Made by a program: the position numbers and the translations under genes. Shown here in pieces: positions 1 through 64,000 of a stretch of 64,000 bases of DNA. The notes below the pieces were generated by a model that saw only the letters and a list, made by a program, of their open reading frames with translations, ran no database searches and was not told the origin of the DNA. Origin of the DNA: Nocardia sp. BMG111209 (GTDB lineage: Bacteria; Actinomycetota; Actinomycetes; Mycobacteriales; Mycobacteriaceae); assembly GCF_000381925.1 (NCBI RefSeq), contig NZ_KB907307.1, positions 1,798,001 to 1,862,000 on the forward strand. Direction: 5' to 3'. Position 1 is the stretch's first letter. Each line of letters opens with the position of its first letter.

Positions 1-234
1 CTTGTCGTGGCTGCCGAACCGACGGATCGCGGCGTCCTTCAGCTGATGCGGTGTGTGATCGACCATGGTCGCGCCGAGCACGAAGAACGGGGACGACATG
101 GGATCGATCAGGACCGCGACGAGATGACCGACGCCGAGCGCCATGGCGGCCGCCAGCAGCCCCGCCACCGCCGCGCGCGGCCATCGGATCGACCGCGGCG
201 ACGTATCACGTTGGGGCACTGCTGGTTCGGGCAT
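1..234 (-). CDS. Molybdopterin-dependent oxidoreductase (sulfite-oxidase-like), N-terminal part
   Basis: The first 78 residues are present and the rest lies beyond the window start. After a short cytoplasmic arginine-rich stretch there is a membrane segment (about residues 24-44, rich in Ala/Leu/Val), followed by the pattern LIDPMSSPFFVLGATMVDHT and an IRRFGSHDK segment. This arrangement matches my memory of the N-terminus of membrane-bound actinobacterial molybdopterin (sulfite-oxidase family) oxidoreductases; the cofactor domain itself is not visible. It starts at ATG 234, 15 bp after the FAS1 gene and on the same strand, so the two are probably co-transcribed. Family assignment is by remembered similarity only. 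Confidence 0.6.
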   Translation of the reverse strand, partial: MPEPAVPQRDTSPRSIRWPRAAVAGLLAAAMALGVGHLVAVLIDPMSSPFFVLGATMVDHTPHQLKDAAIRRFGSHDK

Positions 235-249
235 GATCGCGCCGTTCGA

Positions 250-888
250 TCAGGCGGGCGGCATGAGCACGGTGTCGATCAGGTAGACCGTCGCATTCGC
301 GGTCTGCACGCCGCCGCAGATCACCGACGCGTCACCCACTTTCACGGTGTCGCCGCTGCGGGTCACCGATACCTCGCCACCCTCGACGGTCTTGTGCGTG
401 CCCGCGATCTGATCGGGTGCGATCCGGCCCGGCACGACGTGATAGGTCAGGATCTTGCTGAGCCCGGCCGCATCGGTCTTCAGTGCATCGATCGTCGCCG
501 GTGGAATCTTCGCGAAGGCGGAATCCACCGGAGCGAAGACGGTGAACGGTCCGCCGTCCAGCGTGTCCACCAGGTCGACCTGTGGATTCAGCTTGCCCGA
601 TACAGCCGATACCAGTGTCGTGAGCAGCGGATTGTGCGAGGCTGCCACCGCCACCGGGTCCTGCGCCATGCCGCTGACCGAGCCCGCACCGGTCGGCACC
701 TGCCGGGCGTAGTCCTGACAGCCGGGCCCGACCGGAGTCGCGGCGGCGGCAGCGGCGGGGGCGGCGGATGACGCGCTGGTCGTCGACGTGGTGGTACTGG
801 ACCCGGACTTGTCGCCGGAACACCCGGACATACCGAGCGCGGCGGCGAATGCGATGGTGACGACGACGGAACGCCGGATGATTTTCAT
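250..888 (-). CDS. FAS1 (fasciclin) domain lipoprotein
   Basis: A 212-residue secreted protein. It begins with a lipoprotein signal peptide (MKIIRRS, a hydrophobic stretch, then the lipobox GMSGC with Cys23), followed by a low-complexity Ser/Thr/Ala linker and one FAS1 domain (about residues 75-210). Typical FAS1 motifs are visible: [15 protein letters not shown] and [10 protein letters not shown], and the domain ends [10 protein letters not shown]. The family includes the mycobacterial MPT70/MPB83 antigens and acts in adhesion at the cell surface. A good ribosome site (aaggag) precedes the ATG. It appears to lead an operon with the membrane oxidoreductase downstream. A perfect 20 bp palindrome sits just upstream. 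Confidence 0.9.
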
Positions 889-907
889 GATCGTTCTCCT
901 TCGGGCG

Positions 908-927
908 TCGTGACCACGTGGTCACGA
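908..927. promoter_or_regulatory. Perfect 20 bp palindrome upstream of FAS1 gene
   Basis: TCGTGACCACGTGGTCACGA reads the same on both strands over 20 bp, with a CACGTG core. It lies 20-39 bp upstream of the FAS1 start codon, where a repressor could cover a promoter. The protein that binds it is unknown. The rest of the 332 bp gap (889-1220) shows no gene I can support. Confidence 0.55.
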
Positions 928-1220
928 ACGAGTGATTCGAGAAGCCCTCGTCGGCGCTTTCCGCGACCGTCGAGCACCGCAGGGACTTCGCTCAGCTCCG
1001 CGGAAGGGTTTGGTCTTGCGAGGAATCCGATCGATCGCGGGCAACGTCGTCGGCTCCGACCGGCCGCCGTGGGCACCCTTCGCACCGGCGGACAGTCCGC
1101 TGCGGACCACCATCCGAGATGGCGGTCGCCGCTGGCGCGATTTATCCGCGAAGTGGGGTATCCGCGGCGAAGCACGCGGTGGTGAGCCGCTCACCGTCAT
1201 CCGCGAATGGGAGAAATCCG

Positions 1221-1658
1221 ATGAATCGTGAATCGATCGACCGACCGGCCCGGGATCCCTGCGAGGTGACGGCACCCGCCGCATACACGGACACCGACGA
1301 CCACGTCGCGGTGCCCGACGCAGCCGCACCCGTGTCCGGGCCGGCGATGCAGCGCGCGATCGATCACCTGCACGCGCATCCCGACCGTCCGATCACCATC
1401 ACGGAACTGGCCGGACGTGCCGGGGTCTCCGCCCGCGCCCTCCAGTACGCGTTCCGCCGCGCCTACGACACCACCCCGCTGCAGTACCTCCGGCGGATCC
1501 GGCTGCAACGCGCCCACCGCGACCTCACCGCCGCCAGCCCGGGGCACGACAGTGTGGCCGTGATCGCTGCTCGCTGGGGTTTCACCAACCCCGGACGGTT
1601 CGCCGTGGCCTACCGGCACCGCTACGGCATCTCCCCCGGTCATACCTTGCGCCAGTAG
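1221..1658 (+). CDS. AraC-family regulator (HTH domain only)
   Basis: A 145-residue protein whose C-terminal 100 residues form an AraC-type double helix-turn-helix. Visible motifs are ITELAGRAGVSARALQYAFR and VAVIAARWGFTNPGRFAVAYR. The sequence LQYAFRRAYDTTPLQYLRRIRL is typical of single-domain AraC proteins in actinobacteria. There is no effector-binding domain, only a 45-residue polar N-terminus. The ATG at 1221 was chosen over longer in-frame starts because ggagaa lies 5-10 nt upstream. The targets cannot be read from context; it stands alone between the FAS1 and kinase genes. Confidence 0.85.
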   Translation: MNRESIDRPARDPCEVTAPAAYTDTDDHVAVPDAAAPVSGPAMQRAIDHLHAHPDRPITITELAGRAGVSARALQYAFRRAYDTTPLQYLRRIRLQRAHRDLTAASPGHDSVAVIAARWGFTNPGRFAVAYRHRYGISPGHTLRQ

Positions 1659-1844
1659 CCTTTTCGTGCGCTCGGCGCCGGTCGTGGACGAGTTCGACGG
1701 TGCAGCAGGCACATCGCGTCCGTCGTTGCCGGAATTCACCGAGATTTTGCCCGTCACAGCATAATTCGATGCGGCCGACTCCGAGAATCGGGTCGGACGG
1801 CCCCACGTCGAGCGCGACCGCACGTTCTCTCGTACGATCCGTTG

Positions 1845-2345
1845 ATGCCGGTGATCTTGGTGACGGGGATGTCCGGCGTCGGCAAGTCGACGGCGCTGAT
1901 CGCTTTGCAGCAGCGGGGGTATCGGGTGGTGGACGCCGACTACGGAGGCTGGATCGAAGACCGCCCGCACCCTGACGGGACCGGCACGGAGCCGCAGTGG
2001 TGCGAGCAGCGAATCGAGGCGCTGATCGCGGACCATGAACAGTCGGGCGAACCGCTGTTCATCGCGGGCACCGTGAGCAACCAGGTCGCGTTCTATCCGC
2101 GGTTCGACGAGATCGTATTGCTCAGCGCCCCAATCGAACTGTTGCTCGACCGCATCGTGCGTCGTGACACGAATCCGTTCGGGAAGGCTGCCGCAGAACG
2201 CGATCGGATCATGGCCGACACGGCCGAGATCGAACCGCTACTGCGGTCGGCGGCGACAGTCGAGATCGACACCAGCCGACCGCTGATCGACGTGGTGGAG
2301 CGACTGGTATCACTCGCGGGACCACCATCCCTACCTCCTCACTGA
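1845..2345 (+). CDS. P-loop kinase-like ATPase
   Basis: A 166-residue single-domain nucleotide-binding protein. The Walker A motif GMSGVGKST lies at residues 8-16, followed by a short fold resembling shikimate/adenylate-type kinases: the segment VVDADYGGWIE after the first strand, ARG/RRD lid-type arginines near residues 105-115, and a final helix. The substrate is unknown; such proteins are usually annotated only as AAA family ATPases. The ATG at 1845 is preceded in frame by a TTG at 1842; the ATG is more likely. It stands alone, with a stem-loop over its stop codon. Confidence 0.8.
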   Translation: MPVILVTGMSGVGKSTALIALQQRGYRVVDADYGGWIEDRPHPDGTGTEPQWCEQRIEALIADHEQSGEPLFIAGTVSNQVAFYPRFDEIVLLSAPIELLLDRIVRRDTNPFGKAAAERDRIMADTAEIEPLLRSAATVEIDTSRPLIDVVERLVSLAGPPSLPPH

Positions 2346-2354
2346 CGAGGTAGG
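2330..2354 (+). terminator. Stem-loop at the end of the P-loop kinase gene
   Basis: CCTACCTC (2330-2337) pairs perfectly with GAGGTAGG (2347-2354) around a 9 nt loop that includes the stop codon region. There is no T-run after it, so it may be a weak or protein-dependent terminator. It lies between this gene and the oppositely oriented dehydrogenase gene. Confidence 0.4.
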
Positions 2355-2538
2355 TCCCAGACGATCCGGCGAGCCAGGCCACATTGTCTGTCGAAGCGAT
2401 CGCAGACCCAAGGCGCCGACCGACAGTGCCGAGCGTTCCGGCGCCGAAGGTATCGCGGCCGGCCGGCAACGTGACGATGAGGTCACCACCACCGTCGTCA
2501 CCAATCTCCTGACGGTGATCCAGCGGCATTCACCGTCG

Positions 2539-3741
2539 TCAGGCGGCGGCCGCGGACAGGGCGGGGTCGAGCAGGATTTTCACCGCGCCGTCGGTCTTGT
2601 GCTGGAACATTCGGTAGGCGTCTGCGGCATCGGACAGCGGAAGGCGATGCGTGGCAAAGGATTCCACGCCCAGGATGTCGTTGTCGGTCAGCAGCGGCAG
2701 GATGTCCGGGGCCCAGCGGGTCACGTTGGCCTGACCCATGCGCAGCTGGATCTGTTTGTCGAACAGGGTCCGCATCGGCATCGGATCGGCGACGCCGCCG
2801 TAGACGCCGATCACCGAGATCGTGCCGCCGCGGCGCACGATATCGATCGCAGCGTGCAGGGCGGACAGCCGATCGACGCCGACGGTGTCGTTCACCATGC
2901 GTTCGATCATGTCCGGCAGCAGGCCGAGCGCGTGCTGCGCCGCCGCGGTCACCGGGGAGCCGTGTGCTTCCATCCCCACCGCGTCGATCACCGCGTCCGA
3001 GCCGCGCCCGCCGGTGCGGTCCCGCACGACGTCACCGATCGATGCGTTCGCGGCGCGTGTGTCGATGACCTCGATGCCACGGTCGGCGACCCGCGCCACG
3101 CGTTCGGGCACTCGATCGACGCCGATCACGCGCAGTCCGCGGTGGGCCGCGATCCGGCAGGCCATGTCGCCGATCGGGCCCAGGCCCAGCACCGTCACGG
3201 TGTCGCCCTCGGACAGGCCGGTGTACTCGACGGCCTGCCACGCGGTGGGCAGGACATCGGAGAGGTAGACGAACCTGGTGTCTAGCGGGCCGTGCGGGAC
3301 CTTGATGTGGGTGTGGTCGGCGTGCGGGACCCGCAGATATTCCGCTTGGCCGCCGGGCACCCGGCCGTACAGTTTGGAGTAGCCGAACAGGGCTGCGCCG
3401 CAACCGTATTCGCGGACCTGCGTGGTCTCGCACTGGGTCGGCAGCCCGGCGTCGCACATGGCGCACGCACCGCAGCTGATCTGGAACGGGATCACGACCC
3501 GGTCACCGACGGCGAGTTCGGTGACCTCCGGTCCGACTTCGGTGACGAATCCGATCGGCTCGTGGCCGAGCACGTCACCGGGGGTCATGTAGGCGCCGAG
3601 CACCTCGTACAGATGCAGGTCGGAGCCGCAGATCCCGGACGCGGTCACCTTGATGATCACGTCCGTGGGCTGTTCGATCCGAGGATCGGGTACGTCGGTC
3701 ACCTCGACGTGACGACGGCCCTGCCAGGTCACTGCTTTCAT
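2539..3741 (-). CDS. Zinc-dependent alcohol dehydrogenase (MDR family, formaldehyde-dehydrogenase-like)
   Basis: A 400-residue medium-chain dehydrogenase. Catalytic zinc ligands are visible in GICGSDLH (Cys38) and GHEPIG (His60, Glu61). The structural zinc lobe CGACAMCDAGLPTQC supplies four cysteines near residues 90-104. The Rossmann motif GLGPIGDM lies near residue 190. The length and the long insert after the nucleotide fold resemble the glutathione-independent formaldehyde dehydrogenase group of zinc alcohol dehydrogenases. It would oxidise an alcohol or aldehyde with NAD in the cytoplasm. Two adjacent ATG codons exist; the second (3741) gives a better distance from the ggggag ribosome site. 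It is monocistronic. Confidence 0.9.
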   Translation of the reverse strand: MKAVTWQGRRHVEVTDVPDPRIEQPTDVIIKVTASGICGSDLHLYEVLGAYMTPGDVLGHEPIGFVTEVGPEVTELAVGDRVVIPFQISCGACAMCDAGLPTQCETTQVREYGCGAALFGYSKLYGRVPGGQAEYLRVPHADHTHIKVPHGPLDTRFVYLSDVLPTAWQAVEYTGLSEGDTVTVLGLGPIGDMACRIAAHRGLRVIGVDRVPERVARVADRGIEVIDTRAANASIGDVVRDRTGGRGSDAVIDAVGMEAHGSPVTAAAQHALGLLPDMIERMVNDTVGVDRLSALHAAIDIVRRGGTISVIGVYGGVADPMPMRTLFDKQIQLRMGQANVTRWAPDILPLLTDNDILGVESFATHRLPLSDAADAYRMFQHKTDGAVKILLDPALSAAAA

Positions 3742-4021
3742 CATCTCCCCTGTCTCACAGAGTATCTCGGGGTGCGATCACCGATTTGCCCGATACCGGG
3801 CCACGTCACGACCCTGCTGATGCCGGAAGGGGGTCACGGTCGCAGCCGGCCCGCCGGTGGGCAGTCAGAGCGTCGAGTACCGGAACACGTGAAGGGTCCA
3901 TCGCGGCCGGACTACCCGACCGTCGGGGCATCAGTCGCCATTCCCGCACCCGAGGCGGCGTTGTAACAGGACGAGGCCACCGATCCGCGCGGCCGCGCGT
4001 GGCCACCGACCCGCCCGCAGC

Positions 4022-4211
4022 GACAGCGACCTTGCCGCCCCGGTGGCGAATCGGCCGCTGATCGTGGTGCTCGGCCACGACAGCTGCGGTGCCCATCGAC
4101 GCCCTCGACGGCGGCGCGGTCCCCGGCGGGTTCCTCACCTACGGGCTCGCCGACGGACGCGCGCACCTGTGCGGCGACATCGGCGAAACCGCCACCGACA
4201 TCACCGTGTGA
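4022..4211 (+). pseudogene. Decayed beta-carbonic anhydrase remnant
   Basis: Two reading frames carry successive pieces of one family. Frame one (4022-4093) reads DLAAPVANRPLIVVLGHDSCGA, containing the zinc-site GHDSCGA signature of beta-carbonic anhydrases. A shifted frame (4095-4211) continues with IDALDGGAVPGGF and then LTYGLADGRAHLCGDIGE, which resembles the extreme C-terminus of the same enzymes, then a stop. The middle of the protein is missing. I read this as a gene broken by at least one frameshift and a large internal deletion. The surrounding gap (3745-4380) holds no other gene I can support; a short + frame at 4290-4390 (RFPDLRILMPYKEVEPEAG) looks protein-like but is unidentified. 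Confidence 0.6.
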
Positions 4212-4380
4212 CCTTCGCCGGATCGGATGAGAACTCGCCACGGCTCCGGCCGGCATGCTGCGGCCCGGTACGAACTGTGCACTGTGGCAGGCGAAGTGGC
4301 ACCGGTCGCCGACCGTGAACGGTTTCCGGATCTGCGAATCCTCATGCCCTACAAAGAAGTCGAGCCGGAGGCCGGTGTGC

Positions 4381-4836
4381 TCATTCGCGCGGGGGCCGGC
4401 CTTGCGGTGCCCAGAGTCGGTCGGCGTCGCCTGCGACGACGCGGCTGCGGTAGACGTCGATCTTGTGGTCGATGAGCTCGAGGTTCTGTTGAATCTCGGT
4501 GAGTTTCGAGATCACCTCGGCCCGATGGGATTCCAGCAGGGCCAGTCGATCGGTTTCGTTGCCTCGCCCGGCCGAGACGAGTTCGGCGTAGCGGCGAATG
4601 GTCTTGATCGGCATGCCGGTCGCGCGCAGCCGGGTGCAGATGTTGATCCATTCCAGGTCCTGCTCGCGGTAGCGGCGGCGGCCGCTGTGGGTGCGGTCGA
4701 CGGGGGTGACGACCAGGCCGGCGCGCTCGTAGTAGCGGAGGGTGTGCACGCTGATTCCGGTGCGGTGGGCCGCCTCCGCGATGCTCACTCCCGGGTCGTG
4801 GCGGGGTTCGGGCGACTGTGGCTTGACTTCGAGCAC
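4381..4836 (-). CDS. MerR-family transcriptional regulator
   Basis: A 151-residue protein starting at GTG 4836. The N-terminal winged HTH (about residues 17-85) contains SIAEAAHRTGISVHTLRYYE and the wing GRRRY. It is followed by a long dimerisation helix (residues 95-135) with heptad character. No cysteine cluster typical of metal sensors is present, so a small organic or drug effector is more likely. It diverges from the MFS transporter gene with only 23 bp between starts. This is the classic arrangement for a MerR activator controlling a neighbouring efflux gene. Confidence 0.88.
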   Translation of the reverse strand: MLEVKPQSPEPRHDPGVSIAEAAHRTGISVHTLRYYERAGLVVTPVDRTHSGRRRYREQDLEWINICTRLRATGMPIKTIRRYAELVSAGRGNETDRLALLESHRAEVISKLTEIQQNLELIDHKIDVYRSRVVAGDADRLWAPQGRPPRE

Positions 4837-4853
4837 ACTCTAGATTCTAGCGT
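4823..4853 (+). promoter_or_regulatory. Candidate MerR-type promoter of the MFS gene
   Basis: TTGACT (4823-4828) and TAGCGT (4848-4853) are separated by 19 bp, the over-long spacer typical of MerR-activated promoters. The transcription start would fall at about 4860, giving a near-leaderless mRNA for the transporter. An interrupted palindrome CTAGATTCTAG (4840-4850) overlaps the spacer and -10, but it is not centred in the spacer, which weakens the call. Confidence 0.4.
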
Positions 4854-4859
4854 TGCGGC

Positions 4860-6332
4860 ATGTCCGAACAGATGCCTGGATCACCGAACGTTCGGCACCC
4901 GTTGCTGGTGCTGGCGATCTGCTGCGCGAGCATCGTCGTGGTGGTGATGGACATCTCCATCGTCAATGTGGCGTTGCCGGCGATCCGTCACGATCTCCAT
5001 GCCTCGGTGTCCGGTCTCCAGTGGACGGTCGACGCCTACACCCTGGTGCTGGCCGGGTTCCTGGTGGCGGCCGGGTCCGTCGCCGACAGATTCGGGCGCC
5101 GCCGCGTCTTCCGGATCGGGTTGGCGGTCTTCGGGATCGGCTCGCTGCTGTGCGGCCTGGCGCCGACGATGGAGTGGCTGATCGCGGCGAGGACGGTACA
5201 GGGAATCGGTGGCACGATGCTCAACCCGGTGGCCATGGCGATCGTCGCCACCGCATTTCCCGAGCCCGCTCAGCGAGCCCGAGCCATCGGCGTCTTCGGG
5301 TCGATGTCGGGTCTGGCGCTGGCAGTGGGACCGATACTCGGTGGAGCGCTGGTCGACGGGCTCGGCTGGCATTCGGTCTTCTGGATCAACGTCCCGATCG
5401 TCGCCGTCGCCATCGTGTGCACCGCGCTGTTCGTGCCGGAGTCCCGTGCACCCAGGGCACGCAGATTCGACCCCGTGGGCCAGATCCTGGTGGCCCTGCT
5501 GCTGGGTGCCGTCGTCTACGCGATCATCGAATCCCGATGGCTCGGTTGGAGTTCTCCGGTCGTCCTCGTGCTGCTCGCCGCCGCTGTGCTCGCCGTGCCG
5601 GCCACCCTGATCTACGAGTCCCGGCGCGCCGATCCGCTGCTGGAACTGCGCCTGTTCCGCAGCGTGCCGTTCGGTTCCGCGATCCTGATCGCGTTGTGCG
5701 CGCTGTGCGCATTCAGCGCGTTCCTGTTCACCACGACGCAGTACCTCCAGAACGTCCGCGGCATGTCCGCGCTCACGGCGGGGCTGTGCCTGCTCCCGGT
5801 CGGGCTGCTGGTCGTGGCATTCTCCCGGCGGATCGGCGGACTGGTCGGCACCCGAGGACCACGCCTGCCGCTGCTGCTCGCCGGGACCGCACTGAGCCTG
5901 GGCGGTCTCGCCTCCCTCGGACTCGAACCGACCACCCCACTGCCGATCGTGCTGGCGCTGTATCTGTTGTTCGGGATCTTCCTGACCGCGGTCAACCCGC
6001 CGATCACCACCACCGCCGTCGCCGGAATGCCCCGCTCGATGACCGGCGTCGCCGCCTCCCTCGCCTCGGTCGGACGGCAGACCGGAACCACCCTCGGTGT
6101 CGCGATCTCCGGAACGATCCTCGGACCCGCGCTGACCCACGGCGGCACCACATTCACCGCGACCGCACGCGGCATATGGTGGACGGTCCTGGGTCTGGGC
6201 ATCTGCGTCCTGCTGCTCGGACTGCTCAGCACCGGCCGCCGCGCCGGCGAAACCGCCACCCGAGCAGCGGAACTGTTCGAAGAGATCGACCGGGGCACCG
6301 AGGTCCGGATCGCATCCGCCGTCCAACGGTGA
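4860..6332 (+). CDS. MFS drug efflux transporter (DHA2, 14-TM type)
   Basis: A 490-residue integral membrane protein with about 14 hydrophobic segments. Family motifs visible: MDISIVNVALPAI in TM1, the motif A loop GSVADRFGRRRVF after TM2, and the antiporter motif C region GLALAVGPILGG in TM5. These place it in the EmrB/QacA-like (DHA2) drug:H+ antiporters. It probably exports a toxic organic compound. The divergent MerR gene and a long-spacer promoter suggest inducible expression. The ATG at 4860 is the first possible start. Confidence 0.9.
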   Translation: MSEQMPGSPNVRHPLLVLAICCASIVVVVMDISIVNVALPAIRHDLHASVSGLQWTVDAYTLVLAGFLVAAGSVADRFGRRRVFRIGLAVFGIGSLLCGLAPTMEWLIAARTVQGIGGTMLNPVAMAIVATAFPEPAQRARAIGVFGSMSGLALAVGPILGGALVDGLGWHSVFWINVPIVAVAIVCTALFVPESRAPRARRFDPVGQILVALLLGAVVYAIIESRWLGWSSPVVLVLLAAAVLAVPATLIYESRRADPLLELRLFRSVPFGSAILIALCALCAFSAFLFTTTQYLQNVRGMSALTAGLCLLPVGLLVVAFSRRIGGLVGTRGPRLPLLLAGTALSLGGLASLGLEPTTPLPIVLALYLLFGIFLTAVNPPITTTAVAGMPRSMTGVAASLASVGRQTGTTLGVAISGTILGPALTHGGTTFTATARGIWWTVLGLGICVLLLGLLSTGRRAGETATRAAELFEEIDRGTEVRIASAVQR

Positions 6333-6369
6333 CGGAGTAGCCGTGGGGCACGAGATGGTATCCGAGGAC

Positions 6370-7419
6370 TCAGGGCTGGGTCGCGGTCAGGCTGCCGAGG
6401 GCACCGCCCAGGTCGGGGCCCGAGCGTTCGCCGGCGGATGCCGCGGCCACCGCCGGGAGCACGGTTTCTCCCACGCGCTCGAGATAGGGCCAGGCGATAT
6501 CGGGAGGGAGGCCGCCGCACAGCGGGGAGAGGTTGAGCATCTCGCCGCGGCGGACCATCTCGATGGCTTCGCTCACACTCACGATGCGATGGGAGCGGGA
6601 TGTCTCCCGGAGCTCATCGATCGTTCGGGCCGTGGAGATGCCGGCCGATGTCTCGTTGGCGGGATTCCACTCGGCGTAGCTGACGGCGTCGTGCAGGAGG
6701 AAGCTACCCAGTTCCGCCCACGCGCGGTCGATGCCGTGGTCAGGGGCGACGAACAGGACGGTGTGGGTGTCCCGGGACGGGAGCAGGGTCATGAGCGGCT
6801 CGTGTCCGTGGGCTCGCGCGGACTTCTCGTACGCCTCCTGCATTCCCGGGACCGTGCCCTGGGCCAGCAGGCCCAGGCCGTAGCGTCCGGCCCGCTCGGC
6901 CGCGGCCACCGAGCCACCGCCCCACATCAGCAGGGGGCCGCCGGGGGTCGCGGTGCGTGGCGTCACCCTGATCCGTCGACCGTCGCGAACGACGACCTCG
7001 CCCGCCAGAAGTCGTCTCAGCAGGTCGAGCTTCTCGTCGGCGATGCGCCCGCGGCGCCGGACGTCGACACCGAATTGTTCGTACTCCTCCGGCCGGTACC
7101 CGAGCCCGAGGGTGAACGATGTCCGGCCCCGGCTCAACAGGTCCACGACGGCGATCTCCTCGGCCAGCCGCACCGGGTCGTACAGCGGGAGGATCACCAC
7201 CGTGTTGATCGCCAGCGTCGATGTCCGGGCGGCGACGGCCGCCGCCATCACCAGCGGCGCCGGGAGGTACCCGTCGTCCGCCCCGTGGTGCTCGCAGATC
7301 ACCACGGCCAGGCAGCCGTGCGACTCGGCCCACGAACACATCTCCAGCGCGGTCGCGTACAGTTCCGGCGCCGGCGCGCCGATCGACGGTGCGCGCATGT
7401 CGAGGCGCAACGAGAACAT
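6370..7419 (-). CDS. LLM-class flavin-dependent oxidoreductase (luciferase-like)
   Basis: A 349-residue TIM-barrel protein of the bacterial luciferase family. Typical elements are visible: ICEHHGADDGYLPAP near the N-terminus, a strand of the type TLAINTVVILPLYDPVRLAEEIAVVD, the segment RTSFTLGLGYRPEEYEQFGV and MWGGGSVAAAERAGRYG. Relatives use FMN or F420; the cofactor and substrate cannot be decided here. The start at 7419 was chosen because ggggaggttt lies just upstream; an in-frame upstream extension (to 7506) has no ribosome site and is compositionally unlike the family. It is convergent with the MFS gene. Confidence 0.87.
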   Translation of the reverse strand: MFSLRLDMRAPSIGAPAPELYATALEMCSWAESHGCLAVVICEHHGADDGYLPAPLVMAAAVAARTSTLAINTVVILPLYDPVRLAEEIAVVDLLSRGRTSFTLGLGYRPEEYEQFGVDVRRRGRIADEKLDLLRRLLAGEVVVRDGRRIRVTPRTATPGGPLLMWGGGSVAAAERAGRYGLGLLAQGTVPGMQEAYEKSARAHGHEPLMTLLPSRDTHTVLFVAPDHGIDRAWAELGSFLLHDAVSYAEWNPANETSAGISTARTIDELRETSRSHRIVSVSEAIEMVRRGEMLNLSPLCGGLPPDIAWPYLERVGETVLPAVAAASAGERSGPDLGGALGSLTATQP

Positions 7420-7569
7420 CAAACCTCCCCGACGCGGGTCACGGTGACGAAGGCGACTCTGCCTGCCACACAGCTCATTTCGATCCCTCTCCGCGCTCCG
7501 GGCCATCGGTGACCGGATTGCCAGAGTACGGAACGAATATTCGGTTCACAAGGGAGTCGGCCGCGCGGG

Positions 7570-8211
7570 TCAGATGCGCAGCCTGCGACGCAGCAGCGGT
7601 AGTCCCGGCCCGTCGAGGTCGTCGAGGAGCGCGGTGCGACCGCAGACGGTCATCATCAGCGCGGCGACCGGACCACGCACCTCGGCACCGTTGCCCCAGG
7701 TACGTCCGATATCGAGGCCGCGCAATCGAATTCCTCGCAGCAGGCCCAGCGGCACGAAGCCGAAGGGCCACGGGCCGGTCAGGAAATCGAGTGCCGATGC
7801 CGCCGAGTGCGGGTCGGGTTCGAAGGGCAGGCCGAGCGGAATGGCGATGTCGCCGTAGTGCACCAGGACGTCGGCGAGCGGGTCGAGCGGCCCGAACAGC
7901 GGGGGGCTGATCCGGCGGTCGGCGACCGCGCGCAGGCCGGACACGATCTCGGCCGTCGTCGACTGCGCTCTGCGGCATGCCAATTCGTCGATCGCGCGCG
8001 CCAGGCTCCCCCGGCGCACCGCCGAGGCCAGAAATACCGGCAACCCGTCGGCCACGGTGCTGAGCACATGCGCACCCACCGTTTCGACGTCCCAACCGGC
8101 GCACAGGCTCGGCGTCGCCAACCGGTCGTCATCGAGATCCTCGAGCGTATTCGCGATCAGGCGACGGTGATCGGCGACCGTGGCGAACACGAGCTCACGA
8201 TCGAACGGCAT
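7570..8211 (-). CDS. Maleylpyruvate isomerase family (DinB-like, mycothiol-dependent) protein
   Basis: A 213-residue protein beginning MPFDRELVFATVADHRRLIA. The N-terminal four-helix DinB/maleylpyruvate-isomerase fold is recognisable from the early LCAGWDVETVGAHVL segment. In this position the family carries the metal-binding His that supports mycothiol-dependent chemistry. A C-terminal domain with RGPVAALMMTVCGRTALLDD follows the family layout. Mycothiol enzymes are restricted to actinobacteria. The ATG at 8211 has ggaggg upstream. It diverges from a TetR gene 47 bp away, which may control it. The substrate is unknown. Confidence 0.82.
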   Translation of the reverse strand: MPFDRELVFATVADHRRLIANTLEDLDDDRLATPSLCAGWDVETVGAHVLSTVADGLPVFLASAVRRGSLARAIDELACRRAQSTTAEIVSGLRAVADRRISPPLFGPLDPLADVLVHYGDIAIPLGLPFEPDPHSAASALDFLTGPWPFGFVPLGLLRGIRLRGLDIGRTWGNGAEVRGPVAALMMTVCGRTALLDDLDGPGLPLLRRRLRI

Positions 8212-8258
8212 CGGCCCTCCTCTCGGCCAATGGGACGTCATCCTAGACTGAGACGACG

Positions 8259-8924
8259 ATGACAGCCACCAGCGCACCGGACCCGTCCGACGACCCACCG
8301 GCGAAATCGCGACGCCAGTACGACAACTCGGGTCGCCGGGCACAGACGGCGAAGACGCGCGACCAGATCCTGGACGCCGCAGCCGATATGGCCCACGAGT
8401 TCCCGAGCTGGGACTGGGGCGATCTGACCTTCCGGTCGGTGGCCGAGCGGGCCGGCGTCGGGGCGCGCTCGATGTATCGGCACTTCGGCAGCGAGCGAGA
8501 GCTGCACGATGCGGTCGTCCGCCGCCTGAAGGAGGAGGCCGGCGTCAACTACGACGACCTCAAACTGGAGGACCTCGCCGAGGTCACCTCGCGCACCTTC
8601 GCCGCCTTGGGCACATTCCCCGAATCGACCCGATCGGGCCCGGGGACAACGCAACCCGCCCTGCTGGCCGAGCATCGGATGCGGCGTGACGCGCTCCTGC
8701 ACGCCACCGTGCCGTACGCCGGGGACTGGTCCGACGAACAGCGCACTCTCGTGGTCGCCGTACTCGACCTGCTCTGGGACGTCCCCGCGTACGAACGCCT
8801 CGTCGTGCAATGGGGACTGGACGGCGAGCAGGCCATGCGGGCCGTGAAGTGGGCGCTGGATGCGGTGGTGGCGGCCATCCGCACCGGTGAACCACCGGCG
8901 GGCCGCCCGGCCGCCGACAGCTGA
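8259..8924 (+). CDS. TetR-family transcriptional regulator
   Basis: A 221-residue protein with a Pro/Arg-rich N-terminal tail (30 residues), then a TetR HTH. Motifs: RDQILDAAADMA, LTFRSVAERAGVGARSMYRHFGSERELHDAVV. The C-terminal ligand domain ends in a TetR_C-like helix pattern with AGD/DEQRTLVVAVLDLL. It is divergent from the mycothiol-enzyme gene, the most likely target. No clear symmetric operator was found in the 47 bp between them. Confidence 0.88.
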   Translation: MTATSAPDPSDDPPAKSRRQYDNSGRRAQTAKTRDQILDAAADMAHEFPSWDWGDLTFRSVAERAGVGARSMYRHFGSERELHDAVVRRLKEEAGVNYDDLKLEDLAEVTSRTFAALGTFPESTRSGPGTTQPALLAEHRMRRDALLHATVPYAGDWSDEQRTLVVAVLDLLWDVPAYERLVVQWGLDGEQAMRAVKWALDAVVAAIRTGEPPAGRPAADS

Positions 8925-9094
8925 AAGTACTTCCGCCACAACGCGACTCCCGGTGCGGGTGAATCCTGCTGCGCGCGTGGCAAAATCAGCCCGTATGGCC
9001 CGGAAACCGGCTTCCCGTCCGGCGATTCGCCCACTGTGACGGCGCCGAGCACCACCTCGGGAGCGCCGGGTTTTTCACTCTTGTACCCCGCCGA

Positions 9095-9122
9095 TATTCA
9101 TGGCACACTTTCGCCATGAATA
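9095..9122. promoter_or_regulatory. 28 bp inverted repeat upstream of the VOC/PhoD-like/kinase genes
   Basis: TATTCATGGC (9095-9104) and GCCATGAATA (9113-9122) are perfect inverted repeats of 10 bp separated by 8 bp. They lie about 120 bp before the first VOC gene in an otherwise empty 317 bp gap (8925-9241). The size and symmetry fit a repressor operator, but an RNA hairpin is also possible. A GC-rich partially symmetric stretch follows at about 9126-9155. Confidence 0.5.
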
Positions 9123-9241
9123 GCACGGCCGGGCCCCAGGGCCCCGCCGGCCGCCCGGTCGCTGCCGCCATCTGAGCCAGTCGAACCGGTACGGCGTCCG
9201 AATCGACTCCGCTCGAATCGTCGAAATGATCAAGGGTGCTC

Positions 9242-9673
9242 ATGAGGCCAGCGAACCTGTTCTACACCGCCGATGTGGTCGACGACCTGATCGCGGTGCA
9301 GCAGTTGTATACCGAGACGGTCGGTCAACGGTGGAACGCCATCACCGAGTCCCGCTGTCCGATCGAGACCTCCACCGGTCCGAACTCGGTGGTTCTGCGG
9401 TGGTCGTTCTCCACCGAGGATCTGGGTCACCGCGTCAGGCTGATCCAGTCGGTCCCGGGGACAATGTGGCTGCCGGCCGATTCGGGACTTCATCACCACG
9501 GCTATTGGTCCGATGATGTCGATGCCGATGTCAGAGCGCTGGAAGCGAGCGGGGCGACCCTGGAGGTGCGCTCGCGCATGCCGGACGGCCGCACCGCCTG
9601 GGCCTATTGCCGAAGCCCTGCGGGAATTCGCCTCGAATTCGTGGACAGGTCCCAGCAGTCGATTCTCTTCTGA
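9242..9673 (+). CDS. VOC (glyoxalase-fold) family protein
   Basis: A 143-residue single-module VOC protein. The N-terminal LFYTADVVDDLIAVQQLYTE matches the first beta-alpha unit. The segment PGTMWLPADSGLHHHGYWSDD carries the His cluster likely to bind metal, and the protein ends GIRLEFVD, the usual closing strand. It is a clear paralogue of the VOC proteins at 9724 and 17133. Family members are metal-dependent isomerases, dioxygenases or binding proteins; the substrate is unknown. ATG 9242 was preferred to GTG 9236. Confidence 0.82.
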   Translation: MRPANLFYTADVVDDLIAVQQLYTETVGQRWNAITESRCPIETSTGPNSVVLRWSFSTEDLGHRVRLIQSVPGTMWLPADSGLHHHGYWSDDVDADVRALEASGATLEVRSRMPDGRTAWAYCRSPAGIRLEFVDRSQQSILF

Positions 9674-9723
9674 CCCCCGCCACACCAGCACTGCGTGTAT
9701 CGCGATACCCAGGAAGGGTCGCC

Positions 9724-10182
9724 ATGGAACCGAAGGATCTCTACCACACCGGGATGGTCGTGGACGATCTCGAAGCAGCGAAGAAATGGTACACGGACAC
9801 GGCCGGCTACAAATGGTCGAAGGTTGTCCAGGCACCTCAATACATATGGACTCCGGAGGGAGAGAAGATCATCTTCCTCAAGATCTGCTACTCCGGCGAG
9901 AACCTGCCGCACCGCCTCGAACTCATCGAGACCATACCCGGAACGGTATGGACCCCCACCGATTCCGGTCCGCATCATCACGGCCGATGGTCTGCGGACG
10001 TGGATGCGGATATCGCGGTCCTCGACCGCAAGGGTATCAAGGTCGAGGCGAAGGCGCTGCTGCCCAACGGCCCTGCGCTGTGGGCATATTGCAAGGGTCC
10101 GGTCGGCCCGCGTATCGAACTCGTCGGGCCTTTGATGAAACCGCTCGTCGAGCTGTTCTTCGCCACCGCTGATCTGCCGTAG
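9724..10182 (+). CDS. VOC (glyoxalase-fold) family protein, paralogue
   Basis: A 152-residue protein sharing the block YHTGMVVDDLEAAKKWYTD, PGTVWTPTDSGPHHHGRWS and GPRIELVGP with its neighbours, so it arose by duplication. The conserved His cluster (DSGPHHHG) is kept. It begins 50 bp after the previous VOC gene with an aggaagg ribosome site and the same orientation. The pair probably form an operon with the PhoD-like and kinase genes downstream. No substrate can be named. Confidence 0.84.
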   Translation: MEPKDLYHTGMVVDDLEAAKKWYTDTAGYKWSKVVQAPQYIWTPEGEKIIFLKICYSGENLPHRLELIETIPGTVWTPTDSGPHHHGRWSADVDADIAVLDRKGIKVEAKALLPNGPALWAYCKGPVGPRIELVGPLMKPLVELFFATADLP

Positions 10183-10262
10183 CGAATACGGTTCCCCTTT
10201 TCGGGCCCGGTGCCGAGACCCCGTCCGGCAAGCGGCCCTCCGGACGATCGAGGACAAGTACG

Positions 10263-11879
10263 TTGAACGAAACAGGCGCCGGCGCCGATCGACCACAGAA
10301 AACGATTTCCACTTCCCGCGAGGGGCATTCATCGCTGTCCCGGCGCGGATTCATCAGAGGCTCGTCCGCGGCCCTGGGCCTCGGTGTCGTGGGCGTGATC
10401 GCCGAGCGCGCTGCCACCCGTCCGGCCGGAGAGCCGACGGACCCCGACCGGCTGTCGGTATTCCGGCACGGCGTCGCGTCGGGCGACCCGACTGCGGACT
10501 CCGTCGTGCTGTGGACGCGAATCACCCCGGGATCGGATCACTCGTCGCACGCCGGGGTGGTGTGGGAGGTGACGACGGACCCGGGCATGACCCGTCCGGT
10601 CCGGAGCGGCTACACGATCACGAGCGCCGAACGCGATCACACGGTCAAGATCGACGTGGACGGACTGGCACCCGACACGACCTACCACTACCGGTTCACC
10701 AGCAACGGCGCGATGTCCGAGATCGGACGAACGCGAACCGCGCCGGCGGCGGACGCGAACATCGATACGCTGGAACTCGGCTTCGTCGCGCATTCGCCTT
10801 GGTCCGCAGGCTGTTTCGGGGCCTATCGCGAATTGTCCACCCGCCCCGAGCTTGCCGCGATCGTGCACATCGGGGACTACCTGGGCCTCGGATCGGCGGC
10901 TGTGGCGGGAGTGTCGCGCGCGTCGGTCGGACACCAGCCGGCGACACCGGATCCGATCTCGCTGGCCGACTTCCGCAGCCGCTACGAGCTGCACAGGTCG
11001 GACCCCGATCTGCAGGCGGCACATTCCGCGGCGCCGTGGATCTGCACATCGCCCTGCACCACATCGTCCCTCGCCGACGATGACGTGGCACGAAACGCGA
11101 AACAGGCGTTCTTCGAATGGATGCCGGTCCGAGAACCACGCACCGGCGAAGCCTCCGATCGATCGATCGGATTCGGCTCACGAGTCGATCTGTTCATGAC
11201 CGGCACCCGGCGCGACGAAGGCGGAGCAGTGCAGCTCCCGCACGATCCCTCATCGTGGCCGAGCACGAACCTGAAACGATTAGGGGCACAGTGGAAAGTG
11301 GTCGCATCCCCCGCGATGGTCGCGCCGGTGAACGTGACGCCGCTGGATCCCGCCGCCGCATCGGTGCTGGCACAGTTGCTGTCACTCCCTCCCGGCGACA
11401 CCGACGTCACCGCATACCCATGGGACGGACTCGACGACGACCGGCGTGCCATGCTCACCGAGATCGATTCGAGCGCAACCGATAACGTCGTCTTCGTGGC
11501 CGGCGACAGCCGCATGTCCTGGGCAGGCGATGTACCCGTGCGGGACCGATCGGTCGCAGCGCAGTTCGGGATACCTCCCGTGAGTGCCGCCGTCGTCGGC
11601 GATCTCGGACCGGCAGTGGCCGACTCGGTGACATCGACCGTCAGCGCGCTGAACGACCATGTCCGACACCTGGATCCGAGTTCGCAGGGCTTCGGAGTTC
11701 TGCTGGCGGACGAGAGGCGACTGCGGATGCAGATCTGGTCGGTCTCCGCCACCGAGCAGCACACGAGACCGGCACAGCTGATCGCCGAATACACGGTCGC
11801 ATCCGGAGCGCGGCGGATAACCGAGGTCAATTCGTCGGCTGTGGCGCCGTCGGCGGCCGAGTACGCCGGCCGGCAGTAG
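10263..11879 (+). CDS. PhoD-like exported protein with degenerate active site
   Basis: A 538-residue protein. A twin-arginine signal (SRRGFIRGSSAALGLG, Arg27-Arg28) predicts Tat export. An N-terminal domain (FRHGVASGDPTADSVVLWTR) and scaffold pieces such as FRSRYELHRSDPDLQAAHSAAPW identify the PhoD alkaline phosphatase/phospholipase D family. The metal-binding landmarks are missing: the usual APW(I/V)xTWDDHE reads APWICTSPCTTSS, GDYIYE reads GDYLGLGS, and GDxHxxW reads GDSRMSW. It is therefore probably a non-catalytic relative. A TTG start at 10263 is the only suitable one, with gaggac upstream. It lies 24 bp before the kinase gene. Confidence 0.75.
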   Translation: MNETGAGADRPQKTISTSREGHSSLSRRGFIRGSSAALGLGVVGVIAERAATRPAGEPTDPDRLSVFRHGVASGDPTADSVVLWTRITPGSDHSSHAGVVWEVTTDPGMTRPVRSGYTITSAERDHTVKIDVDGLAPDTTYHYRFTSNGAMSEIGRTRTAPAADANIDTLELGFVAHSPWSAGCFGAYRELSTRPELAAIVHIGDYLGLGSAAVAGVSRASVGHQPATPDPISLADFRSRYELHRSDPDLQAAHSAAPWICTSPCTTSSLADDDVARNAKQAFFEWMPVREPRTGEASDRSIGFGSRVDLFMTGTRRDEGGAVQLPHDPSSWPSTNLKRLGAQWKVVASPAMVAPVNVTPLDPAAASVLAQLLSLPPGDTDVTAYPWDGLDDDRRAMLTEIDSSATDNVVFVAGDSRMSWAGDVPVRDRSVAAQFGIPPVSAAVVGDLGPAVADSVTSTVSALNDHVRHLDPSSQGFGVLLADERRLRMQIWSVSATEQHTRPAQLIAEYTVASGARRITEVNSSAVAPSAAEYAGRQ

Positions 11880-11903
11880 ATCGCCGAGGAAACCGATAAA
11901 CAA

Positions 11904-14249
11904 ATGTTCACACCGAGGCTGGGTGTCCGGGCTCGTATTCTCGCCGTTGCCCTCGTCCCGAGCGTGGTTCTGCTCATCATCGGCGTGGGTGGCGCGGGAT
12001 ATGCCGCGACACAGGGTAGGCACGCGCGGAACTGGTCGGAGGCGCTCGCCGCGGCCACTCCGCCGACACGGGATCTCGTGACAGCGGATCAACTCGAGCG
12101 GCAATATTCGATCGTGTGGCTCATCGGTGGCGGTGGCGACCCGGGACCACTGCTCCAGGCGCGCAGCCGTTTCGATGCCGCCTCCCGCATTCTCGACAGC
12201 ACCTCCGATTCGTTCGCCAGATCCGGGCATGCCGAGGTGACCGGTGACATCGGCGGAATCCAGACGGCGAAAGCCCGGCTGGTGTCGGTCCGTGCGCAGG
12301 TCGACGCCGGGACGCTCCCGATCGCGGACGCCTACGACTACTACAGTCATTTCCTCGACGCGATCTCGGTGGGCAGCGAGATCGTCCAGGCCGACGCGCC
12401 GACGCCCGCGGTCGCGAGTGCGGTATCCACGGCGCTGACGATCGTGTCGGCATCGGAAATGCTCTCGCGGAGTGCGGCTTTGGGTGTGGTTCTGGCGAAC
12501 AACGGCACACTGACACCGCCACTGGCCATCGAATACTCACGCCTGGTCGGCGGATACCGGACCGGCATCGAATCGCTGGCGGCGCAATCCGCGGCCGTCA
12601 AGGCGGTCACGACGAGTCCGGCGTGGCTGCGGCTGATCATGATGGAGAACACGCTGCTGGCCCGTGCGCTGGATCCGCTCACCGCGGCGCCGGGCAAATC
12701 CGGCGCGGAGCCGGCGCCGATGTCGTTCACCCCCGCGGACTGGACGAATACCACCAACCAGGCCAACAACGCCCTGCTCGAACTCTGGGACGGGCAGATG
12801 CTGCACGCGCACGGAATGGCCGCACAGGCCGCCGATCGCAGTGCGCGGACCGCATTGATCGTCGGCAGCGTGCTGCTGGTCGCCGCGATCGTCGCCTTCA
12901 TGGTGTCGCTGCTGCTGGCCAATCGGATGATCGGCCGGCTGAAGCGGTTGCGCGATCAGACGCTGGCGCTGGCGAGTGACCGGTTGCCGCAGATCATGGC
13001 GCGCCTCGGCGCCCGGGAGGACGTCGACGTCGCCGCCGAGTCGGCGCCGCTGGCATTCGGCACGGACGAGATCGGCCAGGTGGCGGACGCGTTCAACCAC
13101 GCCCAGACCGCCGCGGTCGCCGCTGCCGTCACCGAGGCGCGCACGCGGGAGGGTGTGCGTGCCGTCTTCTTGAACATCGCGCACCGAAGCCAGGTGGTGG
13201 TCCACCGGCAGCTCGAGATCCTGGACGAGGCGGAGTCCCATCAGGAGGATCCGGCGCTGCTCGACATCTTCTTCCGGCTGGACCATCTCACCACCCGCGA
13301 GCGCCGCAATTCCGAGAACCTGGTCATCCTCGCCGGCGGTGAGCCCGGACGTCGGTGGCGGAATCCGGTGCCGTTGGTGCAGATCATCCGCAGTAGTGTG
13401 AGCGAGGCTGTCGATTTCGGCCGGGTGCGGATCATGCGCACACCCGAGGTGATGCTCACCGGTAGCTCCGTGGCCGACCTGGTGCATCTGCTCGCCGAAC
13501 TCATCGACAACGCCGCCAACTTCTCCCCGCCACAGACGCAGGTCGAGGTCCGCAGCGGCGTCGTGGGCAAGGGTGTGGTCGTCGAGATCGCCGATCAGGG
13601 TATGGGCATGCTGGAAGGCGAGTTCGCCCGGATCAACGACATGCTGGCCGATCCGCCGGATTTCGGTGTCGGCCCGCTGTCCGAGGACTCCCGACTGGGC
13701 ATATTCGTGGTCGCGCAACTGGCGTACCGCAACGATGTCACCGTACGGCTCACCGAATCCGACTACAGCGGAGTCCGCGCCATCGTGCTGATTCCGTCGA
13801 AATTGCTTGTCGCCGAACCGTTCACACCGACCGACGGCCGGCGCGCCGAGCCGGAATCGGCCCGGATGGTGACCTCGGACCAGCCCGGATACCCGCGTGC
13901 CGTCGAGCTGCCGGCGAACGCCGCACCGCCGCCCGTCCCCATCCGGTACCGCCCGCGGAACGCGCCACCGGCGCCCGGATTCGACACTCCCACAACACGA
14001 TCGGAAGACCTCGGGTACCCGGGTGGCACGGACGATCCGGGCAGCTTCGCGGGCAATCCGCCGGCGGTCACCCGTCGCCTCCACCGCGCGAGTCTCGCGC
14101 CGGAGCCGGCCGGCGGCCATCAGCGCGACGAGCCCGCACCACCGTGGTATGCGGCCCGACAGACGCGAGATCCGTTGTCCGCCGACGAGGACGGTACCGG
14201 ATCCGGCCGCACAGCCGATCCCGGTGGCTTCGGGACCTCGCCCTTCTGA
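11904..14249 (+). CDS. NIT-domain sensor histidine kinase (conservon CvnA-like)
   Basis: A 781-residue membrane sensor. TM1 lies at about residues 12-33, then an extracellular all-helical NIT-type (nitrate/nitrite-sensing-like) domain to about 310, TM2 at about 315-338, a HAMP segment (ANRMIGRLKRLRD), a helical dimerisation region (VFLNIAHRSQVVVHRQLE), and a HATPase domain with N-box LAELIDNAANFSPP and G-box ADQGMGM. The last 150 residues are Pro/Arg-rich and disordered. This layout matches the CvnA kinases of actinobacterial conservons, but no roadblock, DUF742 or GTPase gene follows. It is a paralogue of the kinase at 41301. The PhoD-like gene is just upstream. Confidence 0.88.
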   Translation: MFTPRLGVRARILAVALVPSVVLLIIGVGGAGYAATQGRHARNWSEALAAATPPTRDLVTADQLERQYSIVWLIGGGGDPGPLLQARSRFDAASRILDSTSDSFARSGHAEVTGDIGGIQTAKARLVSVRAQVDAGTLPIADAYDYYSHFLDAISVGSEIVQADAPTPAVASAVSTALTIVSASEMLSRSAALGVVLANNGTLTPPLAIEYSRLVGGYRTGIESLAAQSAAVKAVTTSPAWLRLIMMENTLLARALDPLTAAPGKSGAEPAPMSFTPADWTNTTNQANNALLELWDGQMLHAHGMAAQAADRSARTALIVGSVLLVAAIVAFMVSLLLANRMIGRLKRLRDQTLALASDRLPQIMARLGAREDVDVAAESAPLAFGTDEIGQVADAFNHAQTAAVAAAVTEARTREGVRAVFLNIAHRSQVVVHRQLEILDEAESHQEDPALLDIFFRLDHLTTRERRNSENLVILAGGEPGRRWRNPVPLVQIIRSSVSEAVDFGRVRIMRTPEVMLTGSSVADLVHLLAELIDNAANFSPPQTQVEVRSGVVGKGVVVEIADQGMGMLEGEFARINDMLADPPDFGVGPLSEDSRLGIFVVAQLAYRNDVTVRLTESDYSGVRAIVLIPSKLLVAEPFTPTDGRRAEPESARMVTSDQPGYPRAVELPANAAPPPVPIRYRPRNAPPAPGFDTPTTRSEDLGYPGGTDDPGSFAGNPPAVTRRLHRASLAPEPAGGHQRDEPAPPWYAARQTRDPLSADEDGTGSGRTADPGGFGTSPF

Positions 14250-14271
14250 GGCGGCCGCCACCTGCTCGCTG

Positions 14272-16194
14272 TCAGTCGGTTCCGGACGGGCCGACGACGC
14301 CGACGCTGCGCAGATACGCCACGACGGTCTCGGCGAGCGCCTCGGGGGTTTCGGCGCCACCGGCGTCGAGTCGCAGTTCGGGCGTCTCGGGTGGTTCGTA
14401 GGGCGAGTCGATGCCGGTGAAATTCGCCAGCTCGCCACGGCGGGCTTTGGCGTAGAGCCCCTTCGGATCGCGGGCTTCGGCGACGGCCAACGGCGCGTCG
14501 ATGTGGATTTCGATGAATTCGCCGGCCTCGAGCAGCTCCCGGGCCAGCTGCCGTTCGGCGCGGAAGGGGGAGATGAACGAGGACAGCACGATGAGCCCGG
14601 CATCCACCATCAGTTTCGCGACCTCGGCGATCCGGCGGATGTTCTGCACACGGTCGGCATCGGTGAATCCGAGGTCCTTGTTCAGGCCGTGGCGGATGTT
14701 GTCGCCGTCCAGCAGGTAGGTGTGGAAACCCTGTTCGTGCAAACGCTTTTCGACGAGATTGGCGACGGTCGACTTACCGGCGCCGGACAGGCCGGTGAAC
14801 CACACCACCACCGGCCGCTGCGCCTTCTGCCGGGCGCGGGCCGCTTTCGTCACCTCGACCGCCTGCCAGTGCACATTGTCCGCGCGGCGCAGCGCGAAGT
14901 GCAGCATGCCGGCGGCGACGGTCGCGTTGGTGAAGCGGTCGACGAGGATGAACCCGCCCATGTCCCGGTTGCTGGTGTAGGGGTCGAACGGGATCCGGCG
15001 ATCGAGATTGATGTTGCAGACACCGATCTCGTTCGAGACGAGGGTGCGCGCGGGGTTGTGTTCGAGGGTGTTGACATTGATCTTGTATTTGGGCGTCACG
15101 ATGGTGGCGGTCGCCGTGCGGGTACCGACCTTGACCAGATACGGCCGGCCGGGCAGCATCGGATCCTCGCTCATCCACACCAGGTGGCATTCGAACTGGT
15201 CGGCCACCGGCGGCGGGTCCGCGCGCGCGGCGATCACGTCACCACGGCTGACATCGACCTCATCGGCGAGGGTGAGCGTGACGGACTGCCCGGCCACCGC
15301 TTCGGCGAGGTCGCCGTCCGCGGTGACGATCCGGGCCACCGCGGTGTCGGTGCCGGAGGGCAGGATTCGCACCCGGTCGCCGGGATGGATCGTGCCACCG
15401 GCGATCTGCCCGGCGAATCCGCGGAAGTCGATGTCGGGCCGGTTGACCCACTGCACCGGTAACCGGAACGGGGTGGTGGACAGATCGTCGGCGAGCTCGA
15501 TCGTCTCCAGATGTTCGAGCAGTGAAAGACCTTCGTACCAAGGCATATTCGGGCTGAGCCGGGTGATGTTGTCCCCACGCAGTGCCGAGATCGGAATGCA
15601 CGTGACCGTCTCCAGGCCGATGTCCGCAGCGAAGGCGCGGTAGTCACGTTCGATCCGGGTGAACACCTGTTGCGAATAGCCGGTCAGGTCGAGTTTGTTG
15701 ACCGCGACCACGATGTGACGGATGCCGAGCAGTGCCACCAGGAAGCTGTGCCGCCGGGTCTGGGTGAGTACGCCCTTGCGAGCGTCGATGAGGATCACCG
15801 CGGCGTCGGCGGTGGAGGCGCCGGTGACCATGTTGCGGGTGTACTGCTCGTGGCCGGGAGTGTCGGCGACGATGAACTTCCGTTTCTCCGTGGCGAAGAA
15901 CCGATACGCCACGTCGATGGTGATGCCCTGTTCGCGTTCGGCGGCCAGGCCGTCGACCAGCAGCGCGAAATCCAGTTCCCCGCCCTGGGTTCCGACGGTC
16001 TTCGAATCCTGTTCCAGCGCCGAGAGATGGTCGGAGAAGACGAGTTTCGAGTCGTAGAGCAGCCGCCCGAGCAGCGTCGACTTCCCGTCGTCGACACTGC
16101 CGCAGGTGATACACCGCAGCAGCGACTTGTGTTCGTGCCGGCGCAGATACGCCTCGATATCGGTGGACGCCAGATCATCGACCGGGTATGTCAT
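14272..16194 (-). CDS. cysN: Sulfate adenylyltransferase subunit 1 fused to APS kinase (CysNC)
   Basis: A 640-residue bifunctional enzyme. The GTPase part (residues 1-440) shows G1 GSVDDGKST (32-40), G3 DTPGHEQY and G4 NKLDL. It drives ATP sulfurylase with CysD to make adenosine 5'-phosphosulfate. The C-terminal APS kinase (about 450-640) has the P-loop [11 protein letters not shown] and [15 protein letters not shown], and makes PAPS. Fusion is normal in mycolic actinomycetes. The start at 16194 overlaps the cysD stop as TGATG, indicating coupled translation; a longer in-frame extension upstream is only overlap with cysD. In the same operon as an alkylsulfatase-like gene, it may serve the divergent sulfotransferase. 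Confidence 0.95.
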
Positions 16195-17096
16195 CAGAAG
16201 TAGCCCTCCTGCTTCTTCTTCTCCATCGACGCGCTCGAGTCGTGGTCGATGACCCGGCCCTCGCGTTCGGAGCTGGTGGTGAGCAACATTTCCCGGATCA
16301 CGTCCGGCAGCGTCGTGGCGGTGCTCTCGATCGCCCCGGTCAGCGGGTAGCAGCCGAGGGTGCGGAACCGGACGCTGCGGTCCTCGGGAATCTCCCCGGG
16401 CGCCAACGGCATCCGATCGTCGTCCACCATGATCAGCGTCCCGTCGCGTTCGACCACCGGCCGCGGCGCGGCGAGATACAAGGGCGCGATCGGGATCCGC
16501 TCGCGATGGATGTACTGCCAGACATCGAGTTCGGTCCAATTCGACAGCGGGAACACCCGGACGCTCTCCCCCGGGCCGGTGCGAGCGTTGTAGAGCCGCC
16601 ACAACTCGGGCCGCTGCTGCTTGGGATCCCACCGATGTTGCGCCGACCGGATGGAGAACACGCGTTCCTTGGCCCGGGACTTCTCCTCGTCGCGGCGGGC
16701 CCCGCCGAAGGCGAGGTCGAACCGGTGCAGATCCAAAGCCTGCTTGAGCCCCTCGGTCTTCCACATGTCGGTGTGCACCCCCGAGCCGTGCTCGAACGGA
16801 TTGATGCCCCGCGCAACACATTCCGGATTCCGGTGCACGAGCAGCTCCACCCCGTGTCGCGCGGCGATCCCGTCCCGGAACTCGTACATCGCCCGGAACT
16901 TCCAGGTGGTGTCGACGTGCAGCAGCGGGAACGGTGGCTTCGCCGGGTGAAAGGCCTTGAGCGCCAGGTGCAACAGCACCGAACTGTCCTTCCCGACCGA
17001 GTACAGCAGCACCGGCCGCTCACACTCCGCGACCGCCTCCCGGAAGATCTGGATGCTCTCGGCCTCCAGCCGCTGCAGATGTGTCAATTGCTGCAC
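16194..17096 (-). CDS. cysD: Sulfate adenylyltransferase subunit 2 (CysD)
   Basis: A 300-residue member of the PAPS-reductase/ATP-pyrophosphatase fold. The nucleotide-binding PP-motif SVGKDSS lies at residues 33-39. Family blocks [29 protein letters not shown] and [15 protein letters not shown] are intact. It catalyses formation of APS from ATP and sulfate with CysN. The GTG start at 17096 has a strong aggagg ribosome site. It lies 36 bp after the VOC gene, so cysDNC seem to be transcribed with the sulfatase-like and VOC genes rather than as an isolated assimilation operon. No cysH or sulfite reductase gene is nearby. Confidence 0.95.
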
Positions 17097-17132
17097 GAGT
17101 TCTCCTCCTCGGGTCCGGCTCGATCGTCGAGC

Positions 17133-17594
17133 TCACTTCGTGGAGCCGGCCGTGGACCACCAGTAGGCGATGAAGGGTTCCATCTCGCGGCTGACGAGTT
17201 CGATCCGCGGACCGGCCGGACCCTTCGCGTACGCCCACAACAGCGACGCGGGGTCACCGGGGTTGTACGACTTGGCCTCGAGGTCCATGCCGCCGGCCAC
17301 GAGCATCGCGAGATCGGATTCGATGTCGTCGGACCAGTAGCCGAGGTGGTGGACACCCGAATCCGCAGGCGTCCACAGTGTTCCGGGGACGGACTGCAAC
17401 AGTTCCAACCGTGGATCGGCGCCGGAGTAGGCCATCGTCATCGGGACGGTCACCTCGCCTGCGGACGTTTCCACCAGTTGGTCGACCTCGACGACGTCCG
17501 TCCAGGCATAGCCCGCGACCGCGCCGAACCAGTCCATGGTCGCGCGCAGGTCGTCGACGACAATCCCGGTGTGGTAGAGGTTTTCGGGCTTCAT
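17133..17594 (-). CDS. VOC (glyoxalase-fold) family protein in the sulfate island
   Basis: A 153-residue protein with YHTGIVVDDLRATMDWF, PGTLWTPADSGVHHLGYWSDD and GPRIELVSRE. It is the third copy of the VOC family seen at 9242 and 9724. The middle His of the HHHG cluster is Leu here (HHLG), so metal binding may differ. Its ATG overlaps the stop of the upstream sulfatase-like gene (ATGA), so the two are translationally coupled. The role is likely in processing the same metabolite, but this is inference. Confidence 0.82.
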   Translation of the reverse strand: MKPENLYHTGIVVDDLRATMDWFGAVAGYAWTDVVEVDQLVETSAGEVTVPMTMAYSGADPRLELLQSVPGTLWTPADSGVHHLGYWSDDIESDLAMLVAGGMDLEAKSYNPGDPASLLWAYAKGPAGPRIELVSREMEPFIAYWWSTAGSTK

Positions 17595-18817
17595 CGGTCC
17601 TGCTCCGGTGTGGCGCCGTTGATCTCCTGCTCCAGCCACTGCACCTCGCTGTGGTTCTCCCGGCCACCGGCCCGCAGAAGTTGTTCGAGCGCAGCGTGTT
17701 TCACCCGCGTCGCATCGGGATCGCCGGGCGAGTGGGCCAGCACGAGGTCGGTCAGGTGCAGGGCCTGCAGCGGCCGTCCGGCCTCGGTATGGGCGGCGGC
17801 GCGCTCGACGAGCGGCGCCGTGCCACCCACCAGGTCGACGACGTCCGGCCACACCGACGACGCCGGCACGTCGTAGAGCTCGGTGGTCGATTCGAAGCGG
17901 AACCACCCGGCGTGCTCCTCCCAGATCGCCCGGATGATCCACGGCACCTTGCCGTGTACCTGGGGCAGCGCCAGTTCCGGCGGCAACGTGACGTCGCGCA
18001 TCAGCGTCCACAGATCGGCTCCCGCGTTCATGCCGTCGATGGTGCGGTCGCGCAGGTAGGACGTCGCGTCGCGCACCTTCGTCATGGTCGCGCGGATCTC
18101 CTCGGCGCCGCGGAAGACGTCGTGGCCGTTGAACAAGGTGTCCGGCGCCAGGTCGATGACCCGATCGACCGAGTGGACGAACGCCATCGCGCTGCGGATC
18201 TTGTCGCCCCGCAGGGTGTACAGGTTCGGGACGTGACCGAAGAACGGACCCATGAGATTGCCGATGAAGGCGATCCGTTGCTCGGGCAGCCAGACCGCGA
18301 GCGCGTCCGTGGTCTCGCCGCCGGGGGTGGCGTAGAACTCGACACGGCGCCCGCCGATCTCGACGGCGTGACTGTCGATGAACGAGTCGGTGAGCACCGG
18401 CTCCGGCGGCAGCGTCTCCGCCGCCGACCCCACATCCATGAACGCACCCCACAGCCGCATGATGCGACGCACGTAGAACGGATGCAGATGCCGCCAGTAC
18501 TCGCGGACGTCGCCGTGGCCGGCCTGGGCGATCGTCCGCACGTCCGGCCCGGTGAACGAACTCCAGCCGCCGACGTGGTCGGGATGACCCTGGGTGAAGG
18601 TGATCATCCGCAGCGGCCCCGTGCTCACCCGGCCGAAACGCGCTTTGATCTCACCCGCCTCGAAGTCCGTCCCGGTGTTGATCATCACATCGCCGTCCGG
18701 CGTCGTCACCAGATAGCAGTTGGCGATGCCCCGCGACAGGAAGATCCCGTCGCCGACATCGACGGCATCCTGTCCGCCTTCGCCCCGTTTGACTAGTTCG
18801 TCGAGTGATTGAGCCAT
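17591..18817 (-). CDS. MBL-fold hydrolase, alkylsulfatase (type III)-like
   Basis: A 408-residue protein. The N-terminal metallo-beta-lactamase domain is followed by a helical region (about residues 255-400) resembling the alkylsulfatase dimerisation domain: YLRDRTIDGMNAG, IWEEHAGWFR, GRPLQALHLTDLVLA. Type III sulfatases cleave alkyl sulfate esters using THxHxDH; here residues 75-81 read TQGHPDH, so the first metal His is Gln76. The later NGHDVF is kept. Activity is therefore uncertain. ATG 18817 has ggaggt upstream. It leads the operon with the VOC gene, cysD and cysNC, and diverges from a sulfotransferase. Confidence 0.82.
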   Translation of the reverse strand: MAQSLDELVKRGEGGQDAVDVGDGIFLSRGIANCYLVTTPDGDVMINTGTDFEAGEIKARFGRVSTGPLRMITFTQGHPDHVGGWSSFTGPDVRTIAQAGHGDVREYWRHLHPFYVRRIMRLWGAFMDVGSAAETLPPEPVLTDSFIDSHAVEIGGRRVEFYATPGGETTDALAVWLPEQRIAFIGNLMGPFFGHVPNLYTLRGDKIRSAMAFVHSVDRVIDLAPDTLFNGHDVFRGAEEIRATMTKVRDATSYLRDRTIDGMNAGADLWTLMRDVTLPPELALPQVHGKVPWIIRAIWEEHAGWFRFESTTELYDVPASSVWPDVVDLVGGTAPLVERAAAHTEAGRPLQALHLTDLVLAHSPGDPDATRVKHAALEQLLRAGGRENHSEVQWLEQEINGATPEQDR

Positions 18818-18887
18818 CCGTGCACCTCCCAGACCGATCGCGGACGAACCTACCATTTGTTCTCTATGGCCGTATAGTATTCGACGT

Positions 18888-20072
18888 ATGACACCGATGT
18901 CCTTCTCGCAGCACACATCTCGGTTCAGCGATCTGGTCACCCGCGCAAGCGAGCGCGACGGATACGACGACTTCGGCGAAGATTCCTGGCAGGAGGGCCT
19001 GCGGCTGCTCGTCGACTCCGTCGAATCCGTGCCGGGTGTCGACGCCGGTGGCCGCGAATACGTCTACGCCCGGTTCGTCGACGCCCTGCGCAATCGGCTG
19101 CGCGTCGTCGACTACGTCAAGAACCATCCGGAGGTCGGCGACGAGCGGGTGGAACGGCCGCTCGTGGTGCTGGGACTCCCCCGCACGGGCACCTCGCTGG
19201 CCAGCTATCTGCTCGACCGGGATCCGGCGCGGCGATCGTTGCTGACCTGGGAGGCCGAGGATTCGGTGCCACCCTCGCCGCCGGGCACCCTGCGCACCGA
19301 TCCGCGGTGCCTCGCGAAGAAGGCCGAACTCGACGCGCTGGCCCGCGGATTCGAAGCCGCCGGCATCCCGATGGTCCACTGGGACGAGGCCGACGGCCCC
19401 ACCGAATGCACGTTCGTGCACAACCAGGATTTCAAGGCCTATCTCTGGGAGGCGTTCATGCCGACCGTGGACTATGCGCAATGGCTGCTCGAGACGGATA
19501 TGACCAGCGCCTACACCTACGAGCGGACCGTGCTGCAGATGCTCCAGTCGCAGGCCCCGGGCGTGTGGTCGCTGAAGATGCCCTCACACGCGGTCCACAT
19601 CGAGGCCCTGCTCGCCGCGTTTCCCGACGCGCGGATCGTGTGGGCCCACCGCGATCCGTACCGGGCCACGGCCTCGTTCCTGCGCTTGAACTATCTGTCG
19701 CGTGCCGTGCTCGGCGCACGCGTCGACGTCGACACGATCGTGCCCAACGTCCTGGCCCAGCTCCGGGAACACGTCGACCGGCCGCTACGGACCAGGGACC
19801 GTATCGGCGAGGATCGCTTCTTCGACCTGCACTACGCCGAACTGATGCGCGATCCCATCGCCGTGATGCGCGACCTGTACGACTGGGCCCGAGACGACCT
19901 GACCACATCCACCGAACAGGCGATGCTCGACTGGCTGGCGCAACACCCGCAGAACCGCCACGGCGGCGCGGCGTACTCCCTGGCGGGATCCGGGGTGTCC
20001 CGCGCCGATCTGGATCCGATCTTCCACGACTATCTCTCGGCGTTCGACATCGAATTGGAGGGGGACGTATGA
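18888..20072 (+). CDS. Sulfotransferase family protein
   Basis: A 394-residue member of the PAPS-dependent Sulfotransfer_3 group. The 5'-phosphosulfate-binding loop VVLGLPRTGTSLASYLL is at about residues 95-112, and the 3'-phosphate region WAHRDPYRATASFLRL near 250. It would transfer sulfate from PAPS to a small hydroxyl compound in the cytoplasm. The start could be ATG 18888 or 18897. Its stop overlaps the next start (ATGA). The 70 bp divergent promoter region shared with the sulfatase-like/cysDNC operon contains a TATAGT element. PAPS supply, a sulfotransferase and a sulfatase relative in one island suggest a dedicated sulfation pathway. Confidence 0.85.
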   Translation: MTPMSFSQHTSRFSDLVTRASERDGYDDFGEDSWQEGLRLLVDSVESVPGVDAGGREYVYARFVDALRNRLRVVDYVKNHPEVGDERVERPLVVLGLPRTGTSLASYLLDRDPARRSLLTWEAEDSVPPSPPGTLRTDPRCLAKKAELDALARGFEAAGIPMVHWDEADGPTECTFVHNQDFKAYLWEAFMPTVDYAQWLLETDMTSAYTYERTVLQMLQSQAPGVWSLKMPSHAVHIEALLAAFPDARIVWAHRDPYRATASFLRLNYLSRAVLGARVDVDTIVPNVLAQLREHVDRPLRTRDRIGEDRFFDLHYAELMRDPIAVMRDLYDWARDDLTTSTEQAMLDWLAQHPQNRHGGAAYSLAGSGVSRADLDPIFHDYLSAFDIELEGDV

Positions 20073-21049
20073 AGGCGGCGATCACCACCGCGGACCAGGG
20101 CTTCGAACTCGTCGACCTGCCCGACCCGACACCGGGGGTCGGCGAATTGGTGATCCGGGTGGCCGCGTGCGGCGTCTGCGGATCCGATATCAAGGCTCGG
20201 CCGTTCGTGCCCGCCGGCCGGATCATGGGCCACGAGTTGGGCGGCCGGATCGTCGCGGTCGGACCGCAGGCAGGTGACCGGCAGGTCGGTGTGAACGTCG
20301 CCGTACTTCCGGTCGTCTCCTGTGGGACGTGCCGGTACTGCCGGGCCGGAGTCGTCACCCACTGCGCCCGGTCCGGCTACCTCGGCATGGGGCCGCCGGG
20401 CGGATTCGCCGAATTCGCCGTGGTCCCGGCGCGGCACGCGTTCGTCGTGCCCTACAGCGTGCCGGACTCCCATGCCGCCCTGGTCGAGCCGTTCGCGGTC
20501 GGCCTGCACGCCGTGCACAGCGCGGAAGTCACTGCGGGCGAAGACATCCTGGTCGTCGGCGCCGGCGGCGTCGGCTTGACGACCATCGCCTGGCTGGCGC
20601 AGCGCCGGGCGCAGCGGGTGACCGCCGTGGATCCCGACCCGGACCGCCGCGCGCTCGCGCTCGCGATGGGCGCCACCGACGCGCTACCCGCGCTGAGCGA
20701 GATCGAGGCCGGTGCGTACGACGTCGCGGTGGAATGCGTCGGCCACCCCGGCCTGCTTCGCGAATGTCAGCCCGCGATGCGCCCGCGCGGACGCATCGTG
20801 ATCTCCGGAGCCTGTGCCACGCCGACCCCGATCGAACCGGTGACAGCCCTCCTCAACGAACTCACGATCCGATACTCGGTCTGCTACCGGCCCGACGAGT
20901 TCCGCAGTGTGATCCGGGCCTTCACCGAAGGAGTCATCGACCCACAGCCGATGATCGGTCCCCTGCTCGACCTGAGCAGGCTCGCCGAGGCCTTCGACCT
21001 CGTTCGCGGCGGCCGGGTACACGGCCGGGTCCTCGTCGGGCCCCGCTGA
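20069..21049 (+). CDS. Zinc-binding alcohol dehydrogenase (MDR family)
   Basis: A 326-residue medium-chain dehydrogenase. The catalytic zinc region ACGVCGSDIK (Cys33) and GHELGG (His54, Glu55) is intact, and the structural zinc lobe CGTCRYCRAGVVTHC carries four cysteines. The nucleotide fold VVGAGGVGLTTIAW follows. It resembles sorbitol/threonine-type dehydrogenases. The start overlaps the sulfotransferase stop by 4 nt, so both belong to one operon and probably one pathway. It is convergent with a TetR gene. Confidence 0.87.
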   Translation: MKAAITTADQGFELVDLPDPTPGVGELVIRVAACGVCGSDIKARPFVPAGRIMGHELGGRIVAVGPQAGDRQVGVNVAVLPVVSCGTCRYCRAGVVTHCARSGYLGMGPPGGFAEFAVVPARHAFVVPYSVPDSHAALVEPFAVGLHAVHSAEVTAGEDILVVGAGGVGLTTIAWLAQRRAQRVTAVDPDPDRRALALAMGATDALPALSEIEAGAYDVAVECVGHPGLLRECQPAMRPRGRIVISGACATPTPIEPVTALLNELTIRYSVCYRPDEFRSVIRAFTEGVIDPQPMIGPLLDLSRLAEAFDLVRGGRVHGRVLVGPR

Positions 21050-21062
21050 AACGTGCGGTGGC

Positions 21063-21695
21063 TCAGTGGATGTCACGGGCATGCTCGGCGGCGACCCCCG
21101 CGATGACGGCACGCAGATATCCCTCGAGTTGGCGCGCGCTGGTCGACCCGGCGATGCCGTTGGCCAACCGGAACAGGAATCCGCCCAGGAAGGTGATCAT
21201 CGCGAACGCCTGCTCCTTGACCAACGCCGCGTCCGGCGGTGCGCCGGCGGGCTGGAGGCGCGCGACGGCCTCCTCACCGATCGCCGTGAAACGGTCCATC
21301 AGATCGTCGAATACGGAAGCCAATTCGGGATCGCTCTGCGCCATCATCATCAGTTCGAATCGAGCGCGAGCACGAGACCGGTCCGGCTCGACGGCGGTCC
21401 GCACGGCCTGTTCGGCCAGCGTCGACAACAGGGTCGCCGCGCGGTCCCCGGCCGCCTTCATCGCCGCCATCGCCGCCTCGAAGTCGGCGATATCCTGGGC
21501 CACCACGCGATTGGTCACCGCACGCAGCAACGCCGCGCGGGTGGAGAAATAGAAGGACGTCGATCCGTCCGCCACCCCGACCCTGCGGTCGACCCGCAGA
21601 TGCGTCAGGCCCCGCGCGCCGTCCTGGGCGAGCAACTCGATCGCCGCGTCGCACAGTTCCTGCCGCCTCGCGTCGCCGTCGTTTCTCCTCTTCAC
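21063..21695 (-). CDS. TetR-family transcriptional regulator
   Basis: A 210-residue regulator starting at GTG 21695 (a further GTG at 21728 is possible; neither has a clear ribosome site). The HTH reads RRQELCDAAIELLAQDG then LTHLRVDRRVGVADGSTSFYFSTRAALLRAV. The C-terminal domain is all-helical. It lies 58 bp downstream of another TetR gene on the same strand and ends 13 bp from the convergent dehydrogenase gene. The target is not evident. Confidence 0.84.
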   Translation of the reverse strand: MKRRNDGDARRQELCDAAIELLAQDGARGLTHLRVDRRVGVADGSTSFYFSTRAALLRAVTNRVVAQDIADFEAAMAAMKAAGDRAATLLSTLAEQAVRTAVEPDRSRARARFELMMMAQSDPELASVFDDLMDRFTAIGEEAVARLQPAGAPPDAALVKEQAFAMITFLGGFLFRLANGIAGSTSARQLEGYLRAVIAGVAAEHARDIH

Positions 21696-21753
21696 CGCAA
21701 CGATCGTAATCCGACCGGGCAGGACCACCGACGCACTGCCGGGCCGCCGGCCG

Positions 21754-22383
21754 TCATCGGATGACCCAGGCGTCGAGCAGTGCGGTCCTGAGTTCGGTGG
21801 CGATGTCGATGGTCGGGTCGTACAGCCATTGCAGTTGCAGGCCGTCGAGCAGTGCGACCAGGCAGCGGCCGAGGGCGGCGGGGGTGGCGCCGGGGCGCAG
21901 GCGGCCCTGGTCCTGCAGTTCGGTGAACACGGTGACCGCGCGGCCGACGAAGAAGGTGGTGCGGTCGCGGAAATAGGCGTGGGCCGGGTGGTCGGGCGCG
22001 ACGGCCTCCGCGGCGAGCACCCGGCGCAGGGCCGTCAGCGCGGGATCCCGCACGACGTCGTCGACCACCGCCACCAGCCGGTCGAGCGGGGGCAGGTCGT
22101 CGGTTTCGGGCGACCGGGTGCGGTAGCGGTGGTCGCCGCGTTGCAGCAGAGCGATCAGGACGTCGTCCTTGGTCGGGAAATGGTGCATGAGTCCCGTTTG
22201 GCTCATCCCGGCCCGGATCGCGAGCTCGCGCATGGTGGCGCCGCGGAAACCGTCCGTGGTGAACAGGTCCAGCGCCGCGTCGAGGATCGCCTCGATCCGG
22301 GCCGCCGTCTTGGCGTACGGCCCACGCCGGGTCTCGCCGTTACCCGCCTTGCGGTCGACCTCCGCTGCCGAGGGGTTCTCCAT
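21754..22383 (-). CDS. TetR-family transcriptional regulator of the Gfo/Idh-amidohydrolase operon
   Basis: A 209-residue protein. The HTH (about residues 25-75) reads IEAILDAALDLFTTDGFRGATMRELA then GMSQTGLMHHFPTKDDVLIALL. A helical TetR_C-type ligand domain with GRCLVALLDGLQLQWLYDP follows. It diverges from the Gfo/Idh/MocA gene across an 84 bp gap that contains an inverted repeat, which supports direct control of that operon. Confidence 0.88.
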   Translation of the reverse strand: MENPSAAEVDRKAGNGETRRGPYAKTAARIEAILDAALDLFTTDGFRGATMRELAIRAGMSQTGLMHHFPTKDDVLIALLQRGDHRYRTRSPETDDLPPLDRLVAVVDDVVRDPALTALRRVLAAEAVAPDHPAHAYFRDRTTFFVGRAVTVFTELQDQGRLRPGATPAALGRCLVALLDGLQLQWLYDPTIDIATELRTALLDAWVIR

Positions 22384-22407
22384 GCCGAAAGCCTAACTTG
22401 TTTCGGT

Positions 22408-22435
22408 TTTCGTGCTACGTTGAGCCCGCACGAAA
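22408..22435. promoter_or_regulatory. Inverted repeat between TetR gene and Gfo/Idh gene
   Basis: TTTCGTGC (22408-22415) and GCACGAAA (22428-22435) form a perfect dyad with a 12 bp spacer in the divergent promoter region. It is a plausible operator for the adjacent TetR protein. No footprint-type evidence exists; the placement is the support. Confidence 0.45.
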
Positions 22436-22467
22436 TTCGAAATCAGTTCTGTTTTGGGGTGACATCG

Positions 22468-23505
22468 ATGGCCATCTCCCTCGGAGTGCTCGGCACGGCC
22501 CGTATCGTCGAGTCCGGTCTCCTGCAGCCCGCCGCCGGCCTGCCGGGCATCGAGGTCGGCGCGATCGCCGCCCGCGATCCCGAGCGGGCCGCGGAATACG
22601 CTGCGGCACACGGGATTCCACGGGTCTTGGCCGATTACGAGGCGGTGGTCGACGATCCCGGCGTCGACGCCGTGTACATACCGAGTCCGCCTGCGCTGCA
22701 CGGGTACTGGATGCGGCGGGCGATCGAGGCCGGCAAACATGTGCTCTGCGAGAAGCCGTTCACCGCGAACGCCGCCGAGGCCGCCGAAATCGCCGCGCTG
22801 GCAGCGGGTTCCGATCTGGTGGTGATGGAAGCGTTCCATTCCCGGTATCACCCGATGTGGCCTCGGATGGCCGAGGTGATCGAGCAGCAGGTCCTCGGCC
22901 GGATCCTCTCGGCGACGGCGACTTTCTGTGTGCCGCAACCCGATCCGGAGGACTTCCGCTGGCAGCGCGCACTCGGCGGCGGCGCCGTGATGGACCTCGG
23001 CTGTTACCCGCTGCGGCTGCTGCGCTACCTGTTCGGCGAGCCGGGAATCGTGACGGCCCGGGCCACGGAGGTGTCCGGAGTGGATGCGGCCATGACGGTC
23101 GAGCTGGCCTTCCCCGATGACATTCCGGGGCAGGTCCGGGCGAGTATGCGCACCGACGATCCGCTGTCCATCACGTTGCAGGTCATCGGATCGGCGGGAA
23201 CGCTGGACGTCGGGATGCCGTACCACCCGCACATCCGCGGGCAACTGACCCTGACGACGGCCGACGGGCAGCATGTCGATCCCGGCGGATTCCGCAGCAC
23301 CTACGCCTATCAGCTCGAGGCGTTCCGCGACGCGATCCTCGAGGGCACACCGATACCGACCGACGCCCGCGAAGCCACCACAGTCATGCGGCTGATCGAC
23401 GACATCTACCGCGCCGCCGGCATGCCGCCCTGTGTGCCTGTGCCGGAACCGAATTCCGATGACAGCCAGACGATCGAGGAAGGTACCTCATGCCCCAGCA
23501 TGTGA
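22468..23505 (+). CDS. Gfo/Idh/MocA-family oxidoreductase
   Basis: A 345-residue NAD(P)-dependent dehydrogenase. The N-terminal Rossmann fold starts LGVLGTARIVESGLLQPA, and the family signature CEKPFTANAAEAAEIAALA with the catalytic EKP lysine is present near residue 98. The C-terminal substrate domain contains ALGGGAVMDLGCYPLRLLRYLFG with the conserved DxGCY segment. Relatives oxidise sugars, inositols or trans-dihydrodiols. The first 16 nt of the following gene overlap it, so the two are co-translated. Ribosome site ggggtg precedes ATG 22468. Confidence 0.9.
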   Translation: MAISLGVLGTARIVESGLLQPAAGLPGIEVGAIAARDPERAAEYAAAHGIPRVLADYEAVVDDPGVDAVYIPSPPALHGYWMRRAIEAGKHVLCEKPFTANAAEAAEIAALAAGSDLVVMEAFHSRYHPMWPRMAEVIEQQVLGRILSATATFCVPQPDPEDFRWQRALGGGAVMDLGCYPLRLLRYLFGEPGIVTARATEVSGVDAAMTVELAFPDDIPGQVRASMRTDDPLSITLQVIGSAGTLDVGMPYHPHIRGQLTLTTADGQHVDPGGFRSTYAYQLEAFRDAILEGTPIPTDAREATTVMRLIDDIYRAAGMPPCVPVPEPNSDDSQTIEEGTSCPSM

Positions 23506-24674
23506 TCATTTCGGTGGACGGCCACGTCAAGGCGCCCCGAGCCGGCTACCGCGAATACCTCGACGCCGAGTACCGGCCCGAATTCGACGAATGGCTGCGC
23601 GCGGCCGAGGCGCGCGGGCTGCCCGACGCCGGGAACATCCATCCGGACCTCCTCGTGGACGCGCAGTGGGACGCCGACCGACGGCTCCGTGATCTCGAGA
23701 GTCAAGGCGTCGTCGGAGAAGTGTTGTTCCCCAACGGTATTCCGTTCCAGGCGAAGGCGGTGTCCGATACCGCGGAGGCATCGACCCCCGAACTGACCCG
23801 GGCCGGGATCACCGCCTACAACCGATGGCTGGCCGACTTCTGCGCGCAGGCCCCCGAACGGCTGAAGGGCCAGGCGCTCCTGTCCTTCGACGACCGCGAT
23901 CGCCTCGATGAGGCTGTCGCGGAGGTGTATCGGGCCAAGGAACGCGGCTTGGGCGGCATCATGATGCCCGCGCTGATTCCCGGCGGCACCTACTTCTTCG
24001 ATCCCGTGCTGGATCCGGTCTGGGCCGCGATCCAGGAGACCGGGCTACCGATCAGCCAGCACGGCGGCACCGGGGCGCCGGCCTACGACCCGCCGGGGCT
24101 GGCGGCGATTCTGACCCTCGCCTACGAGCACTCCTTCTTCTCCGGACGATCACTGTGGCAGATGATCGTCGGCGGCGTCTTCGACCGCTTCCCCGATCTG
24201 ACCGTCGCCTACGTGGAAACCGAGTCGTGGTGGATCGGCGCGGCCCTGGACCGCTTCGACCGCAGGTTCCGCCGCGGCGACAGCTGGACCGGCTTCGCCG
24301 CGCACCTGCGCCGGGAACGCCGGTTCACCCGCCTGCCCAGCGAATACTGGCAGACCAACTGCTATGCGGGCATCTCGCCGTTCCACCACGATCAACTCCC
24401 GATGGACCGGATGGGCTCCGGCTACACACCCGAGGACGGCGAATTCGTCATCGGATGCGATCGCGCCATGGTGGGAATCGACTATCCGCACTTCGAAACC
24501 ATCTATCCGAACACCGACGCGCAGATCGCCGAACTGACCGGACAACCGACGGTCACCGCCGCCGACACCCGGCGCCTCCTGTTCGACAACGCCGTCACCG
24601 TCTACGGATTCGACTCCGCCGCACTGCAACCCGTGATCGACCGGGTCACCCGCGTCACGGCCTCCGACAGGTAG
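23490..24674 (+). CDS. Amidohydrolase (metal-dependent hydrolase, PF04909 type)
   Basis: A 394-residue TIM-barrel hydrolase. Family landmarks visible: the N-terminal SVDGHVKAP (in the place of D-x-H), LRDLESQGVVGEVLFPNG, LPISQHGGTG (His near 190) and CDRAMVGIDYPHFETIYPNT near the C-terminus (Asp/His pair). The family covers decarboxylases and hydrolases of aromatic or lactone substrates. It overlaps the Gfo/Idh gene at its 5' end and the convergent GH3 gene by 73 bp at its 3' end. With its neighbour it probably degrades a cyclic or sugar-like compound. Confidence 0.87.
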   Translation: MPQHVIISVDGHVKAPRAGYREYLDAEYRPEFDEWLRAAEARGLPDAGNIHPDLLVDAQWDADRRLRDLESQGVVGEVLFPNGIPFQAKAVSDTAEASTPELTRAGITAYNRWLADFCAQAPERLKGQALLSFDDRDRLDEAVAEVYRAKERGLGGIMMPALIPGGTYFFDPVLDPVWAAIQETGLPISQHGGTGAPAYDPPGLAAILTLAYEHSFFSGRSLWQMIVGGVFDRFPDLTVAYVETESWWIGAALDRFDRRFRRGDSWTGFAAHLRRERRFTRLPSEYWQTNCYAGISPFHHDQLPMDRMGSGYTPEDGEFVIGCDRAMVGIDYPHFETIYPNTDAQIAELTGQPTVTAADTRRLLFDNAVTVYGFDSAALQPVIDRVTRVTASDR

Positions 24675-27031
24675 CTGCGGCGGCCGTCGAGAACGATGGT
24701 GTCGCCGGTGATCTCGAAGCTGCCGCGGCTTCTGATGTCGTCGGACGCGGCACCGGCCATGACGCCGACCGGGCCCGGCTCGAGGATGAACGCGCCGTCC
24801 GGTCCGACGTAACCGAGCTGGCTCATCCGGATGGTGAATTCGACGGTGGCCGTGGCTCCGGGGTCGAGACGGACCCGCCGGAAGCCGACGAGTTCCTGTG
24901 CGGGACGGGTGAGTCCGGTTGCGGTGTCGTGGAAGTACAACTGGACGACCTCGTCACCGGCCCGGTCGCCGGTGTTGGTGACCGGCACGGTCACGGTGAC
25001 CGCTGCGTCGGCGGGGACATCGGTGCGGTCGAGGCTCAGCTCGCCGTACCGGAAGGTCGTGTAGCTCAGGCCGTGACCGAACGCGAACAAGGGGGTCGCG
25101 GGCCGGTCGAGGTAGCCGCGGTGCATGTCCCGGTCGGTGCGCCGGTAGCCGCTGCCGGTCTTCTGGCCGTGGTGGATCGGGACCTGGCCGACATGGCGGG
25201 GAATGCTGTACGGCAGCCGGCCGGCCGGCTCGGCGGCGCCGGTCAGGACGTCGGCGACGGCCCGCGTCCCGAACTGACCGCCGTAGAACGCCCAGACGAC
25301 GGCTGCCAGGTCGTCCACGATCGACGTGACGGTGAACGGGCGGCCGGTCTGCACGACGCCGACGGCCGGGGTGCCGGTCGCGGCGATCGCCTTCACCAAT
25401 TCCACCTGTACGGCCGGTAGTTCGATATCGGCGGTGTCGTGGCCCTCGCCCTCGGTGCCGTCGGGCAGCCAGCCGCCGCGGCCCCCGAGCGCCAGGATCA
25501 CCACCTCGGCGGCGCGCGCGGCCTCGACCGCGGCGGCCGGCCCGGCGGCGCCGTCGGGTCCGGGGGCCAGCAGGCCGGTCGCGGCCACGACGGTGACCTC
25601 GGCGTCCGGCAGGGCTTCCCGGACCGCCTCGGCCAGCGACCGGGCACCGTATTCGCCACGCAGCCAGGTGTTCCTGTCCTGCGTTGCGGCAGTTGCCATC
25701 TCGGCTGCCAGGGACTCGGCCGAACCCTCCGCCACGGCATCGGTTCCCGGCATGGCGTGGGCGGCGGCGGATCGGGTGAGCATCCACCGCATCGCCGGAT
25801 AGGTGTAGGTCGGGAATGCGGCGGTGACATCGTCGGCGTGCGGGCCGACGACCGCCACCCTGCGGATCTCCGGCCTCAGCGGAAGTATGCCGTTCTCGTT
25901 CTTCAGCAGTGTCACGGACCTGCCGGCCAGGTCACGGGCCAGCTCCGTACCCTCGGTGGCGATGCGCTCGATGACGATCGGATCCTCGGCGACATACGGA
26001 TCGTCGAAGAGACCGAGGGCGAACTTGTCGCGCAGTACCCGGCGTACGGACCGGTCGACCACGTCCTCGCCGATCCGGCCCGCCCGTACCGCCTCGGCGA
26101 GTGTGAGCCCGTATCCGGCCGGATCGGGGAGTTCGACGTCGAGGCCGGCGGCCAGTGCCAGGACGCCGGCTTCCGCGTTGCCGGCGGCGATTTCCTGCCG
26201 GGAGGCGAGCCACTCGACGGTCATGTAGTCGGCGACGACGGTGCCGGTGAATCCCATACGCTCGCGCAGCAGTTCGGTGAGGATCGCGCGGTTGGCGCCG
26301 ATCGGGACGCCGTCGTACTCCGAATAGGAGTTCATCACCGACCCCAGCCCGGCGAGGTGGATCGCCGCTTCGAACGGGCGGGCGTGGACCTCGTACAGTT
26401 CCCGCGCACCCACCGCGGTCGCGGCCATGTTCTGGCCGCCTTCCGTCACGGCGTAGCCGAGGAAGTGTTTCCCGGTGGCGAGGACACCCTCGCGCTGCAG
26501 GCCGCGGACGAAGGCGACACCCAGCGCGGTGACGAGGTACGGATCCTCGCCGTAGGTCTCGTGGACGCGGCCCCACCGGGCGTCCCGGGCCACATCCAGG
26601 ACCGGGGACAGCGCCTGACGCATGCCGATCGCCCGCAGCTGCCGGCCCGTGAGCGCCGCCATCCGTTCCACCGCGTCCGGATCCCAGGCCGCGGCGAGGC
26701 CGATCGCGGTCGGGAAGACGGTGAATCCGGGCGCCATGACACCGTTCAGTGCCTCGTTGTGGAAGATCGCGGGAATACCGAGGCGGGTCTCCGCCACCAG
26801 GAAGCGCTGGACCTGGTTGACCGCACGGGCCACGGCGGCCGGCGGCCGCGCGCCGAAGCTCGCCAGACCGGAGACCTGGCCGATCCCGCCGCCCAGCCGG
26901 GCCGCGAGCCGGTCCGCGTCGGCTCCGCCGGGTCCGAACAGGCTGGGGCCCATGACCGATGTCAGCTGAAGGGTCTTCTCCTCCAAGGTCATTCGAGCCA
27001 AGAGGGCGTCCGCGCGCTGGGTCGGATCCAT
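24602..27031 (-). CDS. Glycoside hydrolase family 3 (beta-glucosidase/xylosidase-like)
   Basis: An 809-residue enzyme with the GH3 N-terminal barrel (RMTLEEKTLQLTSVMG; KHFLGY; nucleophile region GTVVADYMTVEWL), the GH3 C-terminal domain (SVTLLKNENGILPLRPEIRRVAVVGPHAD) and a fibronectin-III-like C-terminal module. No signal peptide is visible, so it is probably cytoplasmic and acts on imported oligosaccharides or glycosides. ATG 27031 was chosen since gaggaa lies 6 nt upstream; longer starts lack one. A CACGTG-centred site matching those near the lacI-type gene lies about 120 bp upstream, suggesting shared control. Confidence 0.92.
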   Translation of the reverse strand: MDPTQRADALLARMTLEEKTLQLTSVMGPSLFGPGGADADRLAARLGGGIGQVSGLASFGARPPAAVARAVNQVQRFLVAETRLGIPAIFHNEALNGVMAPGFTVFPTAIGLAAAWDPDAVERMAALTGRQLRAIGMRQALSPVLDVARDARWGRVHETYGEDPYLVTALGVAFVRGLQREGVLATGKHFLGYAVTEGGQNMAATAVGARELYEVHARPFEAAIHLAGLGSVMNSYSEYDGVPIGANRAILTELLRERMGFTGTVVADYMTVEWLASRQEIAAGNAEAGVLALAAGLDVELPDPAGYGLTLAEAVRAGRIGEDVVDRSVRRVLRDKFALGLFDDPYVAEDPIVIERIATEGTELARDLAGRSVTLLKNENGILPLRPEIRRVAVVGPHADDVTAAFPTYTYPAMRWMLTRSAAAHAMPGTDAVAEGSAESLAAEMATAATQDRNTWLRGEYGARSLAEAVREALPDAEVTVVAATGLLAPGPDGAAGPAAAVEAARAAEVVILALGGRGGWLPDGTEGEGHDTADIELPAVQVELVKAIAATGTPAVGVVQTGRPFTVTSIVDDLAAVVWAFYGGQFGTRAVADVLTGAAEPAGRLPYSIPRHVGQVPIHHGQKTGSGYRRTDRDMHRGYLDRPATPLFAFGHGLSYTTFRYGELSLDRTDVPADAAVTVTVPVTNTGDRAGDEVVQLYFHDTATGLTRPAQELVGFRRVRLDPGATATVEFTIRMSQLGYVGPDGAFILEPGPVGVMAGAASDDIRSRGSFEITGDTIVLDGRRSYLSEAVTRVTRSITGCSAAESNP

Positions 27032-27149
27032 GACCGTATTCCTCATCGGTTCGGGGAGTGCTGGAGTGCCGTCGGGAGTGCGTGCGAGCACTGCGCGATC
27101 GGACCGGCTGGTGGTTCTTGTGCCGGCCGCTCGACGGTGATCGGCACAC

Positions 27150-27161
27150 TAGCACGTGATA
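27150..27161. promoter_or_regulatory. LacI-type operator candidate upstream of GH3 gene
   Basis: TAGCACGTGATA lies 119 bp upstream of the GH3 start codon. It is the exact reverse complement of the site inside the LacI gene at 30152 and differs by one base from the perfect palindrome at 30008. It is a likely operator for that regulator. The remaining gap to the ABC lipoprotein gene (27162-27442) is comparatively AT-rich and holds no gene I can support. Confidence 0.5.
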
Positions 27162-27442
27162 CTCGGCCGTCCGAAAGCGACAACAGATATGGGAAACGAC
27201 GGGCGTAGCTGCTGCGGAAATACCCTCGGGGAATTTCTGCCATCACCAAAATTCATGCATCATCGGAAGTTTCGCATCACCTCCTGTCCTCCAGGTATGA
27301 ATTGCTTTCATTTCCCAATCGTGTCCCCGGTCACCAATGATCATTTCGCGGAATCGAATGTGCGGCACGGAAAGCATCGCCGTGCTCCCGTCCCGCGCGC
27401 GCCCCAGGCAGCGGTCTGCCTGTTCACGACTGAGGAGATGTG

Positions 27443-28828
27443 GTGAGACCACACAAGATCGTTCTCGCGACGCTGGCCGTCGTCCTGCTGGCCGCGGGAT
27501 GCAGCCGAGGTGGCGAGAACAGCGAAGGCCGCGCCACCGACGGCGGGTCCGCCGCCGCTGCCACCGCGTCCGGCGATTTCGGCGACCTGAAGAACATCTG
27601 CCATTCGGGTAAGCCCACGAGTGCCCCCGCGCAGGGCGTCACCGCCGGCGAGATCAAACTCGGCGTGTTCACCGATGTCGGCTTCACCAAGAATCCGGAA
27701 CTGGTCGACGCGGCGAAGGTGTTCACCGGCTGGTGCAACGACGCCGGCGGTGTGAACGGGCGGCGGCTGGTCACCGATATCCACGACGCGAAGCTCATGG
27801 AGGTCCGCCAGCGCATGCTCGATGCCTGCCGCGACGACTTCGCCCTGGTCGGCGGTGGCGCCGCGCTGGACGGGCTCGCCGTGAAGGACCGGCTGTCGTG
27901 CCTGCTGCCGGACTTCCCCGCGCAGCCGGTGCAGGTGACCAACATCGGCTCGGACCTGCAGGCCGGCTACGGCACACCCACCACACCGGTGGCCACCCCG
28001 AATGCCGGCTACTACAAGTGGCTCGCGACGCGATACCCGGGTTCCGGCGCGGCGATCGGGATCATCAACGGCGATTCGCCGATGACCAAGCCGATCGCCG
28101 AGCAGTACGGCGAGATCTTCGCCGCGCAGGGTGACACGGTGGTGTACAACGACCTCTACCCCGCCGCCGGCGTCACCGACTGGACGCCGTACGCCGTATC
28201 GATCAAGGCCAAAGGCGTCAAGGGCCTGATCTTCCTCGGCGACTTCCATCAGCTGGCGAAGCTGGAGGACGTGCTGACGGATATGGACTACAAGCTCGAC
28301 TGGATCGACGCCAACAGCAATGCCTACTCCTCGTCGTTCCTCCAGCTGGCGTCGCATTCGATTGCGGCGCAACACAATTACGTGAACCTCGCGGGAGTCG
28401 CGCCGCTCAGCGCGGCGGACACCATCCCGGCGGTCGCCCAGGTGAAGGACCTGTACAAGAAGTACGCACCCGGCGCCGACGTCACCGAGCCGGCGCTGCA
28501 CGCGTTCATCGCGTGGGCGTTGTTCGCCAAGTCGGCCTCCGCGTGCGGCGACGCGCCGACCCGCAAGTGCGTACTCGATCATGCGCTCGCGGAAACGGCG
28601 TGGACCGGCGGCGGCCTGCAGGCACCGCAGGATCTGTCCCCGTCCGGTAAGGCCGCTACCTGCTACGACGTCCAGGTTGCCACGGCCGCGGGCTGGCAGG
28701 CCGCCGATTTCGGGCCCGAGAACGGCGGGGTGTATCGGTGCGACACTCCGACCCTCGCCCTGCAGCACGACTACGGCAAGCCGCTGACGCTGGCCGATGT
28801 CGGCAAGAGCAGCAGCGACCTGAAATAG
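27443..28828 (+). CDS. ABC transporter solute-binding lipoprotein (branched-chain amino-acid/amide type)
   Basis: A 461-residue secreted binding protein. The signal peptide ends in the lipobox LLAAGC (Cys20). The body follows the type I periplasmic fold of the LivJ/amide-binding group: VTAGEIKLGVFTDVGFTKNPELVDAAKVF, GINGxxxLVT-like GVNGRRLVTDIHDAKL, and GIINGDSPMTKPIAEQYGEIFAAQG. It would capture an extracellular solute for an ABC importer, but no permease or ATPase gene is adjacent, so it is an orphan. GTG 27443 fits the gaggag ribosome site better than GTG 27440. It is convergent with the LysR gene (4 bp). Confidence 0.85.
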   Translation: MRPHKIVLATLAVVLLAAGCSRGGENSEGRATDGGSAAAATASGDFGDLKNICHSGKPTSAPAQGVTAGEIKLGVFTDVGFTKNPELVDAAKVFTGWCNDAGGVNGRRLVTDIHDAKLMEVRQRMLDACRDDFALVGGGAALDGLAVKDRLSCLLPDFPAQPVQVTNIGSDLQAGYGTPTTPVATPNAGYYKWLATRYPGSGAAIGIINGDSPMTKPIAEQYGEIFAAQGDTVVYNDLYPAAGVTDWTPYAVSIKAKGVKGLIFLGDFHQLAKLEDVLTDMDYKLDWIDANSNAYSSSFLQLASHSIAAQHNYVNLAGVAPLSAADTIPAVAQVKDLYKKYAPGADVTEPALHAFIAWALFAKSASACGDAPTRKCVLDHALAETAWTGGGLQAPQDLSPSGKAATCYDVQVATAAGWQAADFGPENGGVYRCDTPTLALQHDYGKPLTLADVGKSSSDLK

Positions 28829-28832
28829 TCGC

Positions 28833-29765
28833 TCACCGCGGGACACCCGCCACCGCGGTCGAGGGCCAGTGGCCTTCGGCCGCGGTGGCGCGGACATCGT
28901 CGACCAGCTCGTGCCGCACGCGCTCGGCCGCGGCCGACAGGGGCCGGGAGCGGGAGACGCCCACGGACACCGTCCGCTGCAACCGCGAATCTCCGGTCGG
29001 CGCCGCGCTCACCACACCGGCGGCCACCTCGTCCAGGATGCTCACCGCCGGTAGCAGTGCCCAGCCCCGGCCGGCCCGCACGAGCTGCTTCACCATCGCG
29101 ATCGAATTCGCCTGGGCGACAACGTCGAGGATGAATCCCTGCTCGGCCGCGCCGAGTTCGGCGAGGTCGCGCAGCGGGTCACCGGGCTCGGGCAGCACCA
29201 CCGGCCGACCCGCCATCAGCGACAACGGTATCTCGGTATCGGTGCGCAGGCCGAGCTCCGGCGCAGCCACGACCCACAGTCGCTCGGTCAGCAACGGCGC
29301 CAGATCCAGCTCCGGTGCGTCGATCGCGTCGCACAGCAACGCCACATCCAGCGTTCCCGCGACGAGCCGGCGCCGCAGGTGGTCGCTGTGCCCGTAGACG
29401 AAGTGCAGCCGGACCGGCGACCACTGCCGCACGGCCGGGAGCAGCCGGCCGGCGCACAGCGCGGCCGTACTCTCCGGCAATCCGATCACCACCACCTCGG
29501 GTGTGGCCGCGGCCGGTCGCAAGTCGGCGTGCACCCGGTCCAGATCCCGGAACACCCCGTCGGCCCGCTCGGCCAGGATCCGGCCGGCCGCGGTCAGCTC
29601 CATGCCGTAGCGGGCGCGGTCGAACAACGCCACGCCCAGTTCCCGCTCCAGCGCCTGGATCTGCTTGGTGACCGTGGTCTGGACCAGGAACAACGCCTCG
29701 GCGGCCTTGGTGACACTGCCGAGTTCGGCGATGGTCACCAACGCTCGCAACTGCCGCAGATCCAT
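28833..29765 (-). CDS. LysR-family transcriptional regulator
   Basis: A 310-residue regulator. The winged HTH spans residues 1-60: MDLRQLRALVTIAELGSVTK, then AAEALFLVQTTVTKQIQALERELG. The C-terminal LysR substrate domain contains VVIGLPESTAALCAGRLLPA. It is a close paralogue of the LysR protein at 39886; the N-termini are nearly the same and both end in a GxWPS motif. ATG 29765 has gaggga upstream. It diverges from the LacI-type gene across a 316 bp region. Confidence 0.88.
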   Translation of the reverse strand: MDLRQLRALVTIAELGSVTKAAEALFLVQTTVTKQIQALERELGVALFDRARYGMELTAAGRILAERADGVFRDLDRVHADLRPAAATPEVVVIGLPESTAALCAGRLLPAVRQWSPVRLHFVYGHSDHLRRRLVAGTLDVALLCDAIDAPELDLAPLLTERLWVVAAPELGLRTDTEIPLSLMAGRPVVLPEPGDPLRDLAELGAAEQGFILDVVAQANSIAMVKQLVRAGRGWALLPAVSILDEVAAGVVSAAPTGDSRLQRTVSVGVSRSRPLSAAAERVRHELVDDVRATAAEGHWPSTAVAGVPR

Positions 29766-30007
29766 GACGTTCCCTCGCTCTCGGTGCTCATGCGGTCACG
29801 CCGTGTTCGCCGGATCCGTCACCCGAGCCGGCGCCGGTCGGGCCGACGGCCGGCAGTGTCGTCCGACCGTCGAGCGAACCGGGCCGATCAACTCCCGCGC
29901 GACGTATTCCGCCACCGCAGTGGGTCCTCGCGCGCGACGTCGCCGGCGCCACCCGACGCTCGATTCCGGGGCGGCCGATCGGGCCCGGCGCGTCGCCGAA
30001 CTCGTGC

Positions 30008-30019
30008 TATCACGTGATA
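30008..30019. promoter_or_regulatory. Perfect 12 bp palindrome TATCACGTGATA upstream of lacI-type gene
   Basis: The motif is fully symmetric and centred 68 bp upstream of the LacI start. A second related site, GCCACGTGATAC, lies at 30041-30052. LacI regulators bind such centrally symmetric boxes and usually autoregulate, so this is the probable primary operator. The remaining 316 bp divergent gap (29766-30081) shows no gene. Confidence 0.6.
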
Positions 30020-30061
30020 CCAAGGCACAGGATAGCCAGCGCCACGTGATACCTGTCAAGC

Positions 30062-30081
30062 AGTTGCATCGACGTGCAACT
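30062..30081. promoter_or_regulatory. 20 bp inverted repeat abutting the LacI start codon
   Basis: AGTTGCA and TGCAACT are perfect 7 bp arms with a 6 bp spacer, ending exactly one base before ATG 30082. It differs from the CACGTG boxes and could be a second operator or an mRNA hairpin that hides the start. No ribosome site is recognisable upstream of this start. Confidence 0.4.
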
Positions 30082-31086
30082 ATGGAACTCGTGGACCTTT
30101 CCGATGGCACACGCCCGGCAACCGCTGCCGACGTCGCAGCTCTGGCGGGAGTATCACGTGCTACTGTCAGCCATATCCTCAACGGGCGCGACGAACGCTT
30201 CCCCGAACACACCCGGGCCCGGGTGCGGGCGGCCGCGGAGCGCCTGGACTATCGGCCGTCGCCGGCCGGCCGGTCCCTGGTGCGGGGTCGCGGGGATACG
30301 ATCGTCGTCCTGATCCCGAACATCAGTGTCGGGTCCCGGATGCAGGAGGCGCTCGAGCGCCTCGCCGAGCAGACGACCGGGCTGCAATCGAACGTGGTGT
30401 TGCGATTCGCCGGCGACGATTCCGACGCGACCGCGGATGCGGTACTGAAACTCCGGCCCCTGGCGGTGGTCGATTTCGGCGCGCTGACCATCCCGGCCCG
30501 CGCTCGCCTGCTGGCCCACGGCGTACCCACGGTCCCGGAGTTGGAACGGCCGTTCACCGCGGGTGGTATCCCCCTCGACCACGCGATCGCCGAATTACAG
30601 GTCGCGGAGTTGGTCGCCCGCGGCCCGCGCCGGATCCTCTTCGGCGCGGTGCCCGAGGCCGGCCGCAACCCACTGAGTACCCGCCGGCTGGAAGCGCTGC
30701 GGACCGCGTGCGCGCGACGGGGGCTGCCGGCGCCGGTGGCCATCGATCTCGTGCCGGTCCTGGTGGACGCGGTCGCGGTCCTGCGCGCCGAACTGCCGTT
30801 CGGGCCGGTCGGAGTCGCCGGATACAACGACATCGCGGCGCTGACGGTGCTGAGCGCGGCCCGGGAACTCGATGTCGCCGTGCCCGGACAGGTGTCCGTG
30901 GTGGGTGTCGACCGCACGGATATCGGTCAGCTGTGGAAGCCGCGACTGACGACGGTCGACGTCGACATCAGAGTGCTGATGGATGCCGCGGCCCGGGACG
31001 TCCGGACCATCCTCGACGGGACGATCGCGCCGGACCGGCCGGCCCTCGACGACGCCCTGCATCTCGTCGAGGGGGAATCGACGTAA
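30082..31086 (+). CDS. LacI-family transcriptional regulator
   Basis: A 334-residue repressor. The LacI HTH occupies residues 11-60: TAADVAALAGVSRATVSHIL, NGRDERFPEHTRARVRAAAE, then the hinge LDYRPSPAGRSL. The ligand-binding domain follows the sugar-binding fold, with GPVGVAGYNDIAALTVLSAARELDVAVPGQ near 250-280. The start at 30082 gives the normal N-terminal spacing to the HTH. CACGTG-type boxes lie upstream, within codons 24-28, and upstream of the GH3 gene 3 kb away. This suggests sugar-responsive control of the glycosidase and itself. Confidence 0.88.
   Translation: MELVDLSDGTRPATAADVAALAGVSRATVSHILNGRDERFPEHTRARVRAAAERLDYRPSPAGRSLVRGRGDTIVVLIPNISVGSRMQEALERLAEQTTGLQSNVVLRFAGDDSDATADAVLKLRPLAVVDFGALTIPARARLLAHGVPTVPELERPFTAGGIPLDHAIAELQVAELVARGPRRILFGAVPEAGRNPLSTRRLEALRTACARRGLPAPVAIDLVPVLVDAVAVLRAELPFGPVGVAGYNDIAALTVLSAARELDVAVPGQVSVVGVDRTDIGQLWKPRLTTVDVDIRVLMDAAARDVRTILDGTIAPDRPALDDALHLVEGEST
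30152..30163. promoter_or_regulatory. LacI-type box embedded in the LacI coding sequence
   Basis: TATCACGTGCTA lies inside the codons for VSRAT of the HTH. It is the reverse complement of the GH3 upstream box. The codons used here (gta tca cgt gct act) are unusually AT-rich for this genome, as if selected to keep a DNA-binding site. It could act as a roadblock operator. Confidence 0.4.
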
Positions 31087-31620
31087 CCGGTCTCAGTCGG
31101 CCGGTCGGGTGATCGGTTCGGCGAGTCGTTGTTGGTCGGTCTGTGCCTGGAGTTTGTCCAGGGTCTCGTCGAGTCCGGCGCCTCGGTACACACGACATGA
31201 CCTTTCGTGCAGTTTCTTCGGGTGTGCCGGGCCGGCGCCGACCGGCGATGACGACGGCCTGCCGGGTGCAGCGCCGGACGCGCGTCTCGGGAGCCTCGAG
31301 CAGCCGGGAGATGATGCCGCCCATCGTCTTCCGAAGAGTCGCCCTACCAACTGTAAGTACTACCGTATAGTACCTCACGGTGCGTGCTCACGGGTTCGAG
31401 GAGACGGGCTGCCACAGCACCGCGACCGATGCGACGCGACCGGGCCGACGTGGGCCGCTGTCGGCATGCCGATCACCCGGACCGACCGGGCTCTCGGCGC
31501 GAAAATCGTTGATAGCCAGCACTATCGACTGTTAGTCTCAGGGCGGCGAGGCCGTCGGTCACTCGGACTCCGCACCCACGCCTCTCACCGTGTGACGCTC
31601 GACATGACAGGTGGCTCACC
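31087..31620. other. 534 bp gap with two dyads and a candidate promoter
   Basis: No gene is supported here. Two regulatory-looking elements are visible. GTACTA (31357-31362) and TAGTAC (31368-31373) form a dyad with a 5 bp spacer; it contains the 10-mer CCGTATAGTA, also found in the promoter region before the sulfotransferase gene (18867-18880). Further on, TTGATA (31509-31514) and TAGTCT (31533-31538) with an 18 bp spacer look like a promoter for the downstream gene, overlapped by GATAG/CTATC repeats (31511-31526). Confidence 0.35.
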
Positions 31621-32295
31621 ATGACTTCGTCCGCACTTCCGCCGGCCGGCGATAATCACTTCGGGGTCGTGGTCGCGGCGACCGGCCCGGGGCAGGTGTG
31701 GAACGCGGTGACACAGCTCGCGTTCGCCGGTCATGTCATCGTCGTCGGAATGCCGCGACTCGAGGATGCGGAGGACGCGGTCGCGGAATTGCACGATCTC
31801 GGCGCCGATGCGTTCGGCACTCGACTCGAGCTGACCGACCCGGCCTCGGTCAACGCGTTCTCGGAGACCGCGGCGTGGCTGGCGGGCCCGGTCGAGGTCC
31901 TGATCCACGATGCGGGTACGACATTGGATCGCCGGCCGACCGAACGCGCACTGGGACTTCAGCATCTGACGTCGCAGTTGATCTTCGGTACACCGCACAG
32001 CGTCCACCACGACCTGCTCGTCGTCGGTTTCGACACCGAACCGGCCGGCGGCGCACCGGTCTTCGACTCGGCCTCGATGTTCTGGCGAGCGCTGCGCGAG
32101 CGGGTGTCACGGCCGACGCGCGCGGGACGGCCGCGCAGCGGCGAGCAGGAGGACGCCACCACGGTGCAGTCGTTGCTGAGCCAGTGGCAGCGCGGCAACA
32201 CCCGCCCGTACGGCGCGGCGGCGGAGCACCGGACGCCGGCCGTCGCCGAACATCACCGCCTGCTGACCTCGGCATTGTCCGCGAGCTGCGGATAG
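31621..32295 (+). CDS. Divergent SDR-like Rossmann protein
   Basis: A 224-residue protein whose first 110 residues look like the nucleotide half of a short-chain dehydrogenase: VVVAATGPGQ in the glycine-loop position, then VIVVGMPRLEDAEDAVAELHDLGADAFG, LELTDPASVNAF, and VEVLIHDAGT in the place of the NNAG motif. The catalytic YxxxK is absent and the C-terminal part is short and Arg-rich. It is probably not an ordinary dehydrogenase; a truncated gene is possible. Context gives no function. Confidence 0.6.
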   Translation: MTSSALPPAGDNHFGVVVAATGPGQVWNAVTQLAFAGHVIVVGMPRLEDAEDAVAELHDLGADAFGTRLELTDPASVNAFSETAAWLAGPVEVLIHDAGTTLDRRPTERALGLQHLTSQLIFGTPHSVHHDLLVVGFDTEPAGGAPVFDSASMFWRALRERVSRPTRAGRPRSGEQEDATTVQSLLSQWQRGNTRPYGAAAEHRTPAVAEHHRLLTSALSASCG

Positions 32296-32343
32296 TCCAC
32301 ACCTATTGGCCGTGGGTCCACGATTGCGCGATCCGCAGTCGGG

Positions 32344-32595
32344 TCACGCCGAAGGTGGCGGGGCTTGATTGCATTCCAGCCAGCCCACACCGCGGCGACC
32401 GTCGGTGGTGGTGACGATTCCCCAGGTCCGCAGGAATCGGCTGACCCGGCCTTCGGCCGCCGTGATCGGCACCGGCGCTTGGCCTTTCACGTCGACATCG
32501 AGTACGAGGTTGCCGGGTTCGATCGCCAGCGTCACACCGGACACCAGCCCGTGGCCGGCCAGGGTTTCCCGCGCCGTCACCGCGGTGACCTCCGT
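32344..32595 (-). pseudogene. C-terminal remnant resembling DUF7064-type proteins
   Basis: The minus strand reads EVTAVTARETLAGHGLVSGV, ITAAEGRVSRFLRTWGIVTT and DGRRGVGWLECNQ before a stop. This ending (…DGRxGxGWxExNQ) resembles the C-terminus of large uncharacterised proteins of the DUF7064 group. Upstream the frame becomes low-complexity, while a shifted frame contains VVDDVILAELNYGGGDLARY and then stops. I interpret a decayed or truncated gene. The call rests on remembered motif similarity only. The rest of the 561 bp gap (32296-32856) is empty. Confidence 0.35.
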
Positions 32596-32856
32596 CAGCG
32601 GTTCGCCGGGACGTTGCAGGCGACCGCCGCGTATCGCGCCAGATCGCCACCGCCGTAATTCAATTCGGCAAGGATGACGTCGTCGACGACCGCCGGACAG
32701 CCCACCTGCGGTCGGACGCATCGATGGCGGCCCGGTTCGATCCGGCATTGCCCCGCTCATCGTATTGATTTATCGTTACTCTTACTGTCGAGCTTTCGGT
32801 AGGGTCGGTGCCGGCGTGCTGGGGCGGCGGTGTTCACAGGATCGGTGGAGACGTTC

Positions 32857-33642
32857 GTGGTAGTTCAGCAACGCAGGGTCGTGGTTGTCGGTGCCGGGTC
32901 GGGGATCGGTGCGGCGACTGCCGCGTATTTCCACGGTCGCGGGGATTTCGTTGCCGCGGTGGATCTTCGGGCCGGTGACACGCCGGCCGGTCGTCACGAG
33001 CGGTGCGATCTGCGTGACCCGGCGGCGATTGCGGGACTGCTGCGTGATCTGGGCCCGGATTGGGATCTGCTGGCCTATGTCGCGGGTGTGCCGGGAACCG
33101 CGCCCGCCGGTGATGTGCTGACGGTGAACTATCTCGGTTTGCGGTTGATGGCCGAGGGGATGCTTCCGTCGATGCGGCGTGGCGGCGCGATCGTCGGTGT
33201 CGCCTCGGTGGCCGCGCTGGGGTGGCAGCAACGTGTGGGTGAGCTGGCGGGGCTTCTGGAGGCGACCGACCGGGCGGCGGTGCTGGATTGGCAGGCCGGG
33301 CAGGATCCGGCGTATCCGGTGTACAGCACTTCCAAGCAGGCGGTGATCGTCTACGCGAAGCGGCTGGCGCCGACGGCGTGGCGGGAATTCGGTGTGCGGG
33401 TCAACACGGTCAGTCCCGGACCGACGGAAACACCGATTCTCCCGGATTTCGAGGAGTCGATGGGCAAGGACACCCTCGAGGTCGTCAAGGCGGCCGTCGG
33501 CAGGCATGCGACCGTGCACGACATCGTCCCGGTGATCGCTTTTCTCGGTTCGGCGGACGCGGGCTGGATAAACGGTCAGGACATTCATGTGGACGGCGGC
33601 TTCGTCGCCCCGTTGTCGGTCGGGGCACCGATCGAATTGTGA
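32857..33642 (+). CDS. Short-chain dehydrogenase/reductase (3-alpha-hydroxysteroid dehydrogenase-like)
   Basis: A 261-residue classical SDR. The cofactor loop VVVVGAGSGIGAAT, the shortened VAGVPG in place of NNAG, the catalytic YSTSK and the closing LGSADAGWINGQDIHVDGG are intact. The short core and insert before YxxxK (ELAGLLEATDRAAVLDWQA) resemble coniferyl-alcohol/3-alpha-hydroxysteroid dehydrogenases. GTG 32857 was chosen because ggaga lies 6 nt upstream. It is convergent with a TetR gene 60 bp away. Confidence 0.87.
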   Translation: MVVQQRRVVVVGAGSGIGAATAAYFHGRGDFVAAVDLRAGDTPAGRHERCDLRDPAAIAGLLRDLGPDWDLLAYVAGVPGTAPAGDVLTVNYLGLRLMAEGMLPSMRRGGAIVGVASVAALGWQQRVGELAGLLEATDRAAVLDWQAGQDPAYPVYSTSKQAVIVYAKRLAPTAWREFGVRVNTVSPGPTETPILPDFEESMGKDTLEVVKAAVGRHATVHDIVPVIAFLGSADAGWINGQDIHVDGGFVAPLSVGAPIEL

Positions 33643-33702
33643 ACCTGCGGGCCGTGTCGCTGATCCGTGCGTGGTTTCTCGATTCCGCCTCCGGTTCCTG
33701 GG

Positions 33703-34380
33703 TCACCGGTCCGGCGGTACCACGGCGTAGATGGCGCGCCACCAGATCACGATCAGTGTTTCCACGCGTTGCTCGTCGTCGGGTGGGCCGGTGGCGCCGA
33801 ATTGTTCGAGGGCGCGTTCGTTGAGTTCGAGCAGGACGGTGGCCAGGGCGTGACTGTCCGGTCCCGGGGGTGCGATGCCGGCGGCGCGTTCGGCGTCGAT
33901 CAGCGCGGCCAGCGGCGGGGCGAACGATTTCCGGGTCCGGTCCCACAGTTCGCGGACGGCCTGGTTGCGTTGCCGTGCGGTGAGCATGGCCTGGAACAGG
34001 TGCCGATGGCTGCGCCACGCGGCGAACACCCCGTGGATCGCGCCGGTCAGCCGTTCGTGCGGGGAGCCGTCACCGTCGACGAGAAGCCGTGTGGCCGTGA
34101 GGATTTCCTGATGCATCTGGGTACCGAGCGCGGCCACGCAGGCGGCCTTGTCCTCGAAATAGAAATAGAAGGCGGATCGGCTGACACCCGCGGCCGCGGT
34201 GATGTCCGCGACGTTGATCTCGTCGAGCAACTGTACCTTCAGCCGCTCGTCCAACGCCCGCAACAAGGCCAGGCGGCGCTGATCACCACGCTTGGGTGCG
34301 CGCCGATCCAGAACCCCTTCACTGTGCTCGACCCCGGACACGTCAGTCCGCAGGCCCGCGGCCGGTGGCACGACGATCAT
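33703..34380 (-). CDS. TetR-family transcriptional regulator
   Basis: A 225-residue protein with an extended N-terminus (about 35 residues), then the HTH: LALLRALDERLKVQLLDEIN, VADITAAAGVSRSAFYFYFE and DKAACVAALG. A C-terminal helical domain with HRHLFQAMLTARQRN follows. The true start may be internal, as the first 30 residues are not family-like. A TTGAC/GTCAA dyad at 34599 lies between it and the divergent carotenoid-type gene, a possible operator. Confidence 0.84.
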   Translation of the reverse strand: MIVVPPAAGLRTDVSGVEHSEGVLDRRAPKRGDQRRLALLRALDERLKVQLLDEINVADITAAAGVSRSAFYFYFEDKAACVAALGTQMHQEILTATRLLVDGDGSPHERLTGAIHGVFAAWRSHRHLFQAMLTARQRNQAVRELWDRTRKSFAPPLAALIDAERAAGIAPPGPDSHALATVLLELNERALEQFGATGPPDDEQRVETLIVIWWRAIYAVVPPDR

Positions 34381-34598
34381 GGCTCATGTACCGAGTGTGC
34401 CCTGTTCCCCGGCGGCCTTCCCAGCCACCCCGGCCGGTCGCCGGTATTCATCGTCCAAGTATCAGTTGTCGTTCCGTGATTTCCCGATGCCGGTGGGCTA
34501 TCCGGATTTTCCGCATCATTCCCAGATCGAGTCGTATCTCGACGATTACGCGGACAGTTCGGTTCGTGTGTTGCCCTGTGCGATACTGGATCTCATAT

Positions 34599-34612
34599 TT
34601 GACAGACGTCAA
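34599..34612. promoter_or_regulatory. TTGAC-GTCAA dyad in the TetR/carotenoid divergent region
   Basis: TTGAC and GTCAA are perfect inverted repeats with a 4 bp spacer, 39 bp upstream of the membrane-protein start and within an AT-rich stretch. It is a candidate TetR operator overlapping a possible -35 (TTGACA). Confidence 0.4.
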
Positions 34613-34650
34613 TAATAGTTGTCGCGTGTAAGTCGACCGAGGCGGACGAG

Positions 34651-35526
34651 ATGAACGAACGTGTAGCCGTGAGCACCGCCCCCGGCGCATCGCCCCGGGA
34701 CACCCCACGGGGGCCGATCGCGGTAGCGTGCGGCGCCGCCGGTCTGTGGCTGATCGCCACCGCGATCACCGTGCCGGTCACGCGTTCCGCCGTGGCGAGT
34801 ACGGCGGAAGCGGTTGCGGGACTGGCACTGGCCGTCCTCGCCGCCACCACGGCGTGGCTCCACTACGGCGGCCGGGGGCTGGCGACGTTCACGGTGATCG
34901 CCGCGGTGGTGAGCTTCGCCGCGGAATCATGCAGCATCGCAACCGGATTCCCGTTCGGGCACTACGTTCACCACCAGCCGGGCCCGAAGCTGCTGGGTGT
35001 GCCGCCGTCGGTGGTCGTGGGCTGGGTGGTGCTCGCCTGGCTGGCGTGGCTGTTGGCCCGCACGGTGACCGGCGCCGACACCGCGAGCGAGCCCACCCGC
35101 CGCTATCTGGTTCCGCTGGTCGCCGCCTTCATCGTCGGTGGTTACGACTTCGTCCTCGATCCGGTGGCCGGCACGGTGCGCAACCTGTACTCGTACGATT
35201 CCCCGAGCGGCCTGTTCGGCGTCCCGCTGTCCAACTTCTTCGGCTGGCTGCTGACGAGCTGGCTGATCTTCCAGATCTTCGCCCTCGTGCGGCGCGGCCC
35301 GGCCACTCCCACCCGGATACCGCGGTACCTGGTCGCCATCGTCTGGCTGATCAGCGCCGCCGTCCCGTACCTGGCCCGGACATACCCTCACGACCCCACG
35401 GTGACCCGCGGCAACCGCACCTTCGTCACCGCCGACATCTACGACGGATCCCTGGCCGCCGGCCTGTTCGTCATGGTCCCGATCGCCCTGCTCGCCTTGA
35501 TCAGGCTGGCCGGCGAGCGACAGTGA
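34651..35526 (+). CDS. Carotenoid biosynthesis-type membrane protein (CruF/DUF422-like)
   Basis: A 291-residue polytopic protein with about seven hydrophobic segments. Family landmarks visible: FAAESCSIATGFPFGHYVHH with the conserved GxPFGxY, GGYDFVLDPVAGTVRNLYSY (DxxxDP region) and GVPLSNFFGWLLTSWLIF. These match the family that hydrates carotenoid end groups (CruF, bisanhydrobacterioruberin hydratase). No other carotenoid genes are nearby, so the substrate is open. The ribosome site gaggcgga precedes the ATG. Its 3' end overlaps the sigma-factor gene by 26 bp, convergently. Confidence 0.85.
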   Translation: MNERVAVSTAPGASPRDTPRGPIAVACGAAGLWLIATAITVPVTRSAVASTAEAVAGLALAVLAATTAWLHYGGRGLATFTVIAAVVSFAAESCSIATGFPFGHYVHHQPGPKLLGVPPSVVVGWVVLAWLAWLLARTVTGADTASEPTRRYLVPLVAAFIVGGYDFVLDPVAGTVRNLYSYDSPSGLFGVPLSNFFGWLLTSWLIFQIFALVRRGPATPTRIPRYLVAIVWLISAAVPYLARTYPHDPTVTRGNRTFVTADIYDGSLAAGLFVMVPIALLALIRLAGERQ

Positions 35527-36490
35527 TACCCGCCATGTCCGGGTCCACCCCGAACAGCGGAAACAGTTCTCCGCCATGGAATGCGACGATGCGGCCGATA
35601 CCGTCGGCGGTGGATGTCAGCACGTGCAGTGCGTGGGGCCGGTACCCGCCCGCGCCGTCGCGGACGTAGACCGCGAAGGCGGGCTGTCCGTTGGCGGATG
35701 TGGCGACCAGGGTGGCAGGTCCGATCACGCCCATCTGCCGGGCGAGGAAGGCCAGGATGGTGTCGCGGCCTTCGAACCAGGTCGCGATCGGCGGCATCTC
35801 CCATCTCGCGTCCTGGGTCAGAACCGCAACGAGCTCATCGACATTCGCGGTTTCGAAGGCGGCGACGTATCGGTCGAGCAGGGCCCGCTGCTGTGGTTCG
35901 GCGGGTTCGGCCAGATTGTCCTGGCTGAGCGGTACCTGGGTTCGAGCGCGCTGGAGCGCGCTGTTGACCGCCGCTGTCGTCATCCCCAGTAGTTGCGTCA
36001 CCTCGGCGGTATGCCATTGCAGCACATCGCGAAGGATGAGCACGGCCCGTTGCCGCGGCGGCAGCTGCTGCAGCGCTCCCACCAGCGCCAGCCGCATGGT
36101 CTGTCGTTCCACCACGACCGTCGCCGGATCGGCCGGCGCCGCGGTGAACAGGAAATCCGGGATCGGCTGGAGCCACAGCACCTCCCCCACCGTCCTGCGG
36201 AGCCTCGCATCCGGATCGGCTTGGGGGGCACCGAGATCCGCGGGCAGCGGCCGGCGTCTGCTCTTCTCGAGCGCCTTGAAGCACGCCCGGGTCGCGATGC
36301 GGTACAGCCAGGTGCGCAGGGACGACCGGCCCTCGAACCTGTCGTAGGCACGCCAGGCGTCGAGGTAGACGTCCTGCACCACCTCTTCGGCGTCGTCGAC
36401 CGAGCCGAGCATCCGGTAGCAGTAGGCGAGCAGTTCGCGCCGGAAAGGTTCGCTCAGCCTCGAGAATTCGTCCTCCTCGGCCTCAGTCAT
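35501..36490 (-). CDS. ECF-type RNA polymerase sigma factor with C-terminal SnoaL-like domain
   Basis: A 329-residue sigma factor of the SigG/SigJ/ECF41-like type. Region 2 reads LLAYCYRMLGSVDDAEEVVQ, then DVYLDAWRAYDRFEGRSSLR and TWLYRIATRAC; region 4 reads LPPRQRAVLILRDVLQWHTA followed by EVTQLLGMTTAAVNSALQRA. A C-terminal SnoaL-like domain (residues 205-325) contains the WEMPPIATWFEG motif; in ECF41 proteins this domain modulates activity in place of an anti-sigma factor. ATG 36490 overlaps the stop of the preceding gene by 8 nt, placing the sigma factor at the end of an SDR operon. Confidence 0.9.
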   Translation of the reverse strand: MTEAEEDEFSRLSEPFRRELLAYCYRMLGSVDDAEEVVQDVYLDAWRAYDRFEGRSSLRTWLYRIATRACFKALEKSRRRPLPADLGAPQADPDARLRRTVGEVLWLQPIPDFLFTAAPADPATVVVERQTMRLALVGALQQLPPRQRAVLILRDVLQWHTAEVTQLLGMTTAAVNSALQRARTQVPLSQDNLAEPAEPQQRALLDRYVAAFETANVDELVAVLTQDARWEMPPIATWFEGRDTILAFLARQMGVIGPATLVATSANGQPAFAVYVRDGAGGYRPHALHVLTSTADGIGRIVAFHGGELFPLFGVDPDMAGITVARRPA

Positions 36491-37223
36491 GGTGTGCATG
36501 ATCCACCGATTCCGCTGAGGCCACCGCGATCTCGGCCATGTCGATGCCGACGAACAGGATCTGCCGATCGCCCATCGGGGCATACGCGCGTCGGGTGGCG
36601 GGAATGATGCTGCCCTCGACGTCGCGATAATCGGTGGCGTAGAGCTGGGACTCGACGGTCCGGCCGACGATGTCGATGGTGAAATCGTGGCGGCGCAGCA
36701 GCCCGTCCGGCCCGAAGCAGAACACCTGCGTGCGGGTGTGGCTCTTGATGTGTTCGGGGAAGGTCACTTTCAGCCGCCGCCAGATTTCACCGTCGGCCTC
36801 GATCGGGGCGATCTCCTCGGAAACGAATCCGGGCCAGGTGAACAGGAACGGGGTGTTCAGGTAGGTCCAGAGCGCCTCCCCGGTGAAGTAGGCCAGATGC
36901 AGTTCGTCCCAAGGGGTTTCGAACTGGTGGCCGTCGAACGACCGTTCCGGGTCGTGGCGCGTCCGGACCACGGTGCCGATCGGCTGTTGCAGCACGACCC
37001 GGTCGGGCTCGAAGACCGACCGGCGGTCCCGGCCGGCGAAGTCCATGGTCAGCCGCTGCTTCGTGGTGTCCACCTCGAACCGGACATCGCCCAGCGCGTC
37101 GCCTTGTCCTTTGATCTGCCAGAAGGCCCCCGTGATGGCGGCGTCGACGGTGATCGTGTGGATCCGGTTCCATCGATCCAGGCCGCCGTGCGCGGCGACG
37201 GCGTTCGCGAGTAGATCGTTCAC
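36483..37223 (-). CDS. Conserved hypothetical protein (lipocalin-like, unknown)
   Basis: A 246-residue soluble protein starting at GTG 37223 with a strong ggagga site. It begins NDLLANAVAAHGGLDRWNRI, a pattern common to outer-membrane-lipoprotein-sorting-like beta-sheet proteins, and is rich in alternating strands (RFEVDTTKQRLTMDFAGRD; CFGPDGLLRRHDFTIDIVG). No catalytic motif is recognised. It sits between two SDR genes and a sigma factor in one operon. It may bind a hydrophobic substrate of the SDRs, but this is inference. Confidence 0.72.
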   Translation of the reverse strand: MNDLLANAVAAHGGLDRWNRIHTITVDAAITGAFWQIKGQGDALGDVRFEVDTTKQRLTMDFAGRDRRSVFEPDRVVLQQPIGTVVRTRHDPERSFDGHQFETPWDELHLAYFTGEALWTYLNTPFLFTWPGFVSEEIAPIEADGEIWRRLKVTFPEHIKSHTRTQVFCFGPDGLLRRHDFTIDIVGRTVESQLYATDYRDVEGSIIPATRRAYAPMGDRQILFVGIDMAEIAVASAESVDHAHHD

Positions 37224-37285
37224 TGTTCTTACTCCTCCATGAACGGTGCCCCGGCCACCGATACGGTGTGGCCGGGGCAGGGTGG

Positions 37286-38077
37286 TCAGTCGGCGATGAT
37301 TCCGCCGGTCAGGTTGGCGACGGTGCCCGTCATCGCCGATGCCCGATCGGAGGCGAGCAATACCGCCACCTGTGTGAGTTCGGCCAGTGCGGTCAGGCGC
37401 TTGCGGTGGGTCATCCCACCCGCCATCTCGATCATCTGATCCTTCGTGACACCGATGGCATCGGCGTGCAGCCCGTACACGGTGTGGATGACCGGCGTCT
37501 CCACCATGCCCGTGGTGCGCAGGCAGATCGTGCGAACGCCGTGCTGGGCCCATTCGGCCGACAGCGCCCGGTTGAGACCTTCCATCGCCGCCCACCCGAC
37601 GCTCATCCCACCCACCAGCGGCATGGGCAGGCGGGCCGGTTCGGGAGTGTGCATCATGATCACTCCCGAACCCCGGGAGATCATGTGCCGGGCAGCGGAT
37701 TTCGCGGTCACGAAATGAGCCCGGGTATATGTCTCGATCGGGTGCAGGAAATCCCGAACCGGCAAGTCCGCGAGCGGAATTCCCTGCAATCCCACCGGCG
37801 AGAGCCCGATCGCGTTGAACGACACGTCGATTCCGCCCGCGTCGGCGACCACCGCGGCCAGGTGCTCGCTCACCGCGCTCTCGTCCCCGGCATCCACCAC
37901 CGCGGCCTCGGCCGCGCCGCCGGCTGCCGTGATCTCCTTCGCGACCGTGTCGACCGCATCGCGATTGCGACCGGTCACGAACACCCTGGCACCCTCGTCG
38001 GCGAATGCGCGGGCGACCGCGCTACCGACCGCGCCGGCCGCGCCGTAGACGACGACGTTCTTGCTTTCCAACAACAT
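37286..38077 (-). CDS. SDR-family protein lacking catalytic Tyr and Lys
   Basis: A 263-residue Rossmann protein. The cofactor loop VYGAAGAVGSAVARAFADEG and the C-terminal ASAMTGTVANLTGG follow the SDR fold. At the catalytic YxxxK position the sequence is MSVGW (158-162), so Tyr is Met and Lys is Trp. The NNAG motif reads NAIG. It may bind NAD(P) without ordinary dehydrogenase chemistry, or use another mechanism. It lies 19 bp downstream of another SDR gene in the same operon. Confidence 0.8.
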   Translation of the reverse strand: MLLESKNVVVYGAAGAVGSAVARAFADEGARVFVTGRNRDAVDTVAKEITAAGGAAEAAVVDAGDESAVSEHLAAVVADAGGIDVSFNAIGLSPVGLQGIPLADLPVRDFLHPIETYTRAHFVTAKSAARHMISRGSGVIMMHTPEPARLPMPLVGGMSVGWAAMEGLNRALSAEWAQHGVRTICLRTTGMVETPVIHTVYGLHADAIGVTKDQMIEMAGGMTHRKRLTALAELTQVAVLLASDRASAMTGTVANLTGGIIAD

Positions 38078-38096
38078 GACCTTCTCTTTCCGTTGT

Positions 38097-38855
38097 TCAC
38101 GCCGGTGCGTGAAGACCGTGGCCGTCGATCCGAAACACCCGGTGCTCGTCCGGGTCGCCGGTGTCCTGACACAGCCGCGCGATCTCGGATCCGACGATGG
38201 CGGGGGTGAGCAGCGGTTCGAATGCCGCTGTGAATGTGGCCGTGTCGATTCCCCGGCGGCCCGCGTACGCGGCCACCCCGGCGGCGCCGAGTTCGGTGGC
38301 GGGCGTCAGTTGCGGCAGCACCGTGACGAAGCCGATGCCGAGTCCGGCACGGCGGGATTCCTCGGCGGCGTATCCCGCGAGAAATCGGATCATCGCCTTC
38401 GCGCCGGAATAGCCGCCGCTGAGCGGTGAGCCGCCTACGGCCGCACCACTGGATATCGCCACCACCAGGCTTCCCGGCGCCAACGGGTACCGCAGCGCCG
38501 CACCGATCCAGTGGAAAACGTGCCGGGTATCGACCTGCCAGTTGCGGCTGAACGATTCCCACGTCTGTTCGTGCACCGGTCCGATACCGGGAGTCGCGCC
38601 GGCGTTGAGCACCAATACCGTGGGCCGGTACCGCTCGATCAGGGCACCGGCGATCTCCGCATCGGCCGCGTCGGCGACCACCGGTACGAACTCCGAGCCC
38701 AGTTCCCGGCGCACCTCCGCCAGCGCGTCCGCGGTGCGCGCGACACCGACGACTCGGTGCCCCCGGCCGATCAGCGCGGCGGCGACAGCCGCGCCGAAGC
38801 CGCGACTTGCCCCGGTGACCACCGCCGTGGTGGGCGGCCGGTCCGCCGGGCTCAT
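38097..38855 (-). CDS. Short-chain dehydrogenase/reductase
   Basis: A 252-residue classical SDR. TGASRGFG near residue 14 is the cofactor loop, LVLNAGATPG the NAG motif, AISSGAAVGGSPLSGGYSGAK carries the catalytic Ser and YxxxK. The C-terminus has a divergent tail with EHRVFRIDGHGL. Substrate unknown. It is the second gene of the operon behind the NmrA-like gene (148 bp gap) and precedes the Tyr/Lys-less SDR, with which it might pair. Confidence 0.86.
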   Translation of the reverse strand: MSPADRPPTTAVVTGASRGFGAAVAAALIGRGHRVVGVARTADALAEVRRELGSEFVPVVADAADAEIAGALIERYRPTVLVLNAGATPGIGPVHEQTWESFSRNWQVDTRHVFHWIGAALRYPLAPGSLVVAISSGAAVGGSPLSGGYSGAKAMIRFLAGYAAEESRRAGLGIGFVTVLPQLTPATELGAAGVAAYAGRRGIDTATFTAAFEPLLTPAIVGSEIARLCQDTGDPDEHRVFRIDGHGLHAPA

Positions 38856-39003
38856 CGCGACGCTCCCGTGCCGCGCCACCCGAACTTCCGATATCGGCTG
38901 CGTGCCTCGTACCGACTCACGACCGTTGCGGTCATACCGATCACCTCCTGTACATGTAGAGGGGAGTTCGCCGCGAGAATGATCGGTGCCCGATCCGCGG
39001 CGG

Positions 39004-39642
39004 CTAGTAGGCGACGGTGAACACTGTCCGGTGCCGGGTCGGTTTCTCGATCTCGTCCACGAAGGCGATCGCGTAGTCCTCGCCGCCGATATAGGAATTT
39101 CCCGCGGCGTCGACCAGCAGGGCATCGTCGCCCACGCGGAAGGTGCCCGTGCGCGTGCCGGGATTGTCCGCGTGGTAGACGGCCGGTGGGGACAGGCTGA
39201 ACCAGTCCACGTCATCCGGTAGTGCGCGCAACTGTGCCATCACCGCGGCATGGGCATTGCCGTCGTCCCGGAATTCCTCCGGGAACAGTGGGGTGTCGAG
39301 TACTCGCGGTCCGTCCGGTGCGACCCGCAGGTTTCCGGCGCCGCCCACGAAACCGAGGCGCACCGTGTTCTCGGATGCGATTCGGCCGAGCGTCGGAATG
39401 TAGTCGGCCAGTCCGGTGCCGTGCGCCTGCAGCGCAACCACCAGCGTGTCGGTCTCGGATGCGACATCGCGCACGAAACTCTCGTCGAACAGCGACCCCG
39501 GACGAATGTCCAGTTCGCTGCGGCCCGTCAACGTTTCCGTATTGCGTGCGACGGCGATGACTCGATGCCCGCGAGCCGACGCCTCGGTGGCGATGTTGCC
39601 GCCGGAAAATCCGGTGGCGCCGAATACCGCGATTGTCGACAT
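39004..39642 (-). CDS. NAD(P)-binding atypical SDR (NmrA/YwnB-like)
   Basis: A 212-residue protein. The N-terminal STIAVFGATGFSGGNIATEA carries GATGxxG, the loop of atypical SDRs, followed by ARGHRVIAVARNTETL. FVGGAGNLRVAPDGPRVLDT and a late SLSPPAVYHADNPGTRTGTF match the YwnB/NmrA-like NAD(P)-dependent reductases. It begins the operon divergent from a LysR gene, which probably regulates it. The start ATG 39642 has gaggag upstream. Confidence 0.87.
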   Translation of the reverse strand: MSTIAVFGATGFSGGNIATEASARGHRVIAVARNTETLTGRSELDIRPGSLFDESFVRDVASETDTLVVALQAHGTGLADYIPTLGRIASENTVRLGFVGGAGNLRVAPDGPRVLDTPLFPEEFRDDGNAHAAVMAQLRALPDDVDWFSLSPPAVYHADNPGTRTGTFRVGDDALLVDAAGNSYIGGEDYAIAFVDEIEKPTRHRTVFTVAY

Positions 39643-39786
39643 TGCGCTCCTCGAAGGACAGGATGAATTTCGTCTGCCGGCCGCGGCGGTCGCCGGGCCT
39701 CCACATAGGTGGAGGATCGCCAACCGGGAAACTCATCGGTCTCCGCGGCAGGGAGAGGCTCGGTTTTGCCGCATCGCGCGCTTGGT

Positions 39787-39815
39787 GTAACCTGGTTACT
39801 GGTGACTGACATCAC
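39787..39815. promoter_or_regulatory. Two dyads in the LysR/SDR divergent promoter
   Basis: GTAACC-T-GGTTAC (39787-39799) is a perfect interrupted palindrome, and GTGA/TCAC arms (39802-39815) follow at once. They lie in the 243 bp region between the SDR operon and the LysR gene, where a LysR regulator would bind. Confidence 0.45.
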
Positions 39816-39885
39816 AGTTTGACCTCGATGGCCGGGAAGTTTCGTTCGGTCGGCATCTCGGTCCGGAGGAGCACGGCGGGTCGAC

Positions 39886-40857
39886 ATGGACACCAAGCAC
39901 CTGACCGCGTTCCTGACGGTTGCCGAGCTGGGCAGCGTCACTCGCGCCGCCGAAGTGCTGCATCTGATCCAGTCCTCGGTCACCCGGCAGATCCAGGCGC
40001 TCGAGCAGGAACTCGGCGTCACGCTGTTCGATCGCACACCGGGTGGCATGGTTCTGACCCGAGCCGGCGCGATCATGGTGGATCGCAGTCGGCGCGCCCT
40101 GGACGAACTCGGCCGCGCTCGTCTGGACATCACCCCGCTGCCGGATACGCCCAGCGAGATCGTCACCGTCGGACTGTTGGACAGTCTGGCCGAAGTCGTT
40201 GGCGTCACGTTGATTTCGGCCGTGCATCGGCACGGCCCACCCGTGGACCTCCGCATGATCACCGGCGACGCCAGGCGCCTGCATCGCGACGCGATGCGGG
40301 GCTATCTGGATCTCTGCCTCACCACCGAGATCACCGGGACGATGGGGTTGCGCGTGAGTCCGCTTGCCGCCGAACCACTGTGGGTCGTCGCTCCCGCAGC
40401 GGCCGGCCTGCGCGCGCAATCGCCGATCTCGCTGCGTGAGGTCGTCGGCAACCGATTGGTGATGCTGCCACCGGGCACTGCCCTGCGGTCCTCACTCGAC
40501 CGGGTGGGCTTCGCGAGCAGCGGTCCGCGCATCGCGGCCACCACGAGCTCACATCACGTGCTCCGGCAACTGGTTGCGGCCGGGGTGGGGTGGACGATCC
40601 TTCCGCTGATCACGGTCGCCGGTGATCTGGCGACCGGGAAACTCAGCGCCGCACCCCTGCGCGATCCGGCGATCACGCGGCGCATCGTCCTGATGACCTC
40701 TCCGGCACACGAGACCCGGATCGCGGCGCAGCGCATCGCACAGTTGCTGACCGGGGTCGTACACCGCGAGATCCAGGACGGTCGCTGGCCGTCGGCCTAT
40801 TCGGTCGGCGACGGTGTCCTCGGCAACCCGGTGCTCGCGACCGAGGGCGACGGGTAG
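39886..40857 (+). CDS. LysR-family transcriptional regulator
   Basis: A 323-residue regulator with HTH MDTKHLTAFLTVAELGSVTR then AAEVLHLIQSSVTRQIQALE and QELGVTLFDR. Its C-terminal domain has the LysR substrate fold (ISLREVVGNRLVMLPPG; VLRQLVAAGVGWTILPLIT). It is the sister of the LysR protein at 28833. Divergent from the NmrA-like/SDR/sigma operon, it is the likely regulator of those genes. Confidence 0.88.
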   Translation: MDTKHLTAFLTVAELGSVTRAAEVLHLIQSSVTRQIQALEQELGVTLFDRTPGGMVLTRAGAIMVDRSRRALDELGRARLDITPLPDTPSEIVTVGLLDSLAEVVGVTLISAVHRHGPPVDLRMITGDARRLHRDAMRGYLDLCLTTEITGTMGLRVSPLAAEPLWVVAPAAAGLRAQSPISLREVVGNRLVMLPPGTALRSSLDRVGFASSGPRIAATTSSHHVLRQLVAAGVGWTILPLITVAGDLATGKLSAAPLRDPAITRRIVLMTSPAHETRIAAQRIAQLLTGVVHREIQDGRWPSAYSVGDGVLGNPVLATEGDG

Positions 40858-40869
40858 GTTCGCGCTCGA

Positions 40870-41238
40870 TCAGAGTCGGCGGATACCACCGAGAACCGCG
40901 CGCAGCATGCCCAGATCCACGGGCCCCACGTCGGAATGTGCCGGGGCCCGGTAGTCGAGGTATCCGTCACCGATGAGGTCACCGACCAGAATCTTGGTGA
41001 CCGCCAACGGTAATCGCAGTTTCGCCGATACCTCGGCCACCGACTGCGGAACGCGGCACAGTCCGATGATGTCGGCGTACTCCGGTTCCGGGTGACGCAA
41101 CCGTGGCCCGTATTCGACGGTCACCACGAAGGTGAGCATGTCCAGTTCGGGCCGGGAGTTGACGGTGCGGCCCCGGATCATGGCATAGGGCCGCAACAGC
41201 GGAGCATTTTCGTCGAACCTGAAGTGATCGTTGTGCAT
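40870..41238 (-). CDS. DUF742 protein (conservon CvnC-like)
   Basis: A 122-residue protein matching the DUF742 family: LLRPYAMIRGRT near the N-terminus, LCRVPQSVAEVSAKLRLPLA, VTKILVGDLIGDGYLDYRAP with the winged-helix-like core, and a short C-tail. In actinobacterial conservons DUF742 follows a sensor kinase and a roadblock protein and precedes a small GTPase. Here it follows the kinase gene directly (62 bp), with no roadblock or GTPase gene on either side. Confidence 0.88.
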   Translation of the reverse strand: MHNDHFRFDENAPLLRPYAMIRGRTVNSRPELDMLTFVVTVEYGPRLRHPEPEYADIIGLCRVPQSVAEVSAKLRLPLAVTKILVGDLIGDGYLDYRAPAHSDVGPVDLGMLRAVLGGIRRL

Positions 41239-41300
41239 TGTCGCAATCCGTCATCACGATGATTCGCTGGAAGGTTTCCGTGGTGGGACCCGGGTCCGGA

Positions 41301-43574
41301 TCACCGTCTGTGGAAGTAGTCGTCCTCGCCGTTCTGATCGTTCGGAACGGCTGGATTCGAGCCCGTGGGGTACGGCTGCGAGAGCGGATGCCGGCTGTAG
41401 CGGGGCCCGTGCTCGATGGGGGCGGCAGGCGCCTCGCCCTGATCCGCACCGTACCCGGATGGAGAGGACGGCTCTGCCTGCTGCTCGCCGAGCGGTGGCA
41501 CGGTGGTTCCCTCGGGTTCGCGCTCCGACGCGAATGCCCTTACCGGAGAACCTGTTCCGAGAGAGGACAGCAGGGCCGAACCGGCAACCGCGGCCGGGGT
41601 CGGCGCCGGGGTCGGTGTGCGGCGGACCGGGATCCGGTCGCGCAGGTGGTCGGCGACGGGGGTGTCGGTGGTGATCAAACCCGCCGGGATCAACACGATC
41701 GCACGGATCCCACCGTAATCGGAGTCGGTCAACCGCACCGAGATACCGTGACGGGTGGCCAACTGCGCCACCACGAACAATCCCAGACGGGAATCCGCCG
41801 ACAGGGTCGCGAGACCGAAATCCGGTGGGTTACGCAACATCTCGTTGACGCGTTCCAGTTCGTCGGCGGGCATGCCCATGCCTTGATCGCTGACCTCGAC
41901 GACCACACCCTTGCCGACACTGTTGCCGGTCACGTCGACCCGGGACTGCGGCGGGGAGAACGCGGTCGCGTTGTCCACCAACTCCGCCAGCAGGTGCATG
42001 AGGTCGGCGACCACATTGCCCAGCACGAACACCCGCGGCAGACGATGCGTGTTCACCCGCGCATAGTCCAGGGTCTCGGCGACGGCGCTGCGGACCAGTT
42101 CCATCAACGGCACCGGGCGCCGCCACTGCCGGCCCGGTTTACCGCCACCGAGGATGATCAGATTCTCGGCGTTACGACGTTCACGGGTCGCGAGGTGATC
42201 GAGACGGAAGAAGGTGTCCAGCAACGCCGGATCCTCCTGCTTCGACTCGGCCTGATCCAGCAACTCCAACTGCCGCGCCACCACGATCTGACTCCGATGC
42301 GCGATATTCAAGAACACCGACCGCACACCCTCACGAGTACGCGCCTCGGTGATCGCCGCCGACACCGCCGCAGTATGCGCACGATTGAAAGCCTGCGCCA
42401 CCTCACCGATCTCGTCGTTGCCGAAGTCCAGGTGCGCGGCCTCCGCGGCGGGATCGACCTGTTCCCCGGCATCGATCTTGCGCATCGTTTCGGGCAGCTG
42501 CACCTCCGCCAGAGCCAGTGTCTCCGAACGCAATCGACGCAACCGCGCGATGATCCGATTCGCCAGCAACACCGCAATCGCGAACGCCACGATCGCCAGC
42601 GCGATCGCGCTACCACCACTGACCAACACGGCCCGCGACCGCGAATGCGCCAGATCCGCGGCCGTCAGGCTCGAGCGCGAATCATGTTGCAGTTTCAGTG
42701 CGAACAATTGCTCGCTCACCGAGTCCGCCGCTGCCCGCCAGTCCTCGATGCTCATCGGAAGCGGCGGTGTCGCAGTGGTTCTGGTCGGCGTGGGGTGCAG
42801 CAGCGTCTCCTCCATCGTGCTCACCTTCGCCAGCGCGGGACTTGCCAGCAGGTCCTGCACGAGTTTCACATCGGGGCCGTCGAGGTCGTTGACCAGCTGA
42901 TTGAGCAGCGCATGGTAGAGGCCGATGGTGTTGCGGAACTCCTCCGCCAGCGCCGGCGGCAGGCTGCCGCTGGCCGCCACCACGGTCAGGGCGCTGCCCC
43001 GGGAATTCGCCTCGATCGACTGCACCAGTTTCAGCGAGATCATGTCGTTGACCGCGGTGGCGATGGTGGGTGCGTTCTGCCCGACCACCTTGCTGCCGCC
43101 GTTGTCGATACCGTTGAGAAGGCCGGTGTAGAAGGCATACACATCGGAGACCTGCACAGCGCCGGCGTCGACCCCGAGCCGCAGCGCCGGCAGCTGATTG
43201 TGGATGAGATTGTTGAAGGCCTCGGCCTGTTTCGCCTGGATTTCACCGCCGATCTTCTGCATGCTCTTGCCGCTGGTGTTGAAGGCCGCCAGCGCCTTGT
43301 CCAAACGGGCCCGAGCCTCGGCCAGCGCCTTCGCGTTCGCGTCCTGACCGGACAGCTGCGACATCGAGAGCAGGCGTTCCCGCTCGACCGAGCTGATCAG
43401 GTTCTCGCTGTAGGCCAGGCTGTCCACCATGTTGCGCGAATAATCCTCGGCATGTCCGGCTTCATCGCTCAGATAGATGGTGTAACCGGCGCCGATGCCG
43501 AACAGTGCCAGGCTGGGGACGAAAGCGATCGCAAGAATGCGAGTGCGAACACTCGACAATCTGACTCGTTGCAC
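41301..43574 (-). CDS. NIT-domain sensor histidine kinase (conservon CvnA-like)
   Basis: A 757-residue membrane kinase. TM1 is at about residues 12-35, an extracellular NIT-type helical domain spans 40-310, TM2 is at 318-342, then come HAMP (LANRIIARLRRLRSETL), the helical region VFLNIAHRSQIVVARQLELL, and the HATPase domain with LAELVDNATAFSPP and SDQGMGMP. The C-terminal 130 residues are Pro-rich and low-complexity. It is a paralogue of the kinase at 11904. In conservons such kinases pair with roadblock, DUF742 and GTPase proteins; only DUF742 is present. It probably senses an extracellular or membrane signal. Confidence 0.9.
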   Translation of the reverse strand: MQRVRLSSVRTRILAIAFVPSLALFGIGAGYTIYLSDEAGHAEDYSRNMVDSLAYSENLISSVERERLLSMSQLSGQDANAKALAEARARLDKALAAFNTSGKSMQKIGGEIQAKQAEAFNNLIHNQLPALRLGVDAGAVQVSDVYAFYTGLLNGIDNGGSKVVGQNAPTIATAVNDMISLKLVQSIEANSRGSALTVVAASGSLPPALAEEFRNTIGLYHALLNQLVNDLDGPDVKLVQDLLASPALAKVSTMEETLLHPTPTRTTATPPLPMSIEDWRAAADSVSEQLFALKLQHDSRSSLTAADLAHSRSRAVLVSGGSAIALAIVAFAIAVLLANRIIARLRRLRSETLALAEVQLPETMRKIDAGEQVDPAAEAAHLDFGNDEIGEVAQAFNRAHTAAVSAAITEARTREGVRSVFLNIAHRSQIVVARQLELLDQAESKQEDPALLDTFFRLDHLATRERRNAENLIILGGGKPGRQWRRPVPLMELVRSAVAETLDYARVNTHRLPRVFVLGNVVADLMHLLAELVDNATAFSPPQSRVDVTGNSVGKGVVVEVSDQGMGMPADELERVNEMLRNPPDFGLATLSADSRLGLFVVAQLATRHGISVRLTDSDYGGIRAIVLIPAGLITTDTPVADHLRDRIPVRRTPTPAPTPAAVAGSALLSSLGTGSPVRAFASEREPEGTTVPPLGEQQAEPSSPSGYGADQGEAPAAPIEHGPRYSRHPLSQPYPTGSNPAVPNDQNGEDDYFHRR

Positions 43575-43942
43575 GTGAAATCCCGTCTGAAATATCTAGT
43601 CTGCCGCCAGAGCGGCACGGCCACCTCGCCGGAATTTTCGGTGACCTGTCCCTATGGATTCGAGGCTCGGCTCTTCGCCGCATGAACAGCCAGGCGGAGG
43701 TGGTGGCGAACGTAGTCTTCACGTGCAGCATGGTTCCGGACGCGACACCGATCGGGTTGTCACGGGCGTCTTCTCTCCCTCCGTCCATGCGAACGTGAAC
43801 TGCTCAGCGCCTTGGCGATTCGACCCGATTGTCGCCCCACGCGAATCCGGACCTCGCTGATATGCGCCTGTCGCATGGACGCATGCGAATCCGGCATGCC
43901 TGATGGCAGAGCCCGGCCGGGACAGCCGGAACTTGTTGTGCC
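43575..43942. other. 368 bp gap, no gene seen
   Basis: The region between the kinase start and the stop of the PD-(D/E)XK-like gene holds no supported gene. Two 8 bp palindromes, CGCATGCG (43880-43887) and GGCATGCC (43893-43900), lie close together just past the latter gene's stop and may belong to a terminator or binding site. Confidence 0.4.
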
Positions 43943-45202
43943 TCAGCGATCTCCGGGTGTGCGGCGTCTCCTGCCCAAGCGGACGACGCGGCTGCTCCAC
44001 TGCGTGAAGCGTCCCCAGGCGCGGCGCTCCGCCGGTGTTGCCGCCGCCGTGCCGGGCGGCGGGGAGACGATGCCCGACTCCGGTTCGGCGGCATCGGTAT
44101 CCGACGGCGCGGAGTCGCTGTCCGACTCCGGCTCGGCGGCATCGGCCGTCACGGTATCCGGCGCCGACGAGACGGTGCCCGACTCCGGTTCGGCGGCATC
44201 GGATGTCGCGATATCCGACGGCGCGGAGACGGCGTCGGGAGCGGAGACGGTGGCCGGTTGCGGCTCGACACTCGGGCCGGGGTCGGCGGCGGGTGCGCCG
44301 AGCAGGGTCCGGACGGCGGCTCGTTCCGTGGCGAGGTCGACCGGTTCACCCGCCACGGTGTCCAGCAGCTCCTGCAGCGGCCACCTGTGCAGCGTCGCGA
44401 AGCGGGCCGAGTAGACCGCGACGTCGGTCAACCGATACTCGTCCACGTGGTCGAACAGCGCGTACCCGATGAGCTGATAGATGTCGTTGCGCGGCAACGA
44501 ATCCGAGCGCACGCCGGATCGCTTGTTCCGATTCCCCAGCCGGGTCTTCACGTCGATGAGCATGCCGTCGACGATGATGTCCGCATCGCCGGGACACGAC
44601 TGCGACGCGGCGAATGTCGCGCCCAGCGCCACCGTGTCGTGCGCGCCGGTGAGAATTTCGCCCAGTTCGGTGGCCGCCCGCGTGTACAGCGATCCCACCA
44701 GTTCGACCGCGTCGTCCGGCGCCAGCGCCAGCAGCGCCTCGGTGGTGAAATCACCCGCGCGGATCAGATCGGCCGGCAGCGAGCCGAGCAGGAGCAGCGG
44801 ATTGCGGTACAGCTCGGTGGTGAGGGCCAGCGCCCAGCAGGCCCGCACGGCCACCGCCAGGGAGTCGTCGGCCGGCGACTGCCCAACGGCCGCACCGGCT
44901 TTCGCGGAAACGTCGTAGACCGTGGCGACATGGCGGGCCACACTCGCGATCGGTTCCGCCGCGGCGGCGTCGCGCGGACGATATCCGGGATCGAGACGGA
45001 ACCGCAGCAGGAGATCGAATGCGGCGCCGACGGTTCCGGGGTTCGCGGTGACCGTGTCCACCGCGATCGGACCCGATGCCTGCCGGTAGCCGTCCTGCAC
45101 GGGTCGCACGTTGGGGAAACGCTGGTGGAAGTGGGCGCGCAACGGGCTGGCGGGGTCCTCGAGGGCGTGGGTCAGATTTCGATACCGATACGTCACGTAC
45201 AC
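43943..45202 (-). CDS. PD-(D/E)XK nuclease-like protein with acidic repeat tail
   Basis: A 419-residue protein of unknown function. The first 200 residues are helical. At about residues 210-260 the sequence GDADIIVDGMLIDVKTR matches the D-(X)n-(D/E)XK core of the PD-(D/E)XK nuclease superfamily, and DIYQLIGYALFDH 40 residues later resembles the Gln-containing helix that follows it in RecB/Cas4-like nucleases. The C-terminal 120 residues carry three DAAEPES repeats, then a basic tail (RVVRLGRRRR). The start (GTG 45202) is uncertain. It is divergent from the MalT-like ATPase gene. Confidence 0.65.
   Translation of the reverse strand: MYVTYRYRNLTHALEDPASPLRAHFHQRFPNVRPVQDGYRQASGPIAVDTVTANPGTVGAAFDLLLRFRLDPGYRPRDAAAAEPIASVARHVATVYDVSAKAGAAVGQSPADDSLAVAVRACWALALTTELYRNPLLLLGSLPADLIRAGDFTTEALLALAPDDAVELVGSLYTRAATELGEILTGAHDTVALGATFAASQSCPGDADIIVDGMLIDVKTRLGNRNKRSGVRSDSLPRNDIYQLIGYALFDHVDEYRLTDVAVYSARFATLHRWPLQELLDTVAGEPVDLATERAAVRTLLGAPAADPGPSVEPQPATVSAPDAVSAPSDIATSDAAEPESGTVSSAPDTVTADAAEPESDSDSAPSDTDAAEPESGIVSPPPGTAAATPAERRAWGRFTQWSSRVVRLGRRRRTPGDR
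44073..44202. repeat. Three 25 bp coding repeats in the acidic tail
   Basis: Near-identical copies beginning CCCGACTCCGG at 44073-44097, 44121-44145 (T for the first C, and one internal change) and 44178-44202 encode the DAAEPES units. A secondary repeat (tatccgacggcgcgg) alternates with them. Spacings are 48 and 57 bp, both multiples of three, consistent with in-frame expansion. Confidence 0.7.
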
Positions 45203-45451
45203 GACTTTCTCAAAGCATCGTTGCCCGCGCTCAGCAATGGCCGTCGCGGACCGTACCGGACCCAAGCCCGGACAATTTCCCGGAAACAGACAGTTACCCC
45301 CCGGCGGAGGGCGTATCGTGGCCGCCATCATGTCCGGGATCGACACTCATTCGACAACGGCAGCCCCGGGTGGTCTCGCCGCGGTCCGGAACAATTCGTG
45401 CTCGACCGGCGGATATCGGTCAACGGGCCCGTCCGGGATCGGGGTCCGGGT

Positions 45452-47848
45452 ATGAGGGCGGTGGATCGCCCGGCGCCGGAGGAGGCTCGCTCCGGAGTTG
45501 CCCGCACACGGTTGCTGAGTGTTCTGCGCGCCGATCGGCAACCGCGGCTGGTCCTGATCCACGGCCCGGCCGGATTCGGTAAGACCACCCTCGCGATGCA
45601 GTGGGTTCGCGAGCTCGAAGCCGGCGGTACGCCGGTGGCGTGGCTGACCGTCGAGCGGGACGACGGCAATGTGGTCTGGTTCCTGACCCATCTGCTCGAC
45701 GCGATCCACCGGGTCCGGCCCGACCTCGGCGGCGAGTTGCGCACGCGTCTGGAGGAGCACTGCTCGGATTCGGCCGGTCCGGTCCTGTCGGCCTTGATCG
45801 ACGAAATCCGTACCGCCGCAAGGCCACTGGCGCTCGTCCTCGACGACTGGCACGAGGTGTGCAGCGACGAGACCCGGGACGCCGTGGCGTATCTGCTCGA
45901 ACACGGATGTGCGCAGCTGCGGATCGCGATCGTCGGCCGCGGCCGCCCCGCGGTGCCGGCCACCGTCCCGGGTGGTCTCGTCGAAATCGACGCCACCGCA
46001 CTGCGTTTCGACAACGACGAGGTGACCGACTTCCTGGTCGGGGTGAGCGGTCTGCCGCTGTCCCCCGCCGAGGTGGCCACGTTGCAGGAGTCGACCGAGG
46101 GCTGGCCCGCCGGATTGCAGCTGGCCCGGCTGTCGCTGACCGGTTGCGACGATCCGGCCGCCTTCATCGACAATCTCACCGGCCGCCATCATGTCGTCGG
46201 TGACTATCTGGCCGAACATGTGCTGGGTTCGCTGGAGCCCGCGCTGCACGAATTCCTGATGGCGGCCACGATCGGCACCCGGATCTGCGCCGATCTGGCG
46301 GAAGCGCTGACCGGCCGGCCCGACAGCGCCGCACTGCTGGAACAGATCGCCGACCGGAATCTGTTCCTCCAGCGCCTGGACGAGCGCGGCGAGTGGTTCC
46401 GTTTCCATCCGCTGTTCGCGGGCCATCTGCAGCGCCGGCTCCGATACTGGGACCCCGACCGGGTGATCCCGCTCCACACCTGTGCCGCAACGTGGTTCGC
46501 CGAGCGGGAACTGTTCGCCGAGGCGGTCGATCACGCCCTGGCCGCGGAGCTGCCCGAACGCGCGGTCGACGTGGTCGAGGCGCATGCCGTGGCCTTGATC
46601 GAATCCTCGCGGATCGCAACGTTTCTCGGCTTGATGGAGAAATTGCCGCGACCGCTGACGGAGTCGCGGCCACGGTTGCAGCTGTGCGTGGCATGGGCGA
46701 ATCTGTCGCTGGCGCGCCGGGAGCAGGTTCATGCCGCCGTGCGCCGGGCGCTCGCCACCGTCGACGCGGGCGGCGCGCTGCCGGACCGGGAGGCCACCGC
46801 GATCCGGGTGCAGGCCGCATTGATGGTCGGCATGGAACACTTTCTGTCCGACCGTTTCGAGGGCGTTCCCGATCTGGTGATCCGGCACATCGACGACCTC
46901 GACGCGCCCGCGCTCGCGGTGACGGCCGCCAACCTGGCCGCCATCGATGCCCTGAACCGGTTCGACTTCCCGGCGGTCCGGCACTGGCACGGGGTCGCCG
47001 TGCGCCACAGCCGCGGACGCGGGCCGTATCTGATGCTGCTCAGCCACTGCATCCTCGGCGCCGCGGCGCTGGAGCAACTCGACATCCCCGGCGCGGAAAC
47101 GTATTTCGCCGCGGCCACGACCGTGGTCCACCGCTCGGATACCGCGGCGCGGGCGTCGACGCTGGCCGGCGCGCTGCTCGGCGAACTGCGCTACGAACAG
47201 GGCAGGCTGCTCGAGGCCCGCGCACTGCTCGACGCCAGCGCGGCACTGCGTCGCGACGTCGGCACGGTGGAGTTCCTGTCGGCCACCTACGGCGCCGGGG
47301 CTCGCGTCGCCGCGGCCCTGGGTGATCCGGAACGAGCCGAACATCTGCTGACCACCGGGTCGCGGATCGCCGAGAAGCGCGCGCTGCCCCGCCTCGCGGC
47401 CCGCCTGACCGACGAGCGCATCCGGCTCGGCCTGCCCGTCCCGGGCGACATCCGTACCCGGCTGATCGAGCTGCCGCCCTACCGGCGGCAGCAGACCAGG
47501 ATCGCGACCCTCGTCGCCGAACTCGAACACGGCTCCGCGATCCGGCTACTGCTGGCCGACCGCACCGCCCGCGCGACCGCCACCGCGATCGGCCGGGCGG
47601 AGATCCTCGTTCGGGAGATCACGCCCCAGCGGCGTCCCCGCGCACTCCTCGAGGCGACCCTGCTGTACGCCTGCTGCCTGTGGGCGGCCGGCCGCCGCGA
47701 CGAAGCCGGGAACGTCGCCGTCCCGATGCTGCGGCAGTGCGCCGACCACGGCATACCCCGGTTCCCCGATTCGATCGGGCCGGGCATGCCGGAGCTCGTC
47801 CGGTTGTCCCGCACCAGGATTCAGGCCGCGCGCCAGGTGTTGCGGTAG
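45452..47848 (+). CDS. MalT-like AAA ATPase lacking the LuxR HTH
   Basis: A 798-residue protein resembling large ATP-binding LuxR (LAL/MalT) regulators. Walker A is LIHGPAGFGKTTLAMQW (about residue 37), Walker B is LALVLDDWHEV, the sensor region ESTEGWPAGLQLARLSL is typical, and a helical-repeat domain follows (residues 350-760). These regulators normally end in a LuxR HTH of about 65 residues; here the protein stops after ELVRLSRTRIQAARQVLR with no HTH. The 3' end overlaps the convergent GlxA/AraC gene by 28 bp. It may act through a partner, or it may be truncated. ATG 45452 was chosen although the ribosome site is weak. Confidence 0.78.
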   Translation: MRAVDRPAPEEARSGVARTRLLSVLRADRQPRLVLIHGPAGFGKTTLAMQWVRELEAGGTPVAWLTVERDDGNVVWFLTHLLDAIHRVRPDLGGELRTRLEEHCSDSAGPVLSALIDEIRTAARPLALVLDDWHEVCSDETRDAVAYLLEHGCAQLRIAIVGRGRPAVPATVPGGLVEIDATALRFDNDEVTDFLVGVSGLPLSPAEVATLQESTEGWPAGLQLARLSLTGCDDPAAFIDNLTGRHHVVGDYLAEHVLGSLEPALHEFLMAATIGTRICADLAEALTGRPDSAALLEQIADRNLFLQRLDERGEWFRFHPLFAGHLQRRLRYWDPDRVIPLHTCAATWFAERELFAEAVDHALAAELPERAVDVVEAHAVALIESSRIATFLGLMEKLPRPLTESRPRLQLCVAWANLSLARREQVHAAVRRALATVDAGGALPDREATAIRVQAALMVGMEHFLSDRFEGVPDLVIRHIDDLDAPALAVTAANLAAIDALNRFDFPAVRHWHGVAVRHSRGRGPYLMLLSHCILGAAALEQLDIPGAETYFAAATTVVHRSDTAARASTLAGALLGELRYEQGRLLEARALLDASAALRRDVGTVEFLSATYGAGARVAAALGDPERAEHLLTTGSRIAEKRALPRLAARLTDERIRLGLPVPGDIRTRLIELPPYRRQQTRIATLVAELEHGSAIRLLLADRTARATATAIGRAEILVREITPQRRPRALLEATLLYACCLWAAGRRDEAGNVAVPMLRQCADHGIPRFPDSIGPGMPELVRLSRTRIQAARQVLR

Positions 47849-48795
47849 TCGCTGGGGGCCAGGTGCAGGTGGCGGGCGAAGGCGGCCCGCAGGCCGGCGG
47901 CGGTGGCGAAACCGGACTGGGAGGCGACGCGATCGATGGTCAGATCCGTCAGTTCCAGCAGTTCCTGGGCCCGCCGCAGCCGTTCCCGGATGAGCCAGTC
48001 GCCGGGGGTGCGGCCGTAGACCTCGAGGAACCGGCGGGTGAGTTGCCGCTCGCTCAGGTGTGCGCGGGCCGCGAGGTCGCGCAACCGGATCGGCTCGTGC
48101 AGATGCGCGAGCGCCCAGTCGGTGATGTTGCTCAGGGGTGAGGCGGCCGCCGCGGGCAGTGGGCTGAGGATGTACTGCGCCTGGTCGGCGTCGCGATGCG
48201 GCGGGGTGACCATGCGCCGCGCGAGCGCGTTGGCGACCGCGGTCCCGTGATCCTGCCGGACGAGATCGATGCAGAGATCGATCGCGGCCGCGGTCCCGGC
48301 GGAGGTGTGCACCCGGTCGTCACTCGCGCTGATGACGGTTTCGTCGACGATCACCGCGGGAAAGCGGCGGCGCAGTTCGTCGGCGTGCATCCAGTGCGTG
48401 GTGGCACGGCGTCCATCGAGCAGACCGGCCTGCGCGACCACGAAGGCGCCGGAACACAGTGCGGCGATGCGCGCGCCCCGGGCGTGCGCCTCGGCGACCG
48501 CGGCGACGAGACCGGCCGGTTGCCGCTCGTGGACGTTGGTGCACGCGGGCACGATCACGGTGTCCGCGGTGATCAGGTCGTCGAGACCGAAGGCGGCGGG
48601 AGCGGCGAACCCACCGGCGATCACCGTCCCCGGCTCGGTCGCGCACAGCGCGAACTCGTACCAGGGGTCGGCGAGTTCGGGCCGCGCGACGCCGAACACC
48701 TCGCACGGCACGGCGAGCTCGAAGATGGGCGCTCCGGGCATAACCGCCACCGCGACCCGATGGGTGTCGGAATTCTTGCGCATGACGTCGATCAT
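47821..48795 (-). CDS. GlxA-type regulator (DJ-1/PfpI domain plus AraC HTH)
   Basis: A 324-residue two-domain regulator. Residues 12-170 form the DJ-1/PfpI-like domain (VAVMPGAPIFELAVPCEVFG; ALCSGAFVVAQAGLLDGRRATTHW), and residues 215-320 the AraC HTH (LRDLAARAHLSERQLTRRFL then IDRVASQSGFATAAGLRAAF). Such proteins control catabolic or stress genes in actinobacteria. ATG 48795 has aggacgag upstream; ATG 48783 is an alternative. It diverges from the APC permease gene (40 bp), which is its likely target. Confidence 0.9.
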   Translation of the reverse strand: MIDVMRKNSDTHRVAVAVMPGAPIFELAVPCEVFGVARPELADPWYEFALCATEPGTVIAGGFAAPAAFGLDDLITADTVIVPACTNVHERQPAGLVAAVAEAHARGARIAALCSGAFVVAQAGLLDGRRATTHWMHADELRRRFPAVIVDETVISASDDRVHTSAGTAAAIDLCIDLVRQDHGTAVANALARRMVTPPHRDADQAQYILSPLPAAAASPLSNITDWALAHLHEPIRLRDLAARAHLSERQLTRRFLEVYGRTPGDWLIRERLRRAQELLELTDLTIDRVASQSGFATAAGLRAAFARHLHLAPSDYRNTWRAA

Positions 48796-48835
48796 GACAC
48801 TCGTCCTGGGGCCGGAGCGAGACTGAGATGAGACG

Positions 48836-50119
48836 GTGACGACAACGAAACAGACATCCCCTCCGGCCGAAACGATCGGATTGGTCCAGGGCGTCGCACT
48901 GTACGTGTGCGCGATCCTCGGCGCCGGTGTTCTCGTATTCCCCGGGCAGGCAGCCTCGTTGGCCGGGCCCGCCTCGCTGATCTCCTGGGGGTTCAGCGCG
49001 CTGATGGGACTTCCGCTGGCGTTCACCTTCGCGGCGCTGGCCTCCCGATTCCCGGACGAGGGCGGCGTCGCGACGTTCGCGGCGCGCGCGTTCGGGCCGT
49101 CGGCGGGCGGGATCGCCGGGTGGTGGTACTTCATCGCCGGTTCGGTCGGGCAGACGATCGTGCCGCTGACCGCCGGATACTACGTCGCCGACGCGCTCGG
49201 CGCGGATCAGGCCTGGGCCCCCGCCATCGCGGCGGTGATCCTCGCGGCCGCGCTCGTCGCGAACCTCGTCGGGCTGCGCCTCGGCGCGCGGGTGCAGATC
49301 GGTCTCGCGGCCGGGGTCGCGGTGATCCTGCTGGCGGTGATCGCGGTCGCGGCGCCGCAGATCCGGACCAGCGAGCTGACCCCGTTCGCACCGCACGGGA
49401 TCAGCGGTATCGGACAGGCCGTGGTCGTGCTGTTCTTCGCCTTCGCCGGCTGGGAGGCGATCGCGCATCTGTCGGCGGAGTTCCGCGACGTCCGCCGCAA
49501 CCTGCCCCGGGCGACCGTGCTGACCATCCTGATCGTCAGCGTCCTCTACCTCGGCGTGGCGTTCGCCGTCGTCGGGACCGGCTCGTACGGCGCGCGGGCC
49601 CTGGACCGGATCTCGCTCGGGATCGTCATCCAGCACGGGCTCGGCGTCTCGGCGGTGACCGTCGTGGCCGTCGCCGCGGTCGTCATCTGCCTCGGCACCA
49701 CCAACGCGTTCGTCGCCTCGGTCTCGCGGCTGGGTTACGCCCTCGCCCGCGACGGCTGGGCGCCCCCGGTTCTGTCCCGCCAGAATCGGCACGGCGTACC
49801 GCATCTGGCGGTCCTCGCGGTCGGCGCGATCGGCGCCGGGGGGCTGATCGGTTCCGTACTGTTCGGCTGGGGAACCGACGACATCGTCTTCGTCCCGTCC
49901 GTGCTCGTGCTGGCCACCTATCTGCTGGGCGCGGCCGCGGCGGCCCGGCTGTTCCGCGGCCGGTTGCGGTTGCTCGCCGCCATCACGATCGCGCTGCTGT
50001 TGATCACGGTTCCCTTCGCCGGATGGCATCTGCTGCTGCCCGTGGCGATCGCCGCGGTGGTCGCCGCCGCCGGGGCCGCCACACGCGCCCGGACCCGGCC
50101 GGACGAGGCGCGACGATGA
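48836..50119 (+). CDS. APC-family amino acid permease
   Basis: A 427-residue protein with about 12 hydrophobic segments. TM1 carries GVALYVCAILGAGVLVFPGQ, with the GAG unwound-helix motif of the APC superfamily; FAFAGWEAIAHLSAEFRDVRRNLPRA corresponds to the TM6-TM7 region. It resembles the YjeH group, which exports hydrophobic amino acids. GTG 48836 is the only usable start. Located 700 bp before the N-N bond operon and after an activator-type regulator, it might export the product or import a precursor; this is inference. Confidence 0.86.
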   Translation: MTTTKQTSPPAETIGLVQGVALYVCAILGAGVLVFPGQAASLAGPASLISWGFSALMGLPLAFTFAALASRFPDEGGVATFAARAFGPSAGGIAGWWYFIAGSVGQTIVPLTAGYYVADALGADQAWAPAIAAVILAAALVANLVGLRLGARVQIGLAAGVAVILLAVIAVAAPQIRTSELTPFAPHGISGIGQAVVVLFFAFAGWEAIAHLSAEFRDVRRNLPRATVLTILIVSVLYLGVAFAVVGTGSYGARALDRISLGIVIQHGLGVSAVTVVAVAAVVICLGTTNAFVASVSRLGYALARDGWAPPVLSRQNRHGVPHLAVLAVGAIGAGGLIGSVLFGWGTDDIVFVPSVLVLATYLLGAAAAARLFRGRLRLLAAITIALLLITVPFAGWHLLLPVAIAAVVAAAGAATRARTRPDEARR

Positions 50120-50810
50120 GTTCCGGCGCACCGGCCATAAATTACCGCCCGGTTTACAGCAAACTCTGCACGTGCACGCCTATCCAATGTTTGCTGATCG
50201 ATCACCATATTGGACATCGAACTATAACTTGACAGTTACATAGCCGTAGTGTTGAATCGTCACGTCAGGGTGATGGGGTCACCCACACGGAATCACATTT
50301 CACACGGCAGGCACGATATCGCGCGCCGCTGCGCAATATTCGTGACATGTCGAGAAACCCTCTCCGAGAGAGAGTCGGCCTCGGGCCGCGGGTGTGACCG
50401 ATTGCGCTCGGGTCCGAGATCACAACCTCCCGACCAGGGACACACGGTGAAATCATCGACACGTGCGGAATTCGGAACCGGACACTGTGCACAACGGTGT
50501 GAACTCGGTCTGCCCGCCGCTGTGCGGCAGGCGGGCCGGTCCACCGGTAATGCACCCTCGATCCCTCCGGCAATCCGGGTGCGGCCATGTCGACCGATAC
50601 GCCGGCAACCGGTTCCGGTGCGGGAGTCGAGAAATTGCCTGAAGATCGCCGGAATGGACAGTTTCCCTCCGGCAATCCGGAACGATATTTCGGATCACGA
50701 TGAGCACAGCCATCCGACAACGCAGCGACAATCTCTATCGTTGAAACACGGAAAATCCGATACGGCCACTGCAGCGTCACCTGGTAACAAACGGCAGTTG
50801 AGGAAATTCG
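50120..50810. promoter_or_regulatory. 691 bp regulatory region before the biosynthetic operon
   Basis: No gene is supported. It is less GC-rich than its neighbours. Elements seen: palindrome TGCACGTGCA (50167-50176); palindrome TGATCGATCA (50195-50204) flanked by TCCAAT (50183-50188) and ATTGGA (50209-50214); a promoter-like TTGACA (50229-50234), 17 bp spacer, TTGAAT (50252-50257); and a perfect 17 bp direct repeat TCCCTCCGGCAATCCGG at 50562-50578 and 50664-50680, with a partial third copy (CCGGCAACCGG) near 50602. Transcription from this promoter would leave a leader of about 550 nt. Confidence 0.5.
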
Positions 50811-52115
50811 ATGACCAATCCCAAGATTTACGACCTGATCGGCATAGGCTTCGGGCCCGCGAACATCGCCCTGGCCATCGCGCTGGAAGAGGATGCGGAT
50901 CCCGAACTGCGCGCGGTGTTCCTGGAGAAGTCACCGGCCCCGCAGTGGCAGGAGAACATGCTGCTCGGCGGCTCCGACATCCAGCATCATCCGGTGCGTG
51001 ACCTGGTCTCGCTGCGGAATCCGCGCAGCCGGTACTCGTTCATCAACTATCTGCACGAGAACCGGCGGCTGATCGAGCATCTCAACCTCCCCACCCCGTT
51101 CCCGCTGCGCACCGAGTACGCGGACTACGTGTCCTGGGTACGCAACACCCTGACCACCGAGGTCCGATACGGGACAGCGGTACTCGACATCGCCTTCGAC
51201 CCGGTCGCGGACCTCTACACGATCACCACGACCAGCGGGGAAGAGCTTCTCGCCCAGCAAATTTCGCTCGGCCCCGGCCGGAGTCCGCTCATCCCGGACC
51301 AATTCGCCGAACTGCTCGACACCCGGCGGCGGGTGGTGCATCTGACCGACTATCTGCCGGCGGTGCGCAGCTTCGACCCGCTGGCCGACGGCCGGATCGG
51401 CATCGTCGGGGGCAGTCAATCGGCCGTCGAGCTGGCACTGGATCTGCGCCACCGGCTCCCGTCGGTCCGCGTCGACATCCTCACGCGATCGTGGTCGCTG
51501 CGCGCCAAGGACCACAGCCCGTTCAGCGAAGAGGTCTACACCCCCGGGTTCACCGACTACTACCACGGCTCCTCGAAGGCCGCGCGCCGCCGGCTCGACC
51601 GGTTCACCCGGCCGACGAACTACTCCGCGGCCGATCTCGACGTCCTCGAACGCCTCTACGTGGACCTGTACGAGGACAAACTGAGCAACCGGATCCGAAC
51701 CCGGATCTACGGCGACACCGAGATCATCGCCGCCCGGCGCGCGAACGACACTGTCGCCCTTGCGATTCGCAACACGACCACCGGTCACCACGAGGAACTC
51801 GTCTTCGATCGGATCATCCTCGCGACCGGATTCCGCGATATGGGCGGCACGGCGGACAACGAGCACCACCACCCGCTGCTCGACGGCGTGCACCGGCAAC
51901 TGCGCGCGGACACCGACGGCGACCTGATCGTCGACCGCGACTACGGCGTCCGCCCGATCACCGGGACCGCGCCGATCTATCTCAACGGATTGTGCGAGAG
52001 CACCCACGGCATCGGCGATTCCGGCTCGTTCAGCTTGCTGAGCCTGCGCGCCGAGGTGATCGCCCGATCGATCATCGACTGCCGCGACCGGACCCGGATC
52101 ACCGTCACCGCCTAG
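50811..52115 (+). CDS. Amino-acid N-hydroxylase (SidA/IucD/PvdA family), copy 1
   Basis: A 434-residue flavin N-monooxygenase. The FAD loop DLIGIGFGPANIALA (residues 7-21), the substrate/FAD segment QWQENMLLGGSDIQHHPVRD, the NADPH loop IGIVGGSQSAVELALDL (about 197) and the closing ATGF and GIGDSGSFSLLSLRAEVI motifs are intact. The family hydroxylates the side-chain amine of lysine, ornithine or similar. In hydrazine-forming pathways an N-hydroxylated amine is the electrophile for N-N bond formation. It is the first gene of a nine-gene operon. Confidence 0.92.
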   Translation: MTNPKIYDLIGIGFGPANIALAIALEEDADPELRAVFLEKSPAPQWQENMLLGGSDIQHHPVRDLVSLRNPRSRYSFINYLHENRRLIEHLNLPTPFPLRTEYADYVSWVRNTLTTEVRYGTAVLDIAFDPVADLYTITTTSGEELLAQQISLGPGRSPLIPDQFAELLDTRRRVVHLTDYLPAVRSFDPLADGRIGIVGGSQSAVELALDLRHRLPSVRVDILTRSWSLRAKDHSPFSEEVYTPGFTDYYHGSSKAARRRLDRFTRPTNYSAADLDVLERLYVDLYEDKLSNRIRTRIYGDTEIIAARRANDTVALAIRNTTTGHHEELVFDRIILATGFRDMGGTADNEHHHPLLDGVHRQLRADTDGDLIVDRDYGVRPITGTAPIYLNGLCESTHGIGDSGSFSLLSLRAEVIARSIIDCRDRTRITVTA

Positions 52116-52154
52116 ATACCCGCAGGCGGGAAAGACAGATACAGGCAGGTATTC

Positions 52155-53546
52155 ATGACCACCATTCTCGATGCCTCGCATCACAACGACGTCGAACTGT
52201 TCGCCGCCCGCACCGTGCCGGGCCCGCGATCGGCGCACCTGCTGGCCGAGCAGGAACGGCAGGAGTCCAACGCTCGCACCTATCCCCGCCGGTTGCCGTT
52301 CGGCATCGCCTCCGCGCGCGGTTCGATCATCACCGATGTCGACGGGAACCACTACGTGGACCTGCTCGCCGGCGCCGGCGTGCTGGCACTGGGACATTCG
52401 CACCCCGAACTGGTCACGATCGCCCAGCGGCAGTTCGAACTGCTCGTGCACGGGCTCGACATGCCCACGCCGATCAAGGCCGAGTTCACCGGCAAACTGC
52501 TCCGCCGGATCCCCGGCTACGACGCCGAAGCGGCCAACTGGAAGGTCCATTTCTGCGGACCCACCGGCGCCAACGCCGTGGACGCGGCGATCAAGCTGGC
52601 CCGCATCGTCACCGGACGGCACGGCGTGGTCAGTTTCCAGGGCGGATTCCACGGCACCACCCACCTCACGATGGGCATCACCGGACTGCTGTCCCAGCGT
52701 TCGGGCATCGCCGGCATCGGTGACGGGGTGACCTTCCTGCCCTACAGCGACAGCCGCAACTATCCGGACCAGCGGCCCGAGGACGCGCGCTATCACACGA
52801 CCCTGATCGAGAGCCTGCTGACCGATCCCAACGGCGGCATCCCGGCGCCGGCGGCGATCATCCTGGAGATCGTGCAGGGCGAGGGCGGCGTCGTCCTCGG
52901 CGATCCGCATTTCCTCGCGACCGTGGCGGATCTCGCGCACCGGCTCGGCGCGCTGCTGATCATCGACGAGATCCAGACCGGATGCGGGCGCACCGGAACG
53001 TTCTTCGCCTACGAGCGGCACGGGATCCGCCCCGACATCGTGTGCCTGTCCAAGGCGCTGTCCGGGATCGGCACCCCGGTCTCGGTCCTGCTGTACCGCA
53101 GCGAGCACGACGTGTGGCGGCCCGGGACGCACACCGGCACGTTCCGCGGCAATCAGATCGCGTTCGCCGCCGGCAGCGCATTCCTCGACATCCTCGATCG
53201 GGACGGCATCCTCGACCACGTCGCGGCGATCGAGCGCACCGTCGCCGCGGTGCTGGGCCCGCTGCCCGATCTGTTCCCCCATGTGTACGAGGTCCGCGGG
53301 ATCGGGGCCATGTGGGGTGTCGAATTCGTCGCCGAGTCCGGCCGCCGCGATTCCGGCGGCCCGATCGCCCGCGCCGTGCAGGAACGGTGTGTGCACCGGG
53401 GTGTGGTGACCGAGGTCGGCGGCCGCAACGACAGCGTGCTGCGCCTGCTGCCCCCGCTGAACATCGACCTCGACCTGCTCACCGACGCCTGCACGGTCAT
53501 CGCGACGGCGGTCGACGAGGTCCTCACGGCGGGAGCGGTGCGATGA
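52155..53546 (+). CDS. Diaminobutyrate-2-oxoglutarate aminotransferase-like (class III)
   Basis: A 463-residue PLP enzyme. The family start SARGSIITDVDGNHYVDLLA, CGPTGANAVDAAIKLAR, LIIDEIQTGCGRTG (Asp271) and LSKALSG (PLP Lys300) are intact. The closest remembered group makes L-2,4-diaminobutyrate from aspartate semialdehyde (EctB/Dat). Placed between two N-hydroxylases, it may supply diaminobutyrate as the amine to be hydroxylated. The ATG has a gcaggt ribosome site; the stop overlaps the next start. Confidence 0.88.
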   Translation: MTTILDASHHNDVELFAARTVPGPRSAHLLAEQERQESNARTYPRRLPFGIASARGSIITDVDGNHYVDLLAGAGVLALGHSHPELVTIAQRQFELLVHGLDMPTPIKAEFTGKLLRRIPGYDAEAANWKVHFCGPTGANAVDAAIKLARIVTGRHGVVSFQGGFHGTTHLTMGITGLLSQRSGIAGIGDGVTFLPYSDSRNYPDQRPEDARYHTTLIESLLTDPNGGIPAPAAIILEIVQGEGGVVLGDPHFLATVADLAHRLGALLIIDEIQTGCGRTGTFFAYERHGIRPDIVCLSKALSGIGTPVSVLLYRSEHDVWRPGTHTGTFRGNQIAFAAGSAFLDILDRDGILDHVAAIERTVAAVLGPLPDLFPHVYEVRGIGAMWGVEFVAESGRRDSGGPIARAVQERCVHRGVVTEVGGRNDSVLRLLPPLNIDLDLLTDACTVIATAVDEVLTAGAVR

Positions 53547-54880
53547 CCGCGCCCGAGGGCACCGCCCCGGTGGTGTGCATCGGATACGGGCCCGCCGGAA
53601 TCGGATTGGCGGCCGCGCTCACCGATCTGAGTTACCAGCCGCACCGGGAGCCCCACGAGGGCGGCGTGGCGGGGCAGGCGGTGTATCTGGAACGGCAGGC
53701 CGAGGCCGCCTGGCAGCCCGAACTGATGATCGCGGGCACCGATATCCAGCACCACTACCTCCGGGATTTCGGCACCCCGCGCGATCCGCACACCCGATTC
53801 GGCTTCGTCAACTATCTGCACGCGAAGAATCGGTTCTACGAATTCACCGCGCGCAGTGGATATCCGGAGCGCGTCGAATGGGACGACTACTGCCGGTGGG
53901 TCGCCGAGCGGGTGGACGGTCTGCGGCACTTCGGCGCCACCGTCCGGGCCGTCCACCGGGACACCGCGGCGAACGGCGCGCGACCGGCGTACCGCGTCGA
54001 GTACCGCGACGAGGCCACGCGGCGGGACCACTCGATCGTCACGCCGGCCGTGGTCGTCGCGACCGGTTACGCACCGCACATTCCCGCGGAATTCGAGGTG
54101 GACGATCGGCGGGTGTTCCATTCCGACCGGTATCTGAGCGGCATCACCGCACTCGAGCCGCCGCGCTCGATCGCGGTCGTCGGCGCGGCGCAGACCGCGG
54201 GCGAGATCATTCTCGATCTGCGGCAACGCTTTCCGGACGCGGCGGTGCATTCCATCGTCCGCAACAACGGGTTCAGCATGTACGACCTGGGTCACTTCGT
54301 GAATCGGGCCTATTGGCCGCACGAGCGGGCCGCGTTCGCCGCCTACCCCGCCGAGATTCGCGCGGAGGTGTACGCCGGTCAGGCCCGGACCAACTACGCC
54401 GCCGTCGACCCGGACGTGTCGACGGCGCTGTACAACGACTGGTATCGCGGTCGGGTGCTCGGTGCGCAGCGCCTGCATCTGCACATCCGCAGCGCGTCGC
54501 GGATCATCGAGACCTCGCCCGCGGCGATCACACTCGACATCACCGACCGGTACACCGGCGGGCATCGGGACCGGATCGGCGTCGACGCGGTGATCCTGTG
54601 CACCGGGTACGTCCAGCCGCGGATTCCCGAGGTTCTGGCCCCGATCGCGGCCGGGTTCGCGGTCGACAGCGACGGTGAACCCGTCGTCGACCCGATCGGG
54701 CAGATCCGGTATCTCGACGGCGGTCACGAATCCGGGATCTATCTGCACGGCGTCGCCGAGCGGCAACTCGGCATCGGCAGCGCGGCATCGTTCAGCCTGC
54801 TCGCCGTGCGGTCCGGCGATATCGCCGAATCCCTGGTCACCGCCACGCGTCCGCTACCCACCGCCACCGCATCCGCATAA
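53543..54880 (+). CDS. SidA-family N-hydroxylase, divergent copy 2
   Basis: A 445-residue protein with the same architecture as the first gene but clearly diverged. The FAD loop is VVCIGYGPAGIGLA, the NADPH loop IAVVGAAQTAGEIILDLRQR, with AGTDIQHHYLRDFGTPRDP and ending GIGSAASFSLLAVRSGDI. Residues between 30 and 60 are longer than in copy 1. Its ATG overlaps the aminotransferase stop (ATGA), so it is translated with it. Two N-hydroxylases suggest two amines are hydroxylated or one is oxidised twice. Confidence 0.88.
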   Translation: MTAPEGTAPVVCIGYGPAGIGLAAALTDLSYQPHREPHEGGVAGQAVYLERQAEAAWQPELMIAGTDIQHHYLRDFGTPRDPHTRFGFVNYLHAKNRFYEFTARSGYPERVEWDDYCRWVAERVDGLRHFGATVRAVHRDTAANGARPAYRVEYRDEATRRDHSIVTPAVVVATGYAPHIPAEFEVDDRRVFHSDRYLSGITALEPPRSIAVVGAAQTAGEIILDLRQRFPDAAVHSIVRNNGFSMYDLGHFVNRAYWPHERAAFAAYPAEIRAEVYAGQARTNYAAVDPDVSTALYNDWYRGRVLGAQRLHLHIRSASRIIETSPAAITLDITDRYTGGHRDRIGVDAVILCTGYVQPRIPEVLAPIAAGFAVDSDGEPVVDPIGQIRYLDGGHESGIYLHGVAERQLGIGSAASFSLLAVRSGDIAESLVTATRPLPTATASA

Positions 54881-54907
54881 CGGACCACAGAGAGAGCAGA
54901 GACGACG

Positions 54908-55291
54908 ATGCTGGTATTCGACCTCGACGACCAACCGTGGGCCGAGGAGCACAGCTTCAACACCCTGTCCCGGCGACTGTTCCCGTGGGACAACCTCCGC
55001 GAAATCAATTGGGGCGGTTCGTGGGTGAAGGTCCGCCCCGGCGAGACCACCACCCCGCACTCGCACGACGAGAAGGAGATGTTCCTCATCGTCGAGGGTG
55101 CCGGGCAGTTCACCCACGGCACCGAACGGATAGATGCGCGGCCCGGCACCACCGCGATCATGACGCCCGGCGTGACCCATTCGATCACCAACACCGGATC
55201 CGGCGAGCTGATCTTCCTGGCCGTGTGGTGGACCGACGATCAGCATGTCCACGATCCCGCGCTGACCCCGCCGCCGGTGCAGCCGTCGTGA
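54908..55291 (+). CDS. Metal-binding cupin protein (hydrazine-synthetase cupin-like)
   Basis: A 127-residue single-domain cupin. The metal ligands of both cupin motifs are visible: His51, His53 and Glu57 (PHSHDEKEMF) and His91 (GVTHSI). In hydrazine synthetases such as Spb40 a zinc cupin domain rearranges an ester between an N-hydroxyamine and an amino acid into an N-N bond, and is fused to a MetRS-like domain. Here the cupin is a separate protein with the MetRS-like gene 1.75 kb downstream. Its stop overlaps the next start (GTGA). Confidence 0.85.
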   Translation: MLVFDLDDQPWAEEHSFNTLSRRLFPWDNLREINWGGSWVKVRPGETTTPHSHDEKEMFLIVEGAGQFTHGTERIDARPGTTAIMTPGVTHSITNTGSGELIFLAVWWTDDQHVHDPALTPPPVQPS

Positions 55292-56469
55292 CCGCCGGGG
55301 ACGGTGTCGCCGTGGCCGTCGTCGGCGCCGGCGTGATCGGCGCGAGTATCGCCCATCATCTCCAGGCCCAGCACATTCCGACGCTTCTGGTCGCCTGCGC
55401 CGATCCGCGCCACCGTGCCCGCGAGGCCAGCGCCAATTCGGGCGGGATCGTCCGGGCGGTCCACACCGCGCGACTGGAGACGGTGCTGACCGTCGGCTCG
55501 TCCCGGGCCTACCGCCGCATGGATATCGCGTCGGACGGGGCCGTCGCCTACACCGGCGCCGGATTCGTGTTCATCACCGACCGCGGTCACCGGCAGGCGT
55601 TGGCCGACCGGGTGGCCCTGCTGGATTCGCTGTCCTATCCCGCGGAACTGCTGGATTACGAACAGCTTTCCCGGCGCTGGCCCGAAATCGTCTGGCGCAC
55701 CGACGATCTCGGGCTGTTCGAACCCGCCTCCGGTTCGGTGGACGTGCGCGCGGTGGTCGGTGCCTTCCGGCAGGGCCTGTCCGCTCACGGCGGCACAGTG
55801 CTGGCCGAGACGGCCGTCTCGTTCACCCCGGCGGCCGGCGGCCGCTGGATTCTGACCACGCAGGAACGCAACTCGTATCGCGTCGGCGCGGTGGTGGTCG
55901 CGGCCGGCCGGCACAGCGCCGAGTTGCTACGCGAGTCCCGCGGCCACGACTTACCCCTGCACGCGGCCCGGATGGGTGTGGTGGAGCCGGCCCTCGGCGG
56001 CGGTGGCCCCGGCATCCCCGGCGGATTGTCGTTCATCGACGATGTCACCGGCGGCTACGCCATCTGCCGCGCGGATACGATCCTGATCGGCGCGAACGGC
56101 CGTGTCGCACCGGATGATTCGCACGACGACCTCACCGCGGCGGAACGCGAGGCGATCCGCGGGACCGTGAGCGTCCGGCTGCCGGCGGTCCGGGACGCCC
56201 CGGCCGCGGGCACCCGGGTCGGCGTCGACGCGATGACCGTCGACGGGCGGCCGATCGTCGAGCAGCTCGAGCCGGGCCTGTTCGTCTGCACCGGCTTCTC
56301 CGGCGGCGGCGCCAAGATCGCCCCGGAGATCGGCCGCCTGACCGCCCAGTGGCTGTCCACCGACCGCCGTCCCTCGATCCTGTCCGGCTACGCCCTCCCG
56401 CGCCCGGCATCCGACGACCGACCCGATCAGGACGATAACCATGACATCCGAGCGTTCTCGTATATCTGA
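55288..56469 (+). CDS. FAD-dependent oxidoreductase (DAO family)
   Basis: A 393-residue D-amino-acid-oxidase/glycine-oxidase-type flavoprotein. The dinucleotide loop VAVVGAGVIGASIAHHL is near residue 8, REASANSGGIVRAVH is the flavin contact region, and GVDAMTVDGRPIVEQLEPGLF, then CTGFSGGGAKIAPEIG close the fold. In known hydrazine pathways an FAD oxidase cleaves the hydrazine-linked amino acid intermediate to release the small hydrazine. It is coupled to the cupin gene by GTGA overlap and overlaps the next gene by 29 bp. Confidence 0.88.
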   Translation: MTAGDGVAVAVVGAGVIGASIAHHLQAQHIPTLLVACADPRHRAREASANSGGIVRAVHTARLETVLTVGSSRAYRRMDIASDGAVAYTGAGFVFITDRGHRQALADRVALLDSLSYPAELLDYEQLSRRWPEIVWRTDDLGLFEPASGSVDVRAVVGAFRQGLSAHGGTVLAETAVSFTPAAGGRWILTTQERNSYRVGAVVVAAGRHSAELLRESRGHDLPLHAARMGVVEPALGGGGPGIPGGLSFIDDVTGGYAICRADTILIGANGRVAPDDSHDDLTAAEREAIRGTVSVRLPAVRDAPAAGTRVGVDAMTVDGRPIVEQLEPGLFVCTGFSGGGAKIAPEIGRLTAQWLSTDRRPSILSGYALPRPASDDRPDQDDNHDIRAFSYI

Positions 56470-57022
56470 CACGATCAGGCAGATCATCCGCGCCGCGTAC
56501 GCCAAGGATCCGGCGACCAACACCGTCCTCGACGCGCTGTTCCATCCCGGGGTGCAGGCCGCGATGGCCCATCAGTTCGCCCACCGGCTCGACACCCGCG
56601 GGCAGCACGCGCTCGCCCGCCTGGTCGCGACGCTGGCCCGCATCGTCACCGGCCTCGACGTCCATCCGGCCGCCCGCATCGACCCGACCGTGTTCATCGA
56701 TCACGCGCTCGGTGTCGTGATCGGCGAGACCGCCACCATCGAACACGACGCGATGCTGTACCACCACGTCACCCTCGGTTCGATCGGATGGTGGAAGGAC
56801 CGGGAATTCGCGGTCCGCCATCCCACGATCGGCCCACACACGGTCCTCTGCGTCGGCTCCTCGGTGCTGGGACCGATCACCGTGGGCGCCAACGTCATCG
56901 TCGGCGCGCATGCCGTGGTCCTCGCGGACGTCCCCGACGACACCCATGTTCCGGCCGGCAGTGTCTGGGCCGCCCGGCAGCGGGACGCCGCGACGGCCCC
57001 GCACCTCCTGCGCACCCTCTGA
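56441..57022 (+). CDS. Serine O-acetyltransferase-like protein (CysE family)
   Basis: A 193-residue left-handed beta-helix acyltransferase. Motifs: HPAARIDPTVFIDHALGVVI with catalytic His region, HHVTLGSIGWWKDREFAVRH in the place of the HVTLGGTG loop, and PTIGPHTVLCVGSSVLGPIT, then VGANVIVGAHAVVLADVP. The usual TLGGTGK loop is altered, so substrate may differ from serine. It may make O-acetylserine, or acetylate a hydroxy amino intermediate of this pathway. The start overlaps the preceding gene. Confidence 0.85.
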   Translation: MTSERSRISDTIRQIIRAAYAKDPATNTVLDALFHPGVQAAMAHQFAHRLDTRGQHALARLVATLARIVTGLDVHPAARIDPTVFIDHALGVVIGETATIEHDAMLYHHVTLGSIGWWKDREFAVRHPTIGPHTVLCVGSSVLGPITVGANVIVGAHAVVLADVPDDTHVPAGSVWAARQRDAATAPHLLRTL

Positions 57023-57043
57023 ACGAGCCCGGAGATACTGATC

Positions 57044-58588
57044 ATGTCCAATTTCATCGTGACGGCCGCACCCCCCAACCCCAACGGCGACCTCCATCTC
57101 GGGCATCTCGCCGGACCGTTCCTGACCGCCGACATCGTGGCCCGCGCGCTGGCGCTGCGCGGTCACGCGGTCAGTCACGTCGGATACATCGACGAACATT
57201 CGTCGTACGTGGTCCGGCGCGCGCGTGAGCTGTCGACCGATCCCTACACGGCCGCAGCCGTTCTCGGCGATCGGATCGAGACGACCCTCACCCAGGCGAA
57301 TATGCGGCCCGCCACCGTCGCCCGGCCGCTGCGCGATCCGTCGCACGATCGCCGGGTGCACGAAGGCTTCACGACGCTGTGGGACGCCGGGCACATCACG
57401 GTCGATTCCGAGGCCCAGGTGTTCTCCTGCACGACCTGCTCGCGGCCGCTCTACGAATGCGAGATCCGGGGTATCTGCCCGTTCTGCGACGCCGCCTCGG
57501 ACGGCATCTACTGCGAACAGTGCGGCAACCCGCAGCTGCCCACCGGTCTGATCGATCCGCGGTGCACCCGTTGCGGCGGAACGGAAATCACCACGACGCG
57601 GCATCGCCGGCTGATCCTCGACATCGAACCGCTGCGGCCGCAGCTGCGGGAGATCCTCACCGCGGTGACGCCGCGCCCCCGCACGGTGGACTATCTGCAC
57701 GATCAGCTGTCCCGGCCGCTCGCGCCGGTCCCGATCAGCCGGCTGGGCAATTACGGTGTGTCCGTACCGCTTCCGGACTGGGAGGGGCATTTCCTGGACA
57801 CCTGGTTCAGCGGCGTCTTCGGCTACATCAACGCCGCGGACCTGGACAATCGGCGCCGGCGGCGGTTCGACGCGGCCAGCCCCTGGCAGGACGAACACGT
57901 CGACGTGGTCGAGGCGTTCGGATTCGACTGCTCGTTCTCGCACATCATCCTGTGGAATGCGGTGGCGCTGCTGTCGAAATGGCCGGTGCGCCTGAACTAT
58001 CTGAGCAACGAGTTCTATCAGCTCGACGGGCTCAAATTCTCCACCAGCCGCGGGCACGCGATCTGGGGCGCGGACTACCTGCCGACCACCTCGTCGGACA
58101 TCCTGCGCTTCTACATGGCCCTGACCGGGCCGGAAACCCGCGCGAGCTCGTTCAGCGAAAACGCGTACCAGGAATTCGAGGGCAGGTACCGGCACGCGAT
58201 CGGCGAACTGTTCCGCATCGCCACCGCCGACGCCGGTCCCGAGGCCACCGCCGACGTGCCGTCGCAGGTCGAGGCCGTCGTCGAACAGTGCGAGCAGGCG
58301 TACCGGCCCCACACGTTCAGCGCCAGGGCGGCCGCGACGGTCCTCACCGAGCACGTCATCGACGACGACACCCTGCGGCGCCAGCTGGAGACCGCCGGGC
58401 CCGATGCGCGCCGGGCCGCTTTCGAGGCGCTCGTCCGGGCCTTCCATCCGCTGTCGCCCTATTGGACGACGCAGCAACTGGTCCAGCTCGGCCGGGTGCC
58501 CTCGATCGATCTCGACGCGCTGGTGCGTCCCGCGACGGCGGCGACCACCGCGAGCCCGCACGATCCGGCGCGGACGCTCACCCTCTGA
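57044..58588 (+). CDS. Methionyl-tRNA-synthetase-like protein (hydrazine-synthetase MetRS part)
   Basis: A 514-residue class I synthetase relative. HLGH (residues 18-21) is the HIGH motif, four CxxC-like pairs between residues 128 and 187 form a zinc knuckle, and KFSTS (331-335) replaces KMSKS. It lacks the tRNA-binding C-terminal extension and is shorter than a typical housekeeping MetRS. In Spb40-type enzymes this domain adenylates an amino acid such as glycine and passes it to an N-hydroxyamine. It is therefore the likely activating partner of the separate cupin. The next gene starts 5 bp after its stop. Confidence 0.88.
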   Translation: MSNFIVTAAPPNPNGDLHLGHLAGPFLTADIVARALALRGHAVSHVGYIDEHSSYVVRRARELSTDPYTAAAVLGDRIETTLTQANMRPATVARPLRDPSHDRRVHEGFTTLWDAGHITVDSEAQVFSCTTCSRPLYECEIRGICPFCDAASDGIYCEQCGNPQLPTGLIDPRCTRCGGTEITTTRHRRLILDIEPLRPQLREILTAVTPRPRTVDYLHDQLSRPLAPVPISRLGNYGVSVPLPDWEGHFLDTWFSGVFGYINAADLDNRRRRRFDAASPWQDEHVDVVEAFGFDCSFSHIILWNAVALLSKWPVRLNYLSNEFYQLDGLKFSTSRGHAIWGADYLPTTSSDILRFYMALTGPETRASSFSENAYQEFEGRYRHAIGELFRIATADAGPEATADVPSQVEAVVEQCEQAYRPHTFSARAAATVLTEHVIDDDTLRRQLETAGPDARRAAFEALVRAFHPLSPYWTTQQLVQLGRVPSIDLDALVRPATAATTASPHDPARTLTL

Positions 58589-58593
58589 GTCCC

Positions 58594-59508
58594 GTGGGTA
58601 CGCCGGCGCCGGCACGTACTGCCGGGTTGTGGACGATCGTGATGTCGGTGCTGGGATCCGGCACGATCCTCGTAAGCCTGTGGGCGCCGGGACTTCCGGT
58701 GCCGGAGCGCACGGTGTTCGTTGTGCTGCTGGTGGTCTCGACGATCGGCGTGGCCGCGGGGTTCGCGCGGTGGTCCGGCCCCTGGGTACGGTATCCGGCG
58801 GTGCGGACCGGGCTCTACGTATTCGGGATCGCCGGTGGCACGCTGGCGCTCACCGCGGTCTCGGCACTGTTGATGTCCCGGGCCGGGGTTCCGCCGGTGA
58901 TCCGTTGCGCCACCATTGTTTCGGCGCTGGTGATCTTCGCCTGGGCCGAGATTCCGGTCGCCGTGATCGGCGCCGCGCTCGTGGTGGCGCTGGTGGCCGT
59001 CGCCGGCGCCGGCCTGTCGATCACCGATACCGTTCTCGGCGGTCCCGGCCCGCACCGAATTCTCCTGGCGATCTACTCGTGTCTGCCGATCTCGCTGACG
59101 GTCGTCGGCTGGGAACGCCTCGCCGCGGAACCGGTACCGAGACAACGGATCCTGCTCGGGGTGGGGGCGACCCTGGTCGTCACGCTCGTCGTGATCCTGG
59201 GCGGCGGGATGTCGGCGGCGGCACAGTGGCCGCATGCCATGCGGACGTCGGCCGCTGTGCTCGTCTCGGTCGTGCTCGCGAGTTACGCCGGTCGCAACCT
59301 CCACACCCTGGCGGGGCTGCTCGGGACGAGCGGCCACCGGCGAGCGAAAATGGCAACGGCCGCAGTGGGTTACACGGTTCTCGCACTGCTGCTGGTGGCA
59401 GCGGCGCCACGGGCCGTGCTGCTCCCCCTGGTATGCCCGGCCCTGGCCACCGCCTGCCTCTACCTTCCGGTGGCGATCGGAAGACCCGAAAGGATCGATG
59501 CCCAGTGA
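58594..59508 (+). CDS. Multi-pass membrane protein of unknown family
   Basis: A 304-residue protein with about nine hydrophobic segments and few charged residues. No family signature is recognised. It begins with GTG 58594, 5 bp after the MetRS-like gene, and ends in a GTGA overlap with the DUF3291 gene, so it is part of the operon. It could export the product or modify it at the membrane; there is no motif to decide. Confidence 0.75.
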   Translation: MGTPAPARTAGLWTIVMSVLGSGTILVSLWAPGLPVPERTVFVVLLVVSTIGVAAGFARWSGPWVRYPAVRTGLYVFGIAGGTLALTAVSALLMSRAGVPPVIRCATIVSALVIFAWAEIPVAVIGAALVVALVAVAGAGLSITDTVLGGPGPHRILLAIYSCLPISLTVVGWERLAAEPVPRQRILLGVGATLVVTLVVILGGGMSAAAQWPHAMRTSAAVLVSVVLASYAGRNLHTLAGLLGTSGHRRAKMATAAVGYTVLALLLVAAAPRAVLLPLVCPALATACLYLPVAIGRPERIDAQ

Positions 59509-60056
59509 CGGCCACCCGCGGCCACCATCTCGCGTTCACCACGTTCTTCGTGCTGCGAAAACCCTACGGGCATCCCGTGGTACGCGGATTCGAGGCGGCC
59601 GAACCGGCGATATTCGACCAGGCCGACGAATTCGACGGCTTCATCGGCAGGGCGAGATACGCGGATTCCGAACAGCTTCCACAGTCGGAGATCACCAACT
59701 TCGACCGGGATTGGGGCAGCTGGGGCGAATTCGCGGTGCCCGCGTTCCACCGGGAACCGGTCGCCCCCGGAATCGACCGCAGGGCTTCGACATTGAGCAT
59801 CTGGCGCGATGTCGACGCGGTCCGCGACTATGTGTACTCGGGCCGTCATCTCGACGCGCTGAAACGCCGGGACGAGTGGACCGATCCGGAGTCCGGCACA
59901 CCCAACCACGCCGCCTGGTGGATTCCGGCCGGGCACATTCCGCGCTGGTCCGACGCGGTCGCCCGCCTGGAGCGGCTGCACACCCACGGCCCCACCGTCG
60001 ATGCGTTCACCCTCCGGTCGCCGTTCCTCCCGGACGGCTCCGGCGCGCGGCGCTGA
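59505..60056 (+). CDS. DUF3291 family protein
   Basis: A 183-residue protein with the DUF3291 features: LSIWRDVDAVRDYVYSGRHL, DALKRRDEW, AAWWIPAGHIPRWSDAVARL and GPTVDAFTLRSPF. The family belongs to a ferredoxin-like dimeric fold related to small monooxygenases but has no established activity. It is the last gene of the operon, coupled by GTGA overlap, and ends 6 bp from the convergent thioesterase gene. Confidence 0.82.
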   Translation: MTATRGHHLAFTTFFVLRKPYGHPVVRGFEAAEPAIFDQADEFDGFIGRARYADSEQLPQSEITNFDRDWGSWGEFAVPAFHREPVAPGIDRRASTLSIWRDVDAVRDYVYSGRHLDALKRRDEWTDPESGTPNHAAWWIPAGHIPRWSDAVARLERLHTHGPTVDAFTLRSPFLPDGSGARR

Positions 60057-60062
60057 ACGCCG

Positions 60063-60815
60063 TCAGGTGAGGCGGGTGGCGATCAGGCGGGCCACCTCGG
60101 CGGGCCGGGTGTCGAGGTAGAAGTGGCCGCCCGGGAAGGTGGTCAGCTCGAATTCGCCGGTGGTGTGGGCGCGCCAGCGGTGCGCCTGTTCGACGGTGAC
60201 GGTGGGGTCGTCCTCGCCCAGCAGCACGGACACGGTGCAGCGCAACGGTTCTCCGGGGCGGTGCACGTAGGTTTCCACGGCCTCGTAGTCGCTGCGGACC
60301 GCGGGCAGGACCAGTTCCGCGAGGGCCGGTTCGGTCCGCAGGATCTCCACCGAGGCGGGATCGTCTGCCAGCCGGGCCAATTCGTCGATCAGGTCGTCGT
60401 CGGTGCCGCGGTGGACGCTGCCGGTGGCGGGCTCATCGGGGGCGAGGCGGCCGGAGGCGAACAGGGTGGTCACCTCGCGGCCCCGCGCCGCCAGCAGGCG
60501 GGCGGTCTCGAAGGCGATCGTCGCGCCCATACTGTGCCCGAACAGGGCCAGCCGCACCGGCGGCCAGGTCAGCAGGTCCGCGGTGATCCGCTCGGCCGTG
60601 GCGACCAGGCCCGGTTGCGGCGGATCGTCCAGCCGGTCCTGCCTTCCGGGGTACTGCACCGCGAATACGGCGGTGCCGGAATCGAATTCCCGGGCCAGCT
60701 CCCGGAAGGCGCCGATGGATCCGCCGCCGGGCGGGAAGCACACCAGCACCGTGCCGGGCTCTGCCGCGGAACGCAATTGCCGCAGCCACTCGGTTGCGGG
60801 TATGCGCCCCACCAT
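60063..60815 (-). CDS. Type II thioesterase (alpha/beta hydrolase)
   Basis: A 250-residue enzyme of the GrsT/TEII group. VLVCFPPGGGSIGAFRELAR, the nucleophile motif LFGHSMGATIAFE (Ser95), LLGEDDPTV (Asp) and PGGHFYLD (His) give a full catalytic triad. These proteins clear misloaded carrier proteins in NRPS/PKS pathways; none is visible in the window. ATG 60815 has a strong ggaggg site. It was probably once co-transcribed with the TetR gene now 1.7 kb away, since an insertion sequence begins 42 bp upstream. Confidence 0.9.
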   Translation of the reverse strand: MVGRIPATEWLRQLRSAAEPGTVLVCFPPGGGSIGAFRELAREFDSGTAVFAVQYPGRQDRLDDPPQPGLVATAERITADLLTWPPVRLALFGHSMGATIAFETARLLAARGREVTTLFASGRLAPDEPATGSVHRGTDDDLIDELARLADDPASVEILRTEPALAELVLPAVRSDYEAVETYVHRPGEPLRCTVSVLLGEDDPTVTVEQAHRWRAHTTGEFELTTFPGGHFYLDTRPAEVARLIATRLT

Positions 60816-60852
60816 ATTTCGCTCCCTCCACGCGCGGTTCCTCGCCGCAGAC

Positions 60853-60857
60853 CTTAG
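60853..60857. repeat. Target-site duplication CTTAG (left)
   Basis: CTTAG flanks the insertion on its left; the right copy is at 62522-62526. The identical 5 bp pair indicates a recent transposition that has not been rearranged. Confidence 0.85.
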
Positions 60858-60884
60858 CCTGAATCCACTGACGGGGGTTTCGTG

Positions 60885-60915
60885 CTGGTCCGCGCGCCTG
60901 CGGCGCGCGGACCAG
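60885..60915. terminator. Strong hairpin inside the IS
   Basis: Perfect 14 bp arms (starting CTGGTCCGCG and ending CGCGGACCAG) around a TGC loop, lying between the transposase stop and the IS end. There is no T-run. It may stop transcription in either direction and would then add to the polar effect on the thioesterase gene. Confidence 0.55.
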
Positions 60916-60997
60916 CGGGTTTCGGGCGTGGAGTAGCCGCTGGCCTGGCCAGCTTTTCCACGTGAGTCCTCGGTTCGGGCCCGTCGGGCGGGGATGG

Positions 60998-62449
60998 TCA
61001 GATGCTGTCGGGTTGTGGTGGTGTGTAACCGATTGTGTTGTGCCACAACGTGAGCCATGCGTCCGCCCAGGGCCAGCAGCGGGGCAGGTGCAGGATGGGA
61101 CGCCGTTGAGGGCGAGCGAGCCGGGCGGGGATGGTGATGATTTTGCGGCGCAGGGTCGATCCGCGGGCCCGGCCGAGTCGGCCACCGGCCAGTATTCCGG
61201 CGGTGCGCAGCAGGTTGTGGGCGATCGCGGCGCACAGGACCCAGGCGAAGTTGGCGCCGAATTTCCCGGACGGAATGTGAGCCAGTGGCCCGTCGATCAG
61301 GTCGGCGAACACGGTTTCGATGATGGCGTGTTTGCGGTGGGTGATGTCGGCATCGGCGACGGGCTCGGTGGAGTTGGTGAAGAACGGGTGATACCGCCAG
61401 ACCGGGAACAGGGCATCGGGGTATCGGGCGTCTTTCACCCGGCGCACGATCAGCCTCGCGGTGGTCCGGTCTTTCGTGGAAGCGAAAGCGGTATAAGAGA
61501 TTTCGGCGACCTCGGCGTCGGAGATCCACTCACCGGTATCGGGATCACGCACGGCACCGGGATACCGCACCGGAGTCCATTGGTCTTCGCCGATCGCGGT
61601 GATCGCGGCGTTGACCGCCGAATTCTTGGTCAGTACCAGCGAGAACTGTGCCCCGGCGCGCAACGCGGCGCACACGACTTTGCGGGTGCCGTATGCGGAG
61701 TCCCCACGCACCAGCACGATGCCGGTGGCGCGGGCGGCACGAGCGGTGCCGATCGCGGCGGTAACCATCGATGCGGCACCTTTGCCCGAGCCGGTCTTAC
61801 CTGCGCGTAGCCGTATCCCGGCGATCACCGGTGCCGCCAGGTCGGTGCTGATCGTGGTTGCCAGGGGTGAAAGTCCTTTGCGGAGAACCTTTTTCCCAGC
61901 AATCTTCGTGTGCCCGTACGACGCGCCCTGCTTCTGGTGGCCATAGACCGGGCGCAGCAGCGAATCGATATCGACGAAGGTCCGCACAGCCGCACCGGGC
62001 AACAGATCCGCGCGCGCGGTCAAGGCCAGCAGATGCTCGCGCATCACCGACTCCAACTGCTTGGCGTGACCGAATGTGAACTCCCGCAACAGAGTCCCGA
62101 CCGTCGAGGGCGCATACACGCCACTGAACAGCGTCTTGCACCCGCCGCTGCGCAGCAGACCGATATCGTCGATGCTGTCCGCACCCGCACACATCCCGGC
62201 GATCAACGTGGCCAGTTTCGGTGCCGGGTTCACCGACCCGGACTTGACTCGTGGCGCGTCGATGGCAATTTTCTCGGTCAACAGCCTGGTCAGACCCGTC
62301 TGCTCGGCCAGGGTCATCACCGGAACCAACCCCGCCACCGACACGAGGCCATCATCATCGAACCTCGCCGAGGACTCGGCGAACCTGTGGAACAATCGCA
62401 CTGAAAGTGTCTTTCGGAACTTGTCTTGGTTGTTGTGTGGTAACTCCAA
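60998..62449 (-). CDS. IS1380-family transposase
   Basis: A 483-residue DDE transposase. RTFVDIDSLLRPVYGHQKQG (Asp region), VRGDSAYGTRKVVCAALRAG (the second Asp in RGDSAYG) and HAIIETVFADLIDGPLAHIP (Glu in the conserved C-terminal region) are the family catalytic landmarks. It is full length, with ATG 62449 72 bp from the right IS end. Confidence 0.93.
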   Translation of the reverse strand: MELPHNNQDKFRKTLSVRLFHRFAESSARFDDDGLVSVAGLVPVMTLAEQTGLTRLLTEKIAIDAPRVKSGSVNPAPKLATLIAGMCAGADSIDDIGLLRSGGCKTLFSGVYAPSTVGTLLREFTFGHAKQLESVMREHLLALTARADLLPGAAVRTFVDIDSLLRPVYGHQKQGASYGHTKIAGKKVLRKGLSPLATTISTDLAAPVIAGIRLRAGKTGSGKGAASMVTAAIGTARAARATGIVLVRGDSAYGTRKVVCAALRAGAQFSLVLTKNSAVNAAITAIGEDQWTPVRYPGAVRDPDTGEWISDAEVAEISYTAFASTKDRTTARLIVRRVKDARYPDALFPVWRYHPFFTNSTEPVADADITHRKHAIIETVFADLIDGPLAHIPSGKFGANFAWVLCAAIAHNLLRTAGILAGGRLGRARGSTLRRKIITIPARLARPQRRPILHLPRCWPWADAWLTLWHNTIGYTPPQPDSI

Positions 62450-62521
62450 TCATCCCAGGTCAGAAGGCACTTTCTTCATTTCGACACACCCAAATACACC
62501 GAATTCATCGGTGGATTCAGG

Positions 62522-62526
62522 CTTAG
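62522..62526. repeat. Target-site duplication CTTAG (right), overlapping the TetR stop codon
   Basis: This copy supplies the TAA stop of the TetR gene (complement of TTA at 62523-62525). The duplication therefore left the TetR protein unchanged. Confidence 0.85.
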
Positions 62527-63113
62527 CCCGCCCGCGGTGTCGGGTCCGCGCCGAGTACCCGGAACACCCGGGTGAGCTCCGCGCCGGTGATCAGGTTGGT
62601 GCCCGGGGCGATCAGCCACATCACCGCGATCCCCTGGAACATCGTGAAATAGAACTTCGCGACGGCCAGGGCATCTTCCTCGGCCAGGTCCGGGAACGAC
62701 TCCCGCAGGCTGACAGCCAGTTCCGAGCAGGCCCGCTCGGTGGCCTCGGCCATGTAGACCTGGGTCTCCGGGGATCGGGAGGCGACCATGCCGTTCTCCA
62801 TCCCGAGCAGCAACTGGTCGCGATTCTGCTCGAGGATCCCCAGCAGCCCGTCCATGGTCGGGGCCAGCGATTCGGCCGGCGCGCGACCGGTCGCGGCCAC
62901 GCGGATCACCTCCTCGAAATCGTCGCCGATCTCGGTACCCATCGCCTCGAGTACCGCCTCCGTGACGAGCCGGTCCTTGGAGCCGAAGTGGTAGCCGATG
63001 GCCGCGAGGCTGACCCCGGCGGCGCTCGCGATGTCACGGGCGGTCACCTTGGCCAGTCCCCGTTCGAGGATGGCCTTGCGGGCGCCCGCCAGCAGATCTT
63101 CACGGTTTCCCAT
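62523..63113 (-). CDS. TetR-family transcriptional regulator of the monooxygenase
   Basis: A 196-residue regulator. HTH: REDLLAGARKAILERGLAKV then TARDIASAAGVSLAAIGYHF and GSKDRLVTEAV. A helical TetR_C-like domain with FYFTMFQGIAVMWLIAP follows. ATG 63113 has agggtgg upstream; GTG 63122 is an alternative. Its stop codon lies in the IS target duplication. It diverges from the FAD-monooxygenase gene across a region with GTCTTAGAC-type repeats, its likely operators. Confidence 0.88.
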   Translation of the reverse strand: MGNREDLLAGARKAILERGLAKVTARDIASAAGVSLAAIGYHFGSKDRLVTEAVLEAMGTEIGDDFEEVIRVAATGRAPAESLAPTMDGLLGILEQNRDQLLLGMENGMVASRSPETQVYMAEATERACSELAVSLRESFPDLAEEDALAVAKFYFTMFQGIAVMWLIAPGTNLITGAELTRVFRVLGADPTPRAG

Positions 63114-63130
63114 GTCAGCCACCCTACCAG

Positions 63131-63190
63131 CGTCTTAGACATTTGTTCTAGACAGGTGTGCCAGACCGTGTTACACATATGTCTAAGACG
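63131..63190. promoter_or_regulatory. Array of TetR operator-like boxes
   Basis: CGTCTTAGACAT (63131-63142) is repeated in inverted orientation as ATGTCTAAGACG (63179-63190), a perfect 12 bp match. Each contains the small palindrome GTCT-N-AGAC, and a similar GTTCTAGAC lies between them. The array fills the divergent promoter of the TetR and monooxygenase genes. Confidence 0.6.
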
Positions 63191-63216
63191 TTCGAACCAA
63201 ACGAAGGAACGACATC

Positions 63217-64000
63217 ATGAGCACCACCCACGTACTGGTCGCCGGTGGCGGAATCGCCGGCAATGCCGTTGCGCTGCAACTGCTCCGGGCCGGAATCCAG
63301 GTCACCCTCGTCGAGCGGGCCGACGCCCCGCGGCCGGGCGGCCAGGCCGTCGACCTGCGCGGGCCGAGCAAGGAGGCGGCCGACCGGATGGGTCTGCTGG
63401 CGGGTATCCGGCGCCATCAGCTCCACGAACTCGGCCTGATCTACGTCGACGGGAACGGACGCGAGTACGCCCGGATGTCGATGGAGTCGATGGACGGCAC
63501 CGGGCCGGTCGCCGAGATCGAGATCACCCGCGGTGACCTCAATCAGGTACTGCTGGACGAGGTGGCCAAGGCCGGCGGCGAACTGGACTACCGCTACGGC
63601 GACTGGATCGAGGCGATCGAGCAGAACGACGCCGGCGCCGACGTCACCTTCGCCTCCGGCCGCACCGGCCGATACGACCTGGTCGTCGCCGCGGACGGGG
63701 TGCACTCGGCCACCCGGCGGCTGGCCTTCGGGCCGGAGGAGCAGTTCACCACCTACCTCGAGGGGTACTGCTCGTTCTTCACCCTGCCCACCCCGGCCGG
63801 CGTCGAACCCGGCTGGATGGCGATGCACACGGTGCTCGGCGCGGCGGTCGCGATCCGGCCCGACCGCGATCCGGCCACGTCCAAGGCCATCCTCACCTTG
63901 CGCACCCCCGAGAATCCGGCGCTGCGCGGGGACATCGGCGCGCAGAAGCAGCTGATCCGCGACATGCTCGCCGAGGCCGGCTGGCACGCACCCGCCGTCC
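63217..64000 (+). CDS. FAD-dependent monooxygenase (PHBH/aromatic hydroxylase type), partial
   Basis: The first 261 residues are present and the gene runs past the window. The FAD loop VLVAGGGIAGNAVALQLLRA, VTLVERADAPRPGGQAVDLR, and GRYDLVVAADGVHSATRR (the DG motif) are intact. It belongs to the class A flavin hydroxylases that oxidise aromatics, tetracyclines or rifamycin-like compounds. The divergent TetR and operator array suggest induction by its substrate. Confidence 0.88.
   Translation, partial: MSTTHVLVAGGGIAGNAVALQLLRAGIQVTLVERADAPRPGGQAVDLRGPSKEAADRMGLLAGIRRHQLHELGLIYVDGNGREYARMSMESMDGTGPVAEIEITRGDLNQVLLDEVAKAGGELDYRYGDWIEAIEQNDAGADVTFASGRTGRYDLVVAADGVHSATRRLAFGPEEQFTTYLEGYCSFFTLPTPAGVEPGWMAMHTVLGAAVAIRPDRDPATSKAILTLRTPENPALRGDIGAQKQLIRDMLAEAGWHAPAV

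Follow-up and report, generated by a model that had tools for sequence, protein, structure and literature searches.

A CysE-linked branch of the hydrazine synthetase family in a candidate N–N bond-forming operon of Nocardia sp. BMG111209

We analyzed a 64,000-nucleotide stretch of Nocardia sp. BMG111209 DNA (the window), in which nine open reading frames (ORFs), all on the plus strand, lie within positions 50811–60056. Stop-to-next-start gaps are, in order, +39, −4, +27, −4, −29, +21, +5, and −4 bases, as in one predicted transcription unit. Pfam and NCBIfam assignments of the nine ORFs agree with the earlier sequence-only annotation, and the original prediction of nine coupled genes is borne out by their shared direction, near-overlapping ends, and confirmed families. 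All nine genes are present in the same order in Nocardia sp. alder85J (59–88% protein identity), and eight of the nine are kept in Nocardia alni (46–83% identity), where the DUF3291 gene was not found; because the set recurs in these two strains, its assembly is more than chance. A divergent gene pair identified by Pfam flanks the operon (47821..50119, both strands): a DJ-1/AraC-type regulator on the minus strand (ORF 47821–49134, the real start probably making it shorter) and an amino acid permease on the plus strand (48836–50119). In alder85J the two genes again neighbour the operon (86% and 91% identity), and in N. alni they sit at its opposite end (46% and 52%); the pair possibly belongs to the unit. 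N. alni, one of the three nocardial carriers, is an alder root nodule isolate, and alder also appears in the strain name of the second, alder85J.

The first gene (50811..52115) encodes NMO1, a SidA/PvdA-type N-hydroxylase of 434 aa (PF13434, E = 1.6e-85), predicted to hydroxylate N4 of diaminobutyrate (DABA). Its nearest solved structure is the PvdA-type L-ornithine 5-monooxygenase 3s5w (242.6 bits), and homologues are present in both nocardial relatives and in all nine Streptomyces loci of the branch described below. NMO1 falls in the ornithine-type group among many database proteins named lysine or ornithine hydroxylases, so its sequence leaves DABA unfixed as the substrate. The second gene (52155..53546) encodes a class III aminotransferase of 463 aa (DABA-AT) resembling diaminobutyrate–2-oxoglutarate transaminases; its top NCBIfam models are diaminobutyrate transaminases, scored below cut-off (NF005393, 439.4 of 671 bits; TIGR00709, 397.5 of 401.6 bits). 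Diaminobutyrate transaminases of two subfamilies exceed the curated cut-off in seven of the nine Streptomyces branch loci (dat type in L057, L059, and L061; EctB type in L058, L063, L064, and L065), and none was seen in L062 or in L060, which lies at a contig end. Because of this recurrence, DABA is the likely hydroxylated substrate, and we regard it as the probable hydroxylated partner in coupling. The suggestion that the operon uses diaminobutyrate instead of lysine thus gains support from the transaminase models matched in the window and from the related loci.

A second SidA-type N-hydroxylase, NMO2 (53543..54880; 445 aa; PF13434, E = 8e-73), has L-lysine 6-monooxygenase 5cqf as its nearest solved structure. 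It forms a lineage of its own, a nine-sequence clade with a bootstrap of 100. The lineage is found in three nocardial and six of the nine Streptomyces loci; two carry a P450 instead. We infer that NMO2 acts in a later N-oxidation.

The next gene (54908..55291) encodes a standalone cupin of 127 aa (Cupin_2, E = 3.6e-15), predicted to form the N–N bond by a zinc-dependent rearrangement. In a multiple alignment, its putative ligands H51, H53, E57, and H91 align with D63, H65, E69, and H103 of RHS1. Among the 24 rows, which hold two loci twice (L054/L066 and L036/L067), the Glu and the last His are invariant and the second His is kept in 21; three branch cupins have Asn at the second ligand position. 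In a PDB search, the closest solved match was plu4264 (4mv2, E = 5.3e-12), ahead of RHS1 (5uqp, E = 7.8e-5), and pairwise tblastn with the window's cupin gave no RHS1 match in the RHA1 locus. The proposed hydrazine-synthetase type of this cupin is supported by its recurrence with MetRS-like and hydroxylase genes and, despite weak overall similarity to RHS1, by a putative metal site that retains the RHS1/PyrN positions, including the invariant Glu.

The MetRS-like gene (57044..58588) encodes a predicted amino-acid-activating protein of 514 aa and hydrazine synthetase partner, which matches the MetRS catalytic domain (PF09334, E = 3.2e-56) and keeps HIGH/KMSKS-type ATP-binding motifs as HLGH and KFSTS. 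Its top NCBIfam models are methionine–tRNA ligases, every one below cut-off. A profile search found no match to the anticodon-binding domain PF19303 in this protein or in its Rhodococcus jostii RHA1 counterpart; the domain was found in both housekeeping MetRS controls, and a Mesorhizobium fused protein matched it below threshold (20.7 vs 23.5 bits). In a tree from which near-duplicates or repeats (L035, L046, L048, L085, L079, and L081) were omitted, 55 MetRS-like sequences split from six housekeeping MetRS with an ultrafast bootstrap of 99. Inside the MetRS-like group lies the RHA1 protein L073, which we take to be the partner tested with RHS1 (PMC8664883, excerpt). The grouping with housekeeping MetRS that had been named in advance as evidence against a hydrazine operon was thus not seen in this tree, and the anticodon domain is likewise missing. 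By sequence, the window's protein falls with the hydrazine synthetases, including the R. jostii RHA1 partner.

Between the cupin and MetRS-like genes lie two others. DAO (55288..56469; GTG start; 393 aa; PF01266, E = 7.9e-40) is an FAD amine/amino-acid oxidase of the sarcosine-oxidase type, with the monomeric sarcosine oxidases 9u3f and 1el5 as solved relatives. The following gene (56441..57022) encodes a hexapeptide acetyltransferase of 193 aa that aligns with serine acetyltransferases of solved structure; it scored below the NCBI cysE cut-off (TIGR01172, 158.8 vs 210.65 bits) and is hence filed as CysE-like only. The Asp of KDP, the Asp-His of IDH, and the Arg-His of RHP are catalytic or serine-binding residues of CysE, and the three motifs are intact here and in all 15 branch sequences. 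None of the operon's genes is known to encode an enzyme that uses O-acetylserine. The likeness to a Spb40-type set proposed in the original prediction stands as a family link and fails in arrangement: Spb40 is a fused cupin-MetRS, and here each module has its own gene, DAO and CysE lying in between.

A CysE-like gene lies immediately upstream of the MetRS-like gene in 3 of 150 Nocardia and 9 of 392 Streptomyces genomes; from some 50 weaker Streptomyces matches, 21 were taken as loci, 7 of these as longer stretches. DAO, CysE, and MetRSL are contiguous in all nine Streptomyces branch loci, each of which also has NMO1 and a cupin (in L057, on the opposite strand about 2 kb off). CysE was found in none of the 34 other stretches (26 distinct loci), and at least three CysE-MetRSL fusions (P0107, P0110, and P0114) occur among the best 120 homologues. 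Twelve MetRS-like columns, chosen for separating the branch from other rows, each hold one residue in 28 or more of the 29 branch rows (which include the same-contig pairs L025/P0078, L028/P0020, and L029/P0031); no more than 1 of the 26 remaining rows shares it. At these pocket columns the window's protein differs from the apy-like locus L054/L066 and the other branches sampled. Support for the branch is just 63 once its Xenorhabdus sister is left out. The new element is a distinct branch within the hydrazine synthetase family, tied to CysE and with its own fixed amino-acid-pocket signature. The kind of reaction is already known, because standalone cupin/MetRS pairs (PMC8664883, excerpt) and diaminobutyrate-based hydrazines (PMC11705231, excerpt) have been published; the "unusual composition" first claimed for the operon holds in part, with CysE and the second hydroxylase as its unusual members.

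The last two genes encode a membrane protein and a DUF3291 protein. The former (58594..59508; 304 aa; start codon uncertain) has nine hydrophobic segments by hydropathy, is a predicted transporter, and matched no Pfam family. With composition correction off, it shows weak similarity (E = 6e-9 to 7e-6) to Streptomyces membrane proteins of 359–382 aa, which lie 3′ of the MetRS-like gene in three loci and gave no Pfam match where tested. The DUF3291 protein (59505..60056; 183 aa; PF11695, E = 1.7e-34) is a predicted dimeric alpha-beta barrel, whose model (pLDDT 66.9) gave loose matches to ABM-like folds.

Taken together, these genes very probably encode a hydrazine-forming core. There is also a good likelihood that the operon makes an N–N bonded metabolite by coupling N4-hydroxy-diaminobutyrate to a second amino acid, likely serine or O-acetylserine, although the identity of this second partner, considered by itself, is a tentative proposal. 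We infer the partner amino acid, the NMO2 role, and the product, and order the steps by family chemistry throughout. The transaminase would supply L-2,4-diaminobutyrate, and NMO1 would hydroxylate its N4. CysE would make O-acetylserine or, once coupling is done, acetylate the serine moiety. The MetRS-like protein would adenylate serine or O-acetylserine with ATP and form an ester on the hydroxylamine oxygen, which the cupin would rearrange to the N–N bond. DAO may then cut the C–N bond adjoining the hydrazine (cf. Spb39 or Apy10), NMO2 may oxidize the hydrazine product further, and the membrane protein may export it. In an unlikely, more specific version, O-acetylserine made by CysE would be handed to the MetRS-like protein and coupled by the cupin to N4-hydroxy-DABA, NMO2 would give an azo or azoxy compound, and loss of acetate would leave a reactive azoxy amino acid of the dehydroalanine type.

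A hydrazine could also be made with Ala, Gly, or another ordinary amino acid as second partner, CysE acting late, e.g., in protective N-acetylation of the hydrazine. This is possible, if doubtful: Apy9 takes Ala with N4-hydroxy-DABA (PMC11705231, excerpt), acylation of a hydrazine is known from DobB, a GNAT that succinylates hydrazinoacetic acid (PMC13061610, excerpt), and L066, which lacks both CysE and a second hydroxylase, has a hydroxylase 50% identical to NMO1, a fused cupin-MetRS, DAO, DUF3291, and an EctB-type transaminase. The CysE-MetRSL fusions and strict adjacency, however, fit an early shared substrate better, the pocket signature is unlike those of other branches sampled, and the serine acetyltransferase motifs are intact.

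Readings that dispense with the hydrazine fare worse. SidA-type hydroxylases and diaminobutyrate transaminases are frequent in siderophore clusters and NMO1 resembles PvdA, so two such hydroxylases and an acetyltransferase might yield N-acyl-N-hydroxy diamines for a hydroxamate siderophore. That is very unlikely: IucA/IucC synthetases gave zero matches genome-wide, none of the nine genes encodes an NRPS, the CysE-like acetyltransferase is not a GNAT, and the cupin/MetRS-like pair would have no role. A spare methionyl-tRNA synthetase, e.g., for self-resistance, with unrelated neighbours, would agree with the NCBIfam models, yet it is hardly credible given a housekeeping-type MetRS at G000:C4:543346, the tree, the absent anticodon domain, and the conserved linkage to cupin and hydroxylase. 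Barely conceivable is an ectoine-like pathway with the transaminase, acetyltransferase, and cupin as EctB, EctA, and EctC; the three enzyme kinds are present, but the cupin has no match to Ectoine_synth (PF06339), whose matches in this genome lie elsewhere (G000:C2:500168 and C1:2647806), and an EctC query found nothing in the window or related loci.

Enzymes that make N–N bonds are scarce and wanted as catalysts. A branch whose pocket is fixed and distinct, and which always comes with a CysE-like companion and has a second conserved hydroxylase, would extend the hydrazine synthetase family to a new amino acid partner and probably also to a new post-coupling oxidation. Small Nocardia operons without NRPS or PKS genes would have directly searchable products.

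A close arrangement already described is that of R. jostii RHA1 plasmid pRHL1, where RHS1 and its partner are standalone cupin and MetRS-like proteins (PMC8664883, excerpt). As in the window, the separate genes lie beside a SidA-type hydroxylase, and the metal-site positions and catalytic Glu are conserved. The RHS1 system differs in its specificity for Glu and N6-hydroxy-lysine (PMC8664883, excerpt), and MetRS-like identity is just 29%; the 13.3-kb RHA1 stretch has a single hydroxylase, and matches to CysE, DAO, and a DABA transaminase were not found in it. One published homologue screen supplied a lysine-derived hydroxylamine only (PMC8664883, excerpt). Actinopyridazinone, whose hydrazine is formed from DABA, resembles the predicted route in the N4-hydroxy-diaminobutyrate partner and DAO-family oxidase of its Apy9/Apy10/Apy11 system (PMC11705231, excerpt). 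Judged by gene order alone, we take L066 to be an apy cluster, and it shares DUF3291 and a diaminobutyrate transaminase with the window; Apy9 is described as Ala-restricted (PMC11705231, excerpt), and the L066 pocket residues differ from the window's.

Hydroxylase, MetRS-like, and cupin modules also recur in the descriptions of Spb38/Spb40/Spb39 (s56-p1), Tri28, PyrN, and DobE, and Spb39 is a DAO-family oxidase as in the window; the Spb40, Tri28, PyrN, and DobE sets are set apart by fused didomain proteins that couple hydroxylated lysine to Gly or Glu (PMC11705231, excerpt). Albofungin has separate MetRS-like (Afn8) and cupin (Afn9) genes and a hydroxylase (Afn18), but is described as a polyketide cluster with a hypothesised route to free hydrazine (PMC11705231, excerpt). 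Valanimycin offers a works-like comparison, its serine-hydroxylamine ester passing through hydrazine and azo to azoxy, although as described it draws on seryl-tRNA, on VlmO in the membrane, and on the diiron enzyme VlmB, and has no cupin/MetRS pair (PMC11705231, excerpt). If the O-acetylserine/azoxy reading were true, valanimycin would have a tRNA-free counterpart in this operon: a SidA-type flavoenzyme would act on an N–N bond, and the branch would be built for an amino acid already bearing a leaving group.

The operon at 50811-60056 consists of nine ORFs, all on the + strand of the window, and its successive junctions measure +39, -4, +27, -4, -29, +21, +5 and -4 bases. Pfam/NCBIfam-type domain searches returned the identities originally predicted for the nine genes: a SidA-type N-hydroxylase (NMO1), a diaminobutyrate transaminase-like enzyme, a second hydroxylase (NMO2), a cupin, an FAD oxidase (DAO, of the sarcosine oxidase type), a CysE-like acetyltransferase, a MetRS-like protein, a membrane protein and a DUF3291 protein. 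On the - strand after the operon, a thioesterase-domain gene and an IS transposase (DDE_Tnp_1_4) at 60063-62446 may mark its boundary. Among 150 genomes of the genus, the MetRS-like protein was found at E ≤ 1e-80 in three, the window's own included. By tblastn, all nine proteins are present in the same order in alder85J and eight are present in order in N. alni, with no match to DUF3291 within the 20-kb N. alni stretch; strain ncl2 of N. alni originates from a root nodule of Alnus glutinosa (PMC8783487). A divergent DJ-1/AraC regulator and amino acid permease pair (47821-50119 in the window) is kept beside the operon in all three Nocardia, upstream in alder85J and downstream, on the opposite side, in N. 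alni.

The source genome (9.14 Mb, five contigs) has three genes that match most of the length of PF09334: a gene at C4:543346 that scores like housekeeping MetRS, the operon copy, and a third at C1:2564131. In a 61-sequence tree, the operon protein falls within a group of 55 sequences, apart from six housekeeping ones (bootstrap 99); the group includes the Rhodococcus jostii RHA1 protein taken as the partner of RHS1, a system active on N6-hydroxy-lysine and Glu (PMC8664883). A domain search found the anticodon-binding domain PF19303 in both housekeeping controls and in neither the operon protein nor the RHA1 partner. RHS1 was read at L073:3212-3580, in the RHA1 locus; its sequence has D63, H65, E69 and H103, in agreement with PMC8664883, and H51, H53, E57 and H91 of the operon cupin align to them. 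All 24 aligned rows have the Glu and the last His; the first ligand is His (21 rows) or Asp (3), and the second is His (21) or Asn (3: L057, L060, L064). The Glu is called invariant among the cupins investigated in PMC8664883, where cupin and MetRS-like parts are sometimes standalone enzymes. Overall similarity of the operon cupin to RHS1 is weak (5uqp, E = 7.8e-5, ranked below 4mv2), and pairwise tblastn with the operon cupin gave no match to RHS1. The tree, the absent PF19303 and the conserved cupin positions support the core of the original prediction, that the operon would direct hydrazine biosynthesis.

The third PF09334 gene belongs to a second standalone cupin and MetRS-like pair (G000:C1:2564131; L002, L026, L027), adjoining an NRPS gene (condensation, AMP-binding and carrier domains), a PLP decarboxylase and a P450; this is likely another hydrazine synthetase cluster. 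MetRS-like tblastn matches also occur in 186 Escherichia plasmid records, at identity below 60%. A recent structure, PDB entry 9l8v, titled methionine-tRNA ligase and carrying a KFST motif, is a closer match to the operon protein than classical MetRS is; it and 9vq4, ranked next, may be hydrazine-synthetase-like.

Of the 392 genomes treated as Streptomyces, 56 gave a MetRS-like match at E ≤ 1e-50. Nine matches are strong (E ≤ 2.1e-105; next best 1.3e-72), and in all nine loci DAO, CysE and the MetRS-like gene are adjacent. Stretches of 20 kb at these loci (15 kb for L060) contain NMO1 and a cupin in 9/9 cases and NMO2 in 6/9. The full order NMO1-transaminase-NMO2-cupin-DAO-CysE-MetRS-like is shared by the window, alder85J, N. 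alni, L059 and L061; L062, L063 and L065 have it without a transaminase between the hydroxylases, and L057 has it but with the cupin on the opposite strand, ~2 kb past the MetRS-like gene. NMO2 was not found in L060 or L064, where a P450 gene stands between cupin and DAO; in L058, cupin-DAO-CysE-MetRS-like is followed by an alpha/beta hydrolase, DUF3291, an ATP-grasp ligase and NMO1. The CysE query (E ≤ 1e-3) had no match in 34 other stretches, which represent 26 different loci. These comprise 21 short stretches from Streptomyces loci of other branches, extending only ~1.5 kb either side, seven longer stretches of loci already among those 21, two pieces covering the second locus of the source genome, and four loci on plasmids.

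CysE is fused to the MetRS-like protein in P0107, P0110 and P0114, among the best 120 of 363 homologues, and these lie in two separate parts of the branch. Support for the branch is 63 alone and 97 with a Xenorhabdus plasmid protein (L075), whose stretch has a GNAT gene nearby and no match to the CysE or operon cupin queries. This gene, from plasmid pXT29 of Xenorhabdus sp. TCT-1, is sister to the branch, shares part of its pocket signature and also lies near an adenylation-domain gene.

That signature consists of twelve MetRS-like columns, selected for separating the branch from other rows, that are fixed in at least 28/29 branch rows and present in at most 1/26 other non-housekeeping rows. 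They include N12 (others T, 26/26), Y48 (others G, 24/26), S53 (others Q, 26/26), T253, C296 (others N, 25/26), S299 and W304; by motif position, some presumably surround the amino-acid site of MetRS. We therefore predict that this branch uses a different amino acid from the other branches sampled; the columns do not name it.

Serine or O-acetylserine is proposed as the coupling partner, because the CysE motifs are intact (KDP, IDH, RHP and GS-x-GWW in 15/15 branch sequences) and CysE is fused to the MetRS-like protein. The operon CysE can be aligned to serine acetyltransferases of known structure and is the sole TIGR01172 match at E ≤ 1e-20 in the source genome; no match in any of the seven genomes searched passes the curated cut-off. 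No other CysE-family match at E ≤ 1e-20 was seen in the source genome, so O-acetylserine there could also come from the operon copy alone. Against the proposed partner, the operon lacks any enzyme known to consume O-acetylserine.

NMO1 and NMO2 are separate lineages (NMO2 clade of nine members, bootstrap 100), with 3s5w (ornithine) and 5cqf (lysine), respectively, as nearest solved structures. Apart from these two, the source genome has no strong PF13434 match (next, 2e-13); the separate nocobactin-type lysine hydroxylase that we would expect in Nocardia was not seen among strong SidA-type matches genome-wide. That both hydroxylases are retained in two genera points to two oxidation steps, and since a P450 takes the place of NMO2 in two loci, NMO2 may act on the coupled product.

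The window transaminase is nearest to diaminobutyrate transaminases, slightly under the TIGR00709 cut-off. Dat-type genes above that cut-off lie between the hydroxylases in L057, L059 and L061, and EctB-type genes above the TIGR02407 cut-off occur in L058, L063, L064 and L065; no EctC match was found in the stretches with transaminase genes, and no diaminobutyrate transaminase was seen in the L060 (contig end) or L062 stretches. This recruitment from two subfamilies argues that the branch pathway would use diaminobutyrate.

DUF3291 genes are few: each of 13 genomes selected for holding these loci has between 0 and 3 (one split match counted once), yet five lie within these operons (window, alder85J, L058, L062, L066); a structural model loosely fits a dimeric alpha-beta barrel.

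L066, an apy-like locus of another branch, combines DUF3291, a fused cupin-MetRS, DAO, an EctB-type transaminase, a hydroxylase 50% identical to NMO1, and a 408-aa gene that matches no Pfam family and weakly resembles the permease flanking the operon. According to a review, Apy11 hydroxylates diaminobutyrate and Apy9 couples the product to Ala (PMC11705231). No CysE-linked, two-hydroxylase branch with its own pocket was among the results listed by our searches; the reaction type, the standalone arrangement and diaminobutyrate use are each already known separately.
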